Source: a virus. Taken from it: DNA of 64,000 nucleotides. How positions within the stretch are numbered: position 1 is the stretch's first letter; every line of letters starts with the position of its first letter. Below, piece by piece: positions 1 through 64,000 of the stretch. Under the pieces are notes generated by a model. It saw nothing but the letters and a program-made list of their open reading frames with translations, did not search any database and was not told where the DNA came from. A program made the translations under genes and the position numbers. The stretch covers positions 20,700-84,699 of the IMG/VR virus record IMGVR_UViG_3300014720_002243; one strand, written 5' to 3'.

Positions 1-3000
1 TAAATATTGTTTAGGATCTAAAAATGGTTTTACACTATTAAGAAAGTCAGATCCGGTGATACTGTCAGATAAAGACCAAACAAAATTTTCTATATTATTA
101 GTATCTATGTTTTTAATTGGAAAATCAGAACCAATATTTGTGGCATTTTTAAACCTAGGATTAGTTTTGATTTTAGAAGCATCAAAAGACCTCTTACTCC
201 ACACATAAAGATCTGTTAGCTTACTGAGATCTATTCTATCTCCTTTTACAGATGATAAATTGGCTACTTCGTCTTGATCAAGAATATCTCTATTAAATTT
301 AGCTTTTTCTATTAAACCTTTAGAAATATCACTAAGAGCATTCTGATAAAGAGCATATTGATTGGAATAGATAGTCTCTGGACCAAAACTATCCTTCTCT
401 AAATCTTCGAAGTCCGATCTAATTAGTTGTAAAAATTCTAAATTTTCACTAATACTATCTCTAGATGTTCTATATATTTTAGATGGTGGCAATACTGATA
501 GATTTTTTTGTCCAGATCTTGAGGATCTACTAGCTATATCGACAGTAAAGCCGCCCGCTCCATAAATAGGTAATCCTGGATCCCCTGTTGTTATTTGCAG
601 ATTATTTACATCAAATCCAACTGGCATACCAGATCTATTCAAAGCAGATATTTTTTGATTAACTACTGGATCACTGGTGCCAGGAACCAAGAATAGAGCT
701 TTTTCACCAAAACCTTTGGTATATTCTAACTTATTAAGATCAGCTTTAGCCTTAGTAAATATAGCATTATCTATACCTCCACCAAAATCGATAACGGATT
801 TACCTTCCTTGTACCATATGGGTAATTGACTAGACAAGGCTTCTGTATATTTTTGTTGATTATATATTTGATATGTGTTAAGATCTAAATTCTGAAGAAC
901 GCTATCTATCACTGGTTTTAATCTTAAGGCTTCCGCTGCTTCTCTCTCTTCTAAGAATCTTTCTTTAATAGTTCCTATATTTTTGAATAGGGCTTCTGGT
1001 ATAGCTGGTCCTAACTGAGAAACCTGTACATTGTTTGGTGCGTTATCTGCTAAAACAGTACCATTTAGAGCCATCTTATATCTTGGATAAAAACCAATAC
1101 CAACAGAAGTTGCAGAAACTCCATCATTAATAAAGTTTTCAAATGTTTTATAGTTTTCTGAAGATGTAGCACCTAACGGGAATGCATCAGGACCAACAGC
1201 ATTTAATCCTAATGGTATTATACTAGGATTATTTGTTAATTTCATAAGTCTTACAGTATTTGCGTCTCTCAAAGTTTCTGTTAACTGTCCAGGATCAAAG
1301 TGTCTATTTTTACTAAAATTTTTGTTTCTTTTACCAGCAGCATCTGGTGGATTCTGATAAAAATCACTCGATAAACCAAAATTCTTTGTTTCTGCTTCTG
1401 AACTAGCAGAGGTAAAACCAGTTTCATTTTTCAATAAACTAGATACATAACCGCCAGTAGCATAATATTTTACCTTTCCTCCTCTAGCATAAGTATTAGT
1501 ATTAATCGCATTTAATACTGATCCATATTTTTGTGTTGCTGATTTATTGACAACAAATTCTCCAGGAGTCAACATAGCAGGAACAGTATCTGTTCCTTTT
1601 GGCTGGAATATCGAGCCACCGATATTTCTATAAACCACACCACCACTAGAAAGACCAGCGGCTGGGGTCTGTTTAGATAGTATCTCTTCTATCTTTTGCA
1701 GATGAGATACCTGGGCTTCTTCAAATTTAACCAGAGTATCTGTTATGGCGTTTTTAAATGCTTCTTCTGAACTTTGTTTAAGATTTTGAGCAAAATTTGT
1801 GTTCAATTCAGCGAGCAACTCATTGGCCTTAGACTGAATCTTTATTCCTTCTTTATATTGCTCTACTAATTGGGACATCTCCGAATTATTTTCTGGATTT
1901 CTAAGAGACTTAATAACCTCATTAAACATAGGTGTCATTCCTATGCCAGCCTCTTGTAGCATAGTCTCTAAAACATTAGCCTTAATTGTATTCTGCTCTC
2001 TTGTATCTCCTAAGAAAGGAGCCAGCATATTAAATGCTTCGAGAGTATCTCTTCTATCCTGAGCTATAGCTTGATCAGCAGCCAAAACTGGATTATCGCT
2101 ATCTCTCATTGCCTCAAACACATTTCTTGAAGCGAAAGGATCATTAACCATACCCCTCATATTATTATCTAGTCTCTCAAAAGCAGAAGATAGTTTAAAA
2201 TTATCTTCTCTTGTTGACGTTAAGTATCTTTCTATTATATTTTGTCCAGCTTGAGTTTTTGCTTGAACCTCTGATATCTTTTCTAATGCTGCGGATGCTT
2301 GTTCGCTATTGGCCGCTAGATCTTCTAATGCTTTTTGATTATCTCTTAAGGATCTTGTGGTTCTAGATAATTGATCAGTAAAACCTAATACATCTCTAGC
2401 TCCTGACCTTCCTCTGTCTTGGGCTGATTGTAATTGGTTTTGTTGAAATGCTCTTCTATTTTCTAATCTATTAATATTGTCTAATATACCTTCAGGCGAT
2501 GCTGGTCCCCCTGTCTGGTTACGAATAGTTGTGTCTCTAAAACTTTGTATAGCATTTACATCAATACTGGAACCAAAAGTTCTGCTTAATTGTGAGGCGC
2601 TATTGAATCTAATCTCACTAGCTTTTCTTAGTAAATCGCCGGCTTGTACTAAAAGTTCTACTGAAGTATTGGTCTTATCAACTAGAATACCAACTTTTTG
2701 AGCATAGTCTTCCAAAGCCTTAATGGCAATATCTTGTGCTCCCTTGAGAGCGTCTATAGAATCTTTTAATTGTGGAATAGCTTCTTCTAGATCTCTAAAA
2801 TCTACCTTGTCATCTCCACTCTTTCTTCTTTTTTCTAATTCTATGGCTATTTGTTGACCAAGCTTATCACTTAAATCTTGAGGTAATGACGACTCCGTGA
2901 GTTCTGCTCTAACGCTTTTTCTGATAGCAGCAGCTATTGCCTCATCCGTTGTTGATCCGGGCAACGTTTGTGCTGCTTGTATAGATGCTAACACAGCAGA

Positions 3001-6000
3001 TTCTATTTTTGGTCCAATATTAATTAATTCTCTAATTGTACCACTTTCTGAACCAAAGAAAGAACCGGCAACACTAGCAGCTTGTGCTCTCTCTTCATTC
3101 GTCGAAGCTCTGGGATTTCTGATAATATTAGATGTTTCACTCTTAAAAACACCTATTCTAGCTTGACCTTTAACCGAGGCTTCGGCTAGTTCTACAGAAG
3201 TGTTAAAGTTTTCTAGAGCTACAGAACTTCTATTGATAGCTTCATCCATATTTGCAAACATATTTTTCAAACTTCTGGTATAAGCTTTTGTAGCATTATC
3301 TAGATCTATTAATCCTTTTTGTCTTAGCCATATCTGCTCTTGTTGCCTTAACTGTGCTGATGCTTCTATCTGTAAAGCCTCTTCTATTCTTGCTTTCTTA
3401 ACATCCTCAGTCAGTGTTGCATCAGACTGAATGCCCCTGATAATTGCTTCCACCTCAGCATTTGATCTAGCCAAAACTTGTCTTTGAGCATTCCACTCCG
3501 GCCTTCTCATAATATCTTCGCTAGTTTCGCCGGTTGTAAATCTTTGATTAAAAACTTCTAATATAGAGCTTCTGCTTCTACCAAGCAGCAATGAGCTTTC
3601 CTCGGCTGTTGTTCCAGATGTTCTATCTGCACCGAGCGATTGAGCAATAGCCGCTGCTACTGTTCCACCTATAGCTGCCCCTATAGCTGTTCCTAATCCG
3701 GGAGCAATAAAAGTACCTATTGCGCCACCAGCTATGGCTCCGGCACCCAAAGAAGTGCCTGTTGCCATACCAAAGCGTCTATCTCCAGCACTTCTAGCAT
3801 TAGCTTCATTAATAGCTGCAATGCCAGCTGATGTCGCAAAAGTATTGGCTAGTTCAAGAGTTGCTCTATCTTGAACCTTGGAATATTTTTCTAAAGCTTC
3901 TGCTGACTTGGTTAATGCTCTCTCTTGCTGTTTTTGAGCTTCTTCTATTCTACTTTCTTTAAGAGCATTACTATAATCTATAAATGTCTGTGTAAGGGCT
4001 ACAGCCGCCGCAGTTCCGGCTCCAAAAGCTGTTGCTATTCCTCCAACTGTAGATGATCCAAAAATACCTCTAATCTGCTGATTAAAAAATCTGTTTAAGC
4101 TAACTGTATTTATACTTTGTGCAAATTGACCAAGAATCCTCTGTCCGAATCTAGAATCTGCAAAATTACCAATAGCTCTTATAGCTTGAGCAGCTTGGTA
4201 GAAACTTCCTGTTACGGAACCCACAGAAAAAGCTAATCCACTTAATGTTTTTCCTGCTACTGTCGTAGATCCAGCAAATCTTGATGTTGTTTCTATAGCT
4301 GTAGCTAAAGCTCCACCAAATATATTAGCTCTAGTTGATAATTGCTCAATAGATCTATTAAATACAGACGAAGAGAATCTTTGATATCTTTCTTGTATAT
4401 TGGGGTCGTTTTCTCTAGTATTTCTTCTTATCCTTCTACTAACAGGATTATAATCAATACCAGATGGTAAAGTTGCTGAGTAAGGATTAGGAGCACCAGA
4501 ACCCGACATAAAAGCAAATGTTCTCTGACCACCCGGACCTGTAGGACCAGAAGGTGTTGGAGGAGCCATAAAAGGAAATGTTGTTTGAGTATTTGCATCT
4601 GTTTGGGCTTTGGTGGCATCTGTTTGGGCTTTAGTGGCTTCTATTTGCTCCATAATGCGAGCACCCAAATCTTTAAGATCAGCAGAAGATAATCTTTCTC
4701 CCGTAGTAGCGTTTCTGCCACCAGTAGCCTCCCAAGCTAAATGTCTTTGTACTATCTCTTTTTGAAGCTGTGCATCATTTAAAGGATTAGCTAAACGATA
4801 TCTATCGCTGCTTTCTCTTGGATTTTTTTCCATATGCAATTGTTTACCAATATCCCACGCTGCCCAAGATTCGCTCTTGCCCCATTTACTGATAGCTATA
4901 CCAGCGGCTCTAGCCGCATCCTCCATTTCTTTTCTAAGCTTTTCAATTAGAGCATTTACTTTTATTGGGTCTTCGCCAGCTAATGCTTTAGCGTATAATT
5001 GTCCTCTATCATTAACCCCTCTGGATGGACCAATATCGCTATAATCTAATCTACTATAATAATCTTCTGGTTTAACGACTGGTTTTGGATATATTTCGCT
5101 TCCTACACCTCCTACACTCCTAGCCATAGCTTGCATTACGTCTTTAGCATCAGAGGCTCCTGACTCGAAAACTTTTCTACCGGCTCTTGCTTTTTCAACG
5201 TCTTCATAATATTCTTTACCCGGACCTTTATAACTTGAGCTAGAACGTATAGTGTCTAACTCTATAACGTCTAACTTACGAATTCCGGCTCCTAAAATTT
5301 TTCTAATTCCTTCTACTACTTCTGGTCCTAAATTATCAATATTTTTTTGAGCAAATACTAGTTGTTGTCTAAGTTTTAAATTTATATCGTCAAAAGTATC
5401 ACCTGTATTTAAAGATATAGAAGCGGAGTCTAGGGACTTCTCTATAATATTTTTAATACCTTCTGGCATCTTTTGAAAGACTTCCCATGTAGCTGCTATA
5501 ATCTCGTTTAATTGAGCTTCAGAAGCAACATTGCCACCAACATTAAATCTTTGTATTCCTCCTACAGGACCACCTTTATTATATCCTTGTAATTTGTCTG
5601 CTTGATTTAGTCTGTTAAGCTTACCGTATCCTATACTTTGAGCAGCTTTCTTATTGATAACAAACTCACCCGGGGTTAATAATGCTGGAACAGTATCTTC
5701 TGGTGAGCCTCCATTTGCAAATCTTCTAATCGAACCACCCATGGCAGCTCTCTGAAAGTATTGCAGAGCCATGGCTCTACTATCTTGTTTTCTGTTTGTT
5801 TTTATAACAGCGCTTGGATCATTGATTAAAGAAGGAGATTTGCTATAACCGCTTTGTAATATCCATGCTGGATCATTGGCTGGGGGCCATGTTTCTTCTC
5901 TTCCATATAGTTTAGGATCAATATCTGCTTGATTTCTTGTCCAATCATCTGGTTTTAATGGTGTTTTTTTAACATCTCCTCTATTTTTAAAATAATATTC

Positions 6001-9000
6001 CCATACTCTTTTGGCATCGCCACTAACGCTACTTCTATCTGAAGTTAACATAGCTCCTTTTTCAGTAGCTGCTTCCATTACAACATCATATAATCTTGGC
6101 CCATAACCACTAGTAGCTTTGGATAAACCAACGTAATATAGATAATCTCTCATTTTATATGCATTGACATATCCAGATCTATCATCATTACTCTTAAGAT
6201 ACCCTGCACTAATAGTATTTCCATCTTCAGTGATGCTTATCTTACCATAATTTTTAGAGGGCTTGTCTAAAGTAGCGGTGCCTCCATCAGCAAATTTAGT
6301 GGCTTGTAAGAATTCAGATAACGCTTGTTGTTCTGCTGTAACTCTTTGATTGGCCACAGAAGAATCTGCCACGGCATCTAAAGCGGCAAATTTAGCTCCT
6401 TTAACGCGTTTCTTTTGAGAAGCGAACAGTCTAAGCTTTTCCTCAAAATCTTTATCGCTTAATCCCATAAATTTAGCTATTTTTTTCTGTTCTTCAAATT
6501 CTGATTGTGATAATCCATACTTCTTAGCAAGAGGGTCAACTTTACCTCCCCAGAAATAACCTTGTGGCATGGTACTAGCGAAATTAGCATTTAATCCTGA
6601 TGAATAAAATATATCAGAAAGTAATTTTTGTGCTGCTGTATTTTTTTCTAAAACAATCATGTCTAATAAAGAAGGTATTATCTCATTAGCTCCTAATGTA
6701 GATGATATTTCTTTATCTAAAGATTTTATTGTTTCTGATGATTTATATTTTTCTGGTAATATCGTAGTTAATCCTCTAAAAGAAGAACTACCTGTTTTTG
6801 GATCAGTAAACATTTTTTCAGGCTGATATGTTCCTAATAAACTTTTACTAAGTTTAGATTTAGTATATATTTCTAAGTATCTATCTTTATTAGCTAAAGA
6901 CTGTTGTAGTAGATTGTCAAAGATTTGAGGATGATTTAAAGCTAAAAATCCCTGAATAGTATGGAAAGCTTCATGCGGTAAAAGACTCTCGGCGCCAGGA
7001 CCGAGAGTAATTGAATTTTTGGTTTGACTAAGCTTTTCTATAGCAAATTTTTCTAACTCTGAATATTCTGATTCTGTGAATTTACTTTTATTTTTACGCA
7101 AAGAATTTATCAAAACTGAGTAATTTGTACCTTTGGTATATCCAAAATTAGCATTAGGAATCATAAATTTTAAGGCTTTTAGAAACATAGAATTATTTCT
7201 ATTAATATCAACATTTGTACCGACTAAAAATCCATCATCAGCAATATACTCAGCCGGCATTATACTTTTAATAATGTCTTTATATTTTACTAATAAATCA
7301 TCTACTTTTCCACCTTTAGCAAACTGTTGTACCAGATCCCCTTCCGGTTCTGGTACTCCATAAACTCCTCTAAAGTATCTTTGAAATTCCTCCATAGCCT
7401 TAGCTCTAGATGTAGAGTCAATCGTTCTCTTAGCTTCTGTTGGTATATTGGCATCTATACCAAAAACTTTACCAGCTACTTCTCCTATTCCACTTGGAAA
7501 GTCTATAGCTCGTGTTCTAACAGCATCGTCTAGCACATCTGCTCCTAGAGTAGCTAATAATTGTTCAAAAATACCACCCTCTATATTTCCTTGATTAAGC
7601 ACTTCTCTCTTTTTAAGATCTAGACTTTTTAATGATCCTGGTTCTCCCATCATTCCAGCAGCTGTCTGAACTATACTGCCGGTTTGCTCACTAATATAAT
7701 CAGCTACAGCTTTATACTTAGCTGGTAACACTCTTTCCATAATTGTAGCAGATACCGAGACCGGTTCTCCTGCTGTGTTATTACCCAAGTTCCAAGTCAA
7801 TGGGCCTTGTAAACCATTTTTACCTCTAAGGCCAACAATAGCTAACATTTGTGTTTGGGCTATTTGTTGAGCTGTGCTTTCTAATAATGATTGTTGTGAT
7901 CCACTCTTTTGTTTATTAAATAAATCTATAACATAGTCTCTAGTAGCCGCATATGTGGATACGTCTTCTTCTGTAAGACCAGTAATTTCGCCGGGTCTTC
8001 TCATGAATGTCTTATAGTCGCTAAACCAATAAGGAAGATTAGTTTTTACTTTCTTTCCTAGTTTAAGATGATCATACAACGATCTACCAGCAAATTTACC
8101 AAATCTATCCTCGTTAGGAATAACACTATTCCCTAGAGCTTTTAGAACTTCTTGATTAGAAGCTGGTAATAATCCAGATCCTCTAGAAGCTGTTTCTTTT
8201 TGAACTCTAGCTAATATTGATTCTTGAATTGGAGAAAGTGTCTCAGCGGAACCTATGGACGGGAAAGAATCTCTCATACTTTCCGTAACTTGCCCCATCA
8301 TTATATCTCTATCTATATCCTGGGCTGCTGCGGATACGGATGCTGTCCTATTGGGATCTAAAGCATACATTTCAGGATATTGAGAAGATAAAGCTTGAAT
8401 AACATTGTATGCTCTATATCCAAAAGCTCCGCGAGCCATCATATCTCTTTGAGACCTGATTTGCCTTACCTGCTCCGCCACCTCTGGAGCATTTTCTCTG
8501 AGTTTAGCGCTAACATTCTTGTATGGACCTCCGGGAGCTGACTCCAATAATCTCTGCACTTCCGCATTAGAATTAGCTTTTTCTACTTCTACTACTTCTT
8601 TTATTTTTTCCAAAAGCATAGGAACCATCATACTTCGATTACGAAGCTGTGTTCTATTACCCATTAAGATAGAAGCAATGCTTGGGTCTAGATACTCTTG
8701 AAGTAAAGCATCATCTCCTTTGAATAGTGCATCTCTAACCTTTGTAGCACTAATATCTTCTATACGAGGAATATCTTCTACCTGAATTCCTGCTCTTTGA
8801 TATTTGCCAAGTACTCCTTCTTCTTTACCGGATGTAACAGCCATAGCTCCTTTTAATCTAGCAAAACGTCTTCTACCTCCTGAGCCAGCGACCTCCATAA
8901 ACTTAGGCAAAGATCCGGGAGGCTGATCTTGAGTACTAATCATCGCTCCACCGAAATTTATCTGACTCAATAAAGCCCTAAAATCTGATGGGAAAATACC

Positions 9001-12000
9001 GTATCTTGCTGAATGCTCAATACCTTCTGATCCTTCAGTCATCGGAAGATTAGGAGCAACACTAACAACTATATCTTCTATAGAAGCATCGGGGTTTTGC
9101 TTTATCATTCGAGCTAACAAACTATTTAATGCTCCTCTATGACCTCTTGTTGGAGGAGCAAATCCACCAGTATAAAAACCTCCCGCTTGTACAATCTCTG
9201 GTAATTCACTTTCTCTTTTTCTTCTTAAACCATATGAACCATCTTTTCTTCCAAGAACCATCGCTCTAGAGCCCAATTCTTCTCTTAGAACAGTTTCGTC
9301 CAAGGCAAAATCAGTCGTTGCTCCTCTTGTGGTTCCAGGTTTACGCCCGTATAACCCTTGCCCAGTAGCGTCTCTTCTTTCTTTATTCGCTTCTATTTGT
9401 TGTCTTTCTTGAGCAGAAGACGACGATAGTACATAGGCTCGGTCTACATCTCTAAGGTAAGCATCTAGTTTAGAGTCACTAGCTGTTGATGTTAAAACTA
9501 GCACTTCATCGACGTTGGCTATATCTTGTGGCGTTAGTATTTGAGAACGGGTAGTTTTTCTTAAACTTGCATCGTCTGTTGCTCCCACTCCTGTTGCCAA
9601 ACTGCTTTTACCGCTACCAGCAGCTCCAGCGATGGCTCTTAATCTTAAAAGAGATCCAGATTTTCTCGCAGTCGCTGCTCTTTTGGCTAACTCTATACTA
9701 TACGCACTAGTATCTGTTAATCCTAATTTCTCCATTTCTGCTGAAACAGTATCTCTATTGTTTGGATCTCTTAAAACATCTGTATCTATAATTCCAACTC
9801 TTCTTAATGCTACTTGTTTTAATCCTGCTAATCCTCCTACTGCAAATTTTTGTATTAATCCACCTAGGTTAAATCTAGGCTTTCCTTTTCTCTTTTTTAC
9901 ATCTCTCCCCCACTCCCACATTGGTCCAAAACTATCTCCTTCAATATCTTCAATATTATCTTCGCTTAAATGTTTATCTATATAAGTTTTAGATAATACC
10001 ATTCCATCAATAATTGTGGGTTTACCTTTTTTATCATATCCCATATTAGATCCATGAGCGTCTATCCAATATAAACCTCTTTCTGCTAGCTTACCTTGTA
10101 ATAGTTCAGCGTCTCTCATTCCTTTGTCAGTATCATCTGTTTTAACTTTATCTTGTAAAGCAGCAGTTAATTTTCCAAATTGCTGGACTTTTCTATATCC
10201 AGATACATGTTCCAGCCCTTTTGGTAGTTGATAGTTCCCTATTTCTGCTACTTGTTTCTTTTTAAATCCAATATCTTTAGCTATTTGTTGAATGCCAAAA
10301 CCTGTGCGAGAAATTTTTAGTATTTTGTTACCTATATCGAATGCGACATTTTCTCCTCCTGATCCTATAACCTTAGCCGAACTGACACCGTAAGCTTTTT
10401 CTATTTTATCTAATATACTAGACAATCCTTGTATTTTTAAAATATCCGATAAAGAATAGTAGTCATATCTACCGCCCTTATATCCTTTTAGTGCGGACAT
10501 TAGTAGTCCTTGTGTTGTAGTTTTGCCTCCTTTAGCAAATTTTTGTATTAGTCCACCAAAATTTCTACGATTAACTATTGCTTTATTTTGAGGATATAAT
10601 TCAAGATATTTATCTTTAGACAGTTCAGATTCTTTCTTTCCTCCTTCGTATTGATATCCTAATCCCTTAGACAGTAGGGTATTTTTAAGTTGATCATTAG
10701 CAAAAAATGGACGACCATATTTATCTTTACCTCCACCAGTTCTTCTATATCCTTCTTTAAAGTCTTCTGTTACGTCCTGATTTGATCTGTAAAAATTTTC
10801 TGTTTCTTGTTTAGCTGCTGCTGCAAGATTTCTTCTCCATTTTGGTCCTGAGTTTAATTCGTATGTATCTATACCTAATAGTCTACTGCTACTATTATAT
10901 GATTCAGATTTTGGCGTAAATTGAATATTTAAACTATCTCCGTCCCTGACTATCTGATTAATTACTTTCTGTGGCTCAGGAGCCCTGCCTCCACCAGCAA
11001 ATCTTTTTCTTCTACTAGCTGACCCTGCTCTTATACTTCCACCACCACCATACTTATTCATTCTTTGTAAGTTTCCAGCACCAATAGTTTCAACAGCTTT
11101 CTTTCGTATAACGAATTCACCGGGCTGTAACATTGCTGGCACAGTGTCGCTGTTACCTACTCCGGGAACAACACCCCCTCTAGCAAAAGCTCTTACTACT
11201 CCGCCACTATTTATAGTTTGTGGGCCAGTTCTTCTATTATTAGTAATACTAGAATTAAGCTGCTGTACAGCTGATGTTAATGATTGTAAAGCGTTGGTAT
11301 TTGTTGAAAGAGCCCTAGTATTATTAACCGCTGCTGCTGCATTTTGCTGATTTCTAGCTCCGCTTAAAGCTTGTCCTGCATTTTGACCAACTGATCCTGG
11401 AGATTGTCTAGCAAAGCCACCTAAAAAACCACTCCCAAATTGAAATAATGCTTCAGAACCTTTAACCGCTGCGATAGAGGTTAAAATAGGTAATAATGGT
11501 TTAGCTACAGAAGCAACCTTAATAAAGGTATTTGCTAAGGTTAATCCTACATTAACTAAAGATCTAAAACTATCACTATTACCAACATCTCTAATTAATG
11601 CTACGAAATTTTCTCTAGTTTTTACAAACTGTATGGATAGCGAAGCTTGGGCTTTGGCCGCATCGGTTGCTAATGATCCTTGTCCCGCATAAGCTACTTT
11701 TAAGGCTTCCTGTGAAGTTGCAAACTGTTGAATTAAAGGCAACACCTTACCTATTTGACGAAAACCTCCAAGTTCTTCAACTATAGAACTAAATTTCAAA
11801 TCTCTAGGATCTAAACGCCCTAATCCTTGAGCTAATAATTCAACAGCTCTATATGCTCCTACGAATTTACCTTCTACGTCGATTAATGTAACCCCATACT
11901 CTTTAAGAGCTTCAATGGTATCCGCTCTTTGAATACGCGTAAAAATTGTTCTTAAACCTGTTGCAATAGTTTCTGCGCTTTCACGAGTGGTGGCTCTAAC

Positions 12001-12954
12001 ACTAGTAAAAATAGCTAAAAACTCATTAAGAGCATCTGTACCTTCACTAACACCTTTGCTAGCACTAGCAAACACACCACCGGTACGCTGAATAGCTGTA
12101 ATTAAGTCGCTGGATTCTACGGCAAAAGCAGCGGCTACTGAATTAATAGAGCTTAAGGCTTTTTCCAAGTCTCCTGTAGAAATGCTAAACTGTCTCATTA
12201 AAGCGATAGAGCCTTCTACCGTCTCATTTAAACTGTCGAATGATGGAGCAAGAGCACTTAGAGCTAAAGCCTTAAGAGCTTGTTCTGTTTCTCTAGCACT
12301 TAACCCTGCCTGTGCTAATGTGTCTGCAATCCCTATTAACTCACCAGAAGTAACACCTAGGGAAGTAGATAATCCTGTTATAGTTCTGGTCAATCCTCCT
12401 AATTGTTCGTATGAATCTCCTGTAATCTGAGTTAATCTTACTATTTGTCTATCAAACTCTATAAATTCTGCCGTGGCTTTACTAACGGCATTAACTAAGC
12501 TATAAATGGCTCCTGTTGCAAGGCTAAAGGCGGCAAAACGTCTTACTGCCAAAGCCGATTGTCTTCCGAATTCTTCTAATTCTGTTCTAGCGGCAGCGGT
12601 TTGTTGTGCTGCTCTTTGTATGTTTTGAGTTGTTTGAGCTATATTTCTAGGTAAACCGTTTAATGATCTAGAAGCAGAGTTAGCACTAGTTTGAAAAGCA
12701 TTAAGAGCATTAGCCAATTGACTAATATTGGTTGCTGTTAATCTTGATTGAGTACTAGTTGTTGTTAATACATTATTTAATCTGGTTAATGTAGTCGCTA
12801 GTTTATTTGCATTATTCGATGCTTGTGGATCTATTTTAACTGTAACAGCAGTATCTATGGTACCTAGTTGTCTACGAATGTCAGCTATAACATTCCTTAC
12901 ATTTGATGGTCCTCTTAGATTAATCTCTGCTGTTAGATTAAAACCTTTAGCCAT
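1..12954 (-). CDS. giant tail tape measure protein with embedded enzyme-like domains (C terminus beyond left edge)
   Basis: ATG at 12954 has AAAGGA nine bases upstream. The frame is open for 4,318 codons to the window edge, so the protein is incomplete. Residues about 110-430 match the TP901-type tape measure core (Ala/Ser/Thr-rich helices with LAVRRFAAFSLATGAIY and ITAIQRTGGVFASASKG). The motif DTVPAMLxPGEFVI, common in long tape measures, occurs near residues 600, 2415 and 3785. Between the first two lie enzyme-like cassettes (listed separately), separated by linkers of the form GGLIQKFAxGG. Residues 3065-3110 are a Gly/Ala-rich hydrophobic stretch. In the family, this protein sets tail length and can carry domains released on infection. 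It is the last gene of the visible late operon. At about 0.15 nm per residue the tail would exceed 600 nm, unless the cassettes do not count towards length. Confidence 0.93.
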   Translation of the reverse strand, partial: MAKGFNLTAEINLRGPSNVRNVIADIRRQLGTIDTAVTVKIDPQASNNANKLATTLTRLNNVLTTTSTQSRLTATNISQLANALNAFQTSANSASRSLNGLPRNIAQTTQNIQRAAQQTAAARTELEEFGRQSALAVRRFAAFSLATGAIYSLVNAVSKATAEFIEFDRQIVRLTQITGDSYEQLGGLTRTITGLSTSLGVTSGELIGIADTLAQAGLSARETEQALKALALSALAPSFDSLNETVEGSIALMRQFSISTGDLEKALSSINSVAAAFAVESSDLITAIQRTGGVFASASKGVSEGTDALNEFLAIFTSVRATTRESAETIATGLRTIFTRIQRADTIEALKEYGVTLIDVEGKFVGAYRAVELLAQGLGRLDPRDLKFSSIVEELGGFRQIGKVLPLIQQFATSQEALKVAYAGQGSLATDAAKAQASLSIQFVKTRENFVALIRDVGNSDSFRSLVNVGLTLANTFIKVASVAKPLLPILTSIAAVKGSEALFQFGSGFLGGFARQSPGSVGQNAGQALSGARNQQNAAAAVNNTRALSTNTNALQSLTSAVQQLNSSITNNRRTGPQTINSGGVVRAFARGGVVPGVGNSDTVPAMLQPGEFVIRKKAVETIGAGNLQRMNKYGGGGSIRAGSASRRKRFAGGGRAPEPQKVINQIVRDGDSLNIQFTPKSESYNSSSRLLGIDTYELNSGPKWRRNLAAAAKQETENFYRSNQDVTEDFKEGYRRTGGGKDKYGRPFFANDQLKNTLLSKGLGYQYEGGKKESELSKDKYLELYPQNKAIVNRRNFGGLIQKFAKGGKTTTQGLLMSALKGYKGGRYDYYSLSDILKIQGLSSILDKIEKAYGVSSAKVIGSGGENVAFDIGNKILKISRTGFGIQQIAKDIGFKKKQVAEIGNYQLPKGLEHVSGYRKVQQFGKLTAALQDKVKTDDTDKGMRDAELLQGKLAERGLYWIDAHGSNMGYDKKGKPTIIDGMVLSKTYIDKHLSEDNIEDIEGDSFGPMWEWGRDVKKRKGKPRFNLGGLIQKFAVGGLAGLKQVALRRVGIIDTDVLRDPNNRDTVSAEMEKLGLTDTSAYSIELAKRAATARKSGSLLRLRAIAGAAGSGKSSLATGVGATDDASLRKTTRSQILTPQDIANVDEVLVLTSTASDSKLDAYLRDVDRAYVLSSSSAQERQQIEANKERRDATGQGLYGRKPGTTRGATTDFALDETVLREELGSRAMVLGRKDGSYGLRRKRESELPEIVQAGGFYTGGFAPPTRGHRGALNSLLARMIKQNPDASIEDIVVSVAPNLPMTEGSEGIEHSARYGIFPSDFRALLSQINFGGAMISTQDQPPGSLPKFMEVAGSGGRRRFARLKGAMAVTSGKEEGVLGKYQRAGIQVEDIPRIEDISATKVRDALFKGDDALLQEYLDPSIASILMGNRTQLRNRSMMVPMLLEKIKEVVEVEKANSNAEVQRLLESAPGGPYKNVSAKLRENAPEVAEQVRQIRSQRDMMARGAFGYRAYNVIQALSSQYPEMYALDPNRTASVSAAAQDIDRDIMMGQVTESMRDSFPSIGSAETLSPIQESILARVQKETASRGSGLLPASNQEVLKALGNSVIPNEDRFGKFAGRSLYDHLKLGKKVKTNLPYWFSDYKTFMRRPGEITGLTEEDVSTYAATRDYVIDLFNKQKSGSQQSLLESTAQQIAQTQMLAIVGLRGKNGLQGPLTWNLGNNTAGEPVSVSATIMERVLPAKYKAVADYISEQTGSIVQTAAGMMGEPGSLKSLDLKKREVLNQGNIEGGIFEQLLATLGADVLDDAVRTRAIDFPSGIGEVAGKVFGIDANIPTEAKRTIDSTSRAKAMEEFQRYFRGVYGVPEPEGDLVQQFAKGGKVDDLLVKYKDIIKSIMPAEYIADDGFLVGTNVDINRNNSMFLKALKFMIPNANFGYTKGTNYSVLINSLRKNKSKFTESEYSELEKFAIEKLSQTKNSITLGPGAESLLPHEAFHTIQGFLALNHPQIFDNLLQQSLANKDRYLEIYTKSKLSKSLLGTYQPEKMFTDPKTGSSSFRGLTTILPEKYKSSETIKSLDKEISSTLGANEIIPSLLDMIVLEKNTAAQKLLSDIFYSSGLNANFASTMPQGYFWGGKVDPLAKKYGLSQSEFEEQKKIAKFMGLSDKDFEEKLRLFASQKKRVKGAKFAALDAVADSSVANQRVTAEQQALSEFLQATKFADGGTATLDKPSKNYGKISITEDGNTISAGYLKSNDDRSGYVNAYKMRDYLYYVGLSKATSGYGPRLYDVVMEAATEKGAMLTSDRSSVSGDAKRVWEYYFKNRGDVKKTPLKPDDWTRNQADIDPKLYGREETWPPANDPAWILQSGYSKSPSLINDPSAVIKTNRKQDSRAMALQYFQRAAMGGSIRRFANGGSPEDTVPALLTPGEFVINKKAAQSIGYGKLNRLNQADKLQGYNKGGPVGGIQRFNVGGNVASEAQLNEIIAATWEVFQKMPEGIKNIIEKSLDSASISLNTGDTFDDINLKLRQQLVFAQKNIDNLGPEVVEGIRKILGAGIRKLDVIELDTIRSSSSYKGPGKEYYEDVEKARAGRKVFESGASDAKDVMQAMARSVGGVGSEIYPKPVVKPEDYYSRLDYSDIGPSRGVNDRGQLYAKALAGEDPIKVNALIEKLRKEMEDAARAAGIAISKWGKSESWAAWDIGKQLHMEKNPRESSDRYRLANPLNDAQLQKEIVQRHLAWEATGGRNATTGERLSSADLKDLGARIMEQIEATKAQTDATKAQTDANTQTTFPFMAPPTPSGPTGPGGQRTFAFMSGSGAPNPYSATLPSGIDYNPVSRRIRRNTRENDPNIQERYQRFSSSVFNRSIEQLSTRANIFGGALATAIETTSRFAGSTTVAGKTLSGLAFSVGSVTGSFYQAAQAIRAIGNFADSRFGQRILGQFAQSINTVSLNRFFNQQIRGIFGSSTVGGIATAFGAGTAAAVALTQTFIDYSNALKESRIEEAQKQQERALTKSAEALEKYSKVQDRATLELANTFATSAGIAAINEANARSAGDRRFGMATGTSLGAGAIAGGAIGTFIAPGLGTAIGAAIGGTVAAAIAQSLGADRTSGTTAEESSLLLGRSRSSILEVFNQRFTTGETSEDIMRRPEWNAQRQVLARSNAEVEAIIRGIQSDATLTEDVKKARIEEALQIEASAQLRQQEQIWLRQKGLIDLDNATKAYTRSLKNMFANMDEAINRSSVALENFNTSVELAEASVKGQARIGVFKSETSNIIRNPRASTNEERAQAASVAGSFFGSESGTIRELINIGPKIESAVLASIQAAQTLPGSTTDEAIAAAIRKSVRAELTESSLPQDLSDKLGQQIAIELEKRRKSGDDKVDFRDLEEAIPQLKDSIDALKGAQDIAIKALEDYAQKVGILVDKTNTSVELLVQAGDLLRKASEIRFNSASQLSRTFGSSIDVNAIQSFRDTTIRNQTGGPASPEGILDNINRLENRRAFQQNQLQSAQDRGRSGARDVLGFTDQLSRTTRSLRDNQKALEDLAANSEQASAALEKISEVQAKTQAGQNIIERYLTSTREDNFKLSSAFERLDNNMRGMVNDPFASRNVFEAMRDSDNPVLAADQAIAQDRRDTLEAFNMLAPFLGDTREQNTIKANVLETMLQEAGIGMTPMFNEVIKSLRNPENNSEMSQLVEQYKEGIKIQSKANELLAELNTNFAQNLKQSSEEAFKNAITDTLVKFEEAQVSHLQKIEEILSKQTPAAGLSSGGVVYRNIGGSIFQPKGTDTVPAMLTPGEFVVNKSATQKYGSVLNAINTNTYARGGKVKYYATGGYVSSLLKNETGFTSASSEAETKNFGLSSDFYQNPPDAAGKRNKNFSKNRHFDPGQLTETLRDANTVRLMKLTNNPSIIPLGLNAVGPDAFPLGATSSENYKTFENFINDGVSATSVGIGFYPRYKMALNGTVLADNAPNNVQVSQLGPAIPEALFKNIGTIKERFLEEREAAEALRLKPVIDSVLQNLDLNTYQIYNQQKYTEALSSQLPIWYKEGKSVIDFGGGIDNAIFTKAKADLNKLEYTKGFGEKALFLVPGTSDPVVNQKISALNRSGMPVGFDVNNLQITTGDPGLPIYGAGGFTVDIASRSSRSGQKNLSVLPPSKIYRTSRDSISENLEFLQLIRSDFEDLEKDSFGPETIYSNQYALYQNALSDISKGLIEKAKFNRDILDQDEVANLSSVKGDRIDLSKLTDLYVWSKRSFDASKIKTNPRFKNATNIGSDFPIKNIDTNNIENFVWSLSDSITGSDFLNSVKPFLDPKQYL
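5990..6260 (-). other. acetyltransferase-like segment inside the tape measure
   Basis: Residues about 2230-2320 include YYVGLSKATSGYGPRLYDVV, then a strand and LTSDRSSVSGDAKRVWEYYF. The GYGxxLYD segment resembles the acetyl-CoA pyrophosphate loop and helix of GNAT folds. The SDRxxVSxDAxRVW segment recurs, in my memory, in GNAT-like phage proteins. It is bounded by FADGG and FANGG linkers. Confidence 0.35.
6880..7060 (-). other. HExxH metallopeptidase-like motif inside the tape measure
   Basis: Around residue 1992 the sequence LLPHEAFHTIQGFL contains HExxH in a helix-compatible context. It is preceded by a strand-like segment (NSITLGPGAES). This is typical of zinc metallopeptidases. The third zinc ligand is not obvious to me. 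A peptidoglycan or self-processing role is possible but unproven. Confidence 0.5.
8690..9210 (-). other. nucleotidyltransferase (HIGH-superfamily)-like domain inside the tape measure
   Basis: Residues about 1250-1420 start with GGFYTGGFAPPTRGHRGAL, which fits the GxFxPxHxGH nucleotide-binding signature with Thr in place of the first His. They end with EDISATKVRDAL, the IS(S/A)TxVR signature. NadM-like and cytidylyltransferase-like enzymes have both motifs about 120-170 residues apart, as here. Together with the preceding P-loop this resembles NadR-type two-domain organisation, but in reversed order. Confidence 0.65.
9240..9645 (-). other. P-loop (Walker A) domain inside the tape measure
   Basis: Residues about 1103-1238 begin with a hydrophobic strand and the Walker A loop GAAGSGKSS (9601-9633). 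An Asp-containing strand (VDEVLVL) follows, and then an Arg/Lys-rich lid-like region (QERQQIEANKERR). This layout suits a small kinase or zeta-toxin-like NTPase. It directly precedes the nucleotidyltransferase-like domain. Function is inferred from the motifs only. Confidence 0.55.
9960..10510 (-). other. protein-kinase-like domain inside the tape measure
   Basis: Residues about 815-1000 contain a Gly-rich loop (VIGSGGENVAFDIGNKILKIS, with the last Lys placed like the ATP-binding Lys). A catalytic-loop match follows, WIDAHGSNMGY, with Asp and Asn five residues apart as in HRDxxxxN. A metal-binding-like PTIIDG comes next. The same IDAHxxNxGY signature recurs in the separate gene at 49659-50258, which supports a shared fold. 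Substrate unknown; an antibiotic-kinase-like or inactive scaffold role is possible. Confidence 0.6.
10640..10965 (-). other. SNase (thermonuclease)-like domain inside the tape measure
   Basis: Residues about 663-771 of the tape measure read VRDGDSLNIQF, then SSRLLGIDTYEL, then GKDKYGRPFFAND followed by LLSKGLGYQY. This is the order of the staphylococcal nuclease fold: DGD metal site, RLxGIDxxE with its Arg, and DxYGR followed by a GL-x-Y helix. It is flanked on both sides by FA-x-GG linkers. Nuclease activity is inferred, not shown; one canonical Pro after GID is replaced by Tyr. Confidence 0.6.
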
Positions 12955-12975
12955 ATATTATGTCCTTTGAGTATT

Positions 12976-13015
12976 CAAAAATAAAAACACCAACAAGTCG
13001 TAAAACCTGCTGGTG
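12976..13015 (-). terminator. hairpin terminator or attenuator just upstream of the tape measure
   Basis: On the minus strand a 10-bp stem (CACCAGCAGG with CTTGTTGGTG) around an eight-base loop is followed by TTTTTATTTTTG. It ends 21 bases before the tape-measure start. No promoter fits between the two, so transcription of the giant gene must read through it. Confidence 0.75.
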
Positions 13016-13050
13016 CTTTTAAAAAACAAAAAAAGTGAAGTAAACTAAAA

Positions 13051-13947
13051 TCAGCTATTTTCTGAAACAGTTGGTTCAACAGGTTCCTTGACTGGTTCCT
13101 GTGCCACAACTGGTTTGGGTGTTTCTGTTTTTGTATTTCCATTATTATTTTCATCTACAATAACTGGGTTACCATCATCATCTAGGAATGGAGCGGTTTC
13201 TACTATATAGGAACCTTCTTCATCTACTCTATTACCAAACTTATCAACAAAATTACCTTGTTCATCAATAAATCGACCATTCTCATCAACTAGCCTACCT
13301 TCTGCATCAATCAAACGGCCTTGTTTATCAATTAGTCTTAGTTTATCATCAACAAACTTAAATTTCTTTAAGAATTTGTTTTCTGGTAAACCAGACTCAT
13401 AATCGTTATCCAAACCATACAACATTGAAGCCAAATTTTGAGCACCCTTTATCGCAGCATCTTCTCCTATCCTATTAAGATAGTCTTCCATATCTTTAAA
13501 ATATGGCTGTTTGCTATCATTATACACCAAACAGCTTGATACGAGATAGTTAAACCTAGCATTATCAGCCTGTCCTTCAGCACTATGATTATCTAGAGAT
13601 GTCTTAACAGAGATAAGCTCTCTAATTTCATCTCTATTCTTTTTCATATCCATCGCTAACTGTTTGGCCTCTTTAAGACTAAAGCCACCCTTGGCTAATC
13701 TTCTTTCTCCGTCCAAAATCTGTTGTTGCAGGGTATTGAACTTGACCTGTTTTTCATCATTCCATAAACCCTGATCCTGTAATAGATCATCTAATTTAGC
13801 TCTTACTACTGCTTTGCTTTTAACCGCATCTGTAAAAGCTTGATTATAAACCTTCTGAGCCTCTCTCTGGTCGTGGATAGAGGGCGAACGAACCATCAAA
13901 TCAACCTTCTGTTCATTAACCATAGCTGTAAAAGTTTTAGTCTTCAT
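13051..13947 (-). CDS. tail assembly chaperone-like protein with tandem heptad repeats
   Basis: 298 residues. It sits between the major tail protein region and the tape measure, the usual place of tail assembly chaperones, and overlaps the previous gene by four bases (ATGA), implying coupled translation. Residues 1-185 are helical and charged. Residues about 198-260 form tandem seven-residue repeats of the type LIDxxGR (LIDKQGR, LIDAEGR, LVDENGR, FIDEQGN, FVDKFGN). The C terminus is Pro/Glu/Val-rich and likely disordered. The chaperone role is inferred from position. No slippery heptamer was found for a frameshift fusion with the previous gene. Confidence 0.7.
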   Translation of the reverse strand: MKTKTFTAMVNEQKVDLMVRSPSIHDQREAQKVYNQAFTDAVKSKAVVRAKLDDLLQDQGLWNDEKQVKFNTLQQQILDGERRLAKGGFSLKEAKQLAMDMKKNRDEIRELISVKTSLDNHSAEGQADNARFNYLVSSCLVYNDSKQPYFKDMEDYLNRIGEDAAIKGAQNLASMLYGLDNDYESGLPENKFLKKFKFVDDKLRLIDKQGRLIDAEGRLVDENGRFIDEQGNFVDKFGNRVDEEGSYIVETAPFLDDDGNPVIVDENNNGNTKTETPKPVVAQEPVKEPVEPTVSENS

Positions 13948-14267
13948 ACTTCATCGTCCTTTCTGTTTTTATCATTAAAATAGAATTTGTAGTTGTATCT
14001 CGTAAAAGGTTTATCTTGAGCTATTTTTCGAATATCATCTATAACAGCTCTAATTTGATTATTTCCATGATTTAATATACCAGTTCTAGTATACTCCCAA
14101 GTATCTTGAAACTTTTCTTGACTTGCCGTAAGAGGCTTATCGTAGTCTTCATCATAACCCCATAGGGTGCCGAACGAACTCTCGAATCTTGCCAAACAGC
14201 CTATCATAGTGGTTTCTAGTCTTTTTGATACTAAATTTATAATAAGATCTTGTTCTTCTTTTGTCAT
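13944..14267 (-). CDS. small tail protein, possible first tail assembly chaperone
   Basis: 107 residues, helical and acidic/basic mixed, no recognised domain. The ATGA overlap with the next gene (repeat-containing, 13051-13947) and the location before the tape measure fit the short first member of a tail-chaperone pair. The start is preceded by AAGGATT. It ends in a charged NDKNRKDDEV tail. Confidence 0.6.
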   Translation of the reverse strand: MTKEEQDLIINLVSKRLETTMIGCLARFESSFGTLWGYDEDYDKPLTASQEKFQDTWEYTRTGILNHGNNQIRAVIDDIRKIAQDKPFTRYNYKFYFNDKNRKDDEV

Positions 14268-14278
14268 ATATTAATCCT

Positions 14279-15322
14279 TTATTTAGGAGGTGGTCCTTGA
14301 TTTAATTTCATTTTAACTTCTCTCTGAACGTCTGGTAATTGGAATTCATCAATAGCTTTATCAGAAGATAAAACAACTTTTTGTCTTTCTTGCAAGGTTT
14401 GTCTAGAGTTTTGGGAATTTAGGTCAAAAATCTCTTGAGCTTCTTGATTATCAGTAGCCATTACAAATACTTCCGCAGCATTATTAGCTTTTCCACTTTT
14501 ACTAGATAATGTTTGACTCTTCTTTTCTTTTTCTCTCTTTCTCTTCTGTGAGATCATCCACCCATCCAGAGCATCATCATCCTCTATAATATCATCATTG
14601 GGACAATCTGGGTGTTCATATACAGAATCATACATCCTGCTTAAATTAATTAATACCCTTTGCTCATCGGTATAATCGCTAGAATCTGAACCAAATACAT
14701 TAGTTTTTCCACTAGCATTCCAGTACGACTTCCATATCTCTGATTTAACTAATGATTTTAAAGAATCTATACCAGGAATATTTTTAGCTATTTCATTGGC
14801 GCAATCATTCAAAAAATCTGATTCATTCTTTTTGTTTTTATTAAATACTTTGTGAGTATTAGTACTGTTATATAAACAATTCATAATAATATATTCATTA
14901 CGAATTCTAGACGCATATGCTTCTATAGTATGCTGATCTATAGAATGTTTTATATTAGATAGATTACTTGTTTGTTTTCTTATGTTTTTAATTTTATTAC
15001 GATAATCTTGTTTTTTTTTGCTAAACATAAAGTTTTCAAATAATAATACTTTGAGATCGTCTAATTGTTTATCCAATTCCTTGAGAGTGTTCTCATGGTT
15101 ATTGCTCCAAAGTCCATTTTCCATAAGAACAAATTTGGTTTTATCTAAAGTTAACCATCCATCATATATATGATCTTGGATAGTCTCTTCATATAATAAA
15201 TCTGCTTTATAATTTATTTCTTTAGAAGCTTTTCTATAGATATATTTTTTGTTGTTAATTCTAACTAACATAGAACCAAAAACAATCCTGGATAGCAGAA
15301 TATCGTTGCTAGTCCTCATCAT
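14279..15322 (-). CDS. structural or tail-associated protein of unknown function
   Basis: 347 residues. An N-terminal half of beta/charged segments carries a basic coiled-coil-like stretch (residues about 85-125), followed by a DDD/EDDD-rich acidic patch near residue 245 and a KRKREKEKK patch. The C terminus is Gln/Pro-rich (LNQGPPPK). It lies in the tail block, 11 bases upstream of the chaperone pair. Two consecutive ATGs could start it. I do not recognise the family. Confidence 0.75.
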   Translation of the reverse strand: MMRTSNDILLSRIVFGSMLVRINNKKYIYRKASKEINYKADLLYEETIQDHIYDGWLTLDKTKFVLMENGLWSNNHENTLKELDKQLDDLKVLLFENFMFSKKKQDYRNKIKNIRKQTSNLSNIKHSIDQHTIEAYASRIRNEYIIMNCLYNSTNTHKVFNKNKKNESDFLNDCANEIAKNIPGIDSLKSLVKSEIWKSYWNASGKTNVFGSDSSDYTDEQRVLINLSRMYDSVYEHPDCPNDDIIEDDDALDGWMISQKRKREKEKKSQTLSSKSGKANNAAEVFVMATDNQEAQEIFDLNSQNSRQTLQERQKVVLSSDKAIDEFQLPDVQREVKMKLNQGPPPK

Positions 15323-15336
15323 TTAAAGAAAATCCT

Positions 15337-15480
15337 CTAATTCTTATTAGAAAGCTGCTCCTCCAATTCCTGTATTCTTGCGTCTTTATCCTTTAATTGC
15401 TGTTGAAAATTAGATATGATTCCTTGCATCTGAACCATGTCTGTATATAGCTTTCCTATAATTGTAAATAGCTCCTCCAT
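15337..15480 (-). CDS. small coiled-coil protein
   Basis: 47 residues starting MEELFTIIGKLYTDM, with a heptad-like C-terminal helix (FQQQLKDKDARIQELEEQL). A strong AGGAGG ribosome-binding site lies five bases before the ATG. It fills the gap between the major tail protein and the 347-residue gene. The size and coiled coil resemble small tail or scaffolding accessory proteins. Function unknown. Confidence 0.75.
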   Translation of the reverse strand: MEELFTIIGKLYTDMVQMQGIISNFQQQLKDKDARIQELEEQLSNKN

Positions 15481-15513
15481 CTGTCCTCCTGTTTATTCTT
15501 TTAACTAATTATA

Positions 15514-16524
15514 TCAACCCCAATTAACCTTAAAGTCATTGTAATTACGATAACTATATGTAATTGTAGCATTTCCACCACCAGTGTCACCACCACTGTA
15601 GTTTACTGATGTTAGCTTATTCTGTGTGCCAAGGTCGATTGTTACTACTTTTCTGCCGCTAATAACATTTTCTGAGTTACCATCAGCATCTACACCAGCT
15701 GGTAGAGCACAAACTACTAGTACGATAGTTTCGTTGCTAAGATTGCTTGTGGCACCTTGTTGGCAACCACTATCAACCATGTCTGCTGCAACACCGTCGC
15801 TATTCTGGGCTAGAACCTGGAACTCTGATGTTACTTCTACGGGGAAAGTAGCATAACGATGATAAGGTGTTCTTTGACCTAGAACGAAAATACTTTCGCG
15901 GCCCAAACTAACACTAGCACTAGCACTATTTAGCACAGCACTATTGCTTTGATTAACACTAGCTGGTATTGTCGAAGCGTCTTTATTGAAAGCCCATCTT
16001 TGAGCTACAGGAGCAATACCAGTTGATGTTGTTACTGCTGATCCGGACCATTCTTTATGGTTACCTACTAGAGTTAGTTCTTCTGTAAAATTACCGTCAT
16101 TAGTTAGATTATAACTGATACTAGAAACATACATACCTGTGCATTTTACTGTGGCCTGTGCTGTTCCTGTGGCAGCAATATTTGTATCAGCAAAAATGCT
16201 TAACTGTAGTGTGGCTCTAGCGTTCTGTAGTTCTGCTAAACTCTTGTTGGCAGCACTGGCTCCGCCACATGCTTGTAAATAAACTGGCATACGACCATCA
16301 ATAATCTTACTTAGAGTAACTTCTACTTCTGGTACTCCTTCGGTAATATAATAGCTGGCCAATTGCCCCAACTGATAAGTGGGATCAAGAGCAAAAGTTG
16401 TATTAATACCTACACTTTGCAAACCGCCCGCCTCTGTAACCGAGGGATTAGCGCTTCCGTTAATATTACCACCTAGGGCGACGTTTTGTACAGCGTAGTA
16501 AATTCTTTTATTCTGATTTGCCAT
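15514..16524 (-). CDS. major tail (tube) protein
   Basis: 336 residues from the ATG at 16524, chosen because AAGGG lies about eight bases upstream and MANQNKRIYYAVQNVALG is a typical structural start. An in-frame ATG at 16599 lacks such a site. The sequence is beta-rich with many Thr/Ser/Asn/Gly, including EGVPEVEVTLSKIIDGRMP, like tail-tube proteins. Two downstream genes match chaperones and the tape measure in order. A C-terminal Gly-rich strand region (GGDTGGGNATITYSYRNY) may be an Ig-like addition. Confidence 0.75.
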   Translation of the reverse strand: MANQNKRIYYAVQNVALGGNINGSANPSVTEAGGLQSVGINTTFALDPTYQLGQLASYYITEGVPEVEVTLSKIIDGRMPVYLQACGGASAANKSLAELQNARATLQLSIFADTNIAATGTAQATVKCTGMYVSSISYNLTNDGNFTEELTLVGNHKEWSGSAVTTSTGIAPVAQRWAFNKDASTIPASVNQSNSAVLNSASASVSLGRESIFVLGQRTPYHRYATFPVEVTSEFQVLAQNSDGVAADMVDSGCQQGATSNLSNETIVLVVCALPAGVDADGNSENVISGRKVVTIDLGTQNKLTSVNYSGGDTGGGNATITYSYRNYNDFKVNWG

Positions 16525-16611
16525 TTTTAAACCCTTTGTTATTTGTTGGATCGTTGACAGGAAGGAATGAAATGCATCTTCAGCATAAGTATACACCAAA
16601 AAAATTAAAAG

Positions 16612-17571
16612 CTATAATACTGTTTTGATTGTAACTCTGGTAGCATTATAGTATAAATCGCTTTGTAGTGTTTCATTATCTATACTCTTAATATCTTCAA
16701 AACTAGAGTATTTCCAAAAATAAGCCGAATTATTAAGTAGATTTAAATAATTGATTCTATTGGAATTTAGTGATCCATTACTATTTAGTTCATAAACTTT
16801 GTCTTTGACCACTTTTTTAAGATCATATAATAATAATGTTCTATCTTTTTGTAGTTTAATAATATCTACAATATTTTGTTTATCTATAGCATTTTCTGTA
16901 AAAACATGCAACATTATATCTTGAGAAGCCAAAAAAACGGTCGAACCCAATTGATAAGGTTTGTAACTATTTCCTGGTATAACTTGCACTATTACGCAAG
17001 GCATTTGAGCGTTGGGTTTGCTTTTTAAATTTTTAGTATCTTCTGATCTTAAAAATGTGTACCTCTGTAGATCTTTTAAGTTAGACAAATTATCTGTAGC
17101 TTTATAGGTTTGAATAGCTTTGTAGGAATAATCCATTTGCACAGATGTATTGGCCGGTAATCCGCTAGTAAAAATAACTCTACCAAAATTATAATCTAAA
17201 GTATAAGAATACTGCGAGTTACCTGTTGGTCCAGGGATAAAAGTGCTATTGACATAAACTCCACTAATTTGTATTGGTGATATTCCTTTGTACTGGATAC
17301 CACTTGTCGATACCCATTGCCTCTTAGGCGTTTCCCAGATCCTTCCTGAAGACTCTATTAAAAATTGGGGATCAGACTGAAGCTTTAAATTATGAAAACC
17401 AATAGCGTTATTAATATTTTGTGTTGGCCTATTAATATTGATAAATCCACCTATATTTAGAAAACCCCAATCTAGAAAGCTCTTAAGGTTATCCTCTAGT
17501 TGAGTTTCTAAATAATAAGAATTAAAGTCTTCAACATTTTGAAAACCAGGATTATAATTACAATTAGTCAT
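16612..17571 (-). CDS. virion neck/tail-completion protein (putative)
   Basis: 319 residues, beta-rich, Asn/Tyr/Ser-rich. An N-terminal short helix is followed by TLDYNFGRVIFTSGLPANTSVQMDYSY-type strands (residues about 120-150), which resemble phage surface or tail-terminator folds. It overlaps the upstream gene by one base. Position between the connector genes and the major tail protein suggests head-tail joining or tail termination. No firm family match. Confidence 0.7.
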   Translation of the reverse strand: MTNCNYNPGFQNVEDFNSYYLETQLEDNLKSFLDWGFLNIGGFININRPTQNINNAIGFHNLKLQSDPQFLIESSGRIWETPKRQWVSTSGIQYKGISPIQISGVYVNSTFIPGPTGNSQYSYTLDYNFGRVIFTSGLPANTSVQMDYSYKAIQTYKATDNLSNLKDLQRYTFLRSEDTKNLKSKPNAQMPCVIVQVIPGNSYKPYQLGSTVFLASQDIMLHVFTENAIDKQNIVDIIKLQKDRTLLLYDLKKVVKDKVYELNSNGSLNSNRINYLNLLNNSAYFWKYSSFEDIKSIDNETLQSDLYYNATRVTIKTVL

Positions 17572-18206
17572 TATATATTACTTTCTATGGTTTCTTGAAA
17601 AATTTTACTTATTTGATCATCTAATTGATCTATGGCTCTTGTGATCCAGTTGTCTCTTTCTGTTCCTGCGAACTCTGGAGGAACTCTCCAAGAACTACTG
17701 GTGCTAGTTCTCATTATTGCTTCACCTGTTCTAGAGAAAGTACTACTTCCAACAACCACAACGTGGTCTTTTACTAAAATCTTACCACCTTCTAATAATA
17801 ACCAATTTAACCAAGGCAAAGAATATCCTCTTATTTTATCTTCTACTTGAGCTGCTGATGTTCCTAGAACATCTGAAAAATCACTTTTTATACAATTTAT
17901 ACTAAATCCTCCATATAACCCCATGTTTGTAACCTTAAACTGTTTAATCTCTACATTTATATTAGTAGTCCATACGTTTAATAATTCTTCTATCTTTGAT
18001 GCTGCATCTGGTATACCAAGTTCTGCCCTTAGCTGACCAGAAACTAAAGAGGAATACTCTGGACTATTTTTAATAGCATCAATAATTAAGTTTTGTATTT
18101 TATCTTTAATCTGAGGTATAGACTTATTAAAAGTATCTCTTACATCTTCCAATAATGCGTTAAGCATCATTTGTCTAATCGTACTATCGTTTTCTATAAT
18201 TCTCAT
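17571..18206 (-). CDS. tail completion/neck protein (gp10-like, putative)
   Basis: 211 residues. A helical N terminus (residues 1-75) precedes an alpha/beta part with SFSRTGEAIM and WRVPPEFAGTERDNWITRAID near the C terminus. Such a block after the connector and before the tail tube is typical for HK97 gp10-like or neck proteins. It overlaps the upstream gene by four bases and the downstream gene by one base, indicating one co-translated unit. Confidence 0.65.
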   Translation of the reverse strand: MRIIENDSTIRQMMLNALLEDVRDTFNKSIPQIKDKIQNLIIDAIKNSPEYSSLVSGQLRAELGIPDAASKIEELLNVWTTNINVEIKQFKVTNMGLYGGFSINCIKSDFSDVLGTSAAQVEDKIRGYSLPWLNWLLLEGGKILVKDHVVVVGSSTFSRTGEAIMRTSTSSSWRVPPEFAGTERDNWITRAIDQLDDQISKIFQETIESNI

Positions 18207-18712
18207 TTACGTTTCCACATCATAAAAATATAGTCACTATTGCCTAATCCAGCAAATCTAGTATGTTCAAATTTAGTATATCTTTCTATAGTATTATTAT
18301 TAAAATATATTTCTTTAGCATTTAATAGTTTAGGTAATAGATTTGAACGACAAATTGTTTGTACCATATTGTCAGCAACATTAATTATGTTATTGTCTGT
18401 ATTGGTCCAGTATTTACTATCAAATATAACAGCCATATATATTGTTTCTGTGGATTTTACAGTAATAAATCCTATGCCTAGACATACTGGACACACAGAA
18501 TTTTCTGGAAAAGGATTTGGTCCTGTACTGTTGTATAAACTAGAAGATTTTTGAGCAACCGGATCGTACACGCAATTATTACATAGTTCATTCTTCACAT
18601 CATACATTAGTGTAACAGGTAGAGTGAGACCCTCTTGCGAGAGCATGGAGTCTATACCTGATGCGTATATGCTTTTGAGTTCCGCATACGGAATATTAAA
18701 ACCTTCACTCAT
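18203..18712 (-). CDS. neck/connector protein with zinc-ribbon-like Cys pairs
   Basis: 169 residues. Cys pairs CNNC (residues about 44-47) and CPVC (about 74-77) could bind zinc. The rest is alpha/beta, ending in FMMWKRK. Located between the collagen-like gene and the gp10-like gene. The Cys-rich insert is similar to those in some phage head-closure proteins, but I cannot name a family. Confidence 0.65.
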   Translation of the reverse strand: MSEGFNIPYAELKSIYASGIDSMLSQEGLTLPVTLMYDVKNELCNNCVYDPVAQKSSSLYNSTGPNPFPENSVCPVCLGIGFITVKSTETIYMAVIFDSKYWTNTDNNIINVADNMVQTICRSNLLPKLLNAKEIYFNNNTIERYTKFEHTRFAGLGNSDYIFMMWKRK

Positions 18713-18716
18713 TGCT

Positions 18717-19223
18717 TTATACTCCTAATCCTACGGAAATAACTCTCCATTTTTGTGCTGTCTGATCATATATCAAATTAATTGAATTGTTAGGATTAAG
18801 GGTAATATTTTGACTACTATTAGTTAGAATTCTTTGATCTGTACTTATAGATGTATCATTATGTTTTATAACTATATTATTTGATCCTATATTAGTTAAT
18901 ATTCTAAGCTCTCCCTCTGTTCCGGCTCCTATACCTATAATATTATTTGTTGAGCTTGATGATAATTTTATCCATGTCGCATTTATAACTGGTATGCTGT
19001 TGTTCTCAATATCTAAAGATAAAGAAGACGAGGCGAATACTGTTCTTGGAAAGAATGGTGCCGCTCTACCTCTAGGTCCTCTTGGTCCCGGAGGCCCTGG
19101 CGGACCTTCTGGCCCAGTTTTTCCCTCTGGACCAACCAAAGCCTGAATAATAGTATTAGTATAATTATTATCAGATATATTTAATATCTCTGTTTCATTC
19201 ACAAATATAGTTTGTTCTGCCAT
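18717..19223 (-). CDS. collagen-like virion fibre or decoration protein
   Basis: 168 residues. Residues about 31-52 are Gly-x-y triplets (GPEGKTGPEGPPGPPGPRG), a short collagen-like helix. The C-terminal part (residues 55-168) is beta-rich with ILTNIGSNNIVIKH and LIYDQTAQKWRVISVGLGV, typical of phage fibre heads. The last strand pattern is common in head-fibre and tail-fibre C-terminal domains. Likely a trimeric surface appendage on the head or neck. Confidence 0.8.
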   Translation of the reverse strand: MAEQTIFVNETEILNISDNNYTNTIIQALVGPEGKTGPEGPPGPPGPRGPRGRAAPFFPRTVFASSSLSLDIENNSIPVINATWIKLSSSSTNNIIGIGAGTEGELRILTNIGSNNIVIKHNDTSISTDQRILTNSSQNITLNPNNSINLIYDQTAQKWRVISVGLGV

Positions 19224-19225
19224 AT

Positions 19226-20695
19226 TTATACTGCACTTTCTGGATTATATCTGTCTATTTCTATAGAAACTCCACTAATGCCATCTATAGCATTATTAAC
19301 ACTAAATACAGTTACATCGTCGGTGGTATCATAAGACGGACTAGTAGAAATAGTTCTTATTGTAAAAGCTTCACCAAAACCAGTATTATATTTAATAACA
19401 ACAAAATCGTTTATACTAAATTCTGTTGTTTTATCTCCGGAAAGGGTGACGCCGGTACCGCTAATCTCTCCTGCTCGTGTTACTCCTCCACAATACAAGC
19501 TATTTGATAACTCATTGGATTGTTCATTCTTGAAGTAAATAATAAGTTTTACTGCTCCTATAGATCCAGAATTCTTTCTTTCAGTATCTAATCCATATAT
19601 TCTCCATTCTCCTTGAGCATTAGTATTCTCAAAAGTAGACAGAGTATAGCCATATACGTTTATATTTTTAGTAGAATCAGTTTCATCAAAAGCTCCTTCT
19701 GGAAAAATATCTTTCGTAATTGGTTTTGGTCTTGCTGCTCCTAAATTTTTATTTGTTAATAAGGAGCTAAAATAGTGATTAACATTACCAACAGTGGGTT
19801 CTGAATCTGTTGGGTCAGCTCTTAAAGGAGTATAATCTGAAAGTATAAAAGATAAATTTCTTAATTTATTGTCAAAATTAAACTTATTGTTACTTACTAG
19901 TAATACTCCGCTACCAGCATGAGTAAGCAATAGTCTAACGTCTTGTGCAAAGTTATGGGACATGTTCTCTATCATTATGTCTATTCTTTCTATTACTTTA
20001 GATTCTGGAACATTGAATGATAGATACTTAGGATAAGAATTACCATAAGGATTTTCTAACACGTCTAAATCCTTAAGAATTAAAGATGTGTCACCATAAA
20101 AAGAAGGATCTGGATTAGTAAGAGAATAAATATTGGCATTACCTCCTATAAACTCACATGGCGAACCAATACAACTATCCAAAGCGGAAAAAGACACCTG
20201 TTCTTCTGTTACTATTGCTGCGTTACTTCCTGTTGACAAAGAAGCTCCACATCCTGGTATATTTACAGCTGGAATAAGTCTTCTCGTTAAATTTATATCT
20301 CCTTGTAATAATCTTTTGATTGTTTTCATACTTCCTTGAAAAAAATTGTCTGGTGTTAGTATTTCCAATTCATATTTAGCGTTAGACCATTCTATTGGAG
20401 GAGATGCTCCTGGTTGTAAAAATAGATTAGTCATTTCTGCTGATAGCTTTAAAGAAATAATCCCCTCTTCTGGACTAATAGAAAATGAGTAAAAAGGAGT
20501 AACTGTTTGTGCAACAGTTGTAAAAGTTATAACAGATAGATTCTGTGTCTCATTGTCTGGCGCTGGCAATATTCTTAATGTAACACAGTGATTAGACAGG
20601 TTTATGGGGGAGGCTGTCTCTGCGGTTAGGTATGTAAACTGAATAGAAAAAGATGTACCTTGTTCAATTGAAAAATTATATGTTGTTGCTGCCAT
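19226..20695 (-). CDS. virion structural protein with proprotein-convertase P-like domain
   Basis: 489 residues. The N terminus (1-130) resembles the beta domain found at the start of many phage structural proteins (YNFSIEQGTSFSIQF). Residues about 215-390 read like a P domain: conserved VIERIDIMIENMSHNFAQD, LLLTHAGSGVLLVS, then GEWRIYGLDTERKNSGSIG. P domains mediate adhesion in bacterial secreted proteins. It lies between the connector and the collagen-like protein, so a surface or host-binding role is plausible. Confidence 0.7.
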   Translation of the reverse strand: MAATTYNFSIEQGTSFSIQFTYLTAETASPINLSNHCVTLRILPAPDNETQNLSVITFTTVAQTVTPFYSFSISPEEGIISLKLSAEMTNLFLQPGASPPIEWSNAKYELEILTPDNFFQGSMKTIKRLLQGDINLTRRLIPAVNIPGCGASLSTGSNAAIVTEEQVSFSALDSCIGSPCEFIGGNANIYSLTNPDPSFYGDTSLILKDLDVLENPYGNSYPKYLSFNVPESKVIERIDIMIENMSHNFAQDVRLLLTHAGSGVLLVSNNKFNFDNKLRNLSFILSDYTPLRADPTDSEPTVGNVNHYFSSLLTNKNLGAARPKPITKDIFPEGAFDETDSTKNINVYGYTLSTFENTNAQGEWRIYGLDTERKNSGSIGAVKLIIYFKNEQSNELSNSLYCGGVTRAGEISGTGVTLSGDKTTEFSINDFVVIKYNTGFGEAFTIRTISTSPSYDTTDDVTVFSVNNAIDGISGVSIEIDRYNPESAV

Positions 20696-20704
20696 GTTAT
20701 TTCC

Positions 20705-21220
20705 TTATGTATACATTCGTCTATAATATGCATTATTTGTACTAATCATTCTAGGATCAAAATTATTACCGACGAAAGGACTAAGAATAGCTCTAACTGA
20801 TGTTGCATCTTGTACATTCCAATGAGATGTTAATTCTTCATAGGTTGCACACGCTCCTTTTTCAATAACCATTTTCCATCCAGTTAAACTATTGGCTATA
20901 CTTAAGCTGGCTGGGCCAAGCACGGTCTTAATTCCTTCTAGTGCTGCTTTGGTTCTTAGTGTGCTTTGATCTATAATACAAGCTGTTTTAAGGCTAACTA
21001 AACTAATAAATATATCATCTTGGCTAACAGTAGGATCCGGAGTAATATTTGGATTTACTACATTTATATTATAGCTATTCTCTAAAGAAACATCAAATTG
21101 AACATATTTTGCTGCGACAGAGATAACTTGTAACAATCTCTCTTCACTATATGTTGGTGGATCGGACCAATCATTTATTAATGTTCGCACAATAATGGGT
21201 ATCTCGGTTTGCCAGCTCAT
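20705..21220 (-). CDS. head-tail connector protein (putative)
   Basis: 171 residues, mainly helical, beginning MSWQTEIPIIVRTLINDW, directly downstream of the major capsid gene. Size, helical content and position fit the gp6/gp15-type connectors that attach to the portal. No catalytic motif. Confidence 0.65.
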   Translation of the reverse strand: MSWQTEIPIIVRTLINDWSDPPTYSEERLLQVISVAAKYVQFDVSLENSYNINVVNPNITPDPTVSQDDIFISLVSLKTACIIDQSTLRTKAALEGIKTVLGPASLSIANSLTGWKMVIEKGACATYEELTSHWNVQDATSVRAILSPFVGNNFDPRMISTNNAYYRRMYT

Positions 21221-21267
21221 ATTTTGACCCTCGTGCCTTTTTTGGTTATATCAATATTAAATACACC

Positions 21268-21298
21268 TAAAAAAAAAGGCCGGCGCAAGGCCAGCCTT
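21268..21298 (-). terminator. rho-independent terminator after the major capsid gene
   Basis: On the minus strand AAGGCTGGC pairs with GCCGGCCTT around a short CTTGC loop, followed by an unbroken T run. It ends transcription after the capsid gene, perhaps partially, as the connector genes follow. Confidence 0.85.
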
Positions 21299-21327
21299 AT
21301 TTTCGCTAACGAATTAGCTAATTAAAA

Positions 21328-22341
21328 TTAGAGAGCACCAAGAAGAACTCTGCGGTTGTCTAGAACAGCAAAGCCTTGCTCTGCCCAGCCGTAGAAACCG
21401 GCTCTCTTCTGACGATGTAGCGACTCGTCTTCGAAGATCTGAACCTGTTCACGAACTGGCATTATGAAGCTGTCTCTCTTGCGGAGGTCTAGACCAACTA
21501 CAACCTCTGACTTACCAGATGGTAGAGTACCATTTAGTAGGTTGCTATAGAATAGTTGGTATTCTTGACCTTCACCAAGCTCATCAACATCATGTAGATT
21601 GATGCCGAATACACGGTTGAGGGTACCGTCAGCGGCGGTATAGATCTCACGACGAGTTACTTCGTCAACTTGATCTAGACCCCAGCTACGAATATCCTCC
21701 ATAGCCTCGGGAGAAACATAAAGATCAGTCAACATACCACGGTTTGTTGAGGCAGAGTTACCGCCACCGTTTCTACGCATAACTGTCTTCATAAGGCTAA
21801 CCAAACGCTTGGTGAATAGACCATTTGCAGCATCGTTGTCAAATACAACGATATTGCGATCTACACCGGCGGCTAATAGAGTGTGCCAACCGTCGTCATT
21901 TAGCTTCTTAACGAACGAAGCCTCTAGAACCTCCATAGCACGACCAACAACATCCCAACGAGCATCGCGGGCATACTTTAAGAGATAGTCGATTGAAGAA
22001 CCAACGTCGTAGGTTGGGACCATGACGTAATCGCCTTCAACGTGTCTCTCTGGAATATATCCATGATTTGGAACAGTATAGGCTACGAAGTCTTTTTCTG
22101 TGCCAGGAGCAAGAAAATCTAGTGGGAACTCTGGAGTGGCGCCTTGTGCCAAAGTAATAGGCTCGAAGATGCCATCTAGAATATCTCCACTAAGAATACC
22201 TTGTCTTAGCGGTAGCTCTAGGGCTTTTGCAATTTGAGCATTAGCTTCTAGAGAGACTTCTCTTACGGGTGAACCAGAACGCACAAGAAGATCTGTAAGT
22301 TCTGTTGAGGGTTGAAACTTATTTACTTTGGCTGATGACAT
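21328..22341 (-). CDS. major capsid protein (HK97 fold, putative)
   Basis: 337 residues. An acidic, extended N-terminal arm is followed by mixed alpha/beta sequence, with NGGGNSASTNRGMLTDLYVSP and VVVGLDLRKRDSFIMPVREQVQ, the latter the usual C-terminal beta segment. It has the canonical position after protease/scaffold and decoration genes, and a strong terminator follows it. Codons are more GC-rich than the neighbours, as expected for a highly expressed gene. No lysine cross-linking signature was checked. Confidence 0.85.
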   Translation of the reverse strand: MSSAKVNKFQPSTELTDLLVRSGSPVREVSLEANAQIAKALELPLRQGILSGDILDGIFEPITLAQGATPEFPLDFLAPGTEKDFVAYTVPNHGYIPERHVEGDYVMVPTYDVGSSIDYLLKYARDARWDVVGRAMEVLEASFVKKLNDDGWHTLLAAGVDRNIVVFDNDAANGLFTKRLVSLMKTVMRRNGGGNSASTNRGMLTDLYVSPEAMEDIRSWGLDQVDEVTRREIYTAADGTLNRVFGINLHDVDELGEGQEYQLFYSNLLNGTLPSGKSEVVVGLDLRKRDSFIMPVREQVQIFEDESLHRQKRAGFYGWAEQGFAVLDNRRVLLGAL

Positions 22342-22355
22342 TTTTTTCTCCCTTA

Positions 22356-22814
22356 TCAGGTAATATTGATATCTACTTTGACATAACCATCGGAATCTTT
22401 ACTACTGAGGAATCTTCCAACCTTAGTACTGTTGGTACTAACTGTTGTTAGATGCCCAGCTACGTCGTAGTAAGCATCAACGCCAGCCGATGGTGTTTGA
22501 CCAGAGGCTACCATGTTGGTTACAACTTGACCCTGACGTAGAAGAGTGACTTTGCCGCCCTTTTGGACTTCATCACGATGCCAGTTGATGTGCTGTCTTG
22601 TTAGATCAAGATCAACAACATCGTTTAACAATAGACCGGCGGGTTTTGTACCAGCGTTGACGCCTGTTGGATACATAACAACAGCACCAGCATCATCCAT
22701 AGATGCGCCGGCACCCGAAGTATTATGAACAACGATGCCTCCACGCTCGGCAACTGTATTCATGAAGAATGAAACATCTGTGTACTTTTCGATACGATCT
22801 GGTTTAAGAGCCAT
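22356..22814 (-). CDS. capsid decoration/stabilising protein
   Basis: 152 residues. Beta-rich with Gly/Val/Thr and MYPTGVNAGTKPAGLLLNDVVDLDLT, the pattern of small beta-barrel decoration proteins (DUF2190-like). Lies between protease/scaffold and capsid genes. The start has GGGAGAACAG upstream. Confidence 0.7.
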   Translation of the reverse strand: MALKPDRIEKYTDVSFFMNTVAERGGIVVHNTSGAGASMDDAGAVVMYPTGVNAGTKPAGLLLNDVVDLDLTRQHINWHRDEVQKGGKVTLLRQGQVVTNMVASGQTPSAGVDAYYDVAGHLTTVSTNSTKVGRFLSSKDSDGYVKVDINIT

Positions 22815-22829
22815 TTCTGTTCTCCCTTA

Positions 22830-23528
22830 TTAGTTTTTTAGAGTTTTACCTAGTCTGGAATAAACGAATTCAACCAAAGCTGCGCGAGTGTTCTCAGCAG
22901 ACGAGTCTACCTCTCCGCCTACACCAAGATTTACTTCTTCTTCAACTTCGGCTGTCTCAAGAATAGCTGGATCAGCAGCTTCGGCTTCAGAAGCTTTCTT
23001 CTTATCTTTCATTTCTTCCTCTTTGTCTTCTTCGTCTTTTTTAAGCCAAGGAGGCATTTTACCAGCAAAAAGACTGGTCATAGCTGCAAAAGCTTCGTCA
23101 TCTAATGACTCAAATTTATCTACTGTGGCCGAGGCCGTATCATTATCAATGCCTGCTTCGATTAGAGAAGCCATTCTTTTCATCTTCTTCTCTTTCTTGG
23201 CCATTTCTTCTTCTTTGTTCTTGTAAGCTGCAATGGTCTCATTAGCAGCATCAAGCTCACTTTTTACCTTCTTCATCTCTTCTTCTTTGAGCATTTCTTC
23301 TTCTGACTTTTTCTTAGCTGCTTCTTCTTTTTCAGTAGCGGCTAATTCAAGAGCAGAAGTTAGTTCTGTAATTTTGTCCTCGTGAGCTTTTATTGTGCCT
23401 TCGAGTTCGACTGTTTTATCTTTTAGAGTAGTAGCAGCTGTAAAGGCTTCTGACAAACCTTGTAAAGCTTCTAGCTTATTTTTGATTTCTGCTACTTCTG
23501 TCATAATAGGTTCAAGATCTAAACTCAT
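22830..23528 (-). CDS. internal-start scaffold protein (nested in the protease gene)
   Basis: An in-frame ATG at 23528 is preceded by GGAG nine bases upstream and begins MSLDLEPIMTEV, exactly at the start of the coiled-coil region. It would yield 232 residues. Nested scaffold genes starting inside the protease are known in lambdoid phages (C/Nu3). This copy is inferred. Confidence 0.5.
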   Translation of the reverse strand: MSLDLEPIMTEVAEIKNKLEALQGLSEAFTAATTLKDKTVELEGTIKAHEDKITELTSALELAATEKEEAAKKKSEEEMLKEEEMKKVKSELDAANETIAAYKNKEEEMAKKEKKMKRMASLIEAGIDNDTASATVDKFESLDDEAFAAMTSLFAGKMPPWLKKDEEDKEEEMKDKKKASEAEAADPAILETAEVEEEVNLGVGGEVDSSAENTRAALVEFVYSRLGKTLKN

Positions 23529-24356
23529 AGTATTGTTCTCCACATTATTGGTTAACTGATCATTAGATACACCTGCTGTTGATAAATCTTCGCTTTTTTC
23601 CGTAAAAATTTTAGAACCCTCAGAAATTAGCTCTTTTGTAAAAATAATACTATCAGGATTTGCGGGCTTATTGACAAAACCCTTGCCTGAAAAAGTGATA
23701 TTTCTAAGGACTCTACCAATTTTATAGTTCTGATGTTCGCCAACTCCACCGTAGGCTCTAAGGTGTTTTGTTAAGTATGCTGTTTCATTATTCCTGGCTA
23801 ATATTTTATATTCTCCAGTACTTTTATTAATTAAACCATAATCAAAACCATTAAAGAAACACTCCATACTAACGTATTTGGTTCCGTCTTCTATTTCTGC
23901 TATAAGTTTAGCAGCTCTCTCCTTAAGCTCTGGATTGCTAAAACCCTTATAAATTACAGAACCTGTTAAAATATGATATTTATCTGGTAAATTTTCTATT
24001 GGAGTATTTTCATTAATTAATATTCCATCTTCTGTGATTGGCCAATTAGATATGATATGACCAATAATAACACTCTCATCATGCTCTAGATTGGTTGGCT
24101 TATGTTCTGGGGTATGTTTAGCCGCCCAAACTTCATTCTTATCAAATATATCGTCATTTTTATTCCATGACGAGCTAACTAAAATAGATTGGACATAATA
24201 TAAATCACTATCACTATAAAAAGCTAAACTCTTGATATGCTTAATATCAACAGGAGTATTAGAGCATGGAGAAGCTTCGGTGGCATATGATATAGCGGCC
24301 GAAGCTTTAATTTTTTCTTCTAGACCATCGGCTATTTCTTGCTCAAAGATTTGCAT
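22830..24356 (-). CDS. prohead protease fused to scaffolding domain
   Basis: 508 residues. The N-terminal half (about 1-260) resembles phage prohead proteases: a His in NLEHDESVIIGHI (residue about 93) and a Ser in KYVSMECFFNG (about 167) could form the catalytic pair. The second half (about 280-508) is a long Lys/Glu-rich coiled coil with many KEEE runs, typical of a scaffold. The C-terminal 60 residues are acidic with an Ala-rich end. An internal ATG with its own ribosome-binding site (23528) would give the scaffold alone. Confidence 0.75.
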   Translation of the reverse strand: MQIFEQEIADGLEEKIKASAAISYATEASPCSNTPVDIKHIKSLAFYSDSDLYYVQSILVSSSWNKNDDIFDKNEVWAAKHTPEHKPTNLEHDESVIIGHIISNWPITEDGILINENTPIENLPDKYHILTGSVIYKGFSNPELKERAAKLIAEIEDGTKYVSMECFFNGFDYGLINKSTGEYKILARNNETAYLTKHLRAYGGVGEHQNYKIGRVLRNITFSGKGFVNKPANPDSIIFTKELISEGSKIFTEKSEDLSTAGVSNDQLTNNVENNTMSLDLEPIMTEVAEIKNKLEALQGLSEAFTAATTLKDKTVELEGTIKAHEDKITELTSALELAATEKEEAAKKKSEEEMLKEEEMKKVKSELDAANETIAAYKNKEEEMAKKEKKMKRMASLIEAGIDNDTASATVDKFESLDDEAFAAMTSLFAGKMPPWLKKDEEDKEEEMKDKKKASEAEAADPAILETAEVEEEVNLGVGGEVDSSAENTRAALVEFVYSRLGKTLKN

Positions 24357-24375
24357 ATAATGCCCCTTTACTAAA

Positions 24376-26571
24376 TTATGATTCTAGTTTCGAATACACC
24401 ATAGAATAAAAAGAAGCTTTAGCCTGTTTCTGTTCTTCTACTGATAAATCTTTATTTAGATCATTTTTAATATTTTTTATCCAAACATTATAACCATTGA
24501 TAATATTATTAAAATCTTTTTCATTAGAAGTTACATTACTGAAAGAGTCTAATACTTTAGTTTCATCAATAATAGAAAAAGGATTAAAGCTAAATAATAT
24601 CTTTGTTTTAACTAGATCTGCTTCTTTAGTTTCTGTACTAGATAAGCTTCTCCAGTTTTTCTTTTTGTAGAAATCTAAAAATACAGGATTTAAAACTTCA
24701 CTAATTTTATCTTGAGCATTATTTGCCCAAATTTCTAAGCTAGCACCAGTTTGAGGACTAAATTCTTTGGTTTTTCTTTTTTCTGTATCTTTAGAAAGTT
24801 TAGGACGCCCCTGCTGAGGAACGCCTTTGTTACCTTGAGGAACAGGTTGACCTCCTCCGGGTGGAGATGCGGGAACTTTCATTTCCAAAGCTGACTTCTC
24901 TCCGCTCTTTTTCTTATCTAGTTCCAGCCCAACTTGACTGGGAGCAACCGATCCGTTCTGTAGTGCTATCTTCTTTAAAGAATTTTCAAACTGAGGATCA
25001 AACCATGGACCAGCTTTATTAACCATTCTTTCTGATTTCCTATCTCTATTTTCTCTATTAAGTCTTGTTTTTTCCATATCTGGATCTATGCCAAATCTAG
25101 TTTGTAACAACTCATCACTGATTAGATTTCTATCAACAAGCTGAACTAGTAGTGCTTTCTCTGCGTCCTCATTACTCAAGTCCATTCTATCAAATTCTAT
25201 TTTTGCAGCGTACTTGAAACCCATAGTTTTTTGTACGATTGCTATCTCTTTTTCCCAAAACTCTACAAGTATATCTCTTCCATACTGTAATCTTTGTGTG
25301 AGTGTTTTTAGACTAATAAAATTATTAGTAGTTCCTGCTGCCCCGAATGTTCCTGTAAGAGTTGGAGGAATACCTAATCCAGCATAGACACTATTAAGAT
25401 GTGGTATATATTTACCTTCTCCTAAAAATTGATGAACATTAGTTTTACTTTCAATAAGTTCTATATCAGGCCCCCATACTAAATCCATAGTACCACCGCC
25501 CATATTATTCCCTAAAATCTGTGCTAGTTTTGCGGTGGCTGCTTTTGTTGGGGCAATTTTATGTTCTAGGCTTCCTAGCTTAAAAATTCTAATATTACTA
25601 ATTGCACCATCTAATGCTGCTGTATCTGCTAATTTTAGTTTTTCTATTAATACAATATCATCCATGATAGCATATATCATAGGAAAAGCCCATGTTTGCC
25701 AATCATCTTTTTTGTAATGATATACTAGTGTTTTTTCTGGATCTAAAGGGTATGCTTTTTTTGTTTTTGCTGCTTCTATAATAGGGGATGGTAATTGTGC
25801 TATAACTTCTTTTTCAGCATCAGTCTTAGGAGTGTTGATAATTTTTCTAAGAGCGGCTGGTAAAACCAATTCATATTTCTTATTTGAAACGAATGATGAT
25901 AAAGGCCCAGCTGCAACATCAACGAAAACAGGATCTATAAAAGTATATCTCCAAGGAACTTCTCTTTTTTCTAGATTATTATTCTCTAGTTCATTGATCT
26001 GAAGATCGGATCCTGCAACAGCTTTATATAGCTGATCAGCGACTTTAAGATTTAGCTTTGCTGTTTGCCTATTGATAACAACATTACCTGTTTTGTAAAT
26101 GTTATTTAGGAATCTCTCTGATCTGTCTCTTCCTTTTACCTTTTTAAACCATTGTCTATAAAATCTCTCTATTCTTTTATTTTTATGAGATAATCTTATT
26201 CCTTGTGCTGCGAAATCTCCCATAAGATCTATTACATTCTTAACTAATCCCACTCTCTGGTAAACGTCCTCTGCTTTGGCTATTATCCTTTTTATTTCAG
26301 TAGGAATACTCTCTTGAGGTCTAAAGAAATCATAATCGGATCTTGTTAATCCGGGTCGGCCGCCAGTATTAGTATCTAGTCTAGAAAAATCTACATTATA
26401 TCTACGATTACCTACTGCTCTATCTATTAACGTATATTCGTCCAGTGACTGAGAAGCTGTTTTTAAGGCTTTTTGCTTACTATCCAAATCATCGCCCCAA
26501 GAAACATAAGCCTCTTCTGACAATGGTTGAGCGTTTTTTATAGAGCTATTTCTTGTAGTTTTTTTGGCCAT
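24376..26571 (-). CDS. portal protein
   Basis: 731 residues. Begins MAKKTTRNSS; the central region includes ERFYRQWFKKVKGRDRSERFLNN (early stem region) and LTGTFGAAGTTNNFISLKTLTQRLQYGRDILVEFW, typical of the portal stem and crown. A Pro/Gly-rich linker near residue 560 precedes a C-terminal helical tail. Sits directly after the large terminase. Forms the dodecameric head vertex through which DNA passes. Confidence 0.85.
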   Translation of the reverse strand: MAKKTTRNSSIKNAQPLSEEAYVSWGDDLDSKQKALKTASQSLDEYTLIDRAVGNRRYNVDFSRLDTNTGGRPGLTRSDYDFFRPQESIPTEIKRIIAKAEDVYQRVGLVKNVIDLMGDFAAQGIRLSHKNKRIERFYRQWFKKVKGRDRSERFLNNIYKTGNVVINRQTAKLNLKVADQLYKAVAGSDLQINELENNNLEKREVPWRYTFIDPVFVDVAAGPLSSFVSNKKYELVLPAALRKIINTPKTDAEKEVIAQLPSPIIEAAKTKKAYPLDPEKTLVYHYKKDDWQTWAFPMIYAIMDDIVLIEKLKLADTAALDGAISNIRIFKLGSLEHKIAPTKAATAKLAQILGNNMGGGTMDLVWGPDIELIESKTNVHQFLGEGKYIPHLNSVYAGLGIPPTLTGTFGAAGTTNNFISLKTLTQRLQYGRDILVEFWEKEIAIVQKTMGFKYAAKIEFDRMDLSNEDAEKALLVQLVDRNLISDELLQTRFGIDPDMEKTRLNRENRDRKSERMVNKAGPWFDPQFENSLKKIALQNGSVAPSQVGLELDKKKSGEKSALEMKVPASPPGGGQPVPQGNKGVPQQGRPKLSKDTEKRKTKEFSPQTGASLEIWANNAQDKISEVLNPVFLDFYKKKNWRSLSSTETKEADLVKTKILFSFNPFSIIDETKVLDSFSNVTSNEKDFNNIINGYNVWIKNIKNDLNKDLSVEEQKQAKASFYSMVYSKLES

Positions 26572-26620
26572 AATTATAATAGTATTACATTAGGATTGAA
26601 TTGCTATTAATTATACACTG

Positions 26621-28651
26621 TTATCTATGATAAACACCAAAGAAGTCAGCGTCATTAGCTCCAGAGGTAAACCACTCTGGTCCTTTATACATATCTCCTT
26701 TATTTTCTACCATATCCCTAGTATTTCCTCCCACAATATCATAGCTCATAGGTTGCAAAGATATTCTTGCTTGCCTAGCCATCATGTTAGCTATGAGTAA
26801 AGCGCTATATCGGTCTTTTCTAAGTCTTCCCTTTTTACCATTTTGTAATTTTACTTCCGGAGTATCCCATCTGTCTCTGGCATTAGGACCCGTGCTAGTC
26901 TGAGTCATAACAATTGTGGTCAATTCGTTTTTTAGTTCTTCTATTTCTAAAATACATTCACTTAAATTATCATATATCGGAGTAAGATCAGATTCAAGTA
27001 TATCTTTTCCTTCTTTATCTAGAGCTAAACCTAACGTTAAACTATCAAATCTAGGGAATAGTACTGTTTTATCTTCTAAATCTTTTCTTAATCCATGATT
27101 AGCTTGGGCTGTCCAGTCTGCTTTAGCAAATTGTACCAATTCTAATATGTGTTGTCCCGGTTGATTATCTGTATCTTTTGATTTATCATAATTAATTATT
27201 GGCCAAATTAATTGCTCTCCATCTTCTAGTTTAGACGGATCGTGCAAAGCTTCTTCTATTGCTACTCCTCCTCCCTGAGCATCCAACCCTATTTTTACAC
27301 ACGGAAAAACTTTCATCAGATTACGTATCTTTCTAGTGCAAAACCCATAAAAATCATATTCTTTAACTAGGCCGGTTTTTTGTCTTTCTTTAAAATTGCT
27401 TCTATTAGTTGTCCAACAGTATACTACTCTAGCATGTGTTGGATGAACCTCTAAAACAACAATACTAAAGTTATCTTTCTCTGAGGCCGGGTCTATTCCA
27501 AACACATATTGTGCAGATGAGTTTCCGATTGTCTGTGCGTCAAAAATTATTGGTTTTTCATCAAAAATTATAGGGTTAGCATCATTTACTACACAGCTTT
27601 CTATTAAACTTCTCTTAAAGAAGCCTTGACTATCTGTTACGAAACACGCTGCATATTCCATATTGTATATGCCAGTATGAATTGTAGCTTTAGCTCTTGC
27701 TACTTGTTTATCATCCATGAATCCTTTAGGAATTAATTCATAAGGCATTCTTACTATAGAATAGTCTTTCCAATTAAACGTTTGAGGTACTTCTCCTTTA
27801 AAAATATTTTCTAGTTTTGTAGGATCTCCTTTGCTTTCTATAATAGCTTTATATCTTCTCCAATAGCTAGCAAAATGCTTAAAAGCATAGTCTGCTGTTC
27901 CAGCTATAATAGCTTGATTTCCCATTTTATAATCTAGTGCTTCTAACTGCTCATTCCATATTCCAGCTTCTGCCATTGCTTGTTTTTTAGCTTGTTCTTT
28001 AACATTCTGAATAGGACTGGCACTAACGGCGGCGAATCCAGAAACCACAGTCTCATAAATATCTGGTGATATCGATGCAAATTCGTCTGCTATAATTATA
28101 TGCGCTCTTAAACCTCTGATTTTAGATCCATCACCCATGGGAATAGCTATAACCCAGCTATCTCCTAATCTTAATGTACAACGATCAACGTCTCTTCTTG
28201 GTCCGTCATCATTACCTGAAAATATGCTTCTTAAAACAGGGCTGGTTCTCCAGATGTTTTCCATATATTCGAAAAGAATTTTACTCTGTCTAAATGCAGC
28301 TCCAACTACAACGATTTTTGTGCCCGGCTTAAATACGCAGCGTAATATACAATATAATGACATGATAAAGCTTTTACCAAAACCACGACTAGCTATAAAC
28401 ATAGGGAATGACCTAATCCAAAATTCTTGTAATATTGCGATTTGAATAGGATGCAATTCGATACCGAATAATAATTTACATGTAACACCAAAATATTTAG
28501 GATTGCAAAGCAATCTCATAAGATGCAAGTCGGGATTTTCTATATCCTCTTTGCTTCTATGAATCATTAAGTTTTGAGTAGTAGGTATTAGAGATAAGTC
28601 TCCAAGACCTAACCACGCATCTTCAAATATCTTTTTGTTGATCTTTTGCAT
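26621..28651 (-). CDS. terminase large subunit
   Basis: 676 residues. The ATPase has a Walker A-like ASRGFGKSF (residues about 82-90), preceded by the adenine motif region, and a Walker B strand HIIIADEF (about 186-193). The nuclease half has the metal-binding Asp in FGIDPASEKDNF (about 391-402) and KIGLDAQGGG (about 450). Motor and nuclease for DNA packaging. It overlaps the ERCC4-type gene upstream by 29 bases. Full length for the family. Confidence 0.95.
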   Translation of the reverse strand: MQKINKKIFEDAWLGLGDLSLIPTTQNLMIHRSKEDIENPDLHLMRLLCNPKYFGVTCKLLFGIELHPIQIAILQEFWIRSFPMFIASRGFGKSFIMSLYCILRCVFKPGTKIVVVGAAFRQSKILFEYMENIWRTSPVLRSIFSGNDDGPRRDVDRCTLRLGDSWVIAIPMGDGSKIRGLRAHIIIADEFASISPDIYETVVSGFAAVSASPIQNVKEQAKKQAMAEAGIWNEQLEALDYKMGNQAIIAGTADYAFKHFASYWRRYKAIIESKGDPTKLENIFKGEVPQTFNWKDYSIVRMPYELIPKGFMDDKQVARAKATIHTGIYNMEYAACFVTDSQGFFKRSLIESCVVNDANPIIFDEKPIIFDAQTIGNSSAQYVFGIDPASEKDNFSIVVLEVHPTHARVVYCWTTNRSNFKERQKTGLVKEYDFYGFCTRKIRNLMKVFPCVKIGLDAQGGGVAIEEALHDPSKLEDGEQLIWPIINYDKSKDTDNQPGQHILELVQFAKADWTAQANHGLRKDLEDKTVLFPRFDSLTLGLALDKEGKDILESDLTPIYDNLSECILEIEELKNELTTIVMTQTSTGPNARDRWDTPEVKLQNGKKGRLRKDRYSALLIANMMARQARISLQPMSYDIVGGNTRDMVENKGDMYKGPEWFTSGANDADFFGVYHR

Positions 28652-29111
28652 GTTTTGTATGTACTCTTTTCATAATCGACATGGCTGTTTTTTCTGCCCA
28701 ACTAGGACAACCGCAAAAGATAACATGTATACCATAATACATTTGTAACTCTACTAAATATTTTAGTATATATGCTGGTTGTATTTTAATATTCTTCCAT
28801 AGTTTTTGAGGAACATCCGAGCCTATGGGGTAATTCATCAATTGATCATAATCACATTCAATCAAGATAAAAGCATACTTATAACCAGACATTCTTTCTA
28901 TTACATCTTTAAATCTTTTTTCCGTAATATTATTAGCAATTTCTGCTATGCCCTTTTTTCGCTCAATGCATAAAAGATGCTCTAATCCTTCTATAGAATA
29001 ATCTCCGGTATCTAGTTTACGATTAGCTATAGAATGGTACGGAAACTCCCAAGGTTGTTGTTCTCTTGTATCTATAATAACGGTAAATTCTGAGTTTTCT
29101 TGATTATTCAT
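28623..29111 (-). CDS. ERCC4-type nuclease
   Basis: 162 residues. The conserved ERCC4 motifs appear in order: IDTREQQPW (8-20 region), LDTGDYSI, LLCIERKKG and a helical C terminus. The Asp and ERKK residues match the metal site of XPF/Mus81-type nucleases. In phages such proteins cleave branched DNA during replication or packaging. Here it sits just upstream of the terminase and overlaps both neighbours. Confidence 0.8.
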   Translation of the reverse strand: MNNQENSEFTVIIDTREQQPWEFPYHSIANRKLDTGDYSIEGLEHLLCIERKKGIAEIANNITEKRFKDVIERMSGYKYAFILIECDYDQLMNYPIGSDVPQKLWKNIKIQPAYILKYLVELQMYYGIHVIFCGCPSWAEKTAMSIMKRVHTKHAKDQQKDI

Positions 29112-29388
29112 AATTTTTTTTATTATCTAGTAATCTTAATAACGTTCCAGCATAAATTTCTTCCATACCTTTAATGCTATCGTGATGATATTTACACAGT
29201 GTTATACCGTTATTGATATCAAATCTTAATCCTGGATATTGTGACCAAGATTTAATATGATGAGCATTTAGTTTTTTCTTTTGTAAACATCCAGGCCACT
29301 GGCATTGATGCTTATCTCTCGTATAAACCCGTTTTCTCCATTCTTTATAAATTGGATCTTTGAAATTTCTAAACATGTTCATTCTCAA
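29104..29388 (-). CDS. HNH endonuclease
   Basis: 94 residues. CQWPGC and LNAHHIKSWSQYP, then NGITLCKYHH, give the HNH layout with a zinc-binding Cys pair and HHI catalytic part. Small stand-alone HNH proteins are frequent next to terminases and assist genome packaging. Overlaps gmd by 20 bases and the ERCC4 gene by eight. Confidence 0.85.
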   Translation of the reverse strand: MRMNMFRNFKDPIYKEWRKRVYTRDKHQCQWPGCLQKKKLNAHHIKSWSQYPGLRFDINNGITLCKYHHDSIKGMEEIYAGTLLRLLDNKKNYE

Positions 29389-30361
29389 TATCGAATTTTA
29401 CCATTTCTTCTACTAATTGATCAAATGTATATTCTGGTTTCCATCCTAGTGTTTTTCTGATTTTAGAGCTATCACCATTAAGATAATCTACTTCTGCTGG
29501 TCTATACAGATTAGGATCGACTATAACGTAATCTTTCCAGTTTAAATTAACGATACCAAAAGCTTTCATTAAAAATTCTTCTACAGAATGTACTTCTCCT
29601 GTGGATACTATATAATCATTTGGTTTTTCAGTTTGTAGCATTAAGTACATAGCTTTTACATAGTCCTTAGCGTGACCCCAATCTCTTTTTGCAGATAGGT
29701 TTCCTAGACTTAATTTATCTCTCGTTTTTCCATTGATTACTTGGCCTATATACTTAGTAATTTTTTTAGTTACAAAGCTTTCTCCTCTTCTTGGACTCTC
29801 ATGATTAAAAAGAATACCACAAGAACCATACATATCGTATGACGATCTATAAATTCTAACCAAATTATGTGATGCTAATTTTGCTGCTCCGTACGGACTT
29901 TGCGGAAACATTTGGGTTTCTTCATTTTGGTATTTTATACCTGTGTTATTTATGCTAAAATTATATCCGAACATTTCGCTGGTGCTTGCTTGGTATAATC
30001 GTGTTGCAGGAGAGGAGACTCTGATGCTCTCTAGTATGTTTACAACACCTAGAGTATTAACATTAAGCGTAAGACTAGGCTGACTAAAAGATGTACCCAC
30101 ATGACTCTGTGCTGCTAAGTTATAGAATTCGTCTGGTTGATATTTCTGAATCATACAAGAGCAGGAAACAGGATCCGTTAAGTCAAATTCTTCTAATTTG
30201 AACTCGGGGACATTTAAAATATTAGATATTCTATTAGTATTTAAATTACTTGACCTCCTAACGAGGCCCACGACGGTATAATCATGGTTTAATAAAAATT
30301 CTGCTAGGTAGGAACCATCCTGCCCAGTTACTCCTGTTACTAGTGCAACTTTTTTACTCAT
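29369..30361 (-). CDS. gmd: GDP-mannose 4,6-dehydratase
   Basis: 330 residues, full length. An NAD(P) loop TGVTGQDGSY lies at residues 8-17. STSEMFG carries the catalytic Thr/Ser-Glu pair, and the SPYGAAKLASHN helix carries Tyr-x-x-x-Lys. The ESPRRGESFVTKK segment is specific to the Gmd branch. It converts GDP-mannose to GDP-4-keto-6-deoxymannose, the first step to GDP-fucose or rhamnose derivatives. Located between nuclease and terminase genes of the late operon, so probably made late. Confidence 0.95.
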   Translation of the reverse strand: MSKKVALVTGVTGQDGSYLAEFLLNHDYTVVGLVRRSSNLNTNRISNILNVPEFKLEEFDLTDPVSCSCMIQKYQPDEFYNLAAQSHVGTSFSQPSLTLNVNTLGVVNILESIRVSSPATRLYQASTSEMFGYNFSINNTGIKYQNEETQMFPQSPYGAAKLASHNLVRIYRSSYDMYGSCGILFNHESPRRGESFVTKKITKYIGQVINGKTRDKLSLGNLSAKRDWGHAKDYVKAMYLMLQTEKPNDYIVSTGEVHSVEEFLMKAFGIVNLNWKDYVIVDPNLYRPAEVDYLNGDSSKIRKTLGWKPEYTFDQLVEEMVKFDIENEHV

Positions 30362-31178
30362 CTTGTTCTACGCTTTCTGGTGTTAAGAAAGGTTTATCTA
30401 GTGTGCCGTCCTCGAATGTATGGTATTCAAATAGTTTCTCTTTAGCTTTGTTAGTTGCTAAATTAAGAATTTCCATTTCTCTACCTTCTTTTTCACGAAT
30501 AGCTTCGTCTTCTAACATACGAATTAATCCTACCCAACTACTTTTACCATCTTCGATTCTTTTAATTCTTTGCTCTCTTGTGGCTTTTAGATCCTTGCTA
30601 ATCTTTTGCTGTTCATTTAAAAGCTTAGTATACTCATTAGTATAATTAGCAATACTATTTCGTGCAAAACTTAATTGAGTTTCTAAATTTGCTAGTTTAG
30701 GAATATCTCTTTCTGTTTCTGGTTTAGCATATTGAGCGTCTACTAGTTTCTGAAGTTTTTCAGTATCTGTGATGTGTCTTTTTCTTTCTTTCATACTTCT
30801 GTTAATAAGAATGTCTATGGTGATAAATTGTTTAATCTGTAATTCTTCTGCTGGTAAAACATCTTCACGAAACTGTTTCATCAATCCTATCCAAGTATCT
30901 TCAAAATATTTTAATTCTCCGCTTTCTTCATCAAACTGCCTGAGAATTTCTGACCAAAAAGTTTTTAGATGTAGTCTTTTAATCAGATAATCGTCTGTTT
31001 TTTTGGTATCATCAGTAACATCCAGATTATTTTCTACTATATATCTTTGTATAGGAGCTGGACTTCTATTAAGCTCCTGAGCAATAGCTTCTATGCTAAT
31101 ACTGCCAGCATTTTCAGTAATGAATTTTTCTTCATCGAGGCTTAGTTGTCCTCTTTTCTTAGGTGGTTGTTTTTCCAC
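30354..31178 (-). CDS. terminase small subunit (putative)
   Basis: 274 residues. The N-terminal 60 residues contain an HTH-like segment (SLDEEKFITENAGSISIEAI). The rest is a long charged coiled coil (residues about 70-220) with an acidic C terminus (FLTPESVEQDE). This layout fits small terminases. It shares eight bases with gmd and 37 with the sigma-like gene. The call rests on position and architecture. Confidence 0.55.
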   Translation of the reverse strand: MEKQPPKKRGQLSLDEEKFITENAGSISIEAIAQELNRSPAPIQRYIVENNLDVTDDTKKTDDYLIKRLHLKTFWSEILRQFDEESGELKYFEDTWIGLMKQFREDVLPAEELQIKQFITIDILINRSMKERKRHITDTEKLQKLVDAQYAKPETERDIPKLANLETQLSFARNSIANYTNEYTKLLNEQQKISKDLKATREQRIKRIEDGKSSWVGLIRMLEDEAIREKEGREMEILNLATNKAKEKLFEYHTFEDGTLDKPFLTPESVEQDE

Positions 31179-31840
31179 TCTGTTGTCTCCATTAGATTAG
31201 CAATATGCTGTTGTAGTTTAACTAAATGATGTTTAGGCACTTTTGTTCCGTGTTTTATTTTTAAATAAAATTCTCTATATTCAATACCTATATTATTATC
31301 TAAAAACTCGATAATCTCTTTGCTCTGTACCCAATTTTGAAGATCACCCTTAGCGTGACTAATATCAAAACCATTATCCATATGACTTGGTTGCATAATA
31401 TTTTTCTTAGCACTATTTCTAGTATTCCAACTAGCATATAGTTCGCATTCATTCTTGTTTAAGAACTTAGAACATTGATTAGTCGAACACTGAAAATTTT
31501 TATCAAAAAAGGGACAAGTCAAACAAGGTTTATCTGGTCTTTGATAGTTGTCTCTTTTGTAATTAAAAAGCCTGTTACGAACATGAGTCCATAAGAAATT
31601 TTCTAAAGGTCTGCTTCTGTCGTATTTTTCTAGTCCCTCTAATGCAAAAATAGCTGCTTGCTGTTTCATATCGTCAAAATCATGATATCCAAATTTAAAT
31701 TTATGACCTAATCTCTTAGATATATTATCTAAAACGGTCAAAAACTCTTGTTCACTAACATTATTGGGTAAATTATTTTTGACTACTTTTTTCGGTTTCT
31801 TTTTCTTCACTATTTTCGGACGGATTTTCTTTTTGCTCAT
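31142..31840 (-). CDS. sigma-70 region-2-like factor (late sigma candidate)
   Basis: 232 residues. A Lys-rich start is followed by GYHDFDDMKQQAAIFALEGL and an Arg/Lys-rich FLWTHVRNRLFNYKRDNYQR. These match sigma region 2.1-2.4 (DxxQEGxxGLxxAxxxFD and the DNA-contacting helix). A Cys cluster (CLTCPFF, C, C, C within about 40 residues) could bind zinc. No region 4 is visible. Comparable phage factors direct late transcription. It is the second gene of the late operon. Confidence 0.65.
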   Translation of the reverse strand: MSKKKIRPKIVKKKKPKKVVKNNLPNNVSEQEFLTVLDNISKRLGHKFKFGYHDFDDMKQQAAIFALEGLEKYDRSRPLENFLWTHVRNRLFNYKRDNYQRPDKPCLTCPFFDKNFQCSTNQCSKFLNKNECELYASWNTRNSAKKNIMQPSHMDNGFDISHAKGDLQNWVQSKEIIEFLDNNIGIEYREFYLKIKHGTKVPKHHLVKLQQHIANLMETTEWKNNHLRKEDN

Positions 31841-31955
31841 CTAATAATTCCGCTATACTTTTTCCTTCGGGTAAATTTAAATCACTTTCTACACTAGCTG
31901 CTGCTCCGCATGGATGAACTTCTAAGGTAGATTTGACAATATTAGCATCACTCAT
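31773..31955 (-). CDS. short acidic protein of unknown function
   Basis: 60 residues from the ATG at 31955, chosen because AAGGAG lies six bases upstream; an upstream in-frame ATG lacks a site. It is Glu/Ser-rich in the C terminus (NSEEKETEKSSQK). First gene of the minus-strand operon. It overlaps the sigma-like gene by 68 bases in another frame. Could be an anti-sigma-like partner, but no evidence beyond position. Confidence 0.6.
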   Translation of the reverse strand: MSDANIVKSTLEVHPCGAAASVESDLNLPEGKSIAELLDEQKENPSENSEEKETEKSSQK

Positions 31956-31991
31956 AAAAAACTCCTTGCACAAAGTTGTCAACCACATACT

Positions 31992-32019
31992 ATTATAGTG
32001 TTAGTACACTTTTAGTCAA
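31992..32019 (-). promoter_or_regulatory. strong promoter for the minus-strand late operon
   Basis: Minus-strand TTGACT, 16 bases, TATAAT. The predicted start is about 30 bases before the 31955 ATG. It lies in the divergent gap facing the plus-strand small DNA-binding gene. Confidence 0.85.
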
Positions 32020-32043
32020 TTTAATTTGTTAAAGGAACACCAA

Positions 32044-32274
32044 ATGGCAACATATAAGAAATGGCTTCAGACCGAACTAGACTTTATTAGATCAAATCAG
32101 GAACTATATAATGATGAACAACTTAGTGCTAAACTAAGCCAAATGACCGGCCAAAACATTACTACTGCTATGGTTCGCCGTCAGCGTAGAAAATTGGCCA
32201 TTAAGAAAAAGAGAGGTCGCCCCAGTAAAAATAAGGTTGTGGTCTCTCCGATTCAGGATAATGTTGTTTCTTGA
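32044..32274 (+). CDS. small DNA-binding protein with AT-hook-like C terminus
   Basis: 76 residues. ATG at 32044 with AAAGGA eight bases upstream (an upstream TTG is unlikely). A helical N-terminal region is followed by QRRKLAIKKKRGRPSKNK, containing the AT-hook core RGRP. It diverges from the late operon promoter, a good place for a regulator of that promoter. Family not recognised. Confidence 0.65.
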   Translation: MATYKKWLQTELDFIRSNQELYNDEQLSAKLSQMTGQNITTAMVRRQRRKLAIKKKRGRPSKNKVVVSPIQDNVVS

Positions 32275-32368
32275 TCTTTTATTGTTGTGCAGCATAAAGG
32301 TCTAGTGGTGGGGGATTTCAGGGTAAAATTTGGAATCCCTCATCTTTTTTAACCAGGAGATTAATCTA

Positions 32369-32656
32369 ATGAAATTGTTTAGTTGTATGTTGGTTTTGTT
32401 TATGGTCATGATGGTGGGAAATAATAGTTATGCTTGTGAGTGGGTAAGGGCTCGACCAATTCAGACAGTAGTGGTATATGCTTATCCACCTTCGGTATAC
32501 AATGTTTATCCCGTTTATATTGCTCCTCAGCCTCAACCAGTAGTAACCTATGAAACGGTTTTGGTTCCTGTGGTGCAGCAAGGGGTACAGTGGGTTTGGC
32601 CAAATTATTATCAGGTACAGCCGGTATATATTAGACCAACATTAATAAGGTACTAA
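32369..32656 (+). CDS. small secreted Tyr/Pro/Val-rich protein
   Basis: 95 residues. ATG at 32369 with AGGAG eight to nine bases upstream. Signal peptide: MKLFSCMLVLFMVMMVGNNSYAC with a C residue after the AYA-type site, possibly a lipobox-like cysteine. The mature part is Tyr/Pro/Val-rich (VVYAYPPSVYNVYPVYIAPQP) and ends in a Trp/Tyr-rich tail. Ends at a terminator. Resembles the small secreted proteins of planctomycete genomes as I remember them. Function unknown. Confidence 0.7.
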   Translation: MKLFSCMLVLFMVMMVGNNSYACEWVRARPIQTVVVYAYPPSVYNVYPVYIAPQPQPVVTYETVLVPVVQQGVQWVWPNYYQVQPVYIRPTLIRY

Positions 32657-32686
32657 GCTAATTATATAGTATAGGCCACAAAGAGA

Positions 32687-32713
32687 GACAGGCAGAGATG
32701 CTTGTCTTTTTTT
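32687..32713 (+). terminator. rho-independent terminator
   Basis: GACAGGC pairs with GCTTGTC around AGAGAT, followed by seven T. It ends the secreted-protein transcript and overlaps the glmS promoter. Confidence 0.9.
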
Positions 32714-32730
32714 GTATAATTTGGTATAAT
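32702..32730 (+). promoter_or_regulatory. promoter for glmS
   Basis: TTGTCT, 17 bases, TATAAT. The predicted start is about 16 bases before the ATG at 32753. A second TATAAT at 32715 lacks a clear -35. Confidence 0.75.
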
Positions 32731-32752
32731 AATGTATATAAAGGAGAATTTT

Positions 32753-34579
32753 ATGTGTGGTATAATGGGTTACAAGGGAAACAAGAAGTGTTTGCCAATT
32801 ATATTAGATGGACTTAAACGACTAGAATATAGAGGATATGATAGTGCTGGAGTATCCTATATAATAGGCAATAAATTAATTACATTTAAAAGTCCTGGAT
32901 GTGTTAATGAGTTAATTAATAATTGGATAGATTTTGATATGCCAAGTAATATTGGTATAGGTCATACTAGATGGGCAACACACGGTCAACCATCTCAAAG
33001 AAACGCTCACCCTCATACTACTAGCGACGATAGATTAAGCATCGTTCATAATGGAATTGTAGAAAATTATGTAGCATTACAAAAAGAATTAATAGATAAA
33101 GGTTACTTATTTGTTTCGGAAACAGATACAGAAGTTTTATTATATTTAATATACGATTATTTAGTAATAGAAAATTTACCATTATTTGAAGCTGTTAAAT
33201 TTGCTCTAGAAAGAGTTGTTGGGGCGTATGCTATATGCGTCATAGATAAAAAAGATCCAGAAAATATAGTAGCTGCTAGAAAAGGAAGTCCTCTTGTTGT
33301 AGGTTTGGGCGAACCGGGAGAATTTTATGTTGCTAGTGATCAATTAGCTTTAGTAGGATATACAAATGATATTGTTGTATTAGAAGATAATGTTGTTGTG
33401 GAACTAAAAGATCAATTAACTTGCTATGATATGAGAAATAAAAAAATATCTCAATGCAATATATCTAAACTATATAATCAAATATACAATATTGAAAAAA
33501 ATGGATACGATCATTTTATGATCAAAGAAATATATGAACAGCCTAGAGTTGTAGCAGACTGTTTGAGTGGTAGGATTGATGGTTATAGGATAAAACTTGG
33601 AGGTTTATTTGGTTATGAAAATATCTTAAGTACTGCGGATCATATTACTATACTTGCATGTGGATCATCGTGGCACGCTGGATTAATAGCAAAATATTAT
33701 TTTGAAGAATTTTGTGGAATAAAAACTAGCGTGGAATATGCTAGTGAATTTAGATATAGAAAACCAGTTATTAATGAAGACGATATTGTAATAGCTATAT
33801 CACAAAGTGGCGAAACAGCTGATACTATTAATGCTGCAAATTTAGCAAAATCCAAAGGGGCTATTGTTATTGGAGTTTGTAATGTAGCAGATTCTTCGTT
33901 AGTTAGATTAACAGAGTGCGGAGTATATTGTAGGGCTGGCGCAGAGATAGGGGTGGCCAGTACAAAAGCTTTTATGTCTCAAGTAATAGTATTATTATTA
34001 ATAGCACTATGGATAGAACAATATAGAGACTCTAGAATGTTAATAGATTATAGACAAGCTATTATAGATGATTTAAAAAAATTACCAATAGTATTAGAAG
34101 AAGTATTAAAGTTAAATAAAAATATAAGAAAACTTGGTGCTAAGTTCCATAAATCTAAAAATTGCATTTATCTAGGAAGAGAATATAATTTTCCTGTAGC
34201 CTTAGAAGGAGCATTAAAATTAAAAGAAATATCTTATATTCATGCTGAAGGATATCCTGCTGCCGAAATGAAACATGGTCCTATAGCTTTAATAGATAAA
34301 AATATGCCGGTAATTGTTGTGTCTAACAACAAAAAACAATATAGTAAAATTGCAAATAATATCAAAGAGATACAAGCTAGGAGCGGAGAAGTTATAGAGG
34401 TTTATGCAGAAGATAGGTTTTCTGGTGATTATGGATTAAAAGTTCCTAGTGTGGTTGATCCCGTAAGTCCTTTGATATCTAGTATGGTATTACAATTATT
34501 TGCATATTATTGTGCTATTTTGAGTGGTCACGATGTTGATAAACCAAGAAACCTAGCCAAAAGCGTAACTGTAGAATAA
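32753..34579 (+). CDS. glmS: glucosamine-fructose-6-phosphate aminotransferase
   Basis: 608 residues, full length. The start at 32753 leaves Cys as the first residue after Met removal (MCGIMGY), as needed for the N-terminal glutamine amidotransferase; AAAGGAG lies about eight bases upstream. Motifs: GHTRWATHGQ (amidotransferase), ACGSSWHAG, ISQSGETADT (sugar-binding SIS domains) and the C-terminal DKPRNLAKSVTVE. It makes glucosamine-6-phosphate from fructose-6-phosphate and glutamine. Overlaps the next gene by one base (TAATG). Confidence 0.97.
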   Translation: MCGIMGYKGNKKCLPIILDGLKRLEYRGYDSAGVSYIIGNKLITFKSPGCVNELINNWIDFDMPSNIGIGHTRWATHGQPSQRNAHPHTTSDDRLSIVHNGIVENYVALQKELIDKGYLFVSETDTEVLLYLIYDYLVIENLPLFEAVKFALERVVGAYAICVIDKKDPENIVAARKGSPLVVGLGEPGEFYVASDQLALVGYTNDIVVLEDNVVVELKDQLTCYDMRNKKISQCNISKLYNQIYNIEKNGYDHFMIKEIYEQPRVVADCLSGRIDGYRIKLGGLFGYENILSTADHITILACGSSWHAGLIAKYYFEEFCGIKTSVEYASEFRYRKPVINEDDIVIAISQSGETADTINAANLAKSKGAIVIGVCNVADSSLVRLTECGVYCRAGAEIGVASTKAFMSQVIVLLLIALWIEQYRDSRMLIDYRQAIIDDLKKLPIVLEEVLKLNKNIRKLGAKFHKSKNCIYLGREYNFPVALEGALKLKEISYIHAEGYPAAEMKHGPIALIDKNMPVIVVSNNKKQYSKIANNIKEIQARSGEVIEVYAEDRFSGDYGLKVPSVVDPVSPLISSMVLQLFAYYCAILSGHDVDKPRNLAKSVTVE

Positions 34580-35019
34580 TGTTTTATATTAGACCCATAT
34601 CTATATATGATAATTTAAATGAATATATGAGGTGTGTGGAGGATCTAAACGGTTCTGATGTTAGTGTCAGCAATGAACAAGAAATGAGGGGATGGTTATT
34701 TTCTAGACCAGACAATATTGTAACATATGTATGTGTTTATAATAGAAAAATAGTTGCTACGGCTACTTGTTTGTTTGAAAGAAAACTAAGATACAATCAG
34801 TTGTGCTGTCATTTGGAGGATGTGGGAGTTGTGCAAGAGTGTCGTTCTATGGGTTTGGGGCGATTGATAGTTAACTATTGTGTGGGCGAAGCAAAATTTA
34901 GAGGATGCTATAAGATAAAGCTTCATTGTAGCGATAAGCTTCTTGGTTTCTATGAGCATCTAGGTTTTGTAAAAATTAATAATGGAATGGAAAAAAATAT
35001 CAATAAACTGGCCAATTAG
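34579..35019 (+). CDS. GNA1-like glucosamine-6-phosphate N-acetyltransferase
   Basis: 146 residues, GNAT fold. CCHLEDVGVVQECRSMGLGRL carries the acetyl-CoA loop (RxxGLGRL), and GCYKIKLHCS plus GFYEHLGF are the GNA1 signature: in eukaryotic GNA1 the H-x-E-D-V, CYKI-x-L and FY-x-x-x-GF elements have this order. The enzyme acetylates glucosamine-6-phosphate, the GlmS product. Start codon overlaps the glmS stop (TAATG), so translation is probably coupled. A different GNAT specificity cannot be excluded. Confidence 0.8.
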   Translation: MFYIRPISIYDNLNEYMRCVEDLNGSDVSVSNEQEMRGWLFSRPDNIVTYVCVYNRKIVATATCLFERKLRYNQLCCHLEDVGVVQECRSMGLGRLIVNYCVGEAKFRGCYKIKLHCSDKLLGFYEHLGFVKINNGMEKNINKLAN

Positions 35020-35102
35020 TTTATGGTGTCCCTACTTCTTTTAGACCACCCCCGGTTTTTATGGAAAAAAGTGGCAGTCCTTTAGAAAATGAAAAAACCC
35101 CC

Positions 35103-35182
35103 TAAACCTTTACTCTGCAAGGGTTTACGGCGAATATTTTGGGCCACATTTTTCATAAAGCCTTGAAAATCATAGACTTACG
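35103..35182 (+). repeat. intergenic repeat element, copy 1 of 21
   Basis: About 80 bases with two inverted repeats: a left pair TAAACCTTT..CAAGGGTTT and a right pair TAAAGCCTTG..AGACTTA. A GGCC core lies between. The element recurs directly after gene ends and before promoters. Orientation given as that of the genes. The 160 bases after it (35183-35345) hold no gene I can support. Confidence 0.85.
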
Positions 35183-35345
35183 TGCATTTTACAAAAATGG
35201 CAGGACAAAATGGCAGAAACTGCAAGAATGACATAGTGCCATAATGACAGAATCATCAAAAACGCCGAGAAAATCGTGGAAAAAATATTTTTCGGCATTT
35301 GGCACGGTATCTGCACTATATATTGGTAGAAAAGAAAGGAAAAGA

Positions 35346-35534
35346 ATGAATAAGTACAGCAAAAAGGTGCTTTCCAAGCGTTTGAACAAGTTGGGCTATA
35401 CTTTGGGTCGTGATATTTTCGGATGGGTCGTGATTTCCACCCATACAGGCTTCGAATGGAAGTTCCCCACCCTAGGAGGGGTGAATAGGTTTATTCTTGA
35501 CACGGAAAGCCTCAAGGCCATGAATACCCCATAG
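35346..35534 (+). CDS. small protein, HicA-like/duplicated family member
   Basis: 62 residues. ATG at 35346, with GGAAAAGA upstream. Contains RLNKLGYTLGRDIFGW near the start. The same L-x-K-(L/M)-G-Y-x-(L/I) pattern is in 36141-36350 and 55385-55582, so the three are likely paralogues. The pattern recalls the start of HicA-type RNA-binding proteins, but the catalytic His is missing here. The role is unknown. Confidence 0.6.
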   Translation: MNKYSKKVLSKRLNKLGYTLGRDIFGWVVISTHTGFEWKFPTLGGVNRFILDTESLKAMNTP

Positions 35535-35541
35535 AGGGGGG

Positions 35542-35570
35542 TTGACAAGCGATTTTTTCTAGTGTATAAT
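35542..35570 (+). promoter_or_regulatory. promoter
   Basis: TTGACA, 17 bases, TATAAT, serving 35601-35924. No CGATA motif. Confidence 0.85.
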
Positions 35571-35600
35571 CATTTCATCATCACCAAGAGGAAAAAAGAC

Positions 35601-35924
35601 ATGACCAAGTTCGCAATCATCGAAAACGCCAAGCGTCAAGCCCGTATGTGCTTTCTCGGTATCGCTATCCCGTGCGACAAGACCACTGTTGATGGTAGCG
35701 TGATTCGTTCCGAAAAGGTTTTGAAGTTCAACCGTAAGGCTCTGCGTCGAGCCAATAGCGTCAAGATGGAAAAGGTTGATCCCCGCGTTGTGGGGGGTGA
35801 TGATAGCATGATCGTAAAGGTTGGAAAGCCCGGCTCCCCCGAAAGGGTGGAAGCACTCGCTGCTCAATACTCTGCCGTAATGGCAGAAGGGATCGAAGTA
35901 TCCCCCTTTGGGTGGGATGGCTGA
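35601..35924 (+). CDS. hypothetical protein
   Basis: 107 residues. ATG at 35601 with AGAGGAAAA upstream. Rich in Lys, Arg and Val, no recognised domain; C-terminal half has an alpha/beta look. GC-richer codons than the left-half genes. Followed directly by repeat copy 2. Confidence 0.7.
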   Translation: MTKFAIIENAKRQARMCFLGIAIPCDKTTVDGSVIRSEKVLKFNRKALRRANSVKMEKVDPRVVGGDDSMIVKVGKPGSPERVEALAAQYSAVMAEGIEVSPFGWDG

Positions 35925-35926
35925 CG

Positions 35927-36006
35927 TAACCCGTTGAGACGCAAGGCTTTGCGTTCGACGGGGCCACAGAGGCTTGACGTAAACCCTTGCAAATCAACAA
36001 CATAGC
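35927..36006 (+). repeat. intergenic repeat element, copy 2 of 21
   Basis: CGCAAGGCTTTGCG, GGGGCC core and CGTAAACCCTTG; the fourth half-site is degenerate. Three bases after a stop codon. Confidence 0.8.
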
Positions 36007-36083
36007 AAATACCATGCCAAACAAAGGTAAAACCGTAAAAAGTTTTGTCAAAATCTCTTGACAGAAAAATCCAAAGATTTTGC

Positions 36084-36112
36084 TTGCAACCTAAAGAATC
36101 GCCCTGTATAAT
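36084..36112 (+). promoter_or_regulatory. promoter
   Basis: TTGCAA, 17 bases, TATAAT, followed at once by GTCGATAT. The CGATA motif is placed downstream of the -10. Confidence 0.8.
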
Positions 36113-36140
36113 GTCGATATAAGAAAAGAGGAGAAAAAAG

Positions 36141-36350
36141 ATGAACAGCAAAACGATTGCCAAAGAGTTGCAGAAGATGGGTTACACACTCAAGCGGACT
36201 TCCGATGTTGAAGCCCGATGGATGGTTCGCTCGGATGTGCTAACCTACCATTGGAACTTCAAGGACTTGAAGGGTGTGGAGCGTTTCATGGTTGACGAAC
36301 GGGCTATGTATCGGTATGCTAAGGCGAACGGTGCTACGCTTCGCAAGTAG
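36141..36350 (+). CDS. small protein, paralogue of 35346-35534
   Basis: 69 residues. AGAGGAG is eight bases before the ATG. Begins MNSKTIAKELQKMGYTLKR, matching the paralogues at 35346 and 55385. C-terminal part is Arg/Tyr-rich. Possibly RNA binding; no direct evidence. Confidence 0.7.
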   Translation: MNSKTIAKELQKMGYTLKRTSDVEARWMVRSDVLTYHWNFKDLKGVERFMVDERAMYRYAKANGATLRK

Positions 36351-36362
36351 AAAGGAAATGAT

Positions 36363-36545
36363 ATGATGTTTTCGGATTGCTGTGGTGTTCAGATTGTAGA
36401 CGATATTGCAGGATTGGAACTCTGCCCGCGTTGCTGGGAGCATTGTGAGGTTATCGTCGAAGATGAGGATATGGCCGCTGCTCGGGAAGAGATTGAAAAT
36501 ATGTCCGTCGAAGAGTATAATAGCCTTCCTCTCTATAAGGGCTGA
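36363..36545 (+). CDS. small Cys-containing acidic protein
   Basis: 60 residues. AAAGGAA lies seven bases before two consecutive ATGs. Two Cys clusters (CC, then CPRCWEHC) suggest a zinc ribbon. The C terminus is acidic (DEDMAAAREEIENMSVEE). Its stop is three bases before the next ATG. Could bind nucleic acid or a host protein. Confidence 0.65.
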   Translation: MMFSDCCGVQIVDDIAGLELCPRCWEHCEVIVEDEDMAAAREEIENMSVEEYNSLPLYKG

Positions 36546-36548
36546 ACA

Positions 36549-36758
36549 ATGCAAGTTTTCGATCATAGACTTTTGGTTGCTGTGCCTGCGAATAAGTGGA
36601 TCGGGGAATGGATTCAGCGTGACCCATCCCCCATATACAGAGGTACACTTGCTGCACAGTTGCGACTGATCCGCAAGAGGCACGGTACCCCCTATGCGAG
36701 GGAGTGGCGTGACCATATGGTGTGGCTTGGCAGTTATCCTCCCAAATATAAGTACTAA
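36549..36758 (+). CDS. small basic/aromatic hypothetical protein
   Basis: 69 residues, Arg/Trp-rich (AREWRDHMVWLGSYPP). An AAGGG ribosome-binding site lies nine bases upstream. Third gene of a three-gene cassette (36141-36758). Repeat copy 3 follows directly. Confidence 0.6.
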   Translation: MQVFDHRLLVAVPANKWIGEWIQRDPSPIYRGTLAAQLRLIRKRHGTPYAREWRDHMVWLGSYPPKYKY

Positions 36759-36760
36759 TC

Positions 36761-36840
36761 CTAAATCGTTGGCCCATAAGGCTTTGCGACTTGGGCCCTC
36801 GGCCTAGGTTGACGCAAACCCTTGGGAAACAATACGTTGC
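36761..36840 (+). repeat. intergenic repeat element, copy 3 of 21
   Basis: CTAAATCGTTGG, AAGGCTTTGCG, GGGCCC core, CGCAAACCCTTGGG; the fourth half-site is weak. Confidence 0.75.
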
Positions 36841-36893
36841 AGATTTTTTCGATTTGGCACGAAATTATATTTGAAATTTTCCAAAGATTTCGC

Positions 36894-36921
36894 TTGCAAT
36901 CTAAAGAAAACTCTGTATAAT
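36894..36921 (+). promoter_or_regulatory. promoter
   Basis: TTGCAA, 16 bases, TATAAT, then GTCGATAT downstream of the -10. Confidence 0.8.
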
Positions 36922-36960
36922 GTCGATATAAGAAGTAGGAAAGAAAAAGGAGACGATAAA

Positions 36961-37200
36961 ATGGTTACCTTGAGCACCCGAGACGAGTTGGTTGAGTTCC
37001 TGTATGGTGCGGACAGCACTTCTCCCGATACGTTGGTTGGGGTTGCCACCATCGGTGGAGAGTTGCTGGCTGAGGCTCTTACCCACGATCTGCGGGATGG
37101 CACCTTCCATATTGGGGATTTCTTCCCGATGGGTGATGAGGGTGAGGGAATCACCGTTGACCGTGATGGACGCATTCTGGAAGACTATCTGTACTATTGA
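36961..37200 (+). CDS. acidic hypothetical protein
   Basis: 79 residues. AAAAGGAG precedes the ATG at 36961. Rich in Asp, Gly and Glu (MGDEGEGITVDRDGRILED). No domain recognised. Its stop lies just before the next promoter. Confidence 0.7.
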   Translation: MVTLSTRDELVEFLYGADSTSPDTLVGVATIGGELLAEALTHDLRDGTFHIGDFFPMGDEGEGITVDRDGRILEDYLYY

Positions 37201-37206
37201 TCAGTA

Positions 37207-37234
37207 TTGACAGCATAAAAATCTGTAGTATAAT
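37207..37234 (+). promoter_or_regulatory. promoter
   Basis: TTGACA, 16 bases, TATAAT, no CGATA motif. Serves 37258-37668. Confidence 0.85.
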
Positions 37235-37257
37235 AGTAGAAAAGAAAGAGAGAAAAG

Positions 37258-37482
37258 ATGCAATCCTCGATGAGCGTAAACGGTTTTCTTGCTAGCCTTC
37301 CTAGGATCGTACAGAAGAAGGTGTGGAAGGTTACGGATAAGGATGGTACGGTTGTTCAGTATGTTGGTGCTACGGATAACCGAAAGACTACTGCACAAAA
37401 GTATATCGACACCAAGTATCCCGATAAGGTACTGGTATTGACATTTTCACATTTCAATGGTATGATTACACTTCCTCGCTAA
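37258..37482 (+). CDS. small basic hypothetical protein
   Basis: 74 residues, Lys/Val-rich. GAGAGAAAAG before the ATG. The pattern VWKVTDKDGTVVQYVGATDNRKTTA suggests beta strands. No family match. Confidence 0.65.
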   Translation: MQSSMSVNGFLASLPRIVQKKVWKVTDKDGTVVQYVGATDNRKTTAQKYIDTKYPDKVLVLTFSHFNGMITLPR

Positions 37483-37503
37483 CCCTTATGCAAGAAAGAA
37501 ATA

Positions 37504-37668
37504 ATGAATCCTCAAGCAATCAATGATTCTCGGCCTCTCGTGTGGACGGTTTCGGAGAATGTTCCCGATACTTACTGCCTGTATATTGATGGTATTCTTA
37601 TGCACGAAAACCTCTCGTTCGAGGAGTTTTACCCCCTGTATAAGGGGTATATTTCTAATAAGACGTAA
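37504..37668 (+). CDS. small hypothetical protein
   Basis: 54 residues, 21 bases after the previous stop, probably co-transcribed. A weak AAGAAAGAA site precedes the ATG. The sequence ends FEEFYPLYKGYISNKT and is followed by repeat copy 4. Confidence 0.55.
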   Translation: MNPQAINDSRPLVWTVSENVPDTYCLYIDGILMHENLSFEEFYPLYKGYISNKT

Positions 37669-37672
37669 AACA

Positions 37673-37745
37673 TGAAGCCACAAGGGTTTACAACACTTGT
37701 GAGTATAGAGGGACGATGTAAAGCCTTGTGCGACATAGACTTAGG
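37673..37745 (+). repeat. intergenic repeat element, copy 4 of 21
   Basis: GAAGCCACAAGGGTTTAC, then TGTAAAGCCTTG and AGACTTAGG. The left half-site is shortened. Confidence 0.75.
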
Positions 37746-37856
37746 AATTGTGCTCTTTTGGCATGGCTTTTGCTCTAGCATACTCTGTGCCAAACAGCGT
37801 CAAAATGAGAAAAAGTTTTGTCAAAATCTCTTGACATAAAAAATCCAAAAAATCTC

Positions 37857-37884
37857 TTGACTTTCAAGTTTTAGCCTGTATAAT
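37857..37884 (+). promoter_or_regulatory. promoter
   Basis: TTGACT, 16 bases, TATAAT, followed by GTCGATAATAG downstream of the -10. Confidence 0.75.
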
Positions 37885-37922
37885 GTCGATAATAGAAGAG
37901 AGAGAAAGAAAGAGAGAACTAA

Positions 37923-38177
37923 ATGCTTCGCAAGATTCCAAAGACTGAAACGATTCGCAAGAGTATCCGCCGGTATGCGTATATTGCTGGCTTTACGCTC
38001 CATCCCCATAGCGTTGGGTCTATTCCTTCTGGTGTTCCCGGTACGTATAGTCTTTTCGATATCAAGATGGGCTACTATACTCATCGTAGTATTCCGATGG
38101 ATACGGTCGTTCGCGTTATAGTAGACGAACTGTATGCTATAAAGTATCGACTCGGCCCCTCTCTTGTGAGGGGTTGA
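37923..38177 (+). CDS. small hypothetical protein
   Basis: 84 residues, basic start (MLRKIPKTETIRKSIRRYAY), then beta-like sequence with Gly and Pro. Only an AGAGAGAAC site precedes it. The 3' end overlaps the next promoter. Confidence 0.6.
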   Translation: MLRKIPKTETIRKSIRRYAYIAGFTLHPHSVGSIPSGVPGTYSLFDIKMGYYTHRSIPMDTVVRVIVDELYAIKYRLGPSLVRG

Positions 38178-38201
38178 CAAGGTAAAATAGTTTAGTATAA
38201 T
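38174..38201 (+). promoter_or_regulatory. promoter
   Basis: TTGACA, 16 bases, TATAAT, no CGATA motif. Overlaps the previous stop by one codon. Confidence 0.8.
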
Positions 38202-38229
38202 ACCTAAATCAAGAAAGAAAGAGATAAAA

Positions 38230-38406
38230 ATGAGTTGCCCTGACCCGCTTTATGATTACGAGGATTGGAACGACGAGGATTCGTCCGACGATGGATATGA
38301 TGCCATGAAGGATAACTATCTCACTAATGGTGGGTATGGTTACAATGAGCGTACCCGGCGTGAGGATCAAGAATGGGCCGATGAGTGCCGCCGTAATAAG
38401 TGGTGA
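38230..38406 (+). CDS. small acidic protein, paralogue of 40814-41173
   Basis: 58 residues. Begins MSCPDPLYDYEDWNDED, matching MSHPDPLYDP of the gene at 40814, so the two share an N-terminal module. Asp/Glu-rich first half, then Arg-rich (ERTRREDQEW). An AAGAAAGAAAGAG tract precedes the ATG. Confidence 0.65.
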   Translation: MSCPDPLYDYEDWNDEDSSDDGYDAMKDNYLTNGGYGYNERTRREDQEWADECRRNKW

Positions 38407-38412
38407 ATCACA

Positions 38413-38482
38413 TCTCTATGCTCGACAAGGCTTTGCATCGAGCAGCCCCGGCCACGCTTGACGTAAACCCTTGTGGCATAAG
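38413..38482 (+). repeat. intergenic repeat element, copy 5 of 21
   Basis: CAAGGCTTTGCATCGAGC, GGCC core, CGTAAACCCTTGTGG; the right arm of the second hairpin is degenerate. Confidence 0.75.
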
Positions 38483-38498
38483 AAAAAAGATTTTTTGC

Positions 38499-38527
38499 TT
38501 GACAACCTAAAGACTGGCCTGTAAAAT
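38499..38527 (+). promoter_or_regulatory. promoter
   Basis: TTGACA, 17 bases, TAAAAT, followed by ACCGATAT downstream of the -10. Confidence 0.8.
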
Positions 38528-38559
38528 ACCGATATAAGAGAAAGAGAAAGGAACCCAAA

Positions 38560-38787
38560 ATGAAACTTTCCGGAATGTTGGTTGAGAATCGTCGGCCTGT
38601 TTATTCGTATTCTTGGCTTTGCGAAAAGATGGCTGATCGTTCGCGTGTTTTGCTCAAAACTGGAGACGGAAAAAACCATTTTGGTCTAATCAATGGTATC
38701 CGTCCCGAGGATGGTAGCGGTCGATGCTGGCTGGTGACTCTCACCGAAAACGGAAAGAATGAAACGGTTTTTATGAGAACCTCTTGA
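38560..38787 (+). CDS. hypothetical protein
   Basis: 75 residues, AAAGGAA nine bases before the ATG. Beta-rich with GKNHFGLINGIRPEDG. No known domain. Its 3' end runs into the next promoter. Confidence 0.65.
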   Translation: MKLSGMLVENRRPVYSYSWLCEKMADRSRVLLKTGDGKNHFGLINGIRPEDGSGRCWLVTLTENGKNETVFMRTS

Positions 38788-38812
38788 TTTTCTAAAGTGT
38801 AGACTGTAGAAT
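38784..38812 (+). promoter_or_regulatory. promoter
   Basis: TTGATT, 17 bases, TAGAAT, then ACCGATAA downstream of the -10. Confidence 0.65.
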
Positions 38813-38839
38813 ACCGATAACACTAGAAAAGGAAATAGA

Positions 38840-39151
38840 ATGACTCACAGCGAAGCGATTAGCATGGTTCATGGTAAGCGTAATGCGAAGCGACGTAAGG
38901 TTGGAAATAACACCTACGCTGAAATCCTGCATGATAATAGTGTAGGGATTATGCTTCACAGCACCTATGTTGTGAAGATTCATCCGGACGATACATACAC
39001 CCTGCAAACAGGGGGATGGCAAACGGTAACGACCAAGGATAGAATCAATCAATATAGTCCGGTTCGCGTGTATCAGCGAAAGTATGAGTGGTTTGTAAAG
39101 ATACACGGAAAGGAATACCCCTTTATGGAGGGGATGGTAGTGGGAGGTTGA
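38840..39151 (+). CDS. conserved phage protein of unknown function
   Basis: 103 residues. AAAAGGAA precedes the ATG. Contains NNTYAEILHDNSVGIMLHST and GGWQTVTTKDRINQ. I remember this pattern, an NTY strand followed by a GGWxTxTTxxRIN strand, from many phage and environmental mini-proteins of unknown function. Beta-rich, ends in FMEGMVVGG. Confidence 0.65.
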   Translation: MTHSEAISMVHGKRNAKRRKVGNNTYAEILHDNSVGIMLHSTYVVKIHPDDTYTLQTGGWQTVTTKDRINQYSPVRVYQRKYEWFVKIHGKEYPFMEGMVVGG

Positions 39152-39232
39152 CGTAAACCACGGTGCCGCAAGGATTTGCGGAAACTGTGGCCGGACTCAT
39201 TTTTCATAAAGCCTTATCGTGTAAGGTTTTAG
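39152..39232 (+). repeat. intergenic repeat element, copy 6 of 21
   Basis: CGTAAACCACGG, GCAAGGATTTGCGG, GTGGCC core, CATAAAGCCTTA, GTAAGGTTTTAGG. Confidence 0.8.
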
Positions 39233-39253
39233 GATTTTCTTCAGTTTTGGCTA

Positions 39254-39282
39254 TTGACAAGCCGATAATATCTTTGTAGAAT
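39254..39282 (+). promoter_or_regulatory. promoter with spacer CGATAA motif
   Basis: TTGACA, 17 bases, TAGAAT; the spacer begins AGCCGATAATA. Confidence 0.85.
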
Positions 39283-39302
39283 GATCCCATAAGGAGAAAA
39301 CG

Positions 39303-39596
39303 ATGCTTGCAACCAAAAGAGACATGGCCGAGCGGATCGCTGAGAAGGTTGGTGTTACTGGAGCCCAAGCCAAGGAGATTGTACAGGCAACTCTTGATGA
39401 TTTGGTGTTGACTCTTGCCAGTACGGGCAGAATCGAACTGAGGAACTTTGGTGTTTTTACGGTGAAAGTTCGGGCCGCTCGTAAGGCTAGGAATCCTCGC
39501 AGTGGTGCAACCGTTATGATTGGCGAGCGTCGTACCGTTAAGTTCAAGCCAGGAAAGGCTATGGAACAGGCTGTACAGAATCCTCTCCCCTCTTGA
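39303..39596 (+). CDS. HU/IHF-family DNA-binding protein
   Basis: 97 residues. AAGGAG eight bases before the ATG. Residues 1-45 are the dimerising helices; GRIELRNFGVFTVKVRAARKARNPRSG is the HU beta-arm with the conserved Arg-Asn-Pro tip. The close-packed RAARKARNPRTG-like arm resembles planctomycete HU proteins as I remember them. Condenses or bends phage DNA. Not flanked by related genes. Confidence 0.9.
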   Translation: MLATKRDMAERIAEKVGVTGAQAKEIVQATLDDLVLTLASTGRIELRNFGVFTVKVRAARKARNPRSGATVMIGERRTVKFKPGKAMEQAVQNPLPS

Positions 39597-39610
39597 GGGG
39601 GAGCCTCTAC

Positions 39611-39690
39611 ATAAATCCAATAGACACAAGGGTTTATGCTAGGTGGCTTCGGGAGCCAAAATCGTAAAGCCTTGTGTGCATTGAACTTAG
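39611..39690 (+). repeat. intergenic repeat element, copy 7 of 21
   Basis: ATAAATCCAATAG, CACAAGGGTTTATG, GGCTTCGGGAGCC hairpin in the core, CGTAAAGCCTTG, GAACTTAG then a T run. Confidence 0.85.
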
Positions 39691-39709
39691 ATTTTTTTAA
39701 AGAATACGC

Positions 39710-39738
39710 TTGACAAATGACGATAATAGATGTAGAAT
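39710..39738 (+). promoter_or_regulatory. promoter with spacer CGATAA motif
   Basis: TTGACA, 17 bases, TAGAAT; spacer carries ACGATAATA. Confidence 0.85.
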
Positions 39739-39764
39739 GGATCAGAAACCTATTGGAGAGTAAA

Positions 39765-39956
39765 ATGGAAACCTTGTTTGTTCCTGTTCGTCATGATGTT
39801 GTTTCTTTCGCCTATAAGGGTAAGTCCTATACCGGGGAAGTTCGTAGAGTTTATGAAAAGCCCAAGGGTCATCTGATGATCGTGAAGATTGCGGAAGGTA
39901 AGTATCGCTCCTGCTATCTGGAAAACTGCGAAAACTTTTCATTCATTAATAAGTGA
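39765..39956 (+). CDS. hypothetical protein
   Basis: 63 residues from the ATG at 39765 with TTGGAGAG upstream. A longer in-frame start would overlap the promoter. Beta-like (SFAYKGKSYTGEVRRVY). No family match. Confidence 0.65.
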   Translation: METLFVPVRHDVVSFAYKGKSYTGEVRRVYEKPKGHLMIVKIAEGKYRSCYLENCENFSFINK

Positions 39957-39962
39957 GGAAAA

Positions 39963-40181
39963 ATGTCTACAATCTCTGTCTGGTTGGCTGGGGTTTCTGT
40001 AGTTTTTCTTGTAGGAGGCTTTGCCTGTTGGGCTATTGAGTCTTGTAAGAATAACTGGAGAAATAGAATCACAGTAGAGGATCTGGAAGAACTTGGTCGA
40101 TTATTTGAGCAGGAAGGCTCTTTCATTGGTTTTAATGATCGTGGGGAAAAGTTTTTAGTTGGTTTCACAAAGGATAAATAA
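39963..40181 (+). CDS. small membrane-anchored protein
   Basis: 72 residues. GAGGAAAA precedes the ATG. Residues 4-27 form one hydrophobic helix (VWLAGVSVVFLVGGFACWAI). The rest is charged, with IGFNDRGEKFLVGF. Six bases after the previous gene; followed by two more tiny membrane genes. Confidence 0.65.
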   Translation: MSTISVWLAGVSVVFLVGGFACWAIESCKNNWRNRITVEDLEELGRLFEQEGSFIGFNDRGEKFLVGFTKDK

Positions 40182-40195
40182 ACAAAGGAAAAAGG

Positions 40196-40303
40196 ATGTT
40201 CGGTATTAATATAGACTGGATGTGGATGGGTGTGGGATTTATTGTGGGTATTGGTTGTTCTTGGGCTGTTTGCGATCTTGTTTTTCCGATAAAGAGGCAA
40301 TAA
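40196..40303 (+). CDS. tiny membrane protein
   Basis: 35 residues, almost entirely hydrophobic (WMWMGVGFIVGIGCSWAV), one TM helix. AAAGGAAAAAGG upstream. Overlaps the next start by one base (TAATG). Confidence 0.55.
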   Translation: MFGINIDWMWMGVGFIVGIGCSWAVCDLVFPIKRQ

Positions 40304-40380
40304 TGAATCTTTACGATAAGATTATCTTGTCGAGTTCTTTTATCCTTGGCTGTGTGGTGAGCTGGATTATTAATCACTAA
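40303..40380 (+). CDS. tiny membrane protein
   Basis: 25 residues, one TM helix (IILSSSFILGCVVSWII). Start overlaps the previous stop. Third in a run of membrane mini-genes. Confidence 0.45.
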   Translation: MNLYDKIILSSSFILGCVVSWIINH

Positions 40381-40381
40381 A

Positions 40382-40462
40382 CATAAGTCCTTGTCTAGCA
40401 AAGATTTGCGGCAAGGCTATGCGGCCACGAAAATCATAAACCGTTGCCAATAAAAGACTTAG
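40382..40462 (+). repeat. intergenic repeat element, copy 8 of 21
   Basis: ATAAGTCCTTG, GCAAAGATTTGCGG, GCGGCC core, CATAAACCGTTG, AAGACTTAGG. Confidence 0.8.
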
Positions 40463-40491
40463 GCAAAATCCGATTTTTTCAAGAACCCCTC

Positions 40492-40519
40492 TTGCATTAG
40501 CCGATAATGACTGTATAAT
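40492..40519 (+). promoter_or_regulatory. promoter with spacer CGATAA motif
   Basis: TTGCAT, 16 bases, TATAAT; spacer begins TAGCCGATAAT. Confidence 0.8.
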
Positions 40520-40541
40520 CGGTGCAACACTAGGGAGAAAA

Positions 40542-40730
40542 ATGATGAGCATCTTCGAAGATACAGATACGATCAACGCTATCCTCTCCGATCTTGCGGA
40601 GCGTGAGATTCTTGAACCTATGGCTGAACCGATTGACGATCCCGACTGTCATCCTCTGGATTGGGCGGAAGTTGTTGGGGTTGCCGATGAGATTTTCGAT
40701 GAAATCTACCCAGAATCAAACAGGAGTTGA
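40542..40730 (+). CDS. small acidic hypothetical protein
   Basis: 62 residues, strongly acidic (ILEPMAEPIDDPDCHPLDWAE). GGGAG before the ATG. Its 3' end overlaps the next promoter. Role unknown. Confidence 0.65.
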   Translation: MMSIFEDTDTINAILSDLAEREILEPMAEPIDDPDCHPLDWAEVVGVADEIFDEIYPESNRS

Positions 40731-40755
40731 CAAATAAAATGTTGAACGGTATACT
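40727..40755 (+). promoter_or_regulatory. promoter
   Basis: TTGACA, 17 bases, TATACT; drives 40814-41173. Confidence 0.75.
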
Positions 40756-40813
40756 CTTTATTGTCGGATATATCGGTTTGTTCTATATCGCTGTAACCTT
40801 GAAGGACTGAAAG

Positions 40814-41173
40814 ATGAGCCATCCTGACCCGTTGTATGATCCCGAAAACTCTTATGAGGATGATGATATGGACGCAAACTATGACGATTACAATGATTTC
40901 CATGATGGCGTTGATGGTGATGATCGTACTAATGAGTATTGGCCCAACCTAACTACCGGCGGTGATGACGATGAGGATGGCTGGAATGAATTTGATAGTT
41001 GGGATGAGGATTATGATGATAGTATGGACGGCGACCATGATAGCGGTATGGCTTCTGCAGGATGGGGAACCGACGAGGATTACGGTTATTACGGGGACGA
41101 TGTAGAAGATTTTCATACAGATGAGGCTGTGGGTTTTGTAGATTACGACGAAGACGGCCCATATTACGATTGA
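40814..41173 (+). CDS. highly acidic Asp/Tyr-rich protein
   Basis: 119 residues, mostly Asp, Glu, Tyr and Gly (EDDDMDANYDDYNDFHD). Starts MSHPDPLYDPENS, as the protein at 38230. AAGGA eight bases before the ATG. No positive patch and no domain recognised. The composition resembles DNA-mimic or charge-shield proteins, for example anti-restriction proteins, but this is speculation. Confidence 0.75.
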   Translation: MSHPDPLYDPENSYEDDDMDANYDDYNDFHDGVDGDDRTNEYWPNLTTGGDDDEDGWNEFDSWDEDYDDSMDGDHDSGMASAGWGTDEDYGYYGDDVEDFHTDEAVGFVDYDEDGPYYD

Positions 41174-41175
41174 AC

Positions 41176-41254
41176 CTAAAGCCTTATCGCACAATGGTTT
41201 GCGATTAGGCTCTCCGAGAGCATATGTCTTAAACCCTTGTGAGGCAACGCTTTA
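41176..41254 (+). repeat. intergenic repeat element, copy 9 of 21
   Basis: CTAAAGCCTTATCG, AATGGTTTGCGAT, core with CTCTCCGAGAG, TTAAACCCTTG, CGCTTTAG. Confidence 0.8.
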
Positions 41255-41274
41255 GAAAAAATAAAGATTTGCTA

Positions 41275-41302
41275 TTGCAAAAGCCGATTATAGTGGTAGG
41301 AT
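41275..41302 (+). promoter_or_regulatory. promoter; leaderless start
   Basis: TTGCAA, 16 bases, TAGGAT; spacer has AGCCGATTATA. Six bases separate the -10 from the ATG at 41309. Confidence 0.75.
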
Positions 41303-41308
41303 ACGAGT

Positions 41309-41488
41309 ATGAGCAAGCGAAACAGCAAAAAGACGATCACGATTAGCCTGAATCTAAAAAAGGTTTGGGAGGTTCCTCGCGGACATTGTGAACATATTAG
41401 TGGTACCGGTGTCCACGATAATAGGGCTAGGCGTGAGCGTACCCGTGGTACTGCTAACCGTAAGGCTTTTAGAGACTATGAGGACTGA
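41309..41488 (+). CDS. small basic protein, leaderless transcript
   Basis: 59 residues, Arg/Lys-rich (MSKRNSKKTITISLNLKKV and RARRERTRGTANRK). The -10 ends six bases before the ATG, so the mRNA should begin at the AUG. The frame continues after the TGA with VSANPKGLTRVAVVSE, matching the conserved micro-peptide repeat. Readthrough is possible but not shown. Confidence 0.6.
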   Translation: MSKRNSKKTITISLNLKKVWEVPRGHCEHISGTGVHDNRARRERTRGTANRKAFRDYED

Positions 41489-41537
41489 GTCTCTGCTAAT
41501 CCTAAAGGATTGACTAGAGTGGCTGTAGTCAGCGAGA
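41489..41537 (+). repeat. conserved 45-base motif, copy a
   Basis: CTAATCCT..GGATTG..GTGGCTGTAGTCAGCGAG. Read in frame, VSANPKGLTRVAVVSE. The RNA could also fold, with AATCC/GGATT and GCTG/CAGC. Confidence 0.75.
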
Positions 41538-41573
41538 ATTTCTTGTATAGACATTATCAACATAAAGGATAAA

Positions 41574-41744
41574 ATGCTAAAATCTTCTAATGTTTTGATT
41601 TCTTTGTCTGAGATCGAAGTTTGTTTGATTATTGCTGGTTTGTATACTGTAAAGGGTAAACAGGCTGATGAATCTTATAAGATTTTTGTCCAACAACTAA
41701 TCGACAAGGTATCGAAGACTCAACCGGAAACATCGATTTGCTAG
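41574..41744 (+). CDS. hypothetical protein
   Basis: 56 residues. AAAGGAT precedes the ATG. Contains hydrophobic LSEIEVCLIIAGLYTV, then charged. Its stop overlaps the next promoter. Confidence 0.6.
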   Translation: MLKSSNVLISLSEIEVCLIIAGLYTVKGKQADESYKIFVQQLIDKVSKTQPETSIC

Positions 41745-41773
41745 TTGACAAACTCTTACAAGAAAGGTAGAAT
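41745..41773 (+). promoter_or_regulatory. promoter; leaderless start
   Basis: TTGACA, 17 bases, TAGAAT. Six bases from the -10 to the ATG at 41780. Confidence 0.8.
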
Positions 41774-41779
41774 GTTGCT

Positions 41780-42079
41780 ATGACTGGTATGACGCTTAAG
41801 GATTGGATTAACGCTTATATTCCAAAAGGAAAGACTGAGGATAATATGGTAAAAGTGGTGGTTACGCAAACTGATACGTTCTGTGGTGAGCCTAACTATG
41901 GCTGGGCTAACCGATATGAGTTTATTATTCACAAACAGGCATCTCAGCGTAATGTGGTGCGTAAGGCTAAGGCTTTGGCCGGAATGACTGGTGTTAAGGC
42001 CGATACCTACGATTATGGTGATGGTTATACTGTAAAGCCTCGTGGATATAATCAGGTTATTTTTGTGGATTTTGAATAA
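41780..42079 (+). CDS. hypothetical protein, leaderless transcript
   Basis: 99 residues. No ribosome-binding site fits, and the start codon lies at the expected transcription start. Contains NYGWANRYEFIIHKQASQRNVVRKAKALAG. Alpha/beta-like. Overlaps the next gene by one base (TAATG). Confidence 0.65.
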   Translation: MTGMTLKDWINAYIPKGKTEDNMVKVVVTQTDTFCGEPNYGWANRYEFIIHKQASQRNVVRKAKALAGMTGVKADTYDYGDGYTVKPRGYNQVIFVDFE

Positions 42080-42213
42080 TGAAACTTTTTAAAAAGAAAA
42101 ACCCATATGAAAAAGCTAGAGAAAGAATGGAGCGTGAAACAGCTAGGGCTCTTGCTCATGTTCAGAATCTAGAAAAAATGTATCAAGAAATGAAAAAGAA
42201 GCATAAGACGTAA
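42079..42213 (+). CDS. small Lys/Glu-rich coiled-coil protein
   Basis: 44 residues, strongly helical with heptads (EKARERMERETARALAHVQNLEKMYQEM). Coupled to the previous gene by TAATG. Possible RNA or protein oligomeriser. Confidence 0.55.
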   Translation: MKLFKKKNPYEKARERMERETARALAHVQNLEKMYQEMKKKHKT

Positions 42214-42291
42214 CCTCTTGATAATCAAGGCTTTGCAAAAAGCCTCATCAATAGAAGAACTCATAAACCATTGTCCAGAAAGGACTTAAAG
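42214..42291 (+). repeat. intergenic repeat element, copy 10 of 21
   Basis: CAAGGCTTTGC, CATAAACCATTG, AAAGGACTTAAAG; the first half-site is degenerate. Confidence 0.75.
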
Positions 42292-42319
42292 ATTTTTGAA
42301 AAATCACTACAGAGACCCC

Positions 42320-42348
42320 TTGACAGATACCGATAAAGATAGTAGAAT
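42320..42348 (+). promoter_or_regulatory. promoter with spacer CGATAA motif
   Basis: TTGACA, 17 bases, TAGAAT; spacer GATACCGATAAA. Confidence 0.85.
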
Positions 42349-42373
42349 ACGACAACAACAGGAAAGGAAGTTT

Positions 42374-42571
42374 ATGCTCTACCGTTTTTATGATATTGTG
42401 GCCGAAAACGATGAAACCGAATACTCTTTGGATAAGGAATACACTCTAGATATTCCAGAACATGATATGTCTACCGCTGTTGAGCGGCAAGAATACCTCG
42501 GTAAGATGTTTGATGCTCTGATTGCTGCTACTGGTTGCAATATTTCCTCTTTTAGTTGCGACCCATCGTAA
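42374..42571 (+). CDS. hypothetical protein
   Basis: 65 residues from the ATG at 42374, with AGGAAAGGAAG before it. Acidic (AENDETEYSLDKEYTLDIPEHD). C terminus has CNISSFSC. No family match. Confidence 0.65.
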   Translation: MLYRFYDIVAENDETEYSLDKEYTLDIPEHDMSTAVERQEYLGKMFDALIAATGCNISSFSCDPS

Positions 42572-42587
42572 GCAGACACCCGTTTTC

Positions 42588-42666
42588 ATAAATCCTTACC
42601 AGATAAGGGTTTGTGAACTTCGGGACCGGCATAGATATGCGTAAAGCCTTGCAACGTAAGAACTTG
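42588..42666 (+). repeat. intergenic repeat element, copy 11 of 21
   Basis: ATAAATCCTTACC, ATAAGGGTTTGTG, GGGACCGGC core, CGTAAAGCCTTG, AAGAACTTGC. Confidence 0.8.
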
Positions 42667-42697
42667 CATCAAAAAAAGATTTTTTCAAGATTTGCTC

Positions 42698-42725
42698 TTG
42701 CTTTTGTCGATAATAGAGGTATACT
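42698..42725 (+). promoter_or_regulatory. promoter with spacer CGATAA motif
   Basis: TTGCTT, 16 bases, TATACT; spacer TTGTCGATAATAG. Confidence 0.7.
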
Positions 42726-42755
42726 TAGAGAATACCACTCGAAGGAGATGCTAAA

Positions 42756-43019
42756 ATGAGTCCTGACGGAACCTACAACGGATATGCGAATCGTGAGACT
42801 TGGAATGTTTGTCTTTGGATTTCTAATGATGAAGGTCTGAACGAGTTTGCGGCCGTTTGCCAAAACTACAATGATTTCAAGGCTAGGCTTCGTGAAGTTG
42901 ATCCCGATTCGGCTATCGCATATGAAACGCCCGACAATGTGGCTTGGAACGATAGTGCCGTGAATCTTGCAGAAATGCAGGACTATTGGGAAGAAAACTT
43001 TTCTAAGGTTTGGGGTTGA
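42756..43019 (+). CDS. conserved phage/plasmid protein (NYxTW-type)
   Basis: 87 residues. AAGGAG before the ATG. Begins MSPDGTYNGYANRETWNVCLWI, matching a small family I remember (tyrosine-asparagine-glycine, then N-x-x-T-W) that is common in phages and plasmids. Function unknown. Its stop overlaps the next promoter. Confidence 0.75.
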   Translation: MSPDGTYNGYANRETWNVCLWISNDEGLNEFAAVCQNYNDFKARLREVDPDSAIAYETPDNVAWNDSAVNLAEMQDYWEENFSKVWG

Positions 43020-43043
43020 CAAACGACGATACAGAGTGTAAAC
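43015..43043 (+). promoter_or_regulatory. promoter with CGATA motifs
   Basis: TTGACA, 17 bases, TAAACT; spacer ACGACGATAC, and GTGACGATAACAATAG again downstream of the -10. Confidence 0.7.
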
Positions 43044-43083
43044 TGTAAGCAAGTGACGATAACAATAGAAGAAAGGGAATGAT

Positions 43084-43488
43084 ATGAGCGATTGGATTCT
43101 GATTGGCGGTGTTTTTACGGCTGTGATGGTGTCTATTATGGCCTTTGTTGTCTATGGTGTTTATGGTGGTGTTCATGCTTCGCTGTCGAACGCGAAGAAG
43201 GGAGAGGTTTACAACTTCCTTTATGAGCAGCCACTTCATGGTGATCCTGAGAGATTTATGGCTAGAGTTCTTACTGTGAATATTATGACTGACGAAGACA
43301 TTCGCCGTCTCAATAGTAAGAGCCGTTATCGTCGTAATGATCCAGAGTTTCACCGAACTAGGCATCTTATTACCGCTCAAACTGCGGATGGTAAGGTGAG
43401 AAACTTTTATGCGGAGCGTACTACGCAGTGCAAGCGACCCCTACTGGCTGGGGCTCTGTTCAAGGCTGGCTTGGCCCATCTTTTCTAA
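43084..43488 (+). CDS. membrane-anchored hypothetical protein
   Basis: 134 residues. AAAGGGA precedes the ATG. One N-terminal TM helix (residues 5-29, LIGGVFTAVMVSIMAFVVY), then a soluble part with LSNAKKGEVYNFLYEQ and an Arg-rich stretch. Likely cytoplasm-facing C-terminal domain. Family not recognised. Confidence 0.7.
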   Translation: MSDWILIGGVFTAVMVSIMAFVVYGVYGGVHASLSNAKKGEVYNFLYEQPLHGDPERFMARVLTVNIMTDEDIRRLNSKSRYRRNDPEFHRTRHLITAQTADGKVRNFYAERTTQCKRPLLAGALFKAGLAHLF

Positions 43489-43520
43489 ACTTCCTTTCTA
43501 GGTTGTCGCGGAACCTTCGC

Positions 43521-43601
43521 TCTAAGTCCTTGTTTACCAAGGGTTTGGGGCGAAGGCCCGCGGTACAACAAGACATAAACCCTTGAGAATCAACAAGATA
43601 G
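43521..43601 (+). repeat. intergenic repeat element, copy 12 of 21
   Basis: CTAAGTCCTTG, CCAAGGGTTTGGGG, GGCCCGCGG core, CATAAACCCTTG, AACAAGATAG. Confidence 0.85.
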
Positions 43602-43621
43602 AAAAAATAAAGTTTTGACCG

Positions 43622-43649
43622 TTGACAAGTCGATAATACTTGTTAGAAT
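43622..43649 (+). promoter_or_regulatory. promoter; leaderless start
   Basis: TTGACA, 16 bases, TAGAAT; spacer AGTCGATAATAC. Six bases from the -10 to the ATG at 43656. Confidence 0.8.
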
Positions 43650-43655
43650 ACGTTT

Positions 43656-43817
43656 ATGAATACTACAAACTGCTACGCTTACCCTACATACGCTTGGAAA
43701 GTTTTTAGATTTAGCCACACTTTTGTTGGTGTGATTACTGCAAGTTCGCAATATCAGGCTATCATTCTTGCAAAAGAGAAATATGGGGATTTTGTTTGGA
43801 TTGAAAGAGTTAGGTAG
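43656..43817 (+). CDS. hypothetical protein, leaderless transcript
   Basis: 53 residues, aromatic-rich (MNTTNCYAYPTYAWKVFRF). Start coincides with the predicted transcription start. The stop is three bases before the tRNA-Glu, so mRNA and tRNA are probably one transcript. Confidence 0.6.
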   Translation: MNTTNCYAYPTYAWKVFRFSHTFVGVITASSQYQAIILAKEKYGDFVWIERVR

Positions 43818-43820
43818 TTG

Positions 43821-43891
43821 GCCCCATCGTCTAGTGGCCTAGGACAACGGATTTTCGTTCCGTTTACCGGGGTTCGAATCCCCGTGGGGTC
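43821..43891 (+). tRNA. tRNA-Glu (TTC)
   Basis: Acceptor GCCCCAT/GTGGGGT, anticodon loop TTTTCGT between ACGGA and TCCGT, T loop GTTCGAATC. Standard D-arm. The gene encodes no CCA. Confidence 0.95.
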
Positions 43892-43897
43892 ATTTGT

Positions 43898-43970
43898 GGT
43901 CCGGTAGCCCAACGGCAGAGGCGATAGACTCAAAATCTATTTGTTGTGGGTTCGAGTCCCACCTGGACTA
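43898..43970 (+). tRNA. tRNA-Leu (CAA), short variable loop
   Basis: Acceptor GGTCCGG/CTGGACT, anticodon loop CTCAAAA between ATAGA and TCTAT, T stem GTGGG/CCCAC. The variable loop is only five bases, unlike usual Leu tRNAs. Identity by anticodon only. Confidence 0.8.
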
Positions 43971-44010
43971 CCTAAACTGATAGGATCGGCACCGTGGCGA
44001 TAGTCAGTAC
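43971..44010 (+). repeat. conserved 45-base motif, copy d (degenerate)
   Basis: CCTAAACTGATAGGATCGG then GTGGCGATAGTCAGTACC. One base shorter than other copies, so the conserved reading frame is broken. Follows directly after the tRNA-Leu. Confidence 0.55.
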
Positions 44011-44022
44011 CATCTGTGGGTC

Positions 44023-44050
44023 TTGACAAAAAATAAATATCAGATAGAAT
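44023..44050 (+). promoter_or_regulatory. promoter
   Basis: TTGACA, 16 bases, TAGAAT, no CGATA motif. Confidence 0.8.
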
Positions 44051-44075
44051 ACAACTAAATAGGAGAGTATTGAAT

Positions 44076-44372
44076 ATGAAACCAGAAGATGTTATAAATG
44101 GTTTGATCGCTGCTGATGATCTTCATTGGTGCGAAGAGGAACAAAAATATATCCTATTGACAATGGATGAGGTCGATGGTATACTGCAAGCCTGTGCTGA
44201 CAACGGTATGACCGAAGAACATATGGAATATGTTATGAATGTTGTCAAGTGGTGTGAACGAGTGCGTGCTGGTCAACTGTTGTGGAAAAACTTTGTGGCT
44301 GGTCATGTATGTGTTGACGGCTTTGATGAAACTGGAGAGCCTTTCTTTGCAAAGTGTCCACCTAATGAGTGA
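44076..44372 (+). CDS. hypothetical protein
   Basis: 98 residues from ATG 44076; AGGAGA nine bases upstream. Helical with Cys residues (LAADDLHWCEEEQKY-like start region, then VVKWCERVRAG). No family match. Overlaps the next gene by eight bases. Confidence 0.65.
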   Translation: MKPEDVINGLIAADDLHWCEEEQKYILLTMDEVDGILQACADNGMTEEHMEYVMNVVKWCERVRAGQLLWKNFVAGHVCVDGFDETGEPFFAKCPPNE

Positions 44373-44529
44373 TATTACTTTTAGTGAAGTTGAGCATTTG
44401 GCTAATGGAAAGCAACTAGCATTGGTTTGTCATTATCATTATGAACTGAAAAATGGTGATGGTGCGGTAGTTTACTGGTCTTATTTTTTGGAAGATATCG
44501 AAAACTTTTTGAGGACTTATCATGCCTAA
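44365..44529 (+). CDS. small hypothetical protein
   Basis: 54 residues, starting MSDITFSEVEHLANGKQLAL. It overlaps both neighbours, by eight bases on each side, giving a translational chain of three genes. C-terminal part is Tyr/His-rich. Confidence 0.55.
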   Translation: MSDITFSEVEHLANGKQLALVCHYHYELKNGDGAVVYWSYFLEDIENFLRTYHA

Positions 44530-45019
44530 CTGGTGCTTGAACAAGTTGACCGTTTCCCATACCGACAAGGCTGCTATGGATCGGTTTGTATCCGCATACA
44601 ACAAGGGAACTCTGTGCCAAGAGTTTCTTCCTATGCCAGAAGATATTGGTGATGGTTGGTATGATTGGTGCATCAACAACTGGGGAACAAAGTGGGATGT
44701 GGGTGCTGATGAAGGTACAGAGAAGGAAGAACGATATGGCTTGAAGGCTACTACTGTTGGAAATGAGGCTTGTTGCTCTTTTGACTCTGCTTGGGCTCCT
44801 CCCGTTGGTTTGTACGAAAAACTGGACGAGTTGGGCTATAAGATTCATGCTAGTTATTTTGAGCCGGGTATGGCTTTTTGTGGAGTGTGGGCTGACGGAT
44901 TCGACAACTATATCGAGTATAAGAGTAAGGATATGATTCCTATGGGTATCTGGAATGATTTTGGATTGACAGACTTCTTTCAAGATGAGGAAGAGATCGA
45001 ATCTTCAGAAAGCGTCTAA
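44522..45019 (+). CDS. YubB/Api92-like (DUF1281) ferredoxin-fold protein
   Basis: 165 residues. Begins MPNWCLNKLTVSHTD, the typical start of YubB/Api92-like ferredoxin-like proteins, followed by FLPMPED and WCINNWGTKWD, also typical. Two or three such motifs with conserved Trp/Cys mark the family, widespread in phages and plasmids. Function unknown. C terminus is acidic. Confidence 0.8.
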   Translation: MPNWCLNKLTVSHTDKAAMDRFVSAYNKGTLCQEFLPMPEDIGDGWYDWCINNWGTKWDVGADEGTEKEERYGLKATTVGNEACCSFDSAWAPPVGLYEKLDELGYKIHASYFEPGMAFCGVWADGFDNYIEYKSKDMIPMGIWNDFGLTDFFQDEEEIESSESV

Positions 45020-45033
45020 ATAAGCGGGTTCGC

Positions 45034-45114
45034 TCTAAATCCAAGAATATCAAGGGTTTAGGGCAAACCGGCCCGTGGAGGCTGAACGCAAACCCTTGTA
45101 GAGCATCGACTTAG
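45034..45114 (+). repeat. intergenic repeat element, copy 13 of 21
   Basis: CTAAATCCAAG, TCAAGGGTTTAGGG, CCGGCCCG core, CGCAAACCCTTG, GACTTAG then a T-rich tail. Confidence 0.85.
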
Positions 45115-45133
45115 ATTTTCTGGATTTTGTCTC

Positions 45134-45161
45134 TTGACAAGCCGATAATAGTTGATAGAAT
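45134..45161 (+). promoter_or_regulatory. promoter with spacer CGATAA motif
   Basis: TTGACA, 16 bases, TAGAAT; spacer AGCCGATAATAG. Confidence 0.9.
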
Positions 45162-45180
45162 GCTGGAAAAGGAGATTCAC

Positions 45181-45435
45181 ATGCTTACGCGATATGCTCT
45201 TAGCGATAATGTTGACCGGTGGGTGAGCCATGATGGTGGCACTATCAAGTTTAGTGGCAATACCATGAGCGGCCGTCCGTTTGAAATCGTAACCTATCTT
45301 AATGATGCTAATAGGTGGGCTAACGGCGAATGTATTCAAACCTGTTTTCCTTATCTCTCGTCGGAAGAAAGGGAGATTCTGATTACTGGGCACGATGATG
45401 AATCTTGGGCTTTGCTTTTCGGAGAGGCTGAATAA
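45181..45435 (+). CDS. hypothetical protein
   Basis: 84 residues. AAAAGGAG eight bases before the ATG. Beta/alpha mix with DGGTIKFSGNTMSGRPFEIVTY. Acidic C-terminal helix (SSEEREILITGHDDESW). No family recognised. Confidence 0.7.
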   Translation: MLTRYALSDNVDRWVSHDGGTIKFSGNTMSGRPFEIVTYLNDANRWANGECIQTCFPYLSSEEREILITGHDDESWALLFGEAE

Positions 45436-45457
45436 AAATATTCTAAAGCAAACCCTA

Positions 45458-45485
45458 TTGACAAGCCGATAATAGAGTGTAGAAT
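45458..45485 (+). promoter_or_regulatory. promoter of a structured RNA region
   Basis: TTGACA, 16 bases, TAGAAT; spacer AGCCGATAATAG. The first CDS lies 265 bases downstream, at 45750. Confidence 0.85.
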
Positions 45486-45489
45486 ACAA

Positions 45490-45700
45490 AAAGTAGCGGT
45501 GGAGTGCCAGAGATAACTTCATACTAAGCCGTGACAAGATAGAGAAGAAGCACTAAACTTGTCGTACTACTTCAAATATTCGTGGGTTCATGCCTGGGAC
45601 TAGATAGGAATAAGCCATTACGATAAACTCGGACTGCGTAAGACGAGTTGACACTGGGCTTATACAGTGTATAGTAATGCCTATCTATGAGGGATAGCGT
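45490..45700 (+). ncRNA. candidate structured RNA A
   Basis: No supported CDS lies between the promoter and 45750. Nested pairings are visible: AAGTAG/CTACTT closes GACAAG/CTTGTC. Then GATAGG/CCTATC encloses AACTCG/CGAGTT, and the crossing pairs TAAGCC/GGCTTA and CATTAC/GTAATG suggest a pseudoknot. No match to tmRNA, RNase P or 6S was recognised. Confidence 0.5.
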
Positions 45701-45749
45701 CCTCACCACGACCAATACAACCAGTAACCGTTTTAGCAATGAGGGTATA

Positions 45750-46007
45750 ATGACCGTTAACGAACTTATTGAACAGTTGAAGAACTATCCCGGTGATACT
45801 AGGGTGCTTACTCTTGGTTATGAGGGTGGGTATCACGATATTAGGCTAGATAATAATGATATTGTGTTCGATGTTAAGCGTGGTGATGGTGCTTGGTATT
45901 ATGGGCCTCATGAGTGTGTTAAATTTACTGATGAAGAAACTGGGACTCCGTGTTTGATTATTACAAGGGAAATTACTAGGGTTACTGATAAACATGGATT
46001 GGAATAA
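45750..46007 (+). CDS. hypothetical protein
   Basis: 85 residues from ATG 45750, with GAGGG before it. Starts MTVNELIEQLKNYPGDTRVLTL. The pattern of a short helix, NYPGDT and strand is common in small phage proteins. Overlaps the next gene by 14 bases. Confidence 0.65.
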   Translation: MTVNELIEQLKNYPGDTRVLTLGYEGGYHDIRLDNNDIVFDVKRGDGAWYYGPHECVKFTDEETGTPCLIITREITRVTDKHGLE

Positions 46008-46263
46008 CTCTCATAAGAATCCGCCAACTGAGGGCCAGAAAGTTTATTATTTTGGAGAAAATATTGGTATAGGTATTGGACACTATAGGTATAAAGAAAA
46101 TAGTGTATACGGTATCGAACTTTGTCCACATCTATTTAAGAATGTTGATTGGGGTTTGGTAGATGCTTGTGATGCTCCTTACTGGCTACCATACGATGAG
46201 GAGCGAGCAAAAAGTTGGTGTCCTATTATTCCAGAAAAATATACTACAGGATTATACGACTGA
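45994..46263 (+). CDS. DUF551-like protein
   Basis: 89 residues. Starts MDWNNSHKNPPTEGQKVYYF, then NIGIGIGHYRY and a later CDAPYWLPYDEE, which fit the DUF551 pattern (W...P-x-EGxxV..., G-x-Y..., WxPxP). Function of the family is unknown. Overlaps the previous gene. Confidence 0.65.
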   Translation: MDWNNSHKNPPTEGQKVYYFGENIGIGIGHYRYKENSVYGIELCPHLFKNVDWGLVDACDAPYWLPYDEERAKSWCPIIPEKYTTGLYD

Positions 46264-46265
46264 TT

Positions 46266-46400
46266 ATGGAACTAAAAACTCTTAGTGATATTTGTCCATG
46301 TGGACTTTGTAGTGTGGCAGCATACACTCTGGATCGTAATGGTATATGGTGGTTCTATTGCGACAAATGCTATTGGTGGTATATCGGAAACTCTTACTGA
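46266..46400 (+). CDS. small zinc-ribbon-like protein
   Basis: 44 residues. Cys clusters CPCGLC and CDKC make a possible zinc ribbon. Trp-rich end (IWWFYCDKCYWWYIGNSY). Two bases after the previous stop. Confidence 0.6.
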   Translation: MELKTLSDICPCGLCSVAAYTLDRNGIWWFYCDKCYWWYIGNSY

Positions 46401-46466
46401 TAAAGGGTTTGCGACGATCCTGCCCGAGGAGGTTATTCGTAAAACCTTGAGAATACAAGACTTAGG
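46401..46466 (+). repeat. intergenic repeat element, copy 14 of 21
   Basis: AAAGGGTTTGCG, CCCG core, CGTAAAACCTTG, CAAGACTTAGG then TTTTTT. The first half-site is absent. Confidence 0.75.
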
Positions 46467-46484
46467 GTTTTTTAAAGAATACTC

Positions 46485-46512
46485 TTGACGATACCGATCT
46501 ATACTGTATACT
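46485..46512 (+). promoter_or_regulatory. promoter with CGAT motif
   Basis: TTGACG, 16 bases, TATACT; spacer ATACCGATC. Confidence 0.7.
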
Positions 46513-46580
46513 TAAGGGGAACAATGGACGGGGATAGCCACAATGATATCAAAAGAGGCTATCTGAAATGCTGGTCGAGT

Positions 46581-46679
46581 ATGGCGGAAGCCGACATTGT
46601 TTTTCCTAATCCTACGGATTTGGCTAGAGTGGCTGTAGTCAGCGAAAGTTTAAAGGTCTTGACAAGTACTGGTCGATAA
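46581..46679 (+). CDS. micro-protein with the conserved VFPNP..VAVVSE repeat (copy b)
   Basis: 32 residues from ATG 46581: MAEADIVFPNPTDLARVAVV and so on. The PNPTDLARVAVVSE core recurs in five other loci, in frame, with the same spacing. No clear ribosome-binding site; a start at 46524 would give 51 residues. The last codons overlap the next promoter. It may instead be an RNA motif. Confidence 0.4.
   Translation: MAEADIVFPNPTDLARVAVVSESLKVLTSTGR
46601..46648 (+). repeat. conserved 45-base motif, copy b
   Basis: CCTAATCCTACGGATTTGG then GTGGCTGTAGTCAGCGAAAG. Perfect AATCC/GGATT and GCTG/CAGC hairpins, and also an open frame for PNPTDLARVAVVSE. Confidence 0.8.
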
Positions 46680-46687
46680 GGTATACT
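46659..46687 (+). promoter_or_regulatory. promoter; leaderless start
   Basis: TTGACA, 17 bases, TATACT; spacer GGTCGATAAGG. Six bases from the -10 to the ATG at 46694. Confidence 0.8.
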
Positions 46688-46693
46688 AGCAAC

Positions 46694-47176
46694 ATGAAAC
46701 AGAACCAACTACATGGCGAAGTAAGGTTTCATCTTGGTGGTGGGGCTCATTATATGCACTGGCAAGTGCGAATCAAGCAGGGCGGTAAAACTGTTGACGT
46801 GTATTATTACGACCCTAATGAATATCAGTTGGAAATGAGGGGCTGTAGGCTGCGTAATCGTCCTAATAAAGCCAAGCAAGTTTTTGAGGCTGGTGTGCAT
46901 GATGTGAGCGGGTGGATTCGGTGTGAAGAAACCATGCTTCGCAAAAGTTTTTATCCGGTTTTGCCTGTTGACAATCTTGAAAAGTTGTATTATAATCCGC
47001 TTCGTGATCCACACTGGCGTCGTGAAAGTGATAACAATGAGTTTATCTGGGATGAAACACAATACGCTACACTGATTACAAGTGGCAAGCAAGTTTATAT
47101 TCTAGAAGAACGAGATTGTGCATTTGACAATATTAGAGAAATAGACCCAAAGTATTTAGAAGGATTTAATGTATGA
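46694..47176 (+). CDS. hypothetical phage protein, leaderless transcript
   Basis: 160 residues. No ribosome-binding site; the start is six bases from the -10. Begins MKQNQLHGEVRFHLGGGAHY. Beta-rich with a Tyr/Asn-rich part (VYYYDPNEYQLEMRG). I do not know a function for this family. Overlaps the next start by four bases (ATGA). Confidence 0.7.
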   Translation: MKQNQLHGEVRFHLGGGAHYMHWQVRIKQGGKTVDVYYYDPNEYQLEMRGCRLRNRPNKAKQVFEAGVHDVSGWIRCEETMLRKSFYPVLPVDNLEKLYYNPLRDPHWRRESDNNEFIWDETQYATLITSGKQVYILEERDCAFDNIREIDPKYLEGFNV

Positions 47177-47541
47177 TTAGTATTCAGGTGACGATTGCCG
47201 AGGCTATTGCTATTGCTAACACGGCGGGTAACGATCTGCATGATCGTATCGTGAAGGTTATTGAGGTGGCTCTTGGCGTCAACCAGAGTCGTGATGTGAC
47301 CATCACCAAGATGCCGGGAGACAATCGTCTCGCTTGTATCAAGAGTATTCGTTTGCACTCTGGCTGGAGTTTGAAAGAGGCCAAGGAATGGACGGATACT
47401 CTGGTGGGGCGATACGACAGCACTTATGGTAAGTGGATTAACGGCGCTAGTAAGAGTACTATCAAGTTGCCTACTCCCGATGCAGCCGAGACTCTGTTGC
47501 GTGAACTGACCACTTTGGGCTGCGAGGGATACCTCTCTTAA
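47173..47541 (+). CDS. ribosomal bL12 C-terminal-like protein
   Basis: 122 residues. Residues about 40-80 read VTITKMPGDNRLACIKSIRLHSGWSLKEAKEW, the arrangement of the bL12 C-terminal domain (KIxVIKxxRxxTGLGLKEAKxxV). It might mimic the stalk protein to recruit translation factors or to interfere with them. Other bL12-like folds without this role also exist. Coupled to the previous gene by ATGA. Confidence 0.55.
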   Translation: MISIQVTIAEAIAIANTAGNDLHDRIVKVIEVALGVNQSRDVTITKMPGDNRLACIKSIRLHSGWSLKEAKEWTDTLVGRYDSTYGKWINGASKSTIKLPTPDAAETLLRELTTLGCEGYLS

Positions 47542-47542
47542 A

Positions 47543-47622
47543 CTAAAGCCTTGCTGCGTAAAGCTTTACGCCAAGGCGAGACGGCGACAGAAAACGCAAA
47601 CCCTTGATACTGCTAAACTTAG
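47543..47622 (+). repeat. intergenic repeat element, copy 15 of 21
   Basis: CTAAAGCCTTG, AAAGCTTTACG, CCAAGGCG core, CGCAAACCCTTG, AAACTTAGG. Confidence 0.8.
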
Positions 47623-47653
47623 GAAAAATCAAAGAAAGATTCAATGTAGAGGG

Positions 47654-47681
47654 TTGACAATGACGATAACCATGATATACT
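47654..47681 (+). promoter_or_regulatory. promoter with CGATAA motif
   Basis: TTGACA, 16 bases, TATACT; spacer ATGACGATAACC. A second promoter follows 60 bases downstream. Confidence 0.75.
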
Positions 47682-47740
47682 GATAGCATCACACGACAAG
47701 ACGCTAGTTGAGAGCAACCAACAAAGTTTCAACTTAGCAC

Positions 47741-47768
47741 TTGACAGGTGATGTTGACGATGTATAAT
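47741..47768 (+). promoter_or_regulatory. promoter
   Basis: TTGACA, 16 bases, TATAAT; contains GTTGACGATG. Confidence 0.85.
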
Positions 47769-47811
47769 ACGTTTACTTGGTTTGATAACACTTTTGAGAA
47801 AGGTTTTTACA

Positions 47812-48063
47812 ATGAAGAAGTTTTCTTTTGCGGTTGATGTTGTTGGTGATGATGTTGATTCGTCGGCTGTTGTTGATGCTCTGCGTAAGACGCTTACAAG
47901 CGAACTCTCCGACGAGGTGTTTGCTAATGTCAAGCCCGCTGGTGTCAAGGCTTTCAGCGAGCAGGGTTATAAGGTGTGGCGTGCCCGCGTCACTGGTGTG
48001 ACTGCCGAGCAGGCCGGTGATGCTCACGATGGCAAGATCGCCAAGGAGGAGGCTACTGCCTGA
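47812..48063 (+). CDS. hypothetical protein
   Basis: 83 residues from ATG 47812; AAAGG upstream. Acidic and Val-rich (VDVVGDDVDSSAVVDALRKT) with a KVWRARVTGV segment. No family match. Two promoters lead into it. Confidence 0.7.
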   Translation: MKKFSFAVDVVGDDVDSSAVVDALRKTLTSELSDEVFANVKPAGVKAFSEQGYKVWRARVTGVTAEQAGDAHDGKIAKEEATA

Positions 48064-48064
48064 C

Positions 48065-48092
48065 TTGACAAACTGGACTGTGCCAGTATAAA
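48065..48092 (+). promoter_or_regulatory. promoter of RNA region B and tRNA-Arg
   Basis: TTGACA, 16 bases, TATAAA. It starts two bases after the previous stop. Confidence 0.8.
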
Positions 48093-48099
48093 TAGGTTT

Positions 48100-48285
48100 T
48101 AGGCACAGTGCGGCGGGATAACTTCCCGCGTAATATGCCGGGGATTCAACCGGCCTAGCAGAGTCTAACCAACTAATAACCAGCGTGGTTGCTGGGAAGG
48201 GGTCTGCTGCTAGTAATATAGCGATGGTAAAGTGATCCCACCATCTAACCGTATAGCCCGCACGGGACGCCGTGACGGGCTTTCG
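48100..48285 (+). ncRNA. candidate structured RNA B
   Basis: No supported CDS. Six clean stems: GCGGGA/TCCCGC, GCCGG/CCGGC, CTAGCAG/CTGCTAG (enclosing CCAGC/GCTGG), GATGG/CCATC, GCCCG/CGGGC with CACGG/CCGTG inside. The transcript probably continues into tRNA-Arg and is cut out by RNase P. Identity unknown. Confidence 0.6.
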
Positions 48286-48293
48286 GCAATAGA

Positions 48294-48365
48294 GGCCCCA
48301 TAGTTAAATGGATATAACAAGTGCCTTCTAAGCACTGGTTAGAGGTTCGATTCCTCTTGGGGCTA
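48294..48365 (+). tRNA. tRNA-Arg (TCT)
   Basis: Acceptor GGCCCCA/TGGGGCT, anticodon loop CTTCTAA between AGTGC and GCACT, T loop GGTTCGATTCC, discriminator A. No CCA in the gene. Confidence 0.95.
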
Positions 48366-48370
48366 TTTCT

Positions 48371-48452
48371 CTAAAGCATTGAAGCGTAAGGCTTTGCGAA
48401 TATTGTGGGCGGAGGCGAAAATCATAAACCTTTGTGATTCAAGGATTTACGC
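48371..48452 (+). repeat. intergenic repeat element, copy 16 of 21
   Basis: CTAAAGCATTG, GTAAGGCTTTGCG, GGGCGGAGGC core, CATAAACCTTTG, CAAGGATTTACG. Confidence 0.8.
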
Positions 48453-48479
48453 ATAAAATCTTTTCTTCAAGAATAGGGC

Positions 48480-48508
48480 TTGACTGTACCGATAATCTAG
48501 TGTAGAAT
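48480..48508 (+). promoter_or_regulatory. promoter with spacer CGATAA motif
   Basis: TTGACT, 17 bases, TAGAAT; spacer GTACCGATAATC. Confidence 0.8.
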
Positions 48509-48532
48509 CGAGAGACACGCTAGGAGAAAGTG

Positions 48533-49243
48533 ATGAAAACTGCAAACGGTAATGACAAGTTAGGTAAGGAAAACTGTATCGTCGTGTCTCGTCCCGTTGG
48601 CGATACTTGTCCACCAGACTGTGATTTTTTGGGTAATGGTTGCTATGCCGAGGACTTGGAAAATATCTATCCCGGTGTGCGTCCTGCTGGTATGCAGAAT
48701 CTTATCACGGAAAAAAACCGTATCCGTTCGATGTTGGTCGATGCTGTCAAGAAAAATAAAGATGTTCGCTGGCATGAACGCGGCGACTTTTTCAAGGACG
48801 GTCAACTCGACAATGAATATGTCGATAATGTATTGTGGGCTTGTGAGAGTATCGTGGCCGATGGCGGTAGTCTGCCAACAATGTGGGCATATACTCATAT
48901 TTATGATACTAGACTGTCTACTGAACTTGGTAAGTATATAAATATGTATGCTAGTATCCATGATGGCGAAGATATGAAACAGGCAAAGGCCGCTGGTTTT
49001 AGGCATTTTGCGTGGTGCGATAGTGATACTAAGATTGCCCCTAAGCGTCCGCGTAGTAAGGCTAAAGCCGACGCATGGCGAGCAGCATTACCGAAACTGG
49101 TTGTCTTAGAGGGGGTAAAGTTTATCACTTGCCCGGAAATCCGTCGTGGTCGTGGTGTCGTCACTTGCACGAAAACTAAAAATAGCGTACACTGTGATTT
49201 GTGTCCGCGTGGCTTGGCTAATGTTTTGTTTCCCTCCCACTGA
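48533..49243 (+). CDS. gp88-like phage protein (Cys-rich)
   Basis: 236 residues from ATG 48533. Contains DTCPPDCDFLGNGCYAED near the N terminus, VRWHERGDFF, HFAWCDSDTK and a C-terminal CDLCPRGLANV. The CPxDCxFLGNGCYAE segment is the signature of a phage family related to gp88. Function is not established; the Cys pairs could bind metal. Preceded by AGGAGAAAG. Confidence 0.75.
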   Translation: MKTANGNDKLGKENCIVVSRPVGDTCPPDCDFLGNGCYAEDLENIYPGVRPAGMQNLITEKNRIRSMLVDAVKKNKDVRWHERGDFFKDGQLDNEYVDNVLWACESIVADGGSLPTMWAYTHIYDTRLSTELGKYINMYASIHDGEDMKQAKAAGFRHFAWCDSDTKIAPKRPRSKAKADAWRAALPKLVVLEGVKFITCPEIRRGRGVVTCTKTKNSVHCDLCPRGLANVLFPSH

Positions 49244-49250
49244 GGATAAG

Positions 49251-49487
49251 ATGAAAAGTTTTACATATGAGTGCGTTACTCTTGAAGATATTTGTAAGCA
49301 TAATCATTTGAATCATGCCGAAATAATGGATGCTGTTTCTAATAGTGATGTATCTTTTGGTACTAATGCTGACACTCTAATGACTAGAAGTATGTTACAG
49401 GACATTGTGGACGATTGGTTTGATAATCCTACACAGTTAGATTGGTGCGGCTACGATGATCGTATCCTCATTAGTCTAGGAAGTTGA
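49251..49487 (+). CDS. small hypothetical protein
   Basis: 78 residues, GAGGATAAG upstream. Helical (LEDICKHNHLNHAEIMDAVSN), acidic end. Seven bases after the previous stop. No family match. Confidence 0.6.
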   Translation: MKSFTYECVTLEDICKHNHLNHAEIMDAVSNSDVSFGTNADTLMTRSMLQDIVDDWFDNPTQLDWCGYDDRILISLGS

Positions 49488-49569
49488 TCTAAAGCCTTAA
49501 TACGCAAGGGTTTGCGTCAAGGCGACACGTCAAGAAAAGACATAAACCATTGATACGTAACGACTTAAG
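49488..49569 (+). repeat. intergenic repeat element, copy 17 of 21
   Basis: CTAAAGCCTTAA, CGCAAGGGTTTGCG, CAAGGCGACACG core, CATAAACCATTG, CGACTTAAG. Confidence 0.85.
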
Positions 49570-49586
49570 ATTCTAAAGAATCAGCA

Positions 49587-49614
49587 TTGACAATGCCGAT
49601 AAATAGTGTAGAAT
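49587..49614 (+). promoter_or_regulatory. promoter with spacer CGATAA motif
   Basis: TTGACA, 16 bases, TAGAAT; spacer ATGCCGATAAAT. Confidence 0.85.
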
Positions 49615-49658
49615 ACAAGCAACTAAACGGGTATTTCTTATGTCTAGATGGAGTGAAA

Positions 49659-50258
49659 ATGGCTAAGAATAAGTTTTCTTATGTGGGTAAGTATGCTGAT
49701 GGAGGGAGTCAAAACTCTTTCTACAAAGTAAAGAATACCAAATACGGATTCAAAAGTTTTCCAAATAAAAGTTTAGCAACATTCGCACATAAGGTACAAT
49801 CTGTATTGTCCCAAGATATTCTTGCTCCAAAAGTTTTTAGTCCCGTTTGCAGGATCAGGATTCCTAACTTCTTTATGGGTCGTGGAGGTAAAACAGAGAC
49901 TCACATGATTCTGAGCGATTGGGGTTATCTTACTGAAATCGCTTTACCTTTTAGATGTAAGTCTGATGACTATTGTGATGGAGACTGTGCTCATAATACA
50001 GGGTGTGTGCATCATGATACTATTTGTAATCTTATTGATGATATTGGTGGTTGCGGGCTAGACTACATTGATGCACATGAGTACAATCTAGGGTATGTCA
50101 AAAGAGGAAAGAATAAGTTTTTGGTAGTTATTGATGTCGGTGCCGAGAGCATTAGTCCTCAAGATGATGAGGATTATTATCCCGAAGTGTGTTGGGATGG
50201 TTCGGAAGATATGGAGTGTTGCTGTGAACAATGTAGGAGCAAATACGCATATGCCTAA
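49659..50258 (+). CDS. protein-kinase-like domain protein
   Basis: 199 residues from ATG 49659 with GGAG five bases upstream; a longer in-frame start would lie in the promoter. Contains GGSQNSFYKVKNTKYGFKSF (possible Gly loop and Lys) and, near residue 150, YIDAHEYNLGYV followed by FLVVIDVGAES. The Asp-Ala-His-x-x-Asn and VIDVG resemble catalytic and metal-binding loops of kinase folds. The same signature is in the tape measure domain at 9960-10510. Cys residues in the middle (CDGDCAHNTGC) are unusual. The C terminus has a Cys cluster (CCCEQC). Confidence 0.55.
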   Translation: MAKNKFSYVGKYADGGSQNSFYKVKNTKYGFKSFPNKSLATFAHKVQSVLSQDILAPKVFSPVCRIRIPNFFMGRGGKTETHMILSDWGYLTEIALPFRCKSDDYCDGDCAHNTGCVHHDTICNLIDDIGGCGLDYIDAHEYNLGYVKRGKNKFLVVIDVGAESISPQDDEDYYPEVCWDGSEDMECCCEQCRSKYAYA

Positions 50259-50511
50259 GTATTATATTAAGTGTGGTTCTTTGGAACTCAAGTACAGTAC
50301 AAATAAAAGCCCTATTGAAGCAGCCGTGGTTGCTATAAATGAAACAAACAAGTTTGATGTTTTAGACGAATATTTTTATATTGATGAGCGAGGTTTTAGA
50401 GACTATATTAGTGCTGATAAAACTACGCAAGTAATCAAACTAAATAAAGTAGCCAAAATCGCAGGATGGAGAATCAATAAAGAACAAGATTCTGATTGCG
50501 AGGGATTCTGA
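50251..50511 (+). CDS. hypothetical protein
   Basis: 86 residues. Starts MPKYYIKCGSLELKYSTNKSP inside the previous 3' end. Overlap of eight bases. AGGAG is about 13 bases upstream of the ATG, so spacing is long. Alpha/beta pattern with DVLDEYFYIDERGFRDYI. Confidence 0.6.
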   Translation: MPKYYIKCGSLELKYSTNKSPIEAAVVAINETNKFDVLDEYFYIDERGFRDYISADKTTQVIKLNKVAKIAGWRINKEQDSDCEGF

Positions 50512-50512
50512 C

Positions 50513-50594
50513 ATAACTCTTTGTGGCGTAAGGCTTTGAGCCTAGCCACTCTGGGCGACATTTTCCACAAACCACTGTCAACAAACAACTTAGG
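50513..50594 (+). repeat. intergenic repeat element, copy 18 of 21
   Basis: TAACTCTTTGTGG, CGTAAGGCTTTGAG, TGGGCG core, CACAAACCACTG, CAACTTAGG. Confidence 0.75.
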
Positions 50595-50610
50595 AAAACT
50601 AAAGAATCGG

Positions 50611-50639
50611 TTGACAGATACCGATAAATATGGTATGCT
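50611..50639 (+). promoter_or_regulatory. promoter with spacer CGATAA motif
   Basis: TTGACA, 17 bases, TATGCT; spacer GATACCGATAAA. Confidence 0.75.
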
Positions 50640-50661
50640 CATCAGAAGAAAAGGAGAAAGG

Positions 50662-51030
50662 ATGATCCAGTGGATTGGGGTGATTATAGCGTTACTCGGA
50701 ATGGCCTATAACGGTGTAAAAGACTATCAAAAGGGTGATATTAAACTACCACAACTGCCAGAAAAACAAGTATTGACAAAACCCGTTTATCCAGTACAAT
50801 ACTGTCTGATGGCTTATGATCCTAATGTAGATAAGGTTTTTTATCAGCACGAAAATGGACAATGGTATGAGTATGCACCACCTCAACGACGATATGCGAC
50901 CCAAACGCAACCACAACAAAATCAAAATCAAGGTCAAGAAACCTTGGGAGTTGTCTACGGGTCATCGAGAGCATCGGGATACCATTATGGACAACAGGCC
51001 CAAGCGTCAGCGAACACGACGAGATATTGA
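50662..51030 (+). CDS. small membrane-anchored Gln-rich protein
   Basis: 122 residues. AAGGAGAAAGG just before the ATG. N-terminal hydrophobic helix (MIQWIGVIIALLGMAYNGV) and a Gln/Asn/Pro-rich tail (TQTQPQQNQNQGQE). Like several phage membrane mini-proteins; no function known. The last third overlaps a tiny ORF at 50987. Confidence 0.65.
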   Translation: MIQWIGVIIALLGMAYNGVKDYQKGDIKLPQLPEKQVLTKPVYPVQYCLMAYDPNVDKVFYQHENGQWYEYAPPQRRYATQTQPQQNQNQGQETLGVVYGSSRASGYHYGQQAQASANTTRY

Positions 51031-51058
51031 GCGTGCTTGGCAAGAGGAGTATGAATGA
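50987..51058 (+). CDS. possible basic micro-protein
   Basis: 23 residues (MDNRPKRQRTRRDIERAWQE...), overlapping the previous gene in another frame and the next by four bases (ATGA). Very basic. Might be real or a shadow; no ribosome-binding site seen. Confidence 0.25.
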   Translation: MDNRPKRQRTRRDIERAWQEEYE

Positions 51059-51252
51059 TGTATCACTATATTACAGTACAGGTTGTTATGCGTGACTGTA
51101 AAAATAAAGAGGATGCCGAAGCAAAATGTTCTAGACTTTTACCGTATCATCCAGATGAAAATACAAGACATATGGAATCTTGGGAGATCGTAAGGGTGGC
51201 AGAGGCTAGGCCGTATTATAGCGAACAGTGTGTTGACAATATACAAGATTAG
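51055..51252 (+). CDS. small hypothetical protein
   Basis: 65 residues. AGAGGAG is about seven bases before two ATGs. Contains VQVVMRDCKNKEDAEAKC and MESWEIVRVAEAR. The 3' end overlaps the tRNA promoter. No family match. Confidence 0.6.
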   Translation: MMYHYITVQVVMRDCKNKEDAEAKCSRLLPYHPDENTRHMESWEIVRVAEARPYYSEQCVDNIQD

Positions 51253-51260
51253 TATATGAT
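51233..51260 (+). promoter_or_regulatory. promoter of tRNA cluster
   Basis: TTGACA, 16 bases, TATGAT. The first tRNA starts 12 bases downstream. Confidence 0.75.
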
Positions 51261-51271
51261 ATATAATATGT

Positions 51272-51347
51272 TGGGGAGTAGAGTAGTCCGGTCTAACTCA
51301 CTGGTCTCATAAGCCAGTATTCGTTGGTTCAAATCCAACCTCCCCCA
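51272..51347 (+). tRNA. tRNA-Met (CAT)
   Basis: Acceptor TGGGGAG/CTCCCCC with a 1:72 U-C mismatch, anticodon loop CTCATAA between CTGGT and GCCAG, D stem GAGT/ACTC, T stem GTTGG/CCAAC. Lacks the three GC pairs of initiators. Could be Met elongator or Ile-CAT (after modification). Confidence 0.85.
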
Positions 51348-51351
51348 TTTT

Positions 51352-51423
51352 GCCCGCATAGTATAATGGCTATTACAGTTGATTTGTAATCATCGGATAC
51401 TAGTTCGATTCTAGTTGTGGGCT
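51352..51423 (+). tRNA. tRNA-Thr (TGT)
   Basis: Acceptor GCCCGCA/TGTGGGC, anticodon loop TTTGTAA between GTTGA and TCATC (one mismatch in the stem), T loop GTTCGATTC. Confidence 0.88.
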
Positions 51424-51494
51424 TCCGGGATGGTGAAACGGTATCACAACTGACTTTGGATCAGTTTTTCTACGTTCGAATCGTAGTCCCGGAA
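51424..51494 (+). tRNA. tRNA-Gln (TTG)
   Basis: Acceptor TCCGGGA/TCCCGGA, anticodon loop CTTTGGA between ACTGA and TCAGT. Abuts tRNA-Thr directly. The next gene follows 15 bases later. Confidence 0.93.
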
Positions 51495-51509
51495 TATAAA
51501 GGAGATATT

Positions 51510-51929
51510 ATGCTTGGCAGTAATGCAATATACTTGGCTCAAGAGATTGGTAGTTGGGGTCTTATTCATATGGATAAAGACCAAAAAATAGACACTATTA
51601 AAAAGAATGAAGTTATTATTCGTGCATTTAAAAATGCTATTCATGATATGGCAATAATGATGTATGAGTTTATGACTAATGATAGACGATCTAATCTATA
51701 TGGTTATAAGATGAAGTTTGCCGCAATAGAGAATATCTCATCTGAGTTATGCTCTTGTTTGACTTATAATAGTAATGTAGCATTTGGACCTTGCGATAAA
51801 GACTACAATAGAATAGCAGATGACTTGGAGTCTATGGCGAAAATATTAAATTTTGAGATAGATAATAATATGACTAGTATCGAAAGTTATAAAAAAACTT
51901 ATAAAGTAATGGAAAGAGTAACTGTCTGA
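51510..51929 (+). CDS. hypothetical protein within the tRNA cluster
   Basis: 139 residues. AAAGGAG before the ATG. All-helical look with MLGSNAIYLAQEIGSWGLIH and MAIMMYEFMTNDRRSNLY. No family match. It separates two tRNA groups. Confidence 0.7.
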   Translation: MLGSNAIYLAQEIGSWGLIHMDKDQKIDTIKKNEVIIRAFKNAIHDMAIMMYEFMTNDRRSNLYGYKMKFAAIENISSELCSCLTYNSNVAFGPCDKDYNRIADDLESMAKILNFEIDNNMTSIESYKKTYKVMERVTV

Positions 51930-51933
51930 TTTT

Positions 51934-52006
51934 TGCCTAGTAGCACAATGGTAGTTGCAAGCGGCTGTTAACCGCTGGGTTGTAGGTTCGAGTCCTACCT
52001 AGGCAG
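51934..52006 (+). tRNA. tRNA-Asn (GTT)
   Basis: Acceptor TGCCTAG/CTAGGCA, anticodon loop CTGTTAA between AGCGG and CCGCT, T stem GTAGG/CCTAC, discriminator G. Confidence 0.95.
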
Positions 52007-52009
52007 TTT

Positions 52010-52080
52010 ATTGGCGTAGTTCAACGGTAGAATGACGGTCTCCAAAACCGTAGATGAGGGTTCGATTCCCTCCGCCTTTG
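52010..52080 (+). tRNA. tRNA-Trp (CCA), acceptor stem mismatches
   Basis: Anticodon loop CTCCAAA between ACGGT and ACCGT, T stem GAGGG/CCCTC. Acceptor ATTGGCG against CGCCTTT has two T-T mismatches. May be edited, may be degenerate. Confidence 0.8.
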
Positions 52081-52083
52081 TTT

Positions 52084-52170
52084 GGAATCTTGGCCGAGTG
52101 GTTTAAGGCAGCGGTTTACTAAACCGCCGAGGGTTAAAATCCTCCACAGGTTCGAATCCTGTAGATTCCG
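52084..52170 (+). tRNA. tRNA-Ser (ACT), long variable arm
   Basis: Acceptor GGAATCT/AGATTCC, anticodon loop TTACTAA between GCGGT and ACCGC, variable arm CGAGGGTT..ATCCTC. Class II. The anticodon ACT for AGT is unusual in bacteria, which use GCT. Confidence 0.85.
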
Positions 52171-52172
52171 TT

Positions 52173-52252
52173 GGTGGGTTTCCAGAGCGGCAAATGGGCC
52201 TGACTGTAGATCAGGTGCTTCGGCTTCGGGGGTTCGAGTCCCTCACTCACCA
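52173..52252 (+). tRNA. tRNA-Tyr (GTA)
   Basis: Acceptor GGTGGGT/ACTCACC, anticodon loop CTGTAGA between CCTGA and TCAGG, variable arm GCTTCGGCTTC. Class II. Confidence 0.93.
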
Positions 52253-52333
52253 CTAAACTGTTTGACCTCAAGGGTTTACGACTTTTATTGGCGAGTAATC
52301 AGATCGCAAAGTCTTGGTATTGAAGGACTTAAG
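52253..52333 (+). repeat. intergenic repeat element, copy 19 of 21
   Basis: CTAAACTGTTTG, CAAGGGTTTACG, TTGGCG core, CGCAAAGTCTTG, GAAGGACTTAAG. It follows the tRNA-Tyr directly, not a protein gene. Confidence 0.8.
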
Positions 52334-52351
52334 AAAATCTAAAGCATCCCC

Positions 52352-52379
52352 TTGACGCTGGCCGATAAACAGATATAAT
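52352..52379 (+). promoter_or_regulatory. promoter with spacer CGATAA motif
   Basis: TTGACG, 16 bases, TATAAT; spacer CTGGCCGATAAAC. Leads into an RNA-like stretch (52387-52483) with no supported gene. Confidence 0.75.
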
Positions 52380-52483
52380 GACCACACGGAGGCTGACGCA
52401 GAGTTACGGACAAGCGAGAATATGGGAAGAAGCAAACCCACCGTATAAAAAACTCAAAGAGTCCAACCAGAGAGTTAACGGTT

Positions 52484-52576
52484 ATGGCTGCCCCTGTCTC
52501 GCCTAATGCTACAAGATTGGCGATGGTGGCTGTAGTCAGCGAGAAAAAAGAGACTATTGACATATTCTTCACCTAA
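52484..52576 (+). CDS. micro-protein with the conserved VSPNA..VAVVSE repeat (copy c)
   Basis: 30 residues from ATG 52484: MAAPVSPNATRLAMVAVVSE and so on. The core matches copy b in position and spacing (both start MA). GAGAG about nine bases upstream is weak. The tail overlaps the tRNA-Lys promoter. Transcribed from the promoter at 52352 with a 97-base leader. Confidence 0.45.
   Translation: MAAPVSPNATRLAMVAVVSEKKETIDIFFT
52497..52544 (+). repeat. conserved 45-base motif, copy c
   Basis: CTCGCCTAATGCTACAAGATTGGCGATG, then GTGGCTGTAGTCAGCGAG. CTCGC and GCGAG close it, AAT/ATT and GCTG/CAGC fold inside; also codes VSPNATRLAMVAVVSE. Confidence 0.8.
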
Positions 52577-52585
52577 CGATACAAT
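52557..52585 (+). promoter_or_regulatory. promoter of tRNA-Lys
   Basis: TTGACA, 17 bases, TACAAT, nine bases before the tRNA. Confidence 0.75.
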
Positions 52586-52594
52586 CGAACGTAT

Positions 52595-52667
52595 GGGCCT
52601 CTAGCTCAGTTGGTAGAGCAAGGGTCTTTTAAACCTTTGGTCGTGGGTTCGAGTCCCACGGGGCCCA
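52595..52667 (+). tRNA. tRNA-Lys (TTT)
   Basis: Acceptor GGGCCTC/GGGGCCC (one G-T), anticodon loop CTTTTAA between AGGGT and ACCTT, T stem GTGGG/CCCAC, discriminator A. Confidence 0.95.
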
Positions 52668-52668
52668 C

Positions 52669-52697
52669 TTGACAAGTTTCGTTTATTGGTGTAGAAT
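52669..52697 (+). promoter_or_regulatory. promoter
   Basis: TTGACA, 17 bases, TAGAAT, two bases after the tRNA-Lys. Confidence 0.85.
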
Positions 52698-52716
52698 ACC
52701 CTAAAGGGAGTTTTTT

Positions 52717-52860
52717 ATGTATTACGAATATGAATACGAAAACTTGGTCAATAACACAGATGACTTGTATTCTGAACAAACAGAGTACGAGTATACTGAA
52801 AATATTGAATGGCAAGACTATTACCATAATCTTACAGAAGAACTAGAAATCATCGAATAG
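52717..52860 (+). CDS. acidic Tyr/Glu-rich micro-protein
   Basis: 47 residues, half of them Tyr, Glu, Asp or Asn (MYYEYEYENLVNNTDDLYSE). AAAGGGAG about eight bases upstream. Another acidic cargo gene; no domain. Confidence 0.65.
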   Translation: MYYEYEYENLVNNTDDLYSEQTEYEYTENIEWQDYYHNLTEELEIIE

Positions 52861-52884
52861 ATATCTTCTATTATCTATTTATCA

Positions 52885-53382
52885 ATGTCTAATATATTGA
52901 ATAGCACGATTGAAAACCATCGTAAAACAGAAGATGGTAAATATATTCAGGGGGCCAGTCACACCTGTCATGTTCTGAATCACAAGGAACGAAATAGGAT
53001 TATTATAAAAGCTGTTTGTGATCTAAGAAAAATCAGTAATACTTTTGATAGTATTGCCTGCTGCGGTGTGAGTGGACTGATGGTAGTTCCACAAATCGCA
53101 GAGTTACTCAATAAGAATATTATTGTGGTAAGAAAGGGGGAACGATGCTATTCGGAGTTTCGTACCGAGGGAGTGGCCCCTTTTCAATATATTATATTAG
53201 ACGATTTAATCTGTTCTGGCTCGACCGTTAAGCATATCAAGAAAGTAATCAAGGATGAATACTCGCGTTCTCATTGTGCTGGTGTGTATTGCTATCTGCC
53301 TAATGAATGTGCTTATAGGGCTGACGAGGATGGCTCTAAACTCTGCAAGCGTGATCTTGGGGTTCCGCTTCTAAATCTATAA
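52885..53382 (+). CDS. phosphoribosyltransferase-like protein
   Basis: 165 residues. IACCGVSGLMVVP (loop near residue 55) and QYIILDDLICSGSTVKHI (residues about 100-118). The latter is the PRPP-binding signature (hydrophobic strand, DD, then SGxT). A C-terminal stretch has CYLPNECAYRAD. Likely a nucleotide salvage or PRPP-related enzyme. No obvious pathway neighbours. Confidence 0.7.
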   Translation: MSNILNSTIENHRKTEDGKYIQGASHTCHVLNHKERNRIIIKAVCDLRKISNTFDSIACCGVSGLMVVPQIAELLNKNIIVVRKGERCYSEFRTEGVAPFQYIILDDLICSGSTVKHIKKVIKDEYSRSHCAGVYCYLPNECAYRADEDGSKLCKRDLGVPLLNL

Positions 53383-53452
53383 GACACAAGGGTTTACGAA
53401 AAACCCAAACGCCGCGAAAAATCACAAACCCTTGGCAAATCTAGGCTTACGT
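53383..53452 (+). repeat. intergenic repeat element, copy 20 of 21
   Basis: CACAAGGGTTTACG, AACGCCGCG core, CACAAACCCTTG, CTAGGCTTACG; the first half-site is missing. Confidence 0.8.
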
Positions 53453-53479
53453 CAAAAAATTTTTCCACAAGTTTGAGGC

Positions 53480-53507
53480 TTGACAGACCGATAACATAGT
53501 GTAGAAT
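53480..53507 (+). promoter_or_regulatory. promoter with spacer CGATAA motif
   Basis: TTGACA, 16 bases, TAGAAT; spacer GACCGATAACAT. Confidence 0.85.
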
Positions 53508-53550
53508 CATTGTAGTTGAACGAGAGAACGATAACACGAAAGGATTGGAT

Positions 53551-54495
53551 ATGCCTGCTGCTGTTGAACAGATGATGTTTGTTGGTGAGACTCCTTGGCA
53601 CGGCCTTGGTAATCAGGTCGAGGAAGGTGTCAATGTTAGTGACGCTATGACCGCTGCCGGTCTGGATTGGGAAGTCGGTCTGAAGGATTTGCAGACTGTT
53701 GACGGTATTCCTGTTTCGCATCGTGCGACCTATCGCAAGAGCGATGGTAGCATCCTCGGTGTCGTGGGGCCGCGTTACACTCCGCTCCAGAATAAGGATG
53801 CTTTCGATTGGTTCCAGCCTTTTCTGGATGCTAATGAGTGTTCTATTCATACTGCTGGTGCTTTGCACTACGGTCAAAAGGTTTGGGTGCTTGCTCAACT
53901 GAACCGTGACAATAGCGAGATTGTTCCGGGTGATGAAGTGTGCAAGTTTATTCTGCTTTCTAACTCTCACGATGGTAGTACCGCTATTCGTGTCGGATAT
54001 ACTCCGATTCGCGTGGTCTGCGTTAATACGCTGTCTTATGCTCACAAGCACAATGACAGTAAACTGATTCGTATTCGTCACACTCGCTCCAGCCAGAAGA
54101 ATCTGGAAATGGTTCGTGATATTATGGACAATATTAACGCTGGTTTTGAGGCTACTGCGGAACAGTATCGGTTCCTTGCTAGTAAGACTTTCAATCAGAA
54201 GGATATTGATAAGTATGTTAAGATTGTGCTCGATATTAAGGGTGCTGACGAGGACATTAAGACTCGCACCCGTAATATCATGGATGATGTTCTTGCTCGT
54301 ATCGAAGGCCCGAAGCAGTCGGCTACCAATGTCCGTGGTACTTGGTGGGCTGCTTATAACGGCTTCAATGAATATCTAAACTATGGTAAGGGTCGCACGA
54401 CCGATAATCGTCTCGACTCTCTCTGGTTCGGACAAAATGCGAATGACAATATGAAGGCACTTAATACTGCCTTGGAGTTCGCTAACGCTATCTGA
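53551..54495 (+). CDS. DUF932/TIGR03299-like phage protein
   Basis: 314 residues from ATG 53551, with AAAGG upstream. Contains FVGETPWHGLGNQV, then VGLKDLQTVDG, GVVGPRYTPLQNKDAFDWFQPF, ILLSNSHDGSTAIRVGYTP and CVNTLSYAHKH, all in the order of the TIGR03299/DUF932 family found in phages and plasmids. Function unknown, sometimes linked to DNA repair. Codons are unusually regular and GC-richer, consistent with high expression. Confidence 0.9.
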   Translation: MPAAVEQMMFVGETPWHGLGNQVEEGVNVSDAMTAAGLDWEVGLKDLQTVDGIPVSHRATYRKSDGSILGVVGPRYTPLQNKDAFDWFQPFLDANECSIHTAGALHYGQKVWVLAQLNRDNSEIVPGDEVCKFILLSNSHDGSTAIRVGYTPIRVVCVNTLSYAHKHNDSKLIRIRHTRSSQKNLEMVRDIMDNINAGFEATAEQYRFLASKTFNQKDIDKYVKIVLDIKGADEDIKTRTRNIMDDVLARIEGPKQSATNVRGTWWAAYNGFNEYLNYGKGRTTDNRLDSLWFGQNANDNMKALNTALEFANAI

Positions 54496-54511
54496 CGCGA
54501 ATCCCGGTAGC

Positions 54512-54592
54512 CGTAAATCCTTTAACCACAAGGGTTTGCGGCAAACCGGCCCGCGAATTTTTGTCGCAAAGCCTTATCAGTCAAGGACTTAG
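54512..54592 (+). repeat. intergenic repeat element, copy 21 of 21
   Basis: GTAAATCCTTTAACC, CAAGGGTTTGCGG, CCGGCCCGCG core, CGCAAAGCCTTA, CAAGGACTTAG. Last clear copy. Confidence 0.85.
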
Positions 54593-54821
54593 TTAAACTT
54601 AGCGACTCATTCTTAGACTTACGCTATAGACATTCGACGCAAGTGACGATACAATGGAACGTAAGTGTAGGAATACCAAGGATTTAGGGAAAGTTTATAA
54701 TCCACTTATGAATCCGTAAAATGATTGTAAGTAGTTAAAATATTCCAAACTTTTTTTGTATTACCTTATCCGGCCCGATTGGCGGTCTTGGCGATAGTCA
54801 GCCAGAATATGGAGTCCTTTA
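54593..54821 (+). other. gap between genes with motif copy e
   Basis: No supported gene (a 21-residue ORF at 54654 lacks support). Holds the degenerate 45-base motif at 54762-54809 (CCTTATCCGG..GATTGG, GGCGATAGTCAGCC), in frame for LPYPARLAVLAIVSQ. It abuts the ribosome-binding site of 54822. Confidence 0.6.
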
Positions 54822-54980
54822 ATGAAAGTATATGTAGTATTTGATTTTCCTGAAATTGAAGATGCTAATAGTGAGGATGCTACCTTTACTATTGATAGTC
54901 TTAGTAAAGATCTGAAAGATTTTTGTAATGAGGCCGAATATGACTGGTATATTGATGATGCAGAAGGAGAAGTAAAATGA
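54822..54980 (+). CDS. small acidic protein
   Basis: 52 residues starting MKVYVVFDFPEIEDANSED. GGAG lies about nine bases upstream. Acidic. Overlaps the next start by four bases (ATGA), opening a chain of small coupled genes. Confidence 0.65.
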   Translation: MKVYVVFDFPEIEDANSEDATFTIDSLSKDLKDFCNEAEYDWYIDDAEGEVK

Positions 54981-55126
54981 ACGAATATATTCATGCTATT
55001 AATAATGCTTTACAATATGCTTCTCTCAGAATGAAATGGTATGAGGACACTAAGGAATCTAGGTATTTGTATGAGGCTTTGGATTGGATTGATGTTGCTC
55101 ATATTTATATGAAGGAAATTAAATAA
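54977..55126 (+). CDS. small helical protein
   Basis: 49 residues (MNEYIHAINNALQYASLRM). Coupled to its neighbours by ATGA at the start and TAATG at the end. AAGGAG upstream. Confidence 0.6.
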   Translation: MNEYIHAINNALQYASLRMKWYEDTKESRYLYEALDWIDVAHIYMKEIK

Positions 55127-55326
55127 TGATTAATGTTACCGATAAAAATCGTGACGATATTATTAAAGCATATGCCCACCGTCTGCTGAACGATATGGAT
55201 TGTGATACTCTTTATACCTTTGCTTATGAGCAGTTAACTCAAAGTAAGGATTTGATGGATAATATTCCTCTTGAGAATGAGATTAAGGAATACTATCCTG
55301 AACTGCTAGAAGATTTTCCAGTATAG
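55126..55326 (+). CDS. conserved small phage protein
   Basis: 66 residues. AAGGA nine bases before the ATG. Contains LLNDMDCDTLYTFAYEQL and EIKEYYPELLED, a pattern I have seen in many small phage proteins of unknown function. Start overlaps the previous stop. Confidence 0.7.
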   Translation: MINVTDKNRDDIIKAYAHRLLNDMDCDTLYTFAYEQLTQSKDLMDNIPLENEIKEYYPELLEDFPV

Positions 55327-55334
55327 TTCTGCCA

Positions 55335-55362
55335 TTGTGGCAGCCGATAACTATGGTATAAT
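55335..55362 (+). promoter_or_regulatory. promoter with spacer CGATAA motif
   Basis: TTGTGG, 16 bases, TATAAT; spacer CAGCCGATAACT. Just after the previous gene. Confidence 0.7.
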
Positions 55363-55384
55363 GGCACTAGACACCGGAGGTACT

Positions 55385-55582
55385 ATGAAAAATATTAACC
55401 AGATTATGCGGGAGCTTGAGAAACTTGGTTATAAAATCGAGTATGGCAATGGTAGTATAGCCAAGATTTACCCGGCCGATAATAGTCAACCTTTTTACTC
55501 TTTACATATTGGTGAGCGTGCTATTCATCCTCTTAGGCGATTTGCTAAGAAAAACTGGAATATAGATTTGAGGAACATTTAA
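55385..55582 (+). CDS. HicA-like small protein, paralogue of 35346 and 36141
   Basis: 65 residues from ATG 55385. GGAGG upstream. Begins MKNINQIMRELEKLGYKIEYGNGS with a later SLHIGERAIHPLRRFAKK. The helix-LxKLGYxI-strand-GS-..H layout recalls HicA-type dsRNA-binding toxins. No antitoxin-like partner is seen next to it, so a toxin role is uncertain. Confidence 0.5.
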   Translation: MKNINQIMRELEKLGYKIEYGNGSIAKIYPADNSQPFYSLHIGERAIHPLRRFAKKNWNIDLRNI

Positions 55583-55746
55583 TGAAACTTGTAAAAGTAG
55601 AGATTGAACTAGGTATTGATGACGAGCATTGTGGAGATAGTCACGAAGATATTGCATTCTATTTAAATAAGATGCTTTATACTGATCCAGAATTTTTTGG
55701 TGAATTTGGCAAAGAAAACATTGTTAGCGTGGAGGATTTCGAATGA
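55582..55746 (+). CDS. small hypothetical protein
   Basis: 54 residues, acidic (MKLVKVEIELGIDDEHCGDS). TAATG overlap with the previous gene, ATGA overlap with the next. Confidence 0.6.
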   Translation: MKLVKVEIELGIDDEHCGDSHEDIAFYLNKMLYTDPEFFGEFGKENIVSVEDFE

Positions 55747-55919
55747 AATACGATGAAGAATACGGTACCTATAAATTTAATACCAGAGATATGGAGATTA
55801 TTCTAGATGCACTATCTTACGTTCATTGGAATGACAAGTCCCTTAGTAATTCTGATAGGGATTATATTGACGGCCTATATCAGTCTCTGGACAATGCTGG
55901 AGTAGTCAATGCAAATTGA
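55743..55919 (+). CDS. small hypothetical protein
   Basis: 58 residues (MKYDEEYGTYKFNTRDMEII). GGAGG about six bases upstream. Ends inside the next gene's start. Confidence 0.6.
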   Translation: MKYDEEYGTYKFNTRDMEIILDALSYVHWNDKSLSNSDRDYIDGLYQSLDNAGVVNAN

Positions 55920-56064
55920 TTTGTCTTCTAATGAAGTCTGGAAGATTCTAGACGCTATCGAAACATACAAGAACGATTATGCTGTTAGTGTAGCTGTTCA
56001 AAAAACCTTTTCTAATATCGAAAAGAAATTGAAACAAGCCGTTGATTCTGCAAATTCTAAGTAG
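55909..56064 (+). CDS. small hypothetical protein
   Basis: 51 residues, helical (MQIDLSSNEVWKILDAIETY). Starts inside the previous gene. GGAG about nine bases upstream. A short degenerate piece of the intergenic repeat follows (56065-56097). Confidence 0.55.
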   Translation: MQIDLSSNEVWKILDAIETYKNDYAVSVAVQKTFSNIEKKLKQAVDSANSK

Positions 56065-56155
56065 CTGATACGCAAGGAGTTGTGTCAAGGCTCCTCGTAG
56101 TGTACAATGGGCGTGTTCCTGTCTGAGTGTTATCTAACCAAAAGAGGTAGTTTAT

Positions 56156-56239
56156 ATGCTTGCTGTTTTTATTATTGGTGTTGGTATTGTTGCTGGTTTC
56201 TTCAATGGTTACTGTTCAACTGAGGGCTCTCGTAACTAA
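56156..56239 (+). CDS. tiny membrane protein
   Basis: 27 residues, one TM helix (MLAVFIIGVGIVAGFFNGYC). AAGAGGTAG before the ATG. Confidence 0.45.
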   Translation: MLAVFIIGVGIVAGFFNGYCSTEGSRN

Positions 56240-56490
56240 CACCGATACTTGATTATAGACTAATCGCTCTAAAATTGCAAGAGGCTGTTCTTCAAAAAGT
56301 GGTGTGATCACCACAACCTTGTTCTAGGTTATTAATTGGAAGTTAAAAACACCTCATTTCAGAGATTAGAAAAGAACATAAGGAGAGTAGGATAAAGTAG
56401 TACCACCTATATATTAATTGCCCCGTCTGCATAACATATAAGGTAATTCTTGCTTCTGTCAAGAAAGATAATTTTTAAAGGGTATTCAAT
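56240..56490 (+). other. non-coding gap
   Basis: 250 bases without a supported gene. Contains a short GTGGTGTGATCACCAC palindrome (56300 region) and a pyrimidine-rich end. No promoter was called with confidence. Function unknown. Confidence 0.5.
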
Positions 56491-56724
56491 ATGTTTAAAC
56501 CTCTACTGATTATTAGTAGTCTGTCGATGCCCTCCGTATTTGAGCCAGTTGAAAGTTATAGTATGCCGGGTCATAGGATTTATATATCGACCCGTACAGA
56601 TGATCCTGTGCTTCCTAAATGGAAATCTCCGTTCTCAGATACTCCCGAATCAACGCATGACTGGATTCAAGAGAACATAGATAAGCAAATGTATAAACCG
56701 GTTATTGAAGAACTAGAGCATTAA
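56491..56724 (+). CDS. small hypothetical protein
   Basis: 77 residues (MFKPLLIISSLSMPSVFEPV). Begins with a short hydrophobic stretch that could be a signal segment, then Pro/Asp-rich. AAAGGG about nine bases upstream. Ends EELEH, followed by motif copy f. Confidence 0.6.
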   Translation: MFKPLLIISSLSMPSVFEPVESYSMPGHRIYISTRTDDPVLPKWKSPFSDTPESTHDWIQENIDKQMYKPVIEELEH

Positions 56725-56726
56725 TG

Positions 56727-56778
56727 TTTTTCCTAATCCTCTAAGTTTGGTCTGTGTGGTCGTAGTCAGTCAAATTAC
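56727..56778 (+). repeat. conserved 45-base motif, copy f
   Basis: CCTAATCCTCTAAGTTTGG and GTGGTCGTAGTCAGTC. Open for VFPNPLSLVCVVVVSQ, shifted by one base relative to the preceding gene. No start codon in that frame. Confidence 0.65.
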
Positions 56779-56811
56779 GAGGTCTCTTTAAAATTTTCTA
56801 TAACAACCATG

Positions 56812-56839
56812 TAGACACTGAAAACTTTCATGGTATAAT
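56812..56839 (+). promoter_or_regulatory. promoter of RNA region C
   Basis: TAGACA, 16 bases, TATAAT. Transcript start about 56846. Confidence 0.6.
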
Positions 56840-56845
56840 GCGGCT

Positions 56846-57029
56846 AGTCAACGAAGCCAACAGTCACTCGTAAGTTTTATGGTGGACTGTAGGAGTCATG
56901 GACAAAAGGTGTTCTTTTAACTTTTGTTTATGAGGCGCTTTATGAAGACTAGATACATTAACGAGTTGTGAAAGATTACAACTCAGTCAGCAGAAGTAGC
57001 CGGGAGTAATTTCTCGGCTATTTTTGTTT
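56846..57029 (+). ncRNA. candidate RNA C (about 180 bases)
   Basis: No supported CDS. Bounded by a promoter and a clear terminator. Contains GAGTTGT/ACAACTC and a nine-codon ATG frame (MKTRYINEL) just before that stem, which could be a leader peptide. Identity unknown. Confidence 0.5.
56996..57029 (+). terminator. rho-independent terminator
   Basis: TAGCCGGGAG with TTCTCGGCTA, short TAAT loop, then TTTTTGTTT. Confidence 0.9.
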
Positions 57030-57042
57030 AAGAACGTAGAGG

Positions 57043-57070
57043 TTGACAAGTTAGCCCTTTTTCTTACTAT
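57043..57070 (+). promoter_or_regulatory. promoter
   Basis: TTGACA, 16 bases, TACTAT; serves 57133 and 57386. No CGATA motif. Confidence 0.7.
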
Positions 57071-57132
57071 AACCACACGAACCATATGCCAACGGACTGG
57101 TATATATTTTTAAACCTTTTTAGGAGATTATT

Positions 57133-57351
57133 ATGAAGAATCTTGTAATTGCTACTATGCTCGTATTAGGTGTTGTTGGCTCAAGTTATGGCGGCGAATG
57201 TGTTAATGGTAGTTGTTTACTAAGAAGTCGTGTTGTTAATGTAACACGCGAAGTAATTAGCGTACCAGTAACAGTAACACGTAGAACTGTTGAGGCTACT
57301 CGTAATGTTGGTCGTAAAACAGTAAACCGTGTTCGTAATATTGTTCGTTGA
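57133..57351 (+). CDS. small secreted basic protein
   Basis: 72 residues. AGGAG before the ATG. Signal peptide MKNLVIATMLVLGVVGSSYG. The mature part is GECVNGSCLL then Arg/Val-rich (RTVEATRNVGRKTVNRVRNIVR), probably a basic helix. Similar small secreted Cys-containing proteins are common in planctomycetes as I remember them. Cargo or membrane-active function unknown. Confidence 0.7.
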   Translation: MKNLVIATMLVLGVVGSSYGGECVNGSCLLRSRVVNVTREVISVPVTVTRRTVEATRNVGRKTVNRVRNIVR

Positions 57352-57385
57352 TATTTTTTAACTCACATTTTCAAGGAGGAAAGTA

Positions 57386-57730
57386 ATGAAATTATTAATA
57401 GCAATTATGTTTTTGGCTCTCTCTATCACTAATGTTCAGGCCGCAAGACCACGATACTATAGTAATAGTCAGCCAAATACTAAGACCTATTCATATGCCG
57501 TGAACCAAAGCGGAAGCGATCAAGAACGATGTCAAGCGGAAGCTAATTATATGGCCTCTAATAATATTACTGGTCATGTATGGGGAACAATAGGAAGTTT
57601 TGAAGGTGTGGGTTATGGAGGTAATCCTAATTGTAACACTTGTATTCCTAGTAGTAACTTGAGACTAACAGGAGATGCTAGCGCTCAAGGTAGGAACGGA
57701 ATGTGGTATAGGGTTAGGTCGTGGAGATAA
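57386..57730 (+). CDS. secreted Cys-containing protein (planctomycete-like)
   Basis: 114 residues. AAGGAGG just before the ATG. Signal peptide MKLLIAIMFLALSITNVQA. The mature part has DQERCQAEANYMASNNITGH, GTIGSFEGVGYGGNPNCNTC and an end YRVRSW. This pattern is, as I remember, recurrent in planctomycete extracellular proteins. Function not established; possibly surface adhesion or host-derived cargo. Confidence 0.7.
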   Translation: MKLLIAIMFLALSITNVQAARPRYYSNSQPNTKTYSYAVNQSGSDQERCQAEANYMASNNITGHVWGTIGSFEGVGYGGNPNCNTCIPSSNLRLTGDASAQGRNGMWYRVRSWR

Positions 57731-57740
57731 AAGTCTCTAA

Positions 57741-57813
57741 GCAAGAGTAGCTCAATTGGCAGAGCGTCAGGTTTCCAACCTGAATGTTGAGGGTTCGATT
57801 CCCTTCTCTTGCT
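57741..57813 (+). tRNA. tRNA-Gly (TCC)
   Basis: Acceptor GCAAGAG/CTCTTGC, anticodon loop TTTCCAA between TCAGG and CCTGA, T loop GGTTCGATTCC. Confidence 0.95.
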
Positions 57814-57838
57814 TTTAAGAACTTAAAAATTTGTACTA

Positions 57839-57882
57839 CTTAATGTAGTCGGATCGCTCTTAATGATAATAGTCAGCGAGAT
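57839..57882 (+). repeat. conserved 45-base motif, copy g (degenerate)
   Basis: TTAATGTAGTCGGATCGCTCTTAA with ATAATAGTCAGCGAG. Lacks the usual first hairpin. Partly open for NVVGSLLMIIVSE. Confidence 0.4.
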
Positions 57883-57898
57883 TTCATAACTCTTACTG

Positions 57899-57948
57899 TT
57901 TCACCTAAACAATTCGAGTCGATTTTTATGGATGCAGTTAGTCAAAAG
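57899..57948 (+). repeat. related motif, copy i (spans the start of the next gene)
   Basis: TTCACCTAAACAATTCGAGTCG then GATGCAGTTAGTCAAAAG. It matches copy h in its first half and last block. The 57928 ATG lies within it. Confidence 0.4.
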
Positions 57949-58134
57949 TATTATATTAAACTAGATAAACAAATAACATGTGAATTTATCTGTCAACAAG
58001 CACAAAAGATTGTGACTCAATTTCAACAAACCAACGGTCAGGATTTGTCCGATGCTCTTCTAATATTGGAAGTTAAGAACATATCTCATACAGCAGAAGC
58101 TAATCCTATTTGTAAGTTAGAATTTAAAAACTAA
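57928..58134 (+). CDS. hypothetical protein
   Basis: 68 residues (MDAVSQKYYIKLDKQITCEF). No ribosome-binding site; the start falls within the repeated motif. Mixed alpha/beta. Function unknown. Confidence 0.55.
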   Translation: MDAVSQKYYIKLDKQITCEFICQQAQKIVTQFQQTNGQDLSDALLILEVKNISHTAEANPICKLEFKN

Positions 58135-58137
58135 AGG

Positions 58138-58165
58138 TTGCCAAATTTGTTCACGGTCTTACTAT
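58138..58165 (+). promoter_or_regulatory. promoter (weak call)
   Basis: TTGCCA, 16 bases, TACTAT; a TATAAT three bases further is less well spaced. Confidence 0.5.
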
Positions 58166-58177
58166 AATAGTGTTATA

Positions 58178-58225
58178 GTCTCACCTAATGTTCTAGACTC
58201 GGAATTATGGGAACAGTCAGTCAAA
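58178..58225 (+). repeat. related motif, copy h
   Basis: CTCACCTAATGTTCTAGACTCGG then GGGAACAGTCAGTCAAA directly before the ATG at 58226. It replaces the ribosome-binding site. Confidence 0.4.
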
Positions 58226-58642
58226 ATGAAAATAGATACCAATCAATTTATTGTTGAGAAACAAGTGGCCGGTGAAGAAACTCTTTACTTTACTAGTAGA
58301 GGAAATGAAACATTCTTAGATGATATGGATAATCCAAGATTGGAAAAAGACGGCCCCACAGTATACGCTAAAGCTATTAAGGATAAGAAATCTAGGCAGC
58401 TAACTAAGGATGTCCCAATAGGCTATAGTTATTTTATCAAGACAGAACCCAACAAAAAGATTTATGATCCTACGGTTCTTCATAGCGTAGAATCAAAGGT
58501 TCAAAAGTCTTTTATCAATAAGACCTGTAAGAATGAATTAGTTTTTACAGAGGTCACACAAAGCGTGTTCGATCAGTATGTATCATTTTTAAGAACAGGA
58601 AATAGTTTATGGCTAAACAAAGCCCAAAGAGACCTACTATAA
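58226..58642 (+). CDS. hypothetical protein
   Basis: 138 residues. Mixed beta/alpha (FTSRGNETFLDDMDNPRLEK). Charged with KAIKDKKSRQLTKD. No family match. The next gene starts inside it (34-base overlap). Confidence 0.6.
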   Translation: MKIDTNQFIVEKQVAGEETLYFTSRGNETFLDDMDNPRLEKDGPTVYAKAIKDKKSRQLTKDVPIGYSYFIKTEPNKKIYDPTVLHSVESKVQKSFINKTCKNELVFTEVTQSVFDQYVSFLRTGNSLWLNKAQRDLL

Positions 58643-58818
58643 AAGCCAAGAAGAAAAAGGCTCCGGCCCGCAAGTCTTGCTCTAAAACTTGTGACAAAAA
58701 TAAGGCCAAAGTTTGTCAAGTTGTTCAACCAGAAATTCCCCCGGTCGCACTTGAACCAAAAGTTTCTCTAGTAGCAAAAGTACTCAACAAGATTAAGAAT
58801 ATTTTTAGACTAGGGTGA
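58609..58818 (+). CDS. Lys/Ala/Pro-rich basic protein
   Basis: 69 residues, basic with KAKKKKAPARKSC and a Pro/Val stretch. Three Cys residues. Might bind nucleic acid. Starts inside the previous gene. Confidence 0.55.
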   Translation: MAKQSPKRPTIKAKKKKAPARKSCSKTCDKNKAKVCQVVQPEIPPVALEPKVSLVAKVLNKIKNIFRLG

Positions 58819-58825
58819 TATATCT

Positions 58826-58981
58826 ATGAGTGGAATTCTCCTAGGAATATTGTGTTCTATTTTATTACTCTCTATTCCCGTCCTCTCCTATCTGTCTTTT
58901 GTCTATAAGGAGTTGGGACGAAATGAAGTATACAGGGAGCAACTCAAAAAGTCAAGACATGACATTAAATATCATCAATAA
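58826..58981 (+). CDS. small membrane protein
   Basis: 51 residues. One TM helix (ILLGILCSILLLSIPVLSYL) then a basic tail (EQLKKSRHDIKYHQ). Seven bases after the previous stop. Confidence 0.6.
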   Translation: MSGILLGILCSILLLSIPVLSYLSFVYKELGRNEVYREQLKKSRHDIKYHQ

Positions 58982-59129
58982 TTTGTTGGCACAATCAACC
59001 AACATTAATCGCAAACCAATTTGCCCCCAATTGATTCATGATGAACCTACTAGATTATTGGTTATATTAATTCTACTACCCCTATCACTACTAATAACAT
59101 ACAGAATACTAAGGAGTTTCAATGAGTAG
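58923..59129 (+). CDS. small membrane protein
   Basis: 68 residues from ATG 58923, with AAGGAG nine bases upstream. C-terminal TM (LLVILILLPLSLLITYRIL). It overlaps the previous gene by 59 bases in another frame; both lie in a run of membrane mini-genes. Confidence 0.55.
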   Translation: MKYTGSNSKSQDMTLNIINNLLAQSTNINRKPICPQLIHDEPTRLLVILILLPLSLLITYRILRSFNE

Positions 59130-59238
59130 CGATCTGGGGATTATGAAAGATTATGGTGAGTTAATTTTAAGTTTCGCACCAATATCTTATGGATTATTAT
59201 TTTTCTTATCTGCAACACCAATTCAACACCGAAAATGA
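59122..59238 (+). CDS. tiny membrane protein
   Basis: 38 residues, hydrophobic middle (LILSFAPISYGLLFFLSATP). AAGGAG five bases before the ATG. Overlaps both neighbours. Confidence 0.5.
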   Translation: MSSDLGIMKDYGELILSFAPISYGLLFFLSATPIQHRK

Positions 59239-59249
59239 GGAATATTAAA

Positions 59250-59417
59250 ATGATTGAATTTCATAAGCCTTTTATCAAATCTTTGGTATTTTGTGCCATA
59301 GTTACAATAGTTTCTATGGTTTGTACCAGAATTTTTATTGAAAATTATATGTCTTCAAACAAATCAACCCCCTCTTTTACATCTCAGAAATCCCAGGTTT
59401 CGTCCGAAAGCAAGTAA
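59250..59417 (+). CDS. small membrane protein
   Basis: 55 residues from ATG 59250 (GAGGA nine bases upstream). An ATG at 59235 overlapping the previous stop is an alternative. One TM (SLVFCAIVTIVSMVCTRIFI), then Ser/Gln/Lys-rich tail. Confidence 0.55.
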   Translation: MIEFHKPFIKSLVFCAIVTIVSMVCTRIFIENYMSSNKSTPSFTSQKSQVSSESK

Positions 59418-59537
59418 AAATACTTTATGAAACCTATTTCTCATTAAAATCGAGCAATTTTTACTTATTGATTTTCGCGGTGGTTAAATTTGACCACATT
59501 CTATTTTGTCTAAAGAAAACAAACCGGCCAACCGATA

Positions 59538-59565
59538 TTGACAAAGCGAGCCTTTGTGGTATACT
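59538..59565 (+). promoter_or_regulatory. promoter
   Basis: TTGACA, 16 bases, TATACT. The nearest ATG (59571) opens only a 16-codon frame; 59603 is the likely CDS. Confidence 0.7.
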
Positions 59566-59602
59566 GTCTAATGGTAGGAAAAGTAAATATTATAGGGGAT
59601 TT

Positions 59603-59770
59603 ATGTATAAGAATGTATTGTTGACCGATAAAGAAATTGCTCTTCTCAAGACAGTTATTAATCAAACTTTGCACGAAAAAGTAAGCATTGATCGTAATAA
59701 CTTGACCATTATTCTTAATCGTCTTAGGGATGTAAAACCCACTAAAACCTATAATCAAACTATCAATTAG
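59603..59770 (+). CDS. small hypothetical protein
   Basis: 55 residues (MYKNVLLTDKEIALLKTVIN). AGGGG about five bases upstream. Helical N terminus. No family match. Confidence 0.55.
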   Translation: MYKNVLLTDKEIALLKTVINQTLHEKVSIDRNNLTIILNRLRDVKPTKTYNQTIN

Positions 59771-59791
59771 GGTTAATAACCCACAAATCAA

Positions 59792-60160
59792 ATGCAAATC
59801 AAAACAGCAAAAAAACTATTGGCTAATATTAGATTTAGTCAAGGTAGAAATGTTGCTCGAAACGATAAGGGTCAAAATTTAACTGTTTGGAACATTGATT
59901 TAACAGATGATGATTTGATTAAAAAATATGATGAGCAAAACGGTCAATGTTATTGGAGCAAAAAAACACTAAACGAGGAATATAACTATATCAATAAACA
60001 TCCATTGGCTATTAGTGTTGACCGTATAGATAACAGAATAGGATACGAATATAACAATGTGGTTTTAACTCTTAGGTTATTCAACTTGGGTAGAGGTTCG
60101 TATGCTGGTAATTTTGCTCCTATTGTAGACTTTATCTATCAAGAAGAAAATAATTTATGA
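59792..60160 (+). CDS. HNH-like endonuclease
   Basis: 122 residues. CYWSKKTL, then HPLAISVDRIDNRIGYEYNNVVLT: the HNH-type layout seen in several phage nucleases (SxDRIDxxxGYxxxN). An N-terminal helical part is unclear. Possibly a homing or recombination nuclease; no intron was seen. Confidence 0.65.
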   Translation: MQIKTAKKLLANIRFSQGRNVARNDKGQNLTVWNIDLTDDDLIKKYDEQNGQCYWSKKTLNEEYNYINKHPLAISVDRIDNRIGYEYNNVVLTLRLFNLGRGSYAGNFAPIVDFIYQEENNL

Positions 60161-60229
60161 ACACAAATTAGTAGAGAAAAGTTAAAAGCGTTGGCCGATT
60201 TTATTAATAAGTATTTGGAGAATGAATAA
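60161..60229 (+). pseudogene. duplicated 3' gene end, fragment 1
   Basis: Directly after the previous stop, in the same frame: LKALADFINKYLENE then stop, matching the C terminus of the gene at 60908. No start of its own. It ends in TTTGGAG, which now serves as the ribosome-binding site of 60229. Confidence 0.75.
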
Positions 60230-60465
60230 TGGAAAACTTTGATTTGGATGATTATGTGTCTTTGGCTATCGAGTTTAGAGAAGATAAAAACTTTGAGGGT
60301 GAAAATATTAAAGAAATGAAGTTTCATTTTGCCGATGATAATTTTGGTGTTAAGTGGTATCCTACCAAAAAGAGTATTATTAATTTTATTGAGGTTCTCA
60401 AAAAGATTGAATCTCAAATGACTGACGATACCAATAGAGATGAAAATGAGGATGAGGATGACTAA
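60229..60465 (+). CDS. acidic hypothetical protein
   Basis: 78 residues (MENFDLDDYVSLAIEFREDK). Acidic end (DTNRDENEDEDD). TAATG overlap with the preceding fragment. Ribosome-binding site GGAG lies in that fragment. Confidence 0.65.
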   Translation: MENFDLDDYVSLAIEFREDKNFEGENIKEMKFHFADDNFGVKWYPTKKSIINFIEVLKKIESQMTDDTNRDENEDEDD

Positions 60466-60508
60466 GGGGTTGGCCGATTTTATTAATAACTATTTGGAGA
60501 ATAAATAA
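60466..60508 (+). pseudogene. duplicated 3' gene end, fragment 2
   Basis: KGLADFINNYLENK then stop, one frame off the previous gene, again with TTTGGAG before the next ATG. Near-copy of the 60161 fragment and of the end of 60908. Confidence 0.75.
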
Positions 60509-60696
60509 TGTATGATATGCCAGAATATCTAAAAAGAAAAAATGACAATTATCTAAATTCTTTAGAACTCAAAGAAACAATCAAGAATTTTCTGGTTGAG
60601 TGGAAAAATAAAGACGAAAAAGATATTGACTTATGGGATTTCTATTGGGAATCTTTAGAACTTTTGGAAGAGATTGTAAATTTGGAGAATAAATAA
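60508..60696 (+). CDS. small helical protein
   Basis: 62 residues (MYDMPEYLKRKNDNYLNSLE). Ends LENK as the duplicated tails do. TAATG overlap both ways. Confidence 0.65.
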   Translation: MYDMPEYLKRKNDNYLNSLELKETIKNFLVEWKNKDEKDIDLWDFYWESLELLEEIVNLENK

Positions 60697-60908
60697 TGGG
60701 CAATCCGGCCAAATCTATAGACACATATTTTATTGGAGATAATCTTAGTGTGAATGTTGGAAAATGTTCTACTAAAAATAATGAGTATTTTATTTTTGAT
60801 TTTTTATCTACACGAATTGACGGCGAACCCTCTTTTGAAACTTATATGACTAGAGATAAGTTAAGGGGATTAGCCGTATTTATTTTGAACTATTTGGAGA
60901 ACAACTAA
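60696..60908 (+). CDS. paralogue of 60908-61111
   Basis: 70 residues (MGNPAKSIDTYFIGDNLSVN). Ends RDKLRGLAVFILNYLENN, like the next gene. Both start MG, so the family is duplicated in tandem. Confidence 0.65.
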   Translation: MGNPAKSIDTYFIGDNLSVNVGKCSTKNNEYFIFDFLSTRIDGEPSFETYMTRDKLRGLAVFILNYLENN

Positions 60909-61111
60909 TGGGGAAATCGGTCGAATCTTACAAAATAGGAAATAGAGGAGATCAAATAAACCTAAATATTAGAAATAATAATTATGAACTAATTTTGTGG
61001 TGCGTTGATAACCACTATCAATATCAAAATCCTCCTACTGTTTATGTTATGAGTAAGAATGAAATGAAGGGTTTGGCCGATTTTATTAATAAGTATTTGG
61101 AGAATAAATGA
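60908..61111 (+). CDS. paralogue of 60696-60908
   Basis: 67 residues (MGKSVESYKIGNRGDQINLN). Ends KNEMKGLADFINKYLENK; this tail is the source pattern of the two fragments upstream. Function unknown. Confidence 0.65.
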   Translation: MGKSVESYKIGNRGDQINLNIRNNNYELILWCVDNHYQYQNPPTVYVMSKNEMKGLADFINKYLENK

Positions 61112-61275
61112 GTGAAAACATTGAAATTGCTAATATTATAGCTAATCTAATAGTAATAGCAGATAATCTTGATGAAATTAGTCAGATCGAATCGGATAAA
61201 ATTCGCTCTATAGCAAATCAATTGATGGTAATGTCACCTCTGTTAGAATCTTTTAAATTACCTTTTGGAGAATGA
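61108..61275 (+). CDS. small helical protein
   Basis: 55 residues, helical (MSENIEIANIIANLIVIADN). ATGA overlap with the previous gene. Its end again contains TTTGGAG. Confidence 0.6.
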   Translation: MSENIEIANIIANLIVIADNLDEISQIESDKIRSIANQLMVMSPLLESFKLPFGE

Positions 61276-61278
61276 ATA

Positions 61279-61368
61279 ATGGTCGGATTAGTATTATTTG
61301 GTATACTTGGTTATATGGCTAGTGTTCGTATTTATGATTATTATAAAGGATATGGTGATCTTTTTTAA
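61279..61368 (+). CDS. tiny membrane protein
   Basis: 29 residues, one TM helix (MVGLVLFGILGYMASVRIYD). Four bases after the previous stop. Confidence 0.5.
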   Translation: MVGLVLFGILGYMASVRIYDYYKGYGDLF

Positions 61369-61384
61369 GAATAAGGACTAAAAT

Positions 61385-61603
61385 ATGAAGAAAAAGAAAG
61401 TGTCTAGAAAAAATAAACCGACCAAACAAAAGATTGATGTTGTAATAGAATCATTAGTTCATCTTGAGCAAAGAGTAAAAGAACTAATAGAGAAGGTGGA
61501 AAGTTTGGAAACTCAAAGATATTATCACCCATATAATGCTGAACCAAAAAAATATTGGCCCAATGTTCCATATCGCTATGATAGCGTATCATGGACTTAC
61601 TAG
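61385..61603 (+). CDS. Lys-rich coiled-coil protein
   Basis: 72 residues. Basic start (MKKKKVSRKNKPTKQ), heptad region (VIESLVHLEQRVKELIEKVESLE), then Tyr/Pro-rich tail. AAGGA upstream is 9 bases away. Function unknown. Confidence 0.65.
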   Translation: MKKKKVSRKNKPTKQKIDVVIESLVHLEQRVKELIEKVESLETQRYYHPYNAEPKKYWPNVPYRYDSVSWTY

Positions 61604-61641
61604 TATTTTAAGACAAAGTGGCCTTTTGTTAAAGAGAACTA

Positions 61642-61669
61642 TTGACAAACGCCGATAACATGATATAGT
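61642..61669 (+). promoter_or_regulatory. promoter with spacer CGATAA motif
   Basis: TTGACA, 16 bases, TATAGT; spacer AACGCCGATAAC. Last of its class. Confidence 0.75.
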
Positions 61670-61707
61670 GTTGCTGTACGCTTTAACCATTCTGGAGACT
61701 AATACAA

Positions 61708-62175
61708 ATGGGTAGTGGAAGTTTTGCTGTTAGTAGTTTTGTTATAGGATATGATGATCTGAAAAAGATTGTTCCAGAACAAATTGCAGCGATTGAAAAT
61801 GAAAAGTTTTTTGAAGATATTGGGTGGGGCACTATTGCTCAATGGTTGAGTTGGGATGATATTGCTGTGGTTGAGGATGCTATTTTGGATTATTGTCTTG
61901 ATGAAGATCAGGATGATGATTATAATCAAAATGTAGCAGTAGAAACATCTAGATTGTATGTTAATCATATCAACAATCTACAAAGTTCTTTTAACGAAAA
62001 AACCGGCCTAACTCTTTATTTTGACCACTATGATGAAGATGGTGGTGATAGGTATGATAATCCTAACGATAAAGATGGATGTATATTCTGTGTTGGTGGT
62101 ATGATGGTACTATCTCCTGCCGGTGAGAAATATAAGGATATTGTTGTTGAACGTAGATGGACACAATACGGTTAA
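61708..62175 (+). CDS. hypothetical acidic protein
   Basis: 155 residues (MGSGSFAVSSFVIGYDDLKK). Asp-rich (DHYDEDGGDRYDNPNDKDG). GGAG about 12 bases upstream. No family match. Confidence 0.65.
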   Translation: MGSGSFAVSSFVIGYDDLKKIVPEQIAAIENEKFFEDIGWGTIAQWLSWDDIAVVEDAILDYCLDEDQDDDYNQNVAVETSRLYVNHINNLQSSFNEKTGLTLYFDHYDEDGGDRYDNPNDKDGCIFCVGGMMVLSPAGEKYKDIVVERRWTQYG

Positions 62176-62194
62176 TAAAACTTAAAAGGATAAT

Positions 62195-62602
62195 ATGAAA
62201 AAGAACATAATGAAAAAATGGGTAAAAGCCCTAAGAAGTGGAAAGTATAAAAAGACAGAAGGAGCCCTAAAAGAAAAAGTGAAGGGCAAATTCGGCCATT
62301 GTTGTTTAGGTGTTTTATGTGAATTATATAATATAGATCAAAAGAAGAATAAAAAGAAAACTATTAAAGAACAAGAACTTCTTACAGGATGCGTATCTTT
62401 CGACCATGAAGTTGCTGAATTACCCGAAGTTGTGAAAAATTGGGCGGGAATGAGTAATCATTATGGTGGTTTTATAAATAATGCGAAAGTTGTTAATAAA
62501 AGCGGACAACTACCATTCTACTCTTTGAGCGAATTAAATGATTTTGGAAGTTCGTTTAAAGTTATTGCCTCTATCATAGAGGATCATTGGGATAATCTTT
62601 GA
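62195..62602 (+). CDS. conserved phage protein of unknown function
   Basis: 135 residues. AAAGGA before the ATG. Contains WVKALRSGKYKKTEGALKE, then GHCCLGVLCELYNI, and ends LSELNDFGSSFKVIASIIEDHW. This is a recurrent pattern of a small phage family (WxxALRSGxYxQ, CCLGVL, LNDxxxxSFxxIAxxIE). Function unknown. Confidence 0.75.
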   Translation: MKKNIMKKWVKALRSGKYKKTEGALKEKVKGKFGHCCLGVLCELYNIDQKKNKKKTIKEQELLTGCVSFDHEVAELPEVVKNWAGMSNHYGGFINNAKVVNKSGQLPFYSLSELNDFGSSFKVIASIIEDHWDNL

Positions 62603-62619
62603 TAAAAAGGAAAATATTC

Positions 62620-62835
62620 ATGTCTAATTACATAGATGAAGATAAATTGGATCAATTGGATCAAGAGAATAAAGAATTAATTATACACAATAAAAAATTG
62701 AGTGATATAATATTTGATGCTGAAGTTAGACACTACAGAAGCAGAAATATAGAAGAAGCAATAAAGCTTAATAGTAAACTTAAAATAACAAATGATACAT
62801 TAGCAACTAAAGTAGAAGATATATATGACATTTAA
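62620..62835 (+). CDS. small coiled-coil protein
   Basis: 71 residues from ATG 62620 (AAGGA nine bases upstream). Heptad-like (DEDKLDQLDQENKELIIHN). No other features. Confidence 0.6.
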   Translation: MSNYIDEDKLDQLDQENKELIIHNKKLSDIIFDAEVRHYRSRNIEEAIKLNSKLKITNDTLATKVEDIYDI

Positions 62836-63036
62836 ATGTATGATAACAAAACTTTAATCACAACAATACAACTAGAGTTTGATCTTATTGAACTTCATTA
62901 TAATCCTAACTTAAAAAATAAGCCTTATTTGGTCAGGATTTATAACTATAATAATATTGATCCAGAAGAACTAAGACTAGATATAGAACAAGTTGATGAT
63001 CTATATAACACCTTAAAAAGGTATAAATTATTATGA
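62836..63036 (+). CDS. small hypothetical protein
   Basis: 66 residues (MYDNKTLITTIQLEFDLIEL). Directly abuts the previous stop (TAAATG). No ribosome-binding site. Overlaps the next by four bases. Confidence 0.55.
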   Translation: MYDNKTLITTIQLEFDLIELHYNPNLKNKPYLVRIYNYNNIDPEELRLDIEQVDDLYNTLKRYKLL

Positions 63037-63224
63037 GTGAAAATCCACTACAATCTGCTACTAAAACTTGGATAGAAGCAGTACAAAAATATTATGAGAA
63101 TACTCCACGACATGAATTGACCCAAATTTATGTTCGCGGATTTTTTGCAGGCTGGAGCGAGCGAGAGATTTTAGAATTAGCCGAAAGATTACTAAAGAAC
63201 AATCAAGAATATCCGTTAAGATGA
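63033..63224 (+). CDS. small hypothetical protein
   Basis: 63 residues (MSENPLQSATKTWIEAVQKY). Helical, with YVRGFFAGWSEREILELAERL. Overlaps both neighbours. Confidence 0.65.
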   Translation: MSENPLQSATKTWIEAVQKYYENTPRHELTQIYVRGFFAGWSEREILELAERLLKNNQEYPLR

Positions 63225-63556
63225 AACTCTATATCGCAGTATTAGATGAATTCCCAGACTATATGACTCCCACATTAGTGGCTCATGCTGTTTTGGGGGC
63301 TCACCTAAAGTTCCAAGATCAACCTGAATATCAAAACTGGTTAACTAACTCTTTTAAGAAATGTGTTGTGCGTGTTAATAGAAAAGAATTCTTAAAGATA
63401 TGTGAACTACCAGATGCTTATTTGGCTCATGAAAATCATACATTAAATGCTGAGAAGTCTTGTGCTATTCCTTTGCCGTGCGAAAATAGCCTCTTGCCAA
63501 ACGTGTTGAAGTATGCTAAACTATGGAAACCGATCAATGAAACAATACAAAGTTAA
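63221..63556 (+). CDS. peptidyl-tRNA hydrolase II-like protein (weak call)
   Basis: 111 residues. Begins MKLYIAVLDEFPDYMTPTLV, then AHAVLGAHLKF and SFKKCVVRVNRKEFLKI. The strand-helix-strand start and the KxxVRV strand resemble PTH2-like folds that occur in phages. The activity is not demonstrated. Ends NVLKYAKLWKP. Confidence 0.4.
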   Translation: MKLYIAVLDEFPDYMTPTLVAHAVLGAHLKFQDQPEYQNWLTNSFKKCVVRVNRKEFLKICELPDAYLAHENHTLNAEKSCAIPLPCENSLLPNVLKYAKLWKPINETIQS

Positions 63557-63740
63557 CTTAACTCTTTTTCTAATTATCCTAATGGTCGCACTATTTTTCA
63601 TAGTGGTCGGGCCGTTCATTCAAATTTGGGCAGTTAATACTCTGTTTAAGACAGTAGTTGAATATTCTTGGCTAAATTGGGCCTGTGTTATACTTTTAAA
63701 TAGTAGTATTAGTGCGTTTTCTTATAGGGGAAGATCATGA
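63537..63740 (+). CDS. small membrane protein
   Basis: 67 residues. Starts inside the previous gene. Two TM helices (LTLFLIILMVALFFIVVGPF and WLNWACVILLNSSI). Function unknown. Confidence 0.6.
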   Translation: MKQYKVNLTLFLIILMVALFFIVVGPFIQIWAVNTLFKTVVEYSWLNWACVILLNSSISAFSYRGRS

Positions 63741-63976
63741 GTTATTATTACACACCAGTATTTCAGATTGATCCAAAATTTCCACATTCGGGGAATGGAA
63801 AATGGACGCACGTTTGGGAACATACAAATAGACCAGTGCCTACTTATAAAGAATACAGTAATTGTTTACATGATAATTGTAGTTCTTGTAACGGAACAGG
63901 AATAAGAAAAGATGGGTTAGGGGCTTGTATTCATATGATTAGTTGTCCGTGTTCTAAATGTAGTCCAAGGATGTAA
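63737..63976 (+). CDS. zinc-finger-like small protein
   Basis: 79 residues. DnaJ-like Cys pattern: CLHDNC, CNGTG, C, CPCSKC, suggesting zinc binding. Tyr/His-rich start (MSYYYTPVFQIDPKF). ATGA overlap with the previous gene. Confidence 0.6.
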   Translation: MSYYYTPVFQIDPKFPHSGNGKWTHVWEHTNRPVPTYKEYSNCLHDNCSSCNGTGIRKDGLGACIHMISCPCSKCSPRM

Positions 63977-63978
63977 TA

Positions 63979-64000
63979 ATGAAAAAATTTATTAATCTCA
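63979..64000 (+). CDS. start of a further gene (cut by window end)
   Basis: ATG two bases after the previous stop; MKKFINL is visible before the edge. Product unknown. Confidence 0.4.

Follow-up and report, generated by a model that had tools for sequence, protein, structure and literature searches.

A giant phage tape measure protein with candidate enzyme cassettes at two linker-bounded sites

Single cell-wall enzymes in phage tape measure proteins (TMPs) and polyvalent effectors in phages are both already known. The TMP of phage Douge is trimeric, its tail tube has a lumen of about 3.5 nm, and its 1,699 residues, peptidase included, correspond to a tail of 269.6 nm, i.e., 0.159 nm per residue (PMC13033339). 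Katyusha carries a transglycosylase domain in a TMP of 3,027 residues, with a tail of about 500 nm (0.165 nm per residue). The metallopeptidase-annotated TMP of P74-26 has 5,006 residues for a tail of up to 875 nm, which gives 0.175 nm per residue at the upper end quoted (PMC13033339), and the ratio for CL131 is 0.169 nm per residue. In TM4, the tail measures 180 nm instead of 200 nm once a 114-residue hydrolase motif has been deleted from the TMP (PMC1796659). Polyvalent proteins, for their part, comprise domains that include kinase, zincin, GNAT, NTase and others (PMC5512222). A survey of domain shuffling could not confirm genuine recent mosaicism in tape measures (PMC10684548).

The protein described here shares with the TP901-1/PhageMin_Tail TMPs (TIGR01760, PF10145) an N-terminal domain, a place in the tail block and a conserved C-terminal end. 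It differs from them in its length of 6,543 residues and in two sites that hold candidate enzyme cassettes.

The tape measure gene and its surroundings

The window, i.e., the whole 64,000-base stretch analysed, comprises bases 20700–84699 of a linear, 84,699-base viral record from an uncultured phage. On its minus strand, the tape measure frame starts with an ATG at position 12954 and stays open over 4,318 codons (1–12954) until it leaves the window at the left edge. A preliminary description had reported this single open frame and proposed a leftward extension to find its stop. The frame was confirmed, and the stop was met at record position 14022, 6.7 kb left of the window. In the record, the full frame encodes 6,543 residues with zero internal stops: residues 1–4318 lie at window positions 1–12954 and the remainder at record 14022–20699. 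Given the base composition, 6,543 stop-free codons have a chance of about 10^-228. An assembly join or a frameshift, considered as a source of the long frame, was ruled out by the existence of 26 further complete and distinct frames in the family, by the absence of internal stops and by an even GC3 over the entire frame (0.18–0.23). Indeed, the frame is not a join artefact, because the 26 family frames lie on separate contigs and span 1,958–7,574 residues.

The identity proposed for the protein is supported by matches to TIGR01760 (E 1e-25, residues 151–458, 90.5 bits against a curated cut-off of 28.8) and PF10145 (PhageMin_Tail; E 8e-22, 78.6 against a cut-off of 33.2). PHROG tape measures also match within the first 500 residues. 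This N-terminal core (residues 151–458; 11581–12504, minus strand) was present in all 26 relatives compared, and the C-terminus is also common to relatives. The gene sits in the virion structural block, with the TerL gene and other minus-strand genes upstream and a tail protein gene downstream. Judged from these matches, the frame is a real TMP, with a TIGR01760/PhageMin_Tail N-terminus and the C-terminus of its relatives. No close relative was found among cultured phages, and residues 640–1885 and 1885–2800 were unmatched in 50,697 phage records.

The downstream tail protein (record 1557–6548, left of the window) has 1,663 residues, with fibronectin III domains and RCC1 repeats, and a protein of 2,240 residues at record 7286–14008 has no Pfam match. 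At window 32732–34579 (plus strand), a 615-residue protein matches phrog_13807 over its full length and, more weakly, glutamine amidotransferase PHROGs. Twelve tRNA genes lie within window 43819–57814, and a Pistol ribozyme (48072–48135, plus strand; 56.5 bits, gathering threshold 34.5) is located near phage tRNA genes. The region 36000–56000 has a GC content of 0.41–0.44, compared with 0.33–0.39 in the left half, and contains short frames in all six frames and no tandem repeats. An alternative genetic code was considered for the right half of the window, where no stop reassignment clearly lengthens the frames. A host search in cellular genomes returned a single 5.3-kb contig (RFNS01000194.1) from an alphaproteobacterial MAG; it encodes the N-terminal core of the family and is probably a mis-binned phage.

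Linkers, insertion sites and candidate cassettes

The N-terminal core (N-core), used as a query against viral contigs, gave 48 loci, 47 of them at 61–79% identity. Truncated genes were completed by fetching the remaining DNA and joining the pieces, which yielded 35 relatives with a complete frame (1,958–7,574 residues). With near-copies dropped, the window protein and its relatives form a set of 27 distinct complete proteins. A conserved GEFVINK-type linker, about 60 residues long (consensus GTDTVPAMLTPGEFVINK), is present in 2 to 8 copies in each of them and, as the motif 'DTVPAMLTPGEFVINK', bounds two insertion sites, A and B. It splits every family protein alike into an N-core (509–673 residues), site A (309–2,182), core 2 (914–1,473), site B (0–3,375) and a C-terminal end. 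The three shortest members are without the third linker and without site B, and in all members having site B the last linker lies close to the conserved C-terminal domain. Once sites A and B are subtracted, 1,649–2,542 residues remain per protein (median 2,198, sd 189, n = 27). The variance of this core length equals 1.7% of the total-length variance, nearly all length variation lying in sites A and B; these statistics are descriptive, since the 27 proteins share kinship. The linker also occurs in solved TMPs, with two copies in Douge gp16 (E 6e-9) and a match in lambda gpH at 751–785 (E 1e-3), and is therefore old. In Douge gp16, both copies flank the NlpC/P60 domain; the window family is therefore a second case of this linker flanking an enzyme.

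The window protein is divided into an N-core of 583 residues, site A (1,761), core 2 (1,311), site B (2,506) and an end of 151 residues; all features below are on the minus strand. Site A is opened by linker motif 1 (residues 583–644, DTVPAMLQPGEFVIRKKAV; 11023–11208), the profile of which also matches the Douge and lambda TMPs, and closed by linker motif 2 (residues 2405–2467; 5554–5742), located with the linker profile. Core 2 (residues 2468–3777; 1624–5553), delimited by family comparison, contains a glycine-rich, membrane-like stretch at residues 3073–3092. Linker motif 3 (residues 3778–3831; 1462–1623), also located with the profile, opens site B. The start of site B (residues 3832–4318; 1–1461) has no homologue among relatives; the site continues outside the window to residue 6336, with linkers at 4977, 5595 and 6337. 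An SHD1 domain lies at residues 5428–5486 (E 3e-8), and apart from it site B has no homologue in the family. An ADP-ribosyltransferase considered at residues 4820–4975 received no support from a Pfam search. Pfam searches on the relatives returned few families; pieces of their tape measures gave matches to the ADP-ribosyltransferase PF03496 (two pieces, E 5e-9) and to EF-hands.

In the preliminary description, the protein was a multi-enzyme chain of six enzyme-like motif sets between tape-measure signatures. As an architecture this is supported, the six sets following one another in order over residues 650–2405, between linker motifs 1 and 2. The enzyme folds fared unequally: those of the nuclease and the NMN adenylyltransferase (NMNAT), and fairly that of the P-loop kinase, are supported, whereas the protein-kinase-like, HExxH and GNAT-like assignments derive from motifs or weak fold matches.

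Cassette 1 (residues 650–800; 10555–11007; motifs DGD, RLLGIDTYE and YGR) matches thermonucleases of the PDB (E 4e-5), and the catalytic motifs DGD, RxxxxDxxE and GR are conserved in all three sequences that contain it; its prediction as a staphylococcal nuclease domain is well supported. Cassette 2 (residues 805–1035; 9850–10542) is tentatively protein-kinase-like from its motifs (GSGGENVAF, ILKIS, WIDAHGSN and IIDG), which are conserved with one relative (L037); it had no PDB sequence match and its structure model was of low confidence. Cassette 3 (residues 1040–1240; 9235–9837) bears a Walker A motif (GAAGSGKSS) that is invariant in 13 sequences, and its model matches the fold of zeta toxin (probability 0.84). 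Cassette 4 (residues 1236–1445; 8620–9249; PPTRGH and ISATKVR) matches NMNAT structures (probability 1.00, E 4e-4), the motifs (H/T)xGH, here TxGH, and ISxTxxR being invariant in 13 sequences. HIGH_NTase1_ass Pfam matches were obtained in the tape measures of relatives. Cassette 3 would thus be a zeta-type P-loop kinase, an assignment fairly well supported for the P-loop, fused to the NMNAT fold of cassette 4, for which the prediction as an NMN adenylyltransferase is well supported. The chain unites two or more unrelated enzyme domains, namely the nuclease and the NMNAT, with the P-loop kinase.

A segment without assigned function follows (residues 1440–1885; 7300–8637), at least partly common to 14 relatives. 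Cassette 5 (residues 1900–2140; 6535–7257) is tentatively zincin-like, from an HExxH motif (PHEAFH) with a conserved downstream glutamate, found in four sequences; searches gave no PDB sequence match and no structural homologue. Cassette 6 (residues 2228–2405; 5740–6273) had no PDB sequence match either. Its model has pLDDT values mostly of 80–95, and acetyltransferases rank top by probability (0.82–0.85), yet with E values of about 0.6, so that it is called GNAT-like only tentatively.

The cassettes are distributed patchily over the 26 relatives: the nuclease occurs in two, the kinase in one, the P-loop/NMNAT pair in 12, the HExxH segment in three and the GNAT-like segment in six. A scan with five cassette profiles found 70 loci, 69 of which are inside giant linker-bearing frames. 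On a contig of 320,934 bases, a 376-codon relative of the GNAT cassette lies outside such frames and is a possible free-standing source. The dN/dS values are 0.04–0.41 for the cassettes and 0.06–0.10 for the N-core. These low values reflect purifying selection, and the cassettes are therefore maintained.

The tape measure gene of the relative L034 is a mosaic at the DNA level, with its main changes of donor at linkers. The stretch up to residue 594 shares 92% identity with L051 and about 77% with L031, whereas residues 601–800, the first part of site A, are 97–100% identical to L031 and unmatched in L051. For core 2, identity with L051 returns at about 87%, against mostly 61–79% with L031; the beginning of site B is 85–97% identical to L032 and L031, and the C-terminus is again L051-like. 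For the P-loop/NMNAT cassette, L031 and L034 differ by a dS of 0.07, compared with 1.6 for their N-cores. In another pair, L019 and L025, the proteins stay alike as far as residue 577, inside the first linker, beyond which an insertion of about 200 residues sets them apart. Over all pairs, the match ends of which are not independent, 34 of 134 ends (25%) lie within 30 residues of a linker, whereas shifting gives an expectation of 9.4%; three quarters of the ends fall away from linkers. Exchange of cassettes among relatives by recombination, often at linkers, is shown by these alignments.

Tail length and proposed delivery

At about 0.16 nm per residue, the window protein would specify a tail of about 1.04 µm and the 7,574-residue member one of 1.2 µm. 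A tail of more than 600 nm, and of about 1 µm by the published ratio, is thus plausible. The TMP of the Nodularia phage vB_NpeS-2AV2 has 3,404 residues, and the tail length reported for this phage, 795 nm, corresponds to 0.23 nm per residue, more than the usual value; the ratio is therefore not universal. Nodularia TMPs contain the linker and are otherwise unlike the window family, and their length ratio does not fit.

The preliminary description had allowed that the cassettes might not add to length. In that case, about 2,200 constant residues would set a tail of about 0.36 µm, and the cassettes would be looped out, placed at the tail ends or packed in folded form. This alternative agrees with the family core, the length of which is nearly constant while totals vary four-fold, and with the resemblance of the cassettes to compact enzymes. 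However, TM4 loses about 20 nm upon deletion of its enzyme motif, as predicted if cargo counts, and Douge without its inter-linker segment would require more than 0.2 nm per residue instead of the 0.159 nm of the whole protein. The trimeric state of the Douge TMP argues in the same direction, since a lumen of about 3.5 nm would not admit three folded enzymes side by side. We therefore regard a core-only ruler as unlikely; the published TM4, Douge, Katyusha and P74-26 data indicate that enzyme segments within a TMP contribute to tail length, and a tail near 1 µm is favoured over a short one whose ruler excludes the cassettes.

We consider it somewhat probable that the protein is the complete, single-chain TMP of a long-tailed phage and that it also carries exchangeable enzyme cassettes for delivery into the host. 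The tail is probably non-contractile: a search of 14 family records for the sheath family PF04984 gave no match while the controls were positive, a result to be read with the fact that the records are fragments and that sheaths diverge. The entire chain, cassettes included, would be threaded through the tail tube and count toward its length. The C-terminus would occupy the tail tip, as it does in Douge (PMC13033339), and exit first on infection, and the membrane-like stretch of core 2 may enter the inner membrane. The cassettes would then reach the host, fold there and act as early effectors, with putative roles as a nuclease, as nucleotide or NAD enzymes and as protein modifiers. Since enzyme segments are swapped by recombination among relatives, the ruler is probably also a cargo train that is injected before the viral DNA. 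During infection, an enzyme fused to ManZ, a protein of the inner membrane, labels the lambda TMP (PMC13190303), which fits the proposed delivery.

Two further explanations place the enzymes elsewhere. The chain might be a polyprotein precursor that is cut at the linkers in assembly, leaving the ruler as the N-terminal product and freeing the enzymes as virion or cell proteins. Lambda gpH loses its C-terminal part during assembly, and the linker match in gpH is near its C-terminal end. The HExxH segment would also suit this explanation, as zincins have been proposed to process polyvalent proteins (PMC5512222), but it is present in just 3 of 26 relatives. Moreover, the conserved C-terminal domain with the last linker nearby suggests that the tail tip, like that of Douge, requires an intact C-terminus, and we judge processing of this kind decidedly unlikely. 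Alternatively, the inserts might chiefly aid the crossing of the cell envelope, like the peptidoglycan hydrolases in other TMPs; indeed, in other phages, peptidoglycan is the target of those TMP enzymes that have been studied. However, a Pfam-level search of the window TMP found no peptidoglycan hydrolase, and an NMN adenylyltransferase and a P-loop kinase require cytoplasmic substrates, enzymes that use ATP and NMN being sensible only in the cytoplasm. A role mainly in envelope penetration is thus very improbable. For the carrier reading, a broader form is conceivable but held with less than even confidence: in a widespread phage family, the ruler would be a loadable delivery chain with two ports and linker-swapped cassettes, each gain of cargo lengthening the tail (about 0.3–1.2 µm). 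If true, the cargo would consist of whole cassettes for nucleotide and NAD metabolism, nucleic-acid cleavage and protein modification, and close relatives would differ in tail length, from about 0.3 to 1.2 µm.

Comparison with known systems

No report of a tape measure as a polyvalent carrier with exchange ports was found in the open-access papers searched. A close likeness within a ruler is offered by TM4 gp17 (mt3) and Douge gp16 (NlpC/P60), which also hold an enzyme segment, flanked in Douge by two linker copies. Yet mycobacteriophage TMPs carry one cell-wall enzyme, whereas the window TMP appears to carry a chain of nucleotide- and protein-directed enzymes. The TMP of Thermus phage P74-26 is also very long and metallopeptidase-annotated, but with 5,006 residues it is shorter than the window TMP; it is the longest cultured TMP compared, and the family members of 6,543–7,574 residues exceed it.

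Polyvalent proteins (Iyer et al. 2017, PMC5512222) likewise join many unrelated enzyme domains in one chain and are encoded among virion genes. The window chain differs in being built into a tape measure, and tape measures are never mentioned in PMC5512222. Effectors of contractile injection systems (Sle1 and Tme; PMC13277306, PMC11126660) resemble it in combining a TMP-like scaffold with exchangeable functional domains, but they belong to bacterial injection systems, whereas the window protein is a phage ruler with a cassette chain. Unlike the outcome of the domain-shuffling survey (PMC10684548), the L034 gene displays tape measure mosaicism at the DNA level. The family makes two questions testable, namely whether cargo within a ruler makes the tail longer and whether effectors that act in the cytoplasm are delivered by tape measures.
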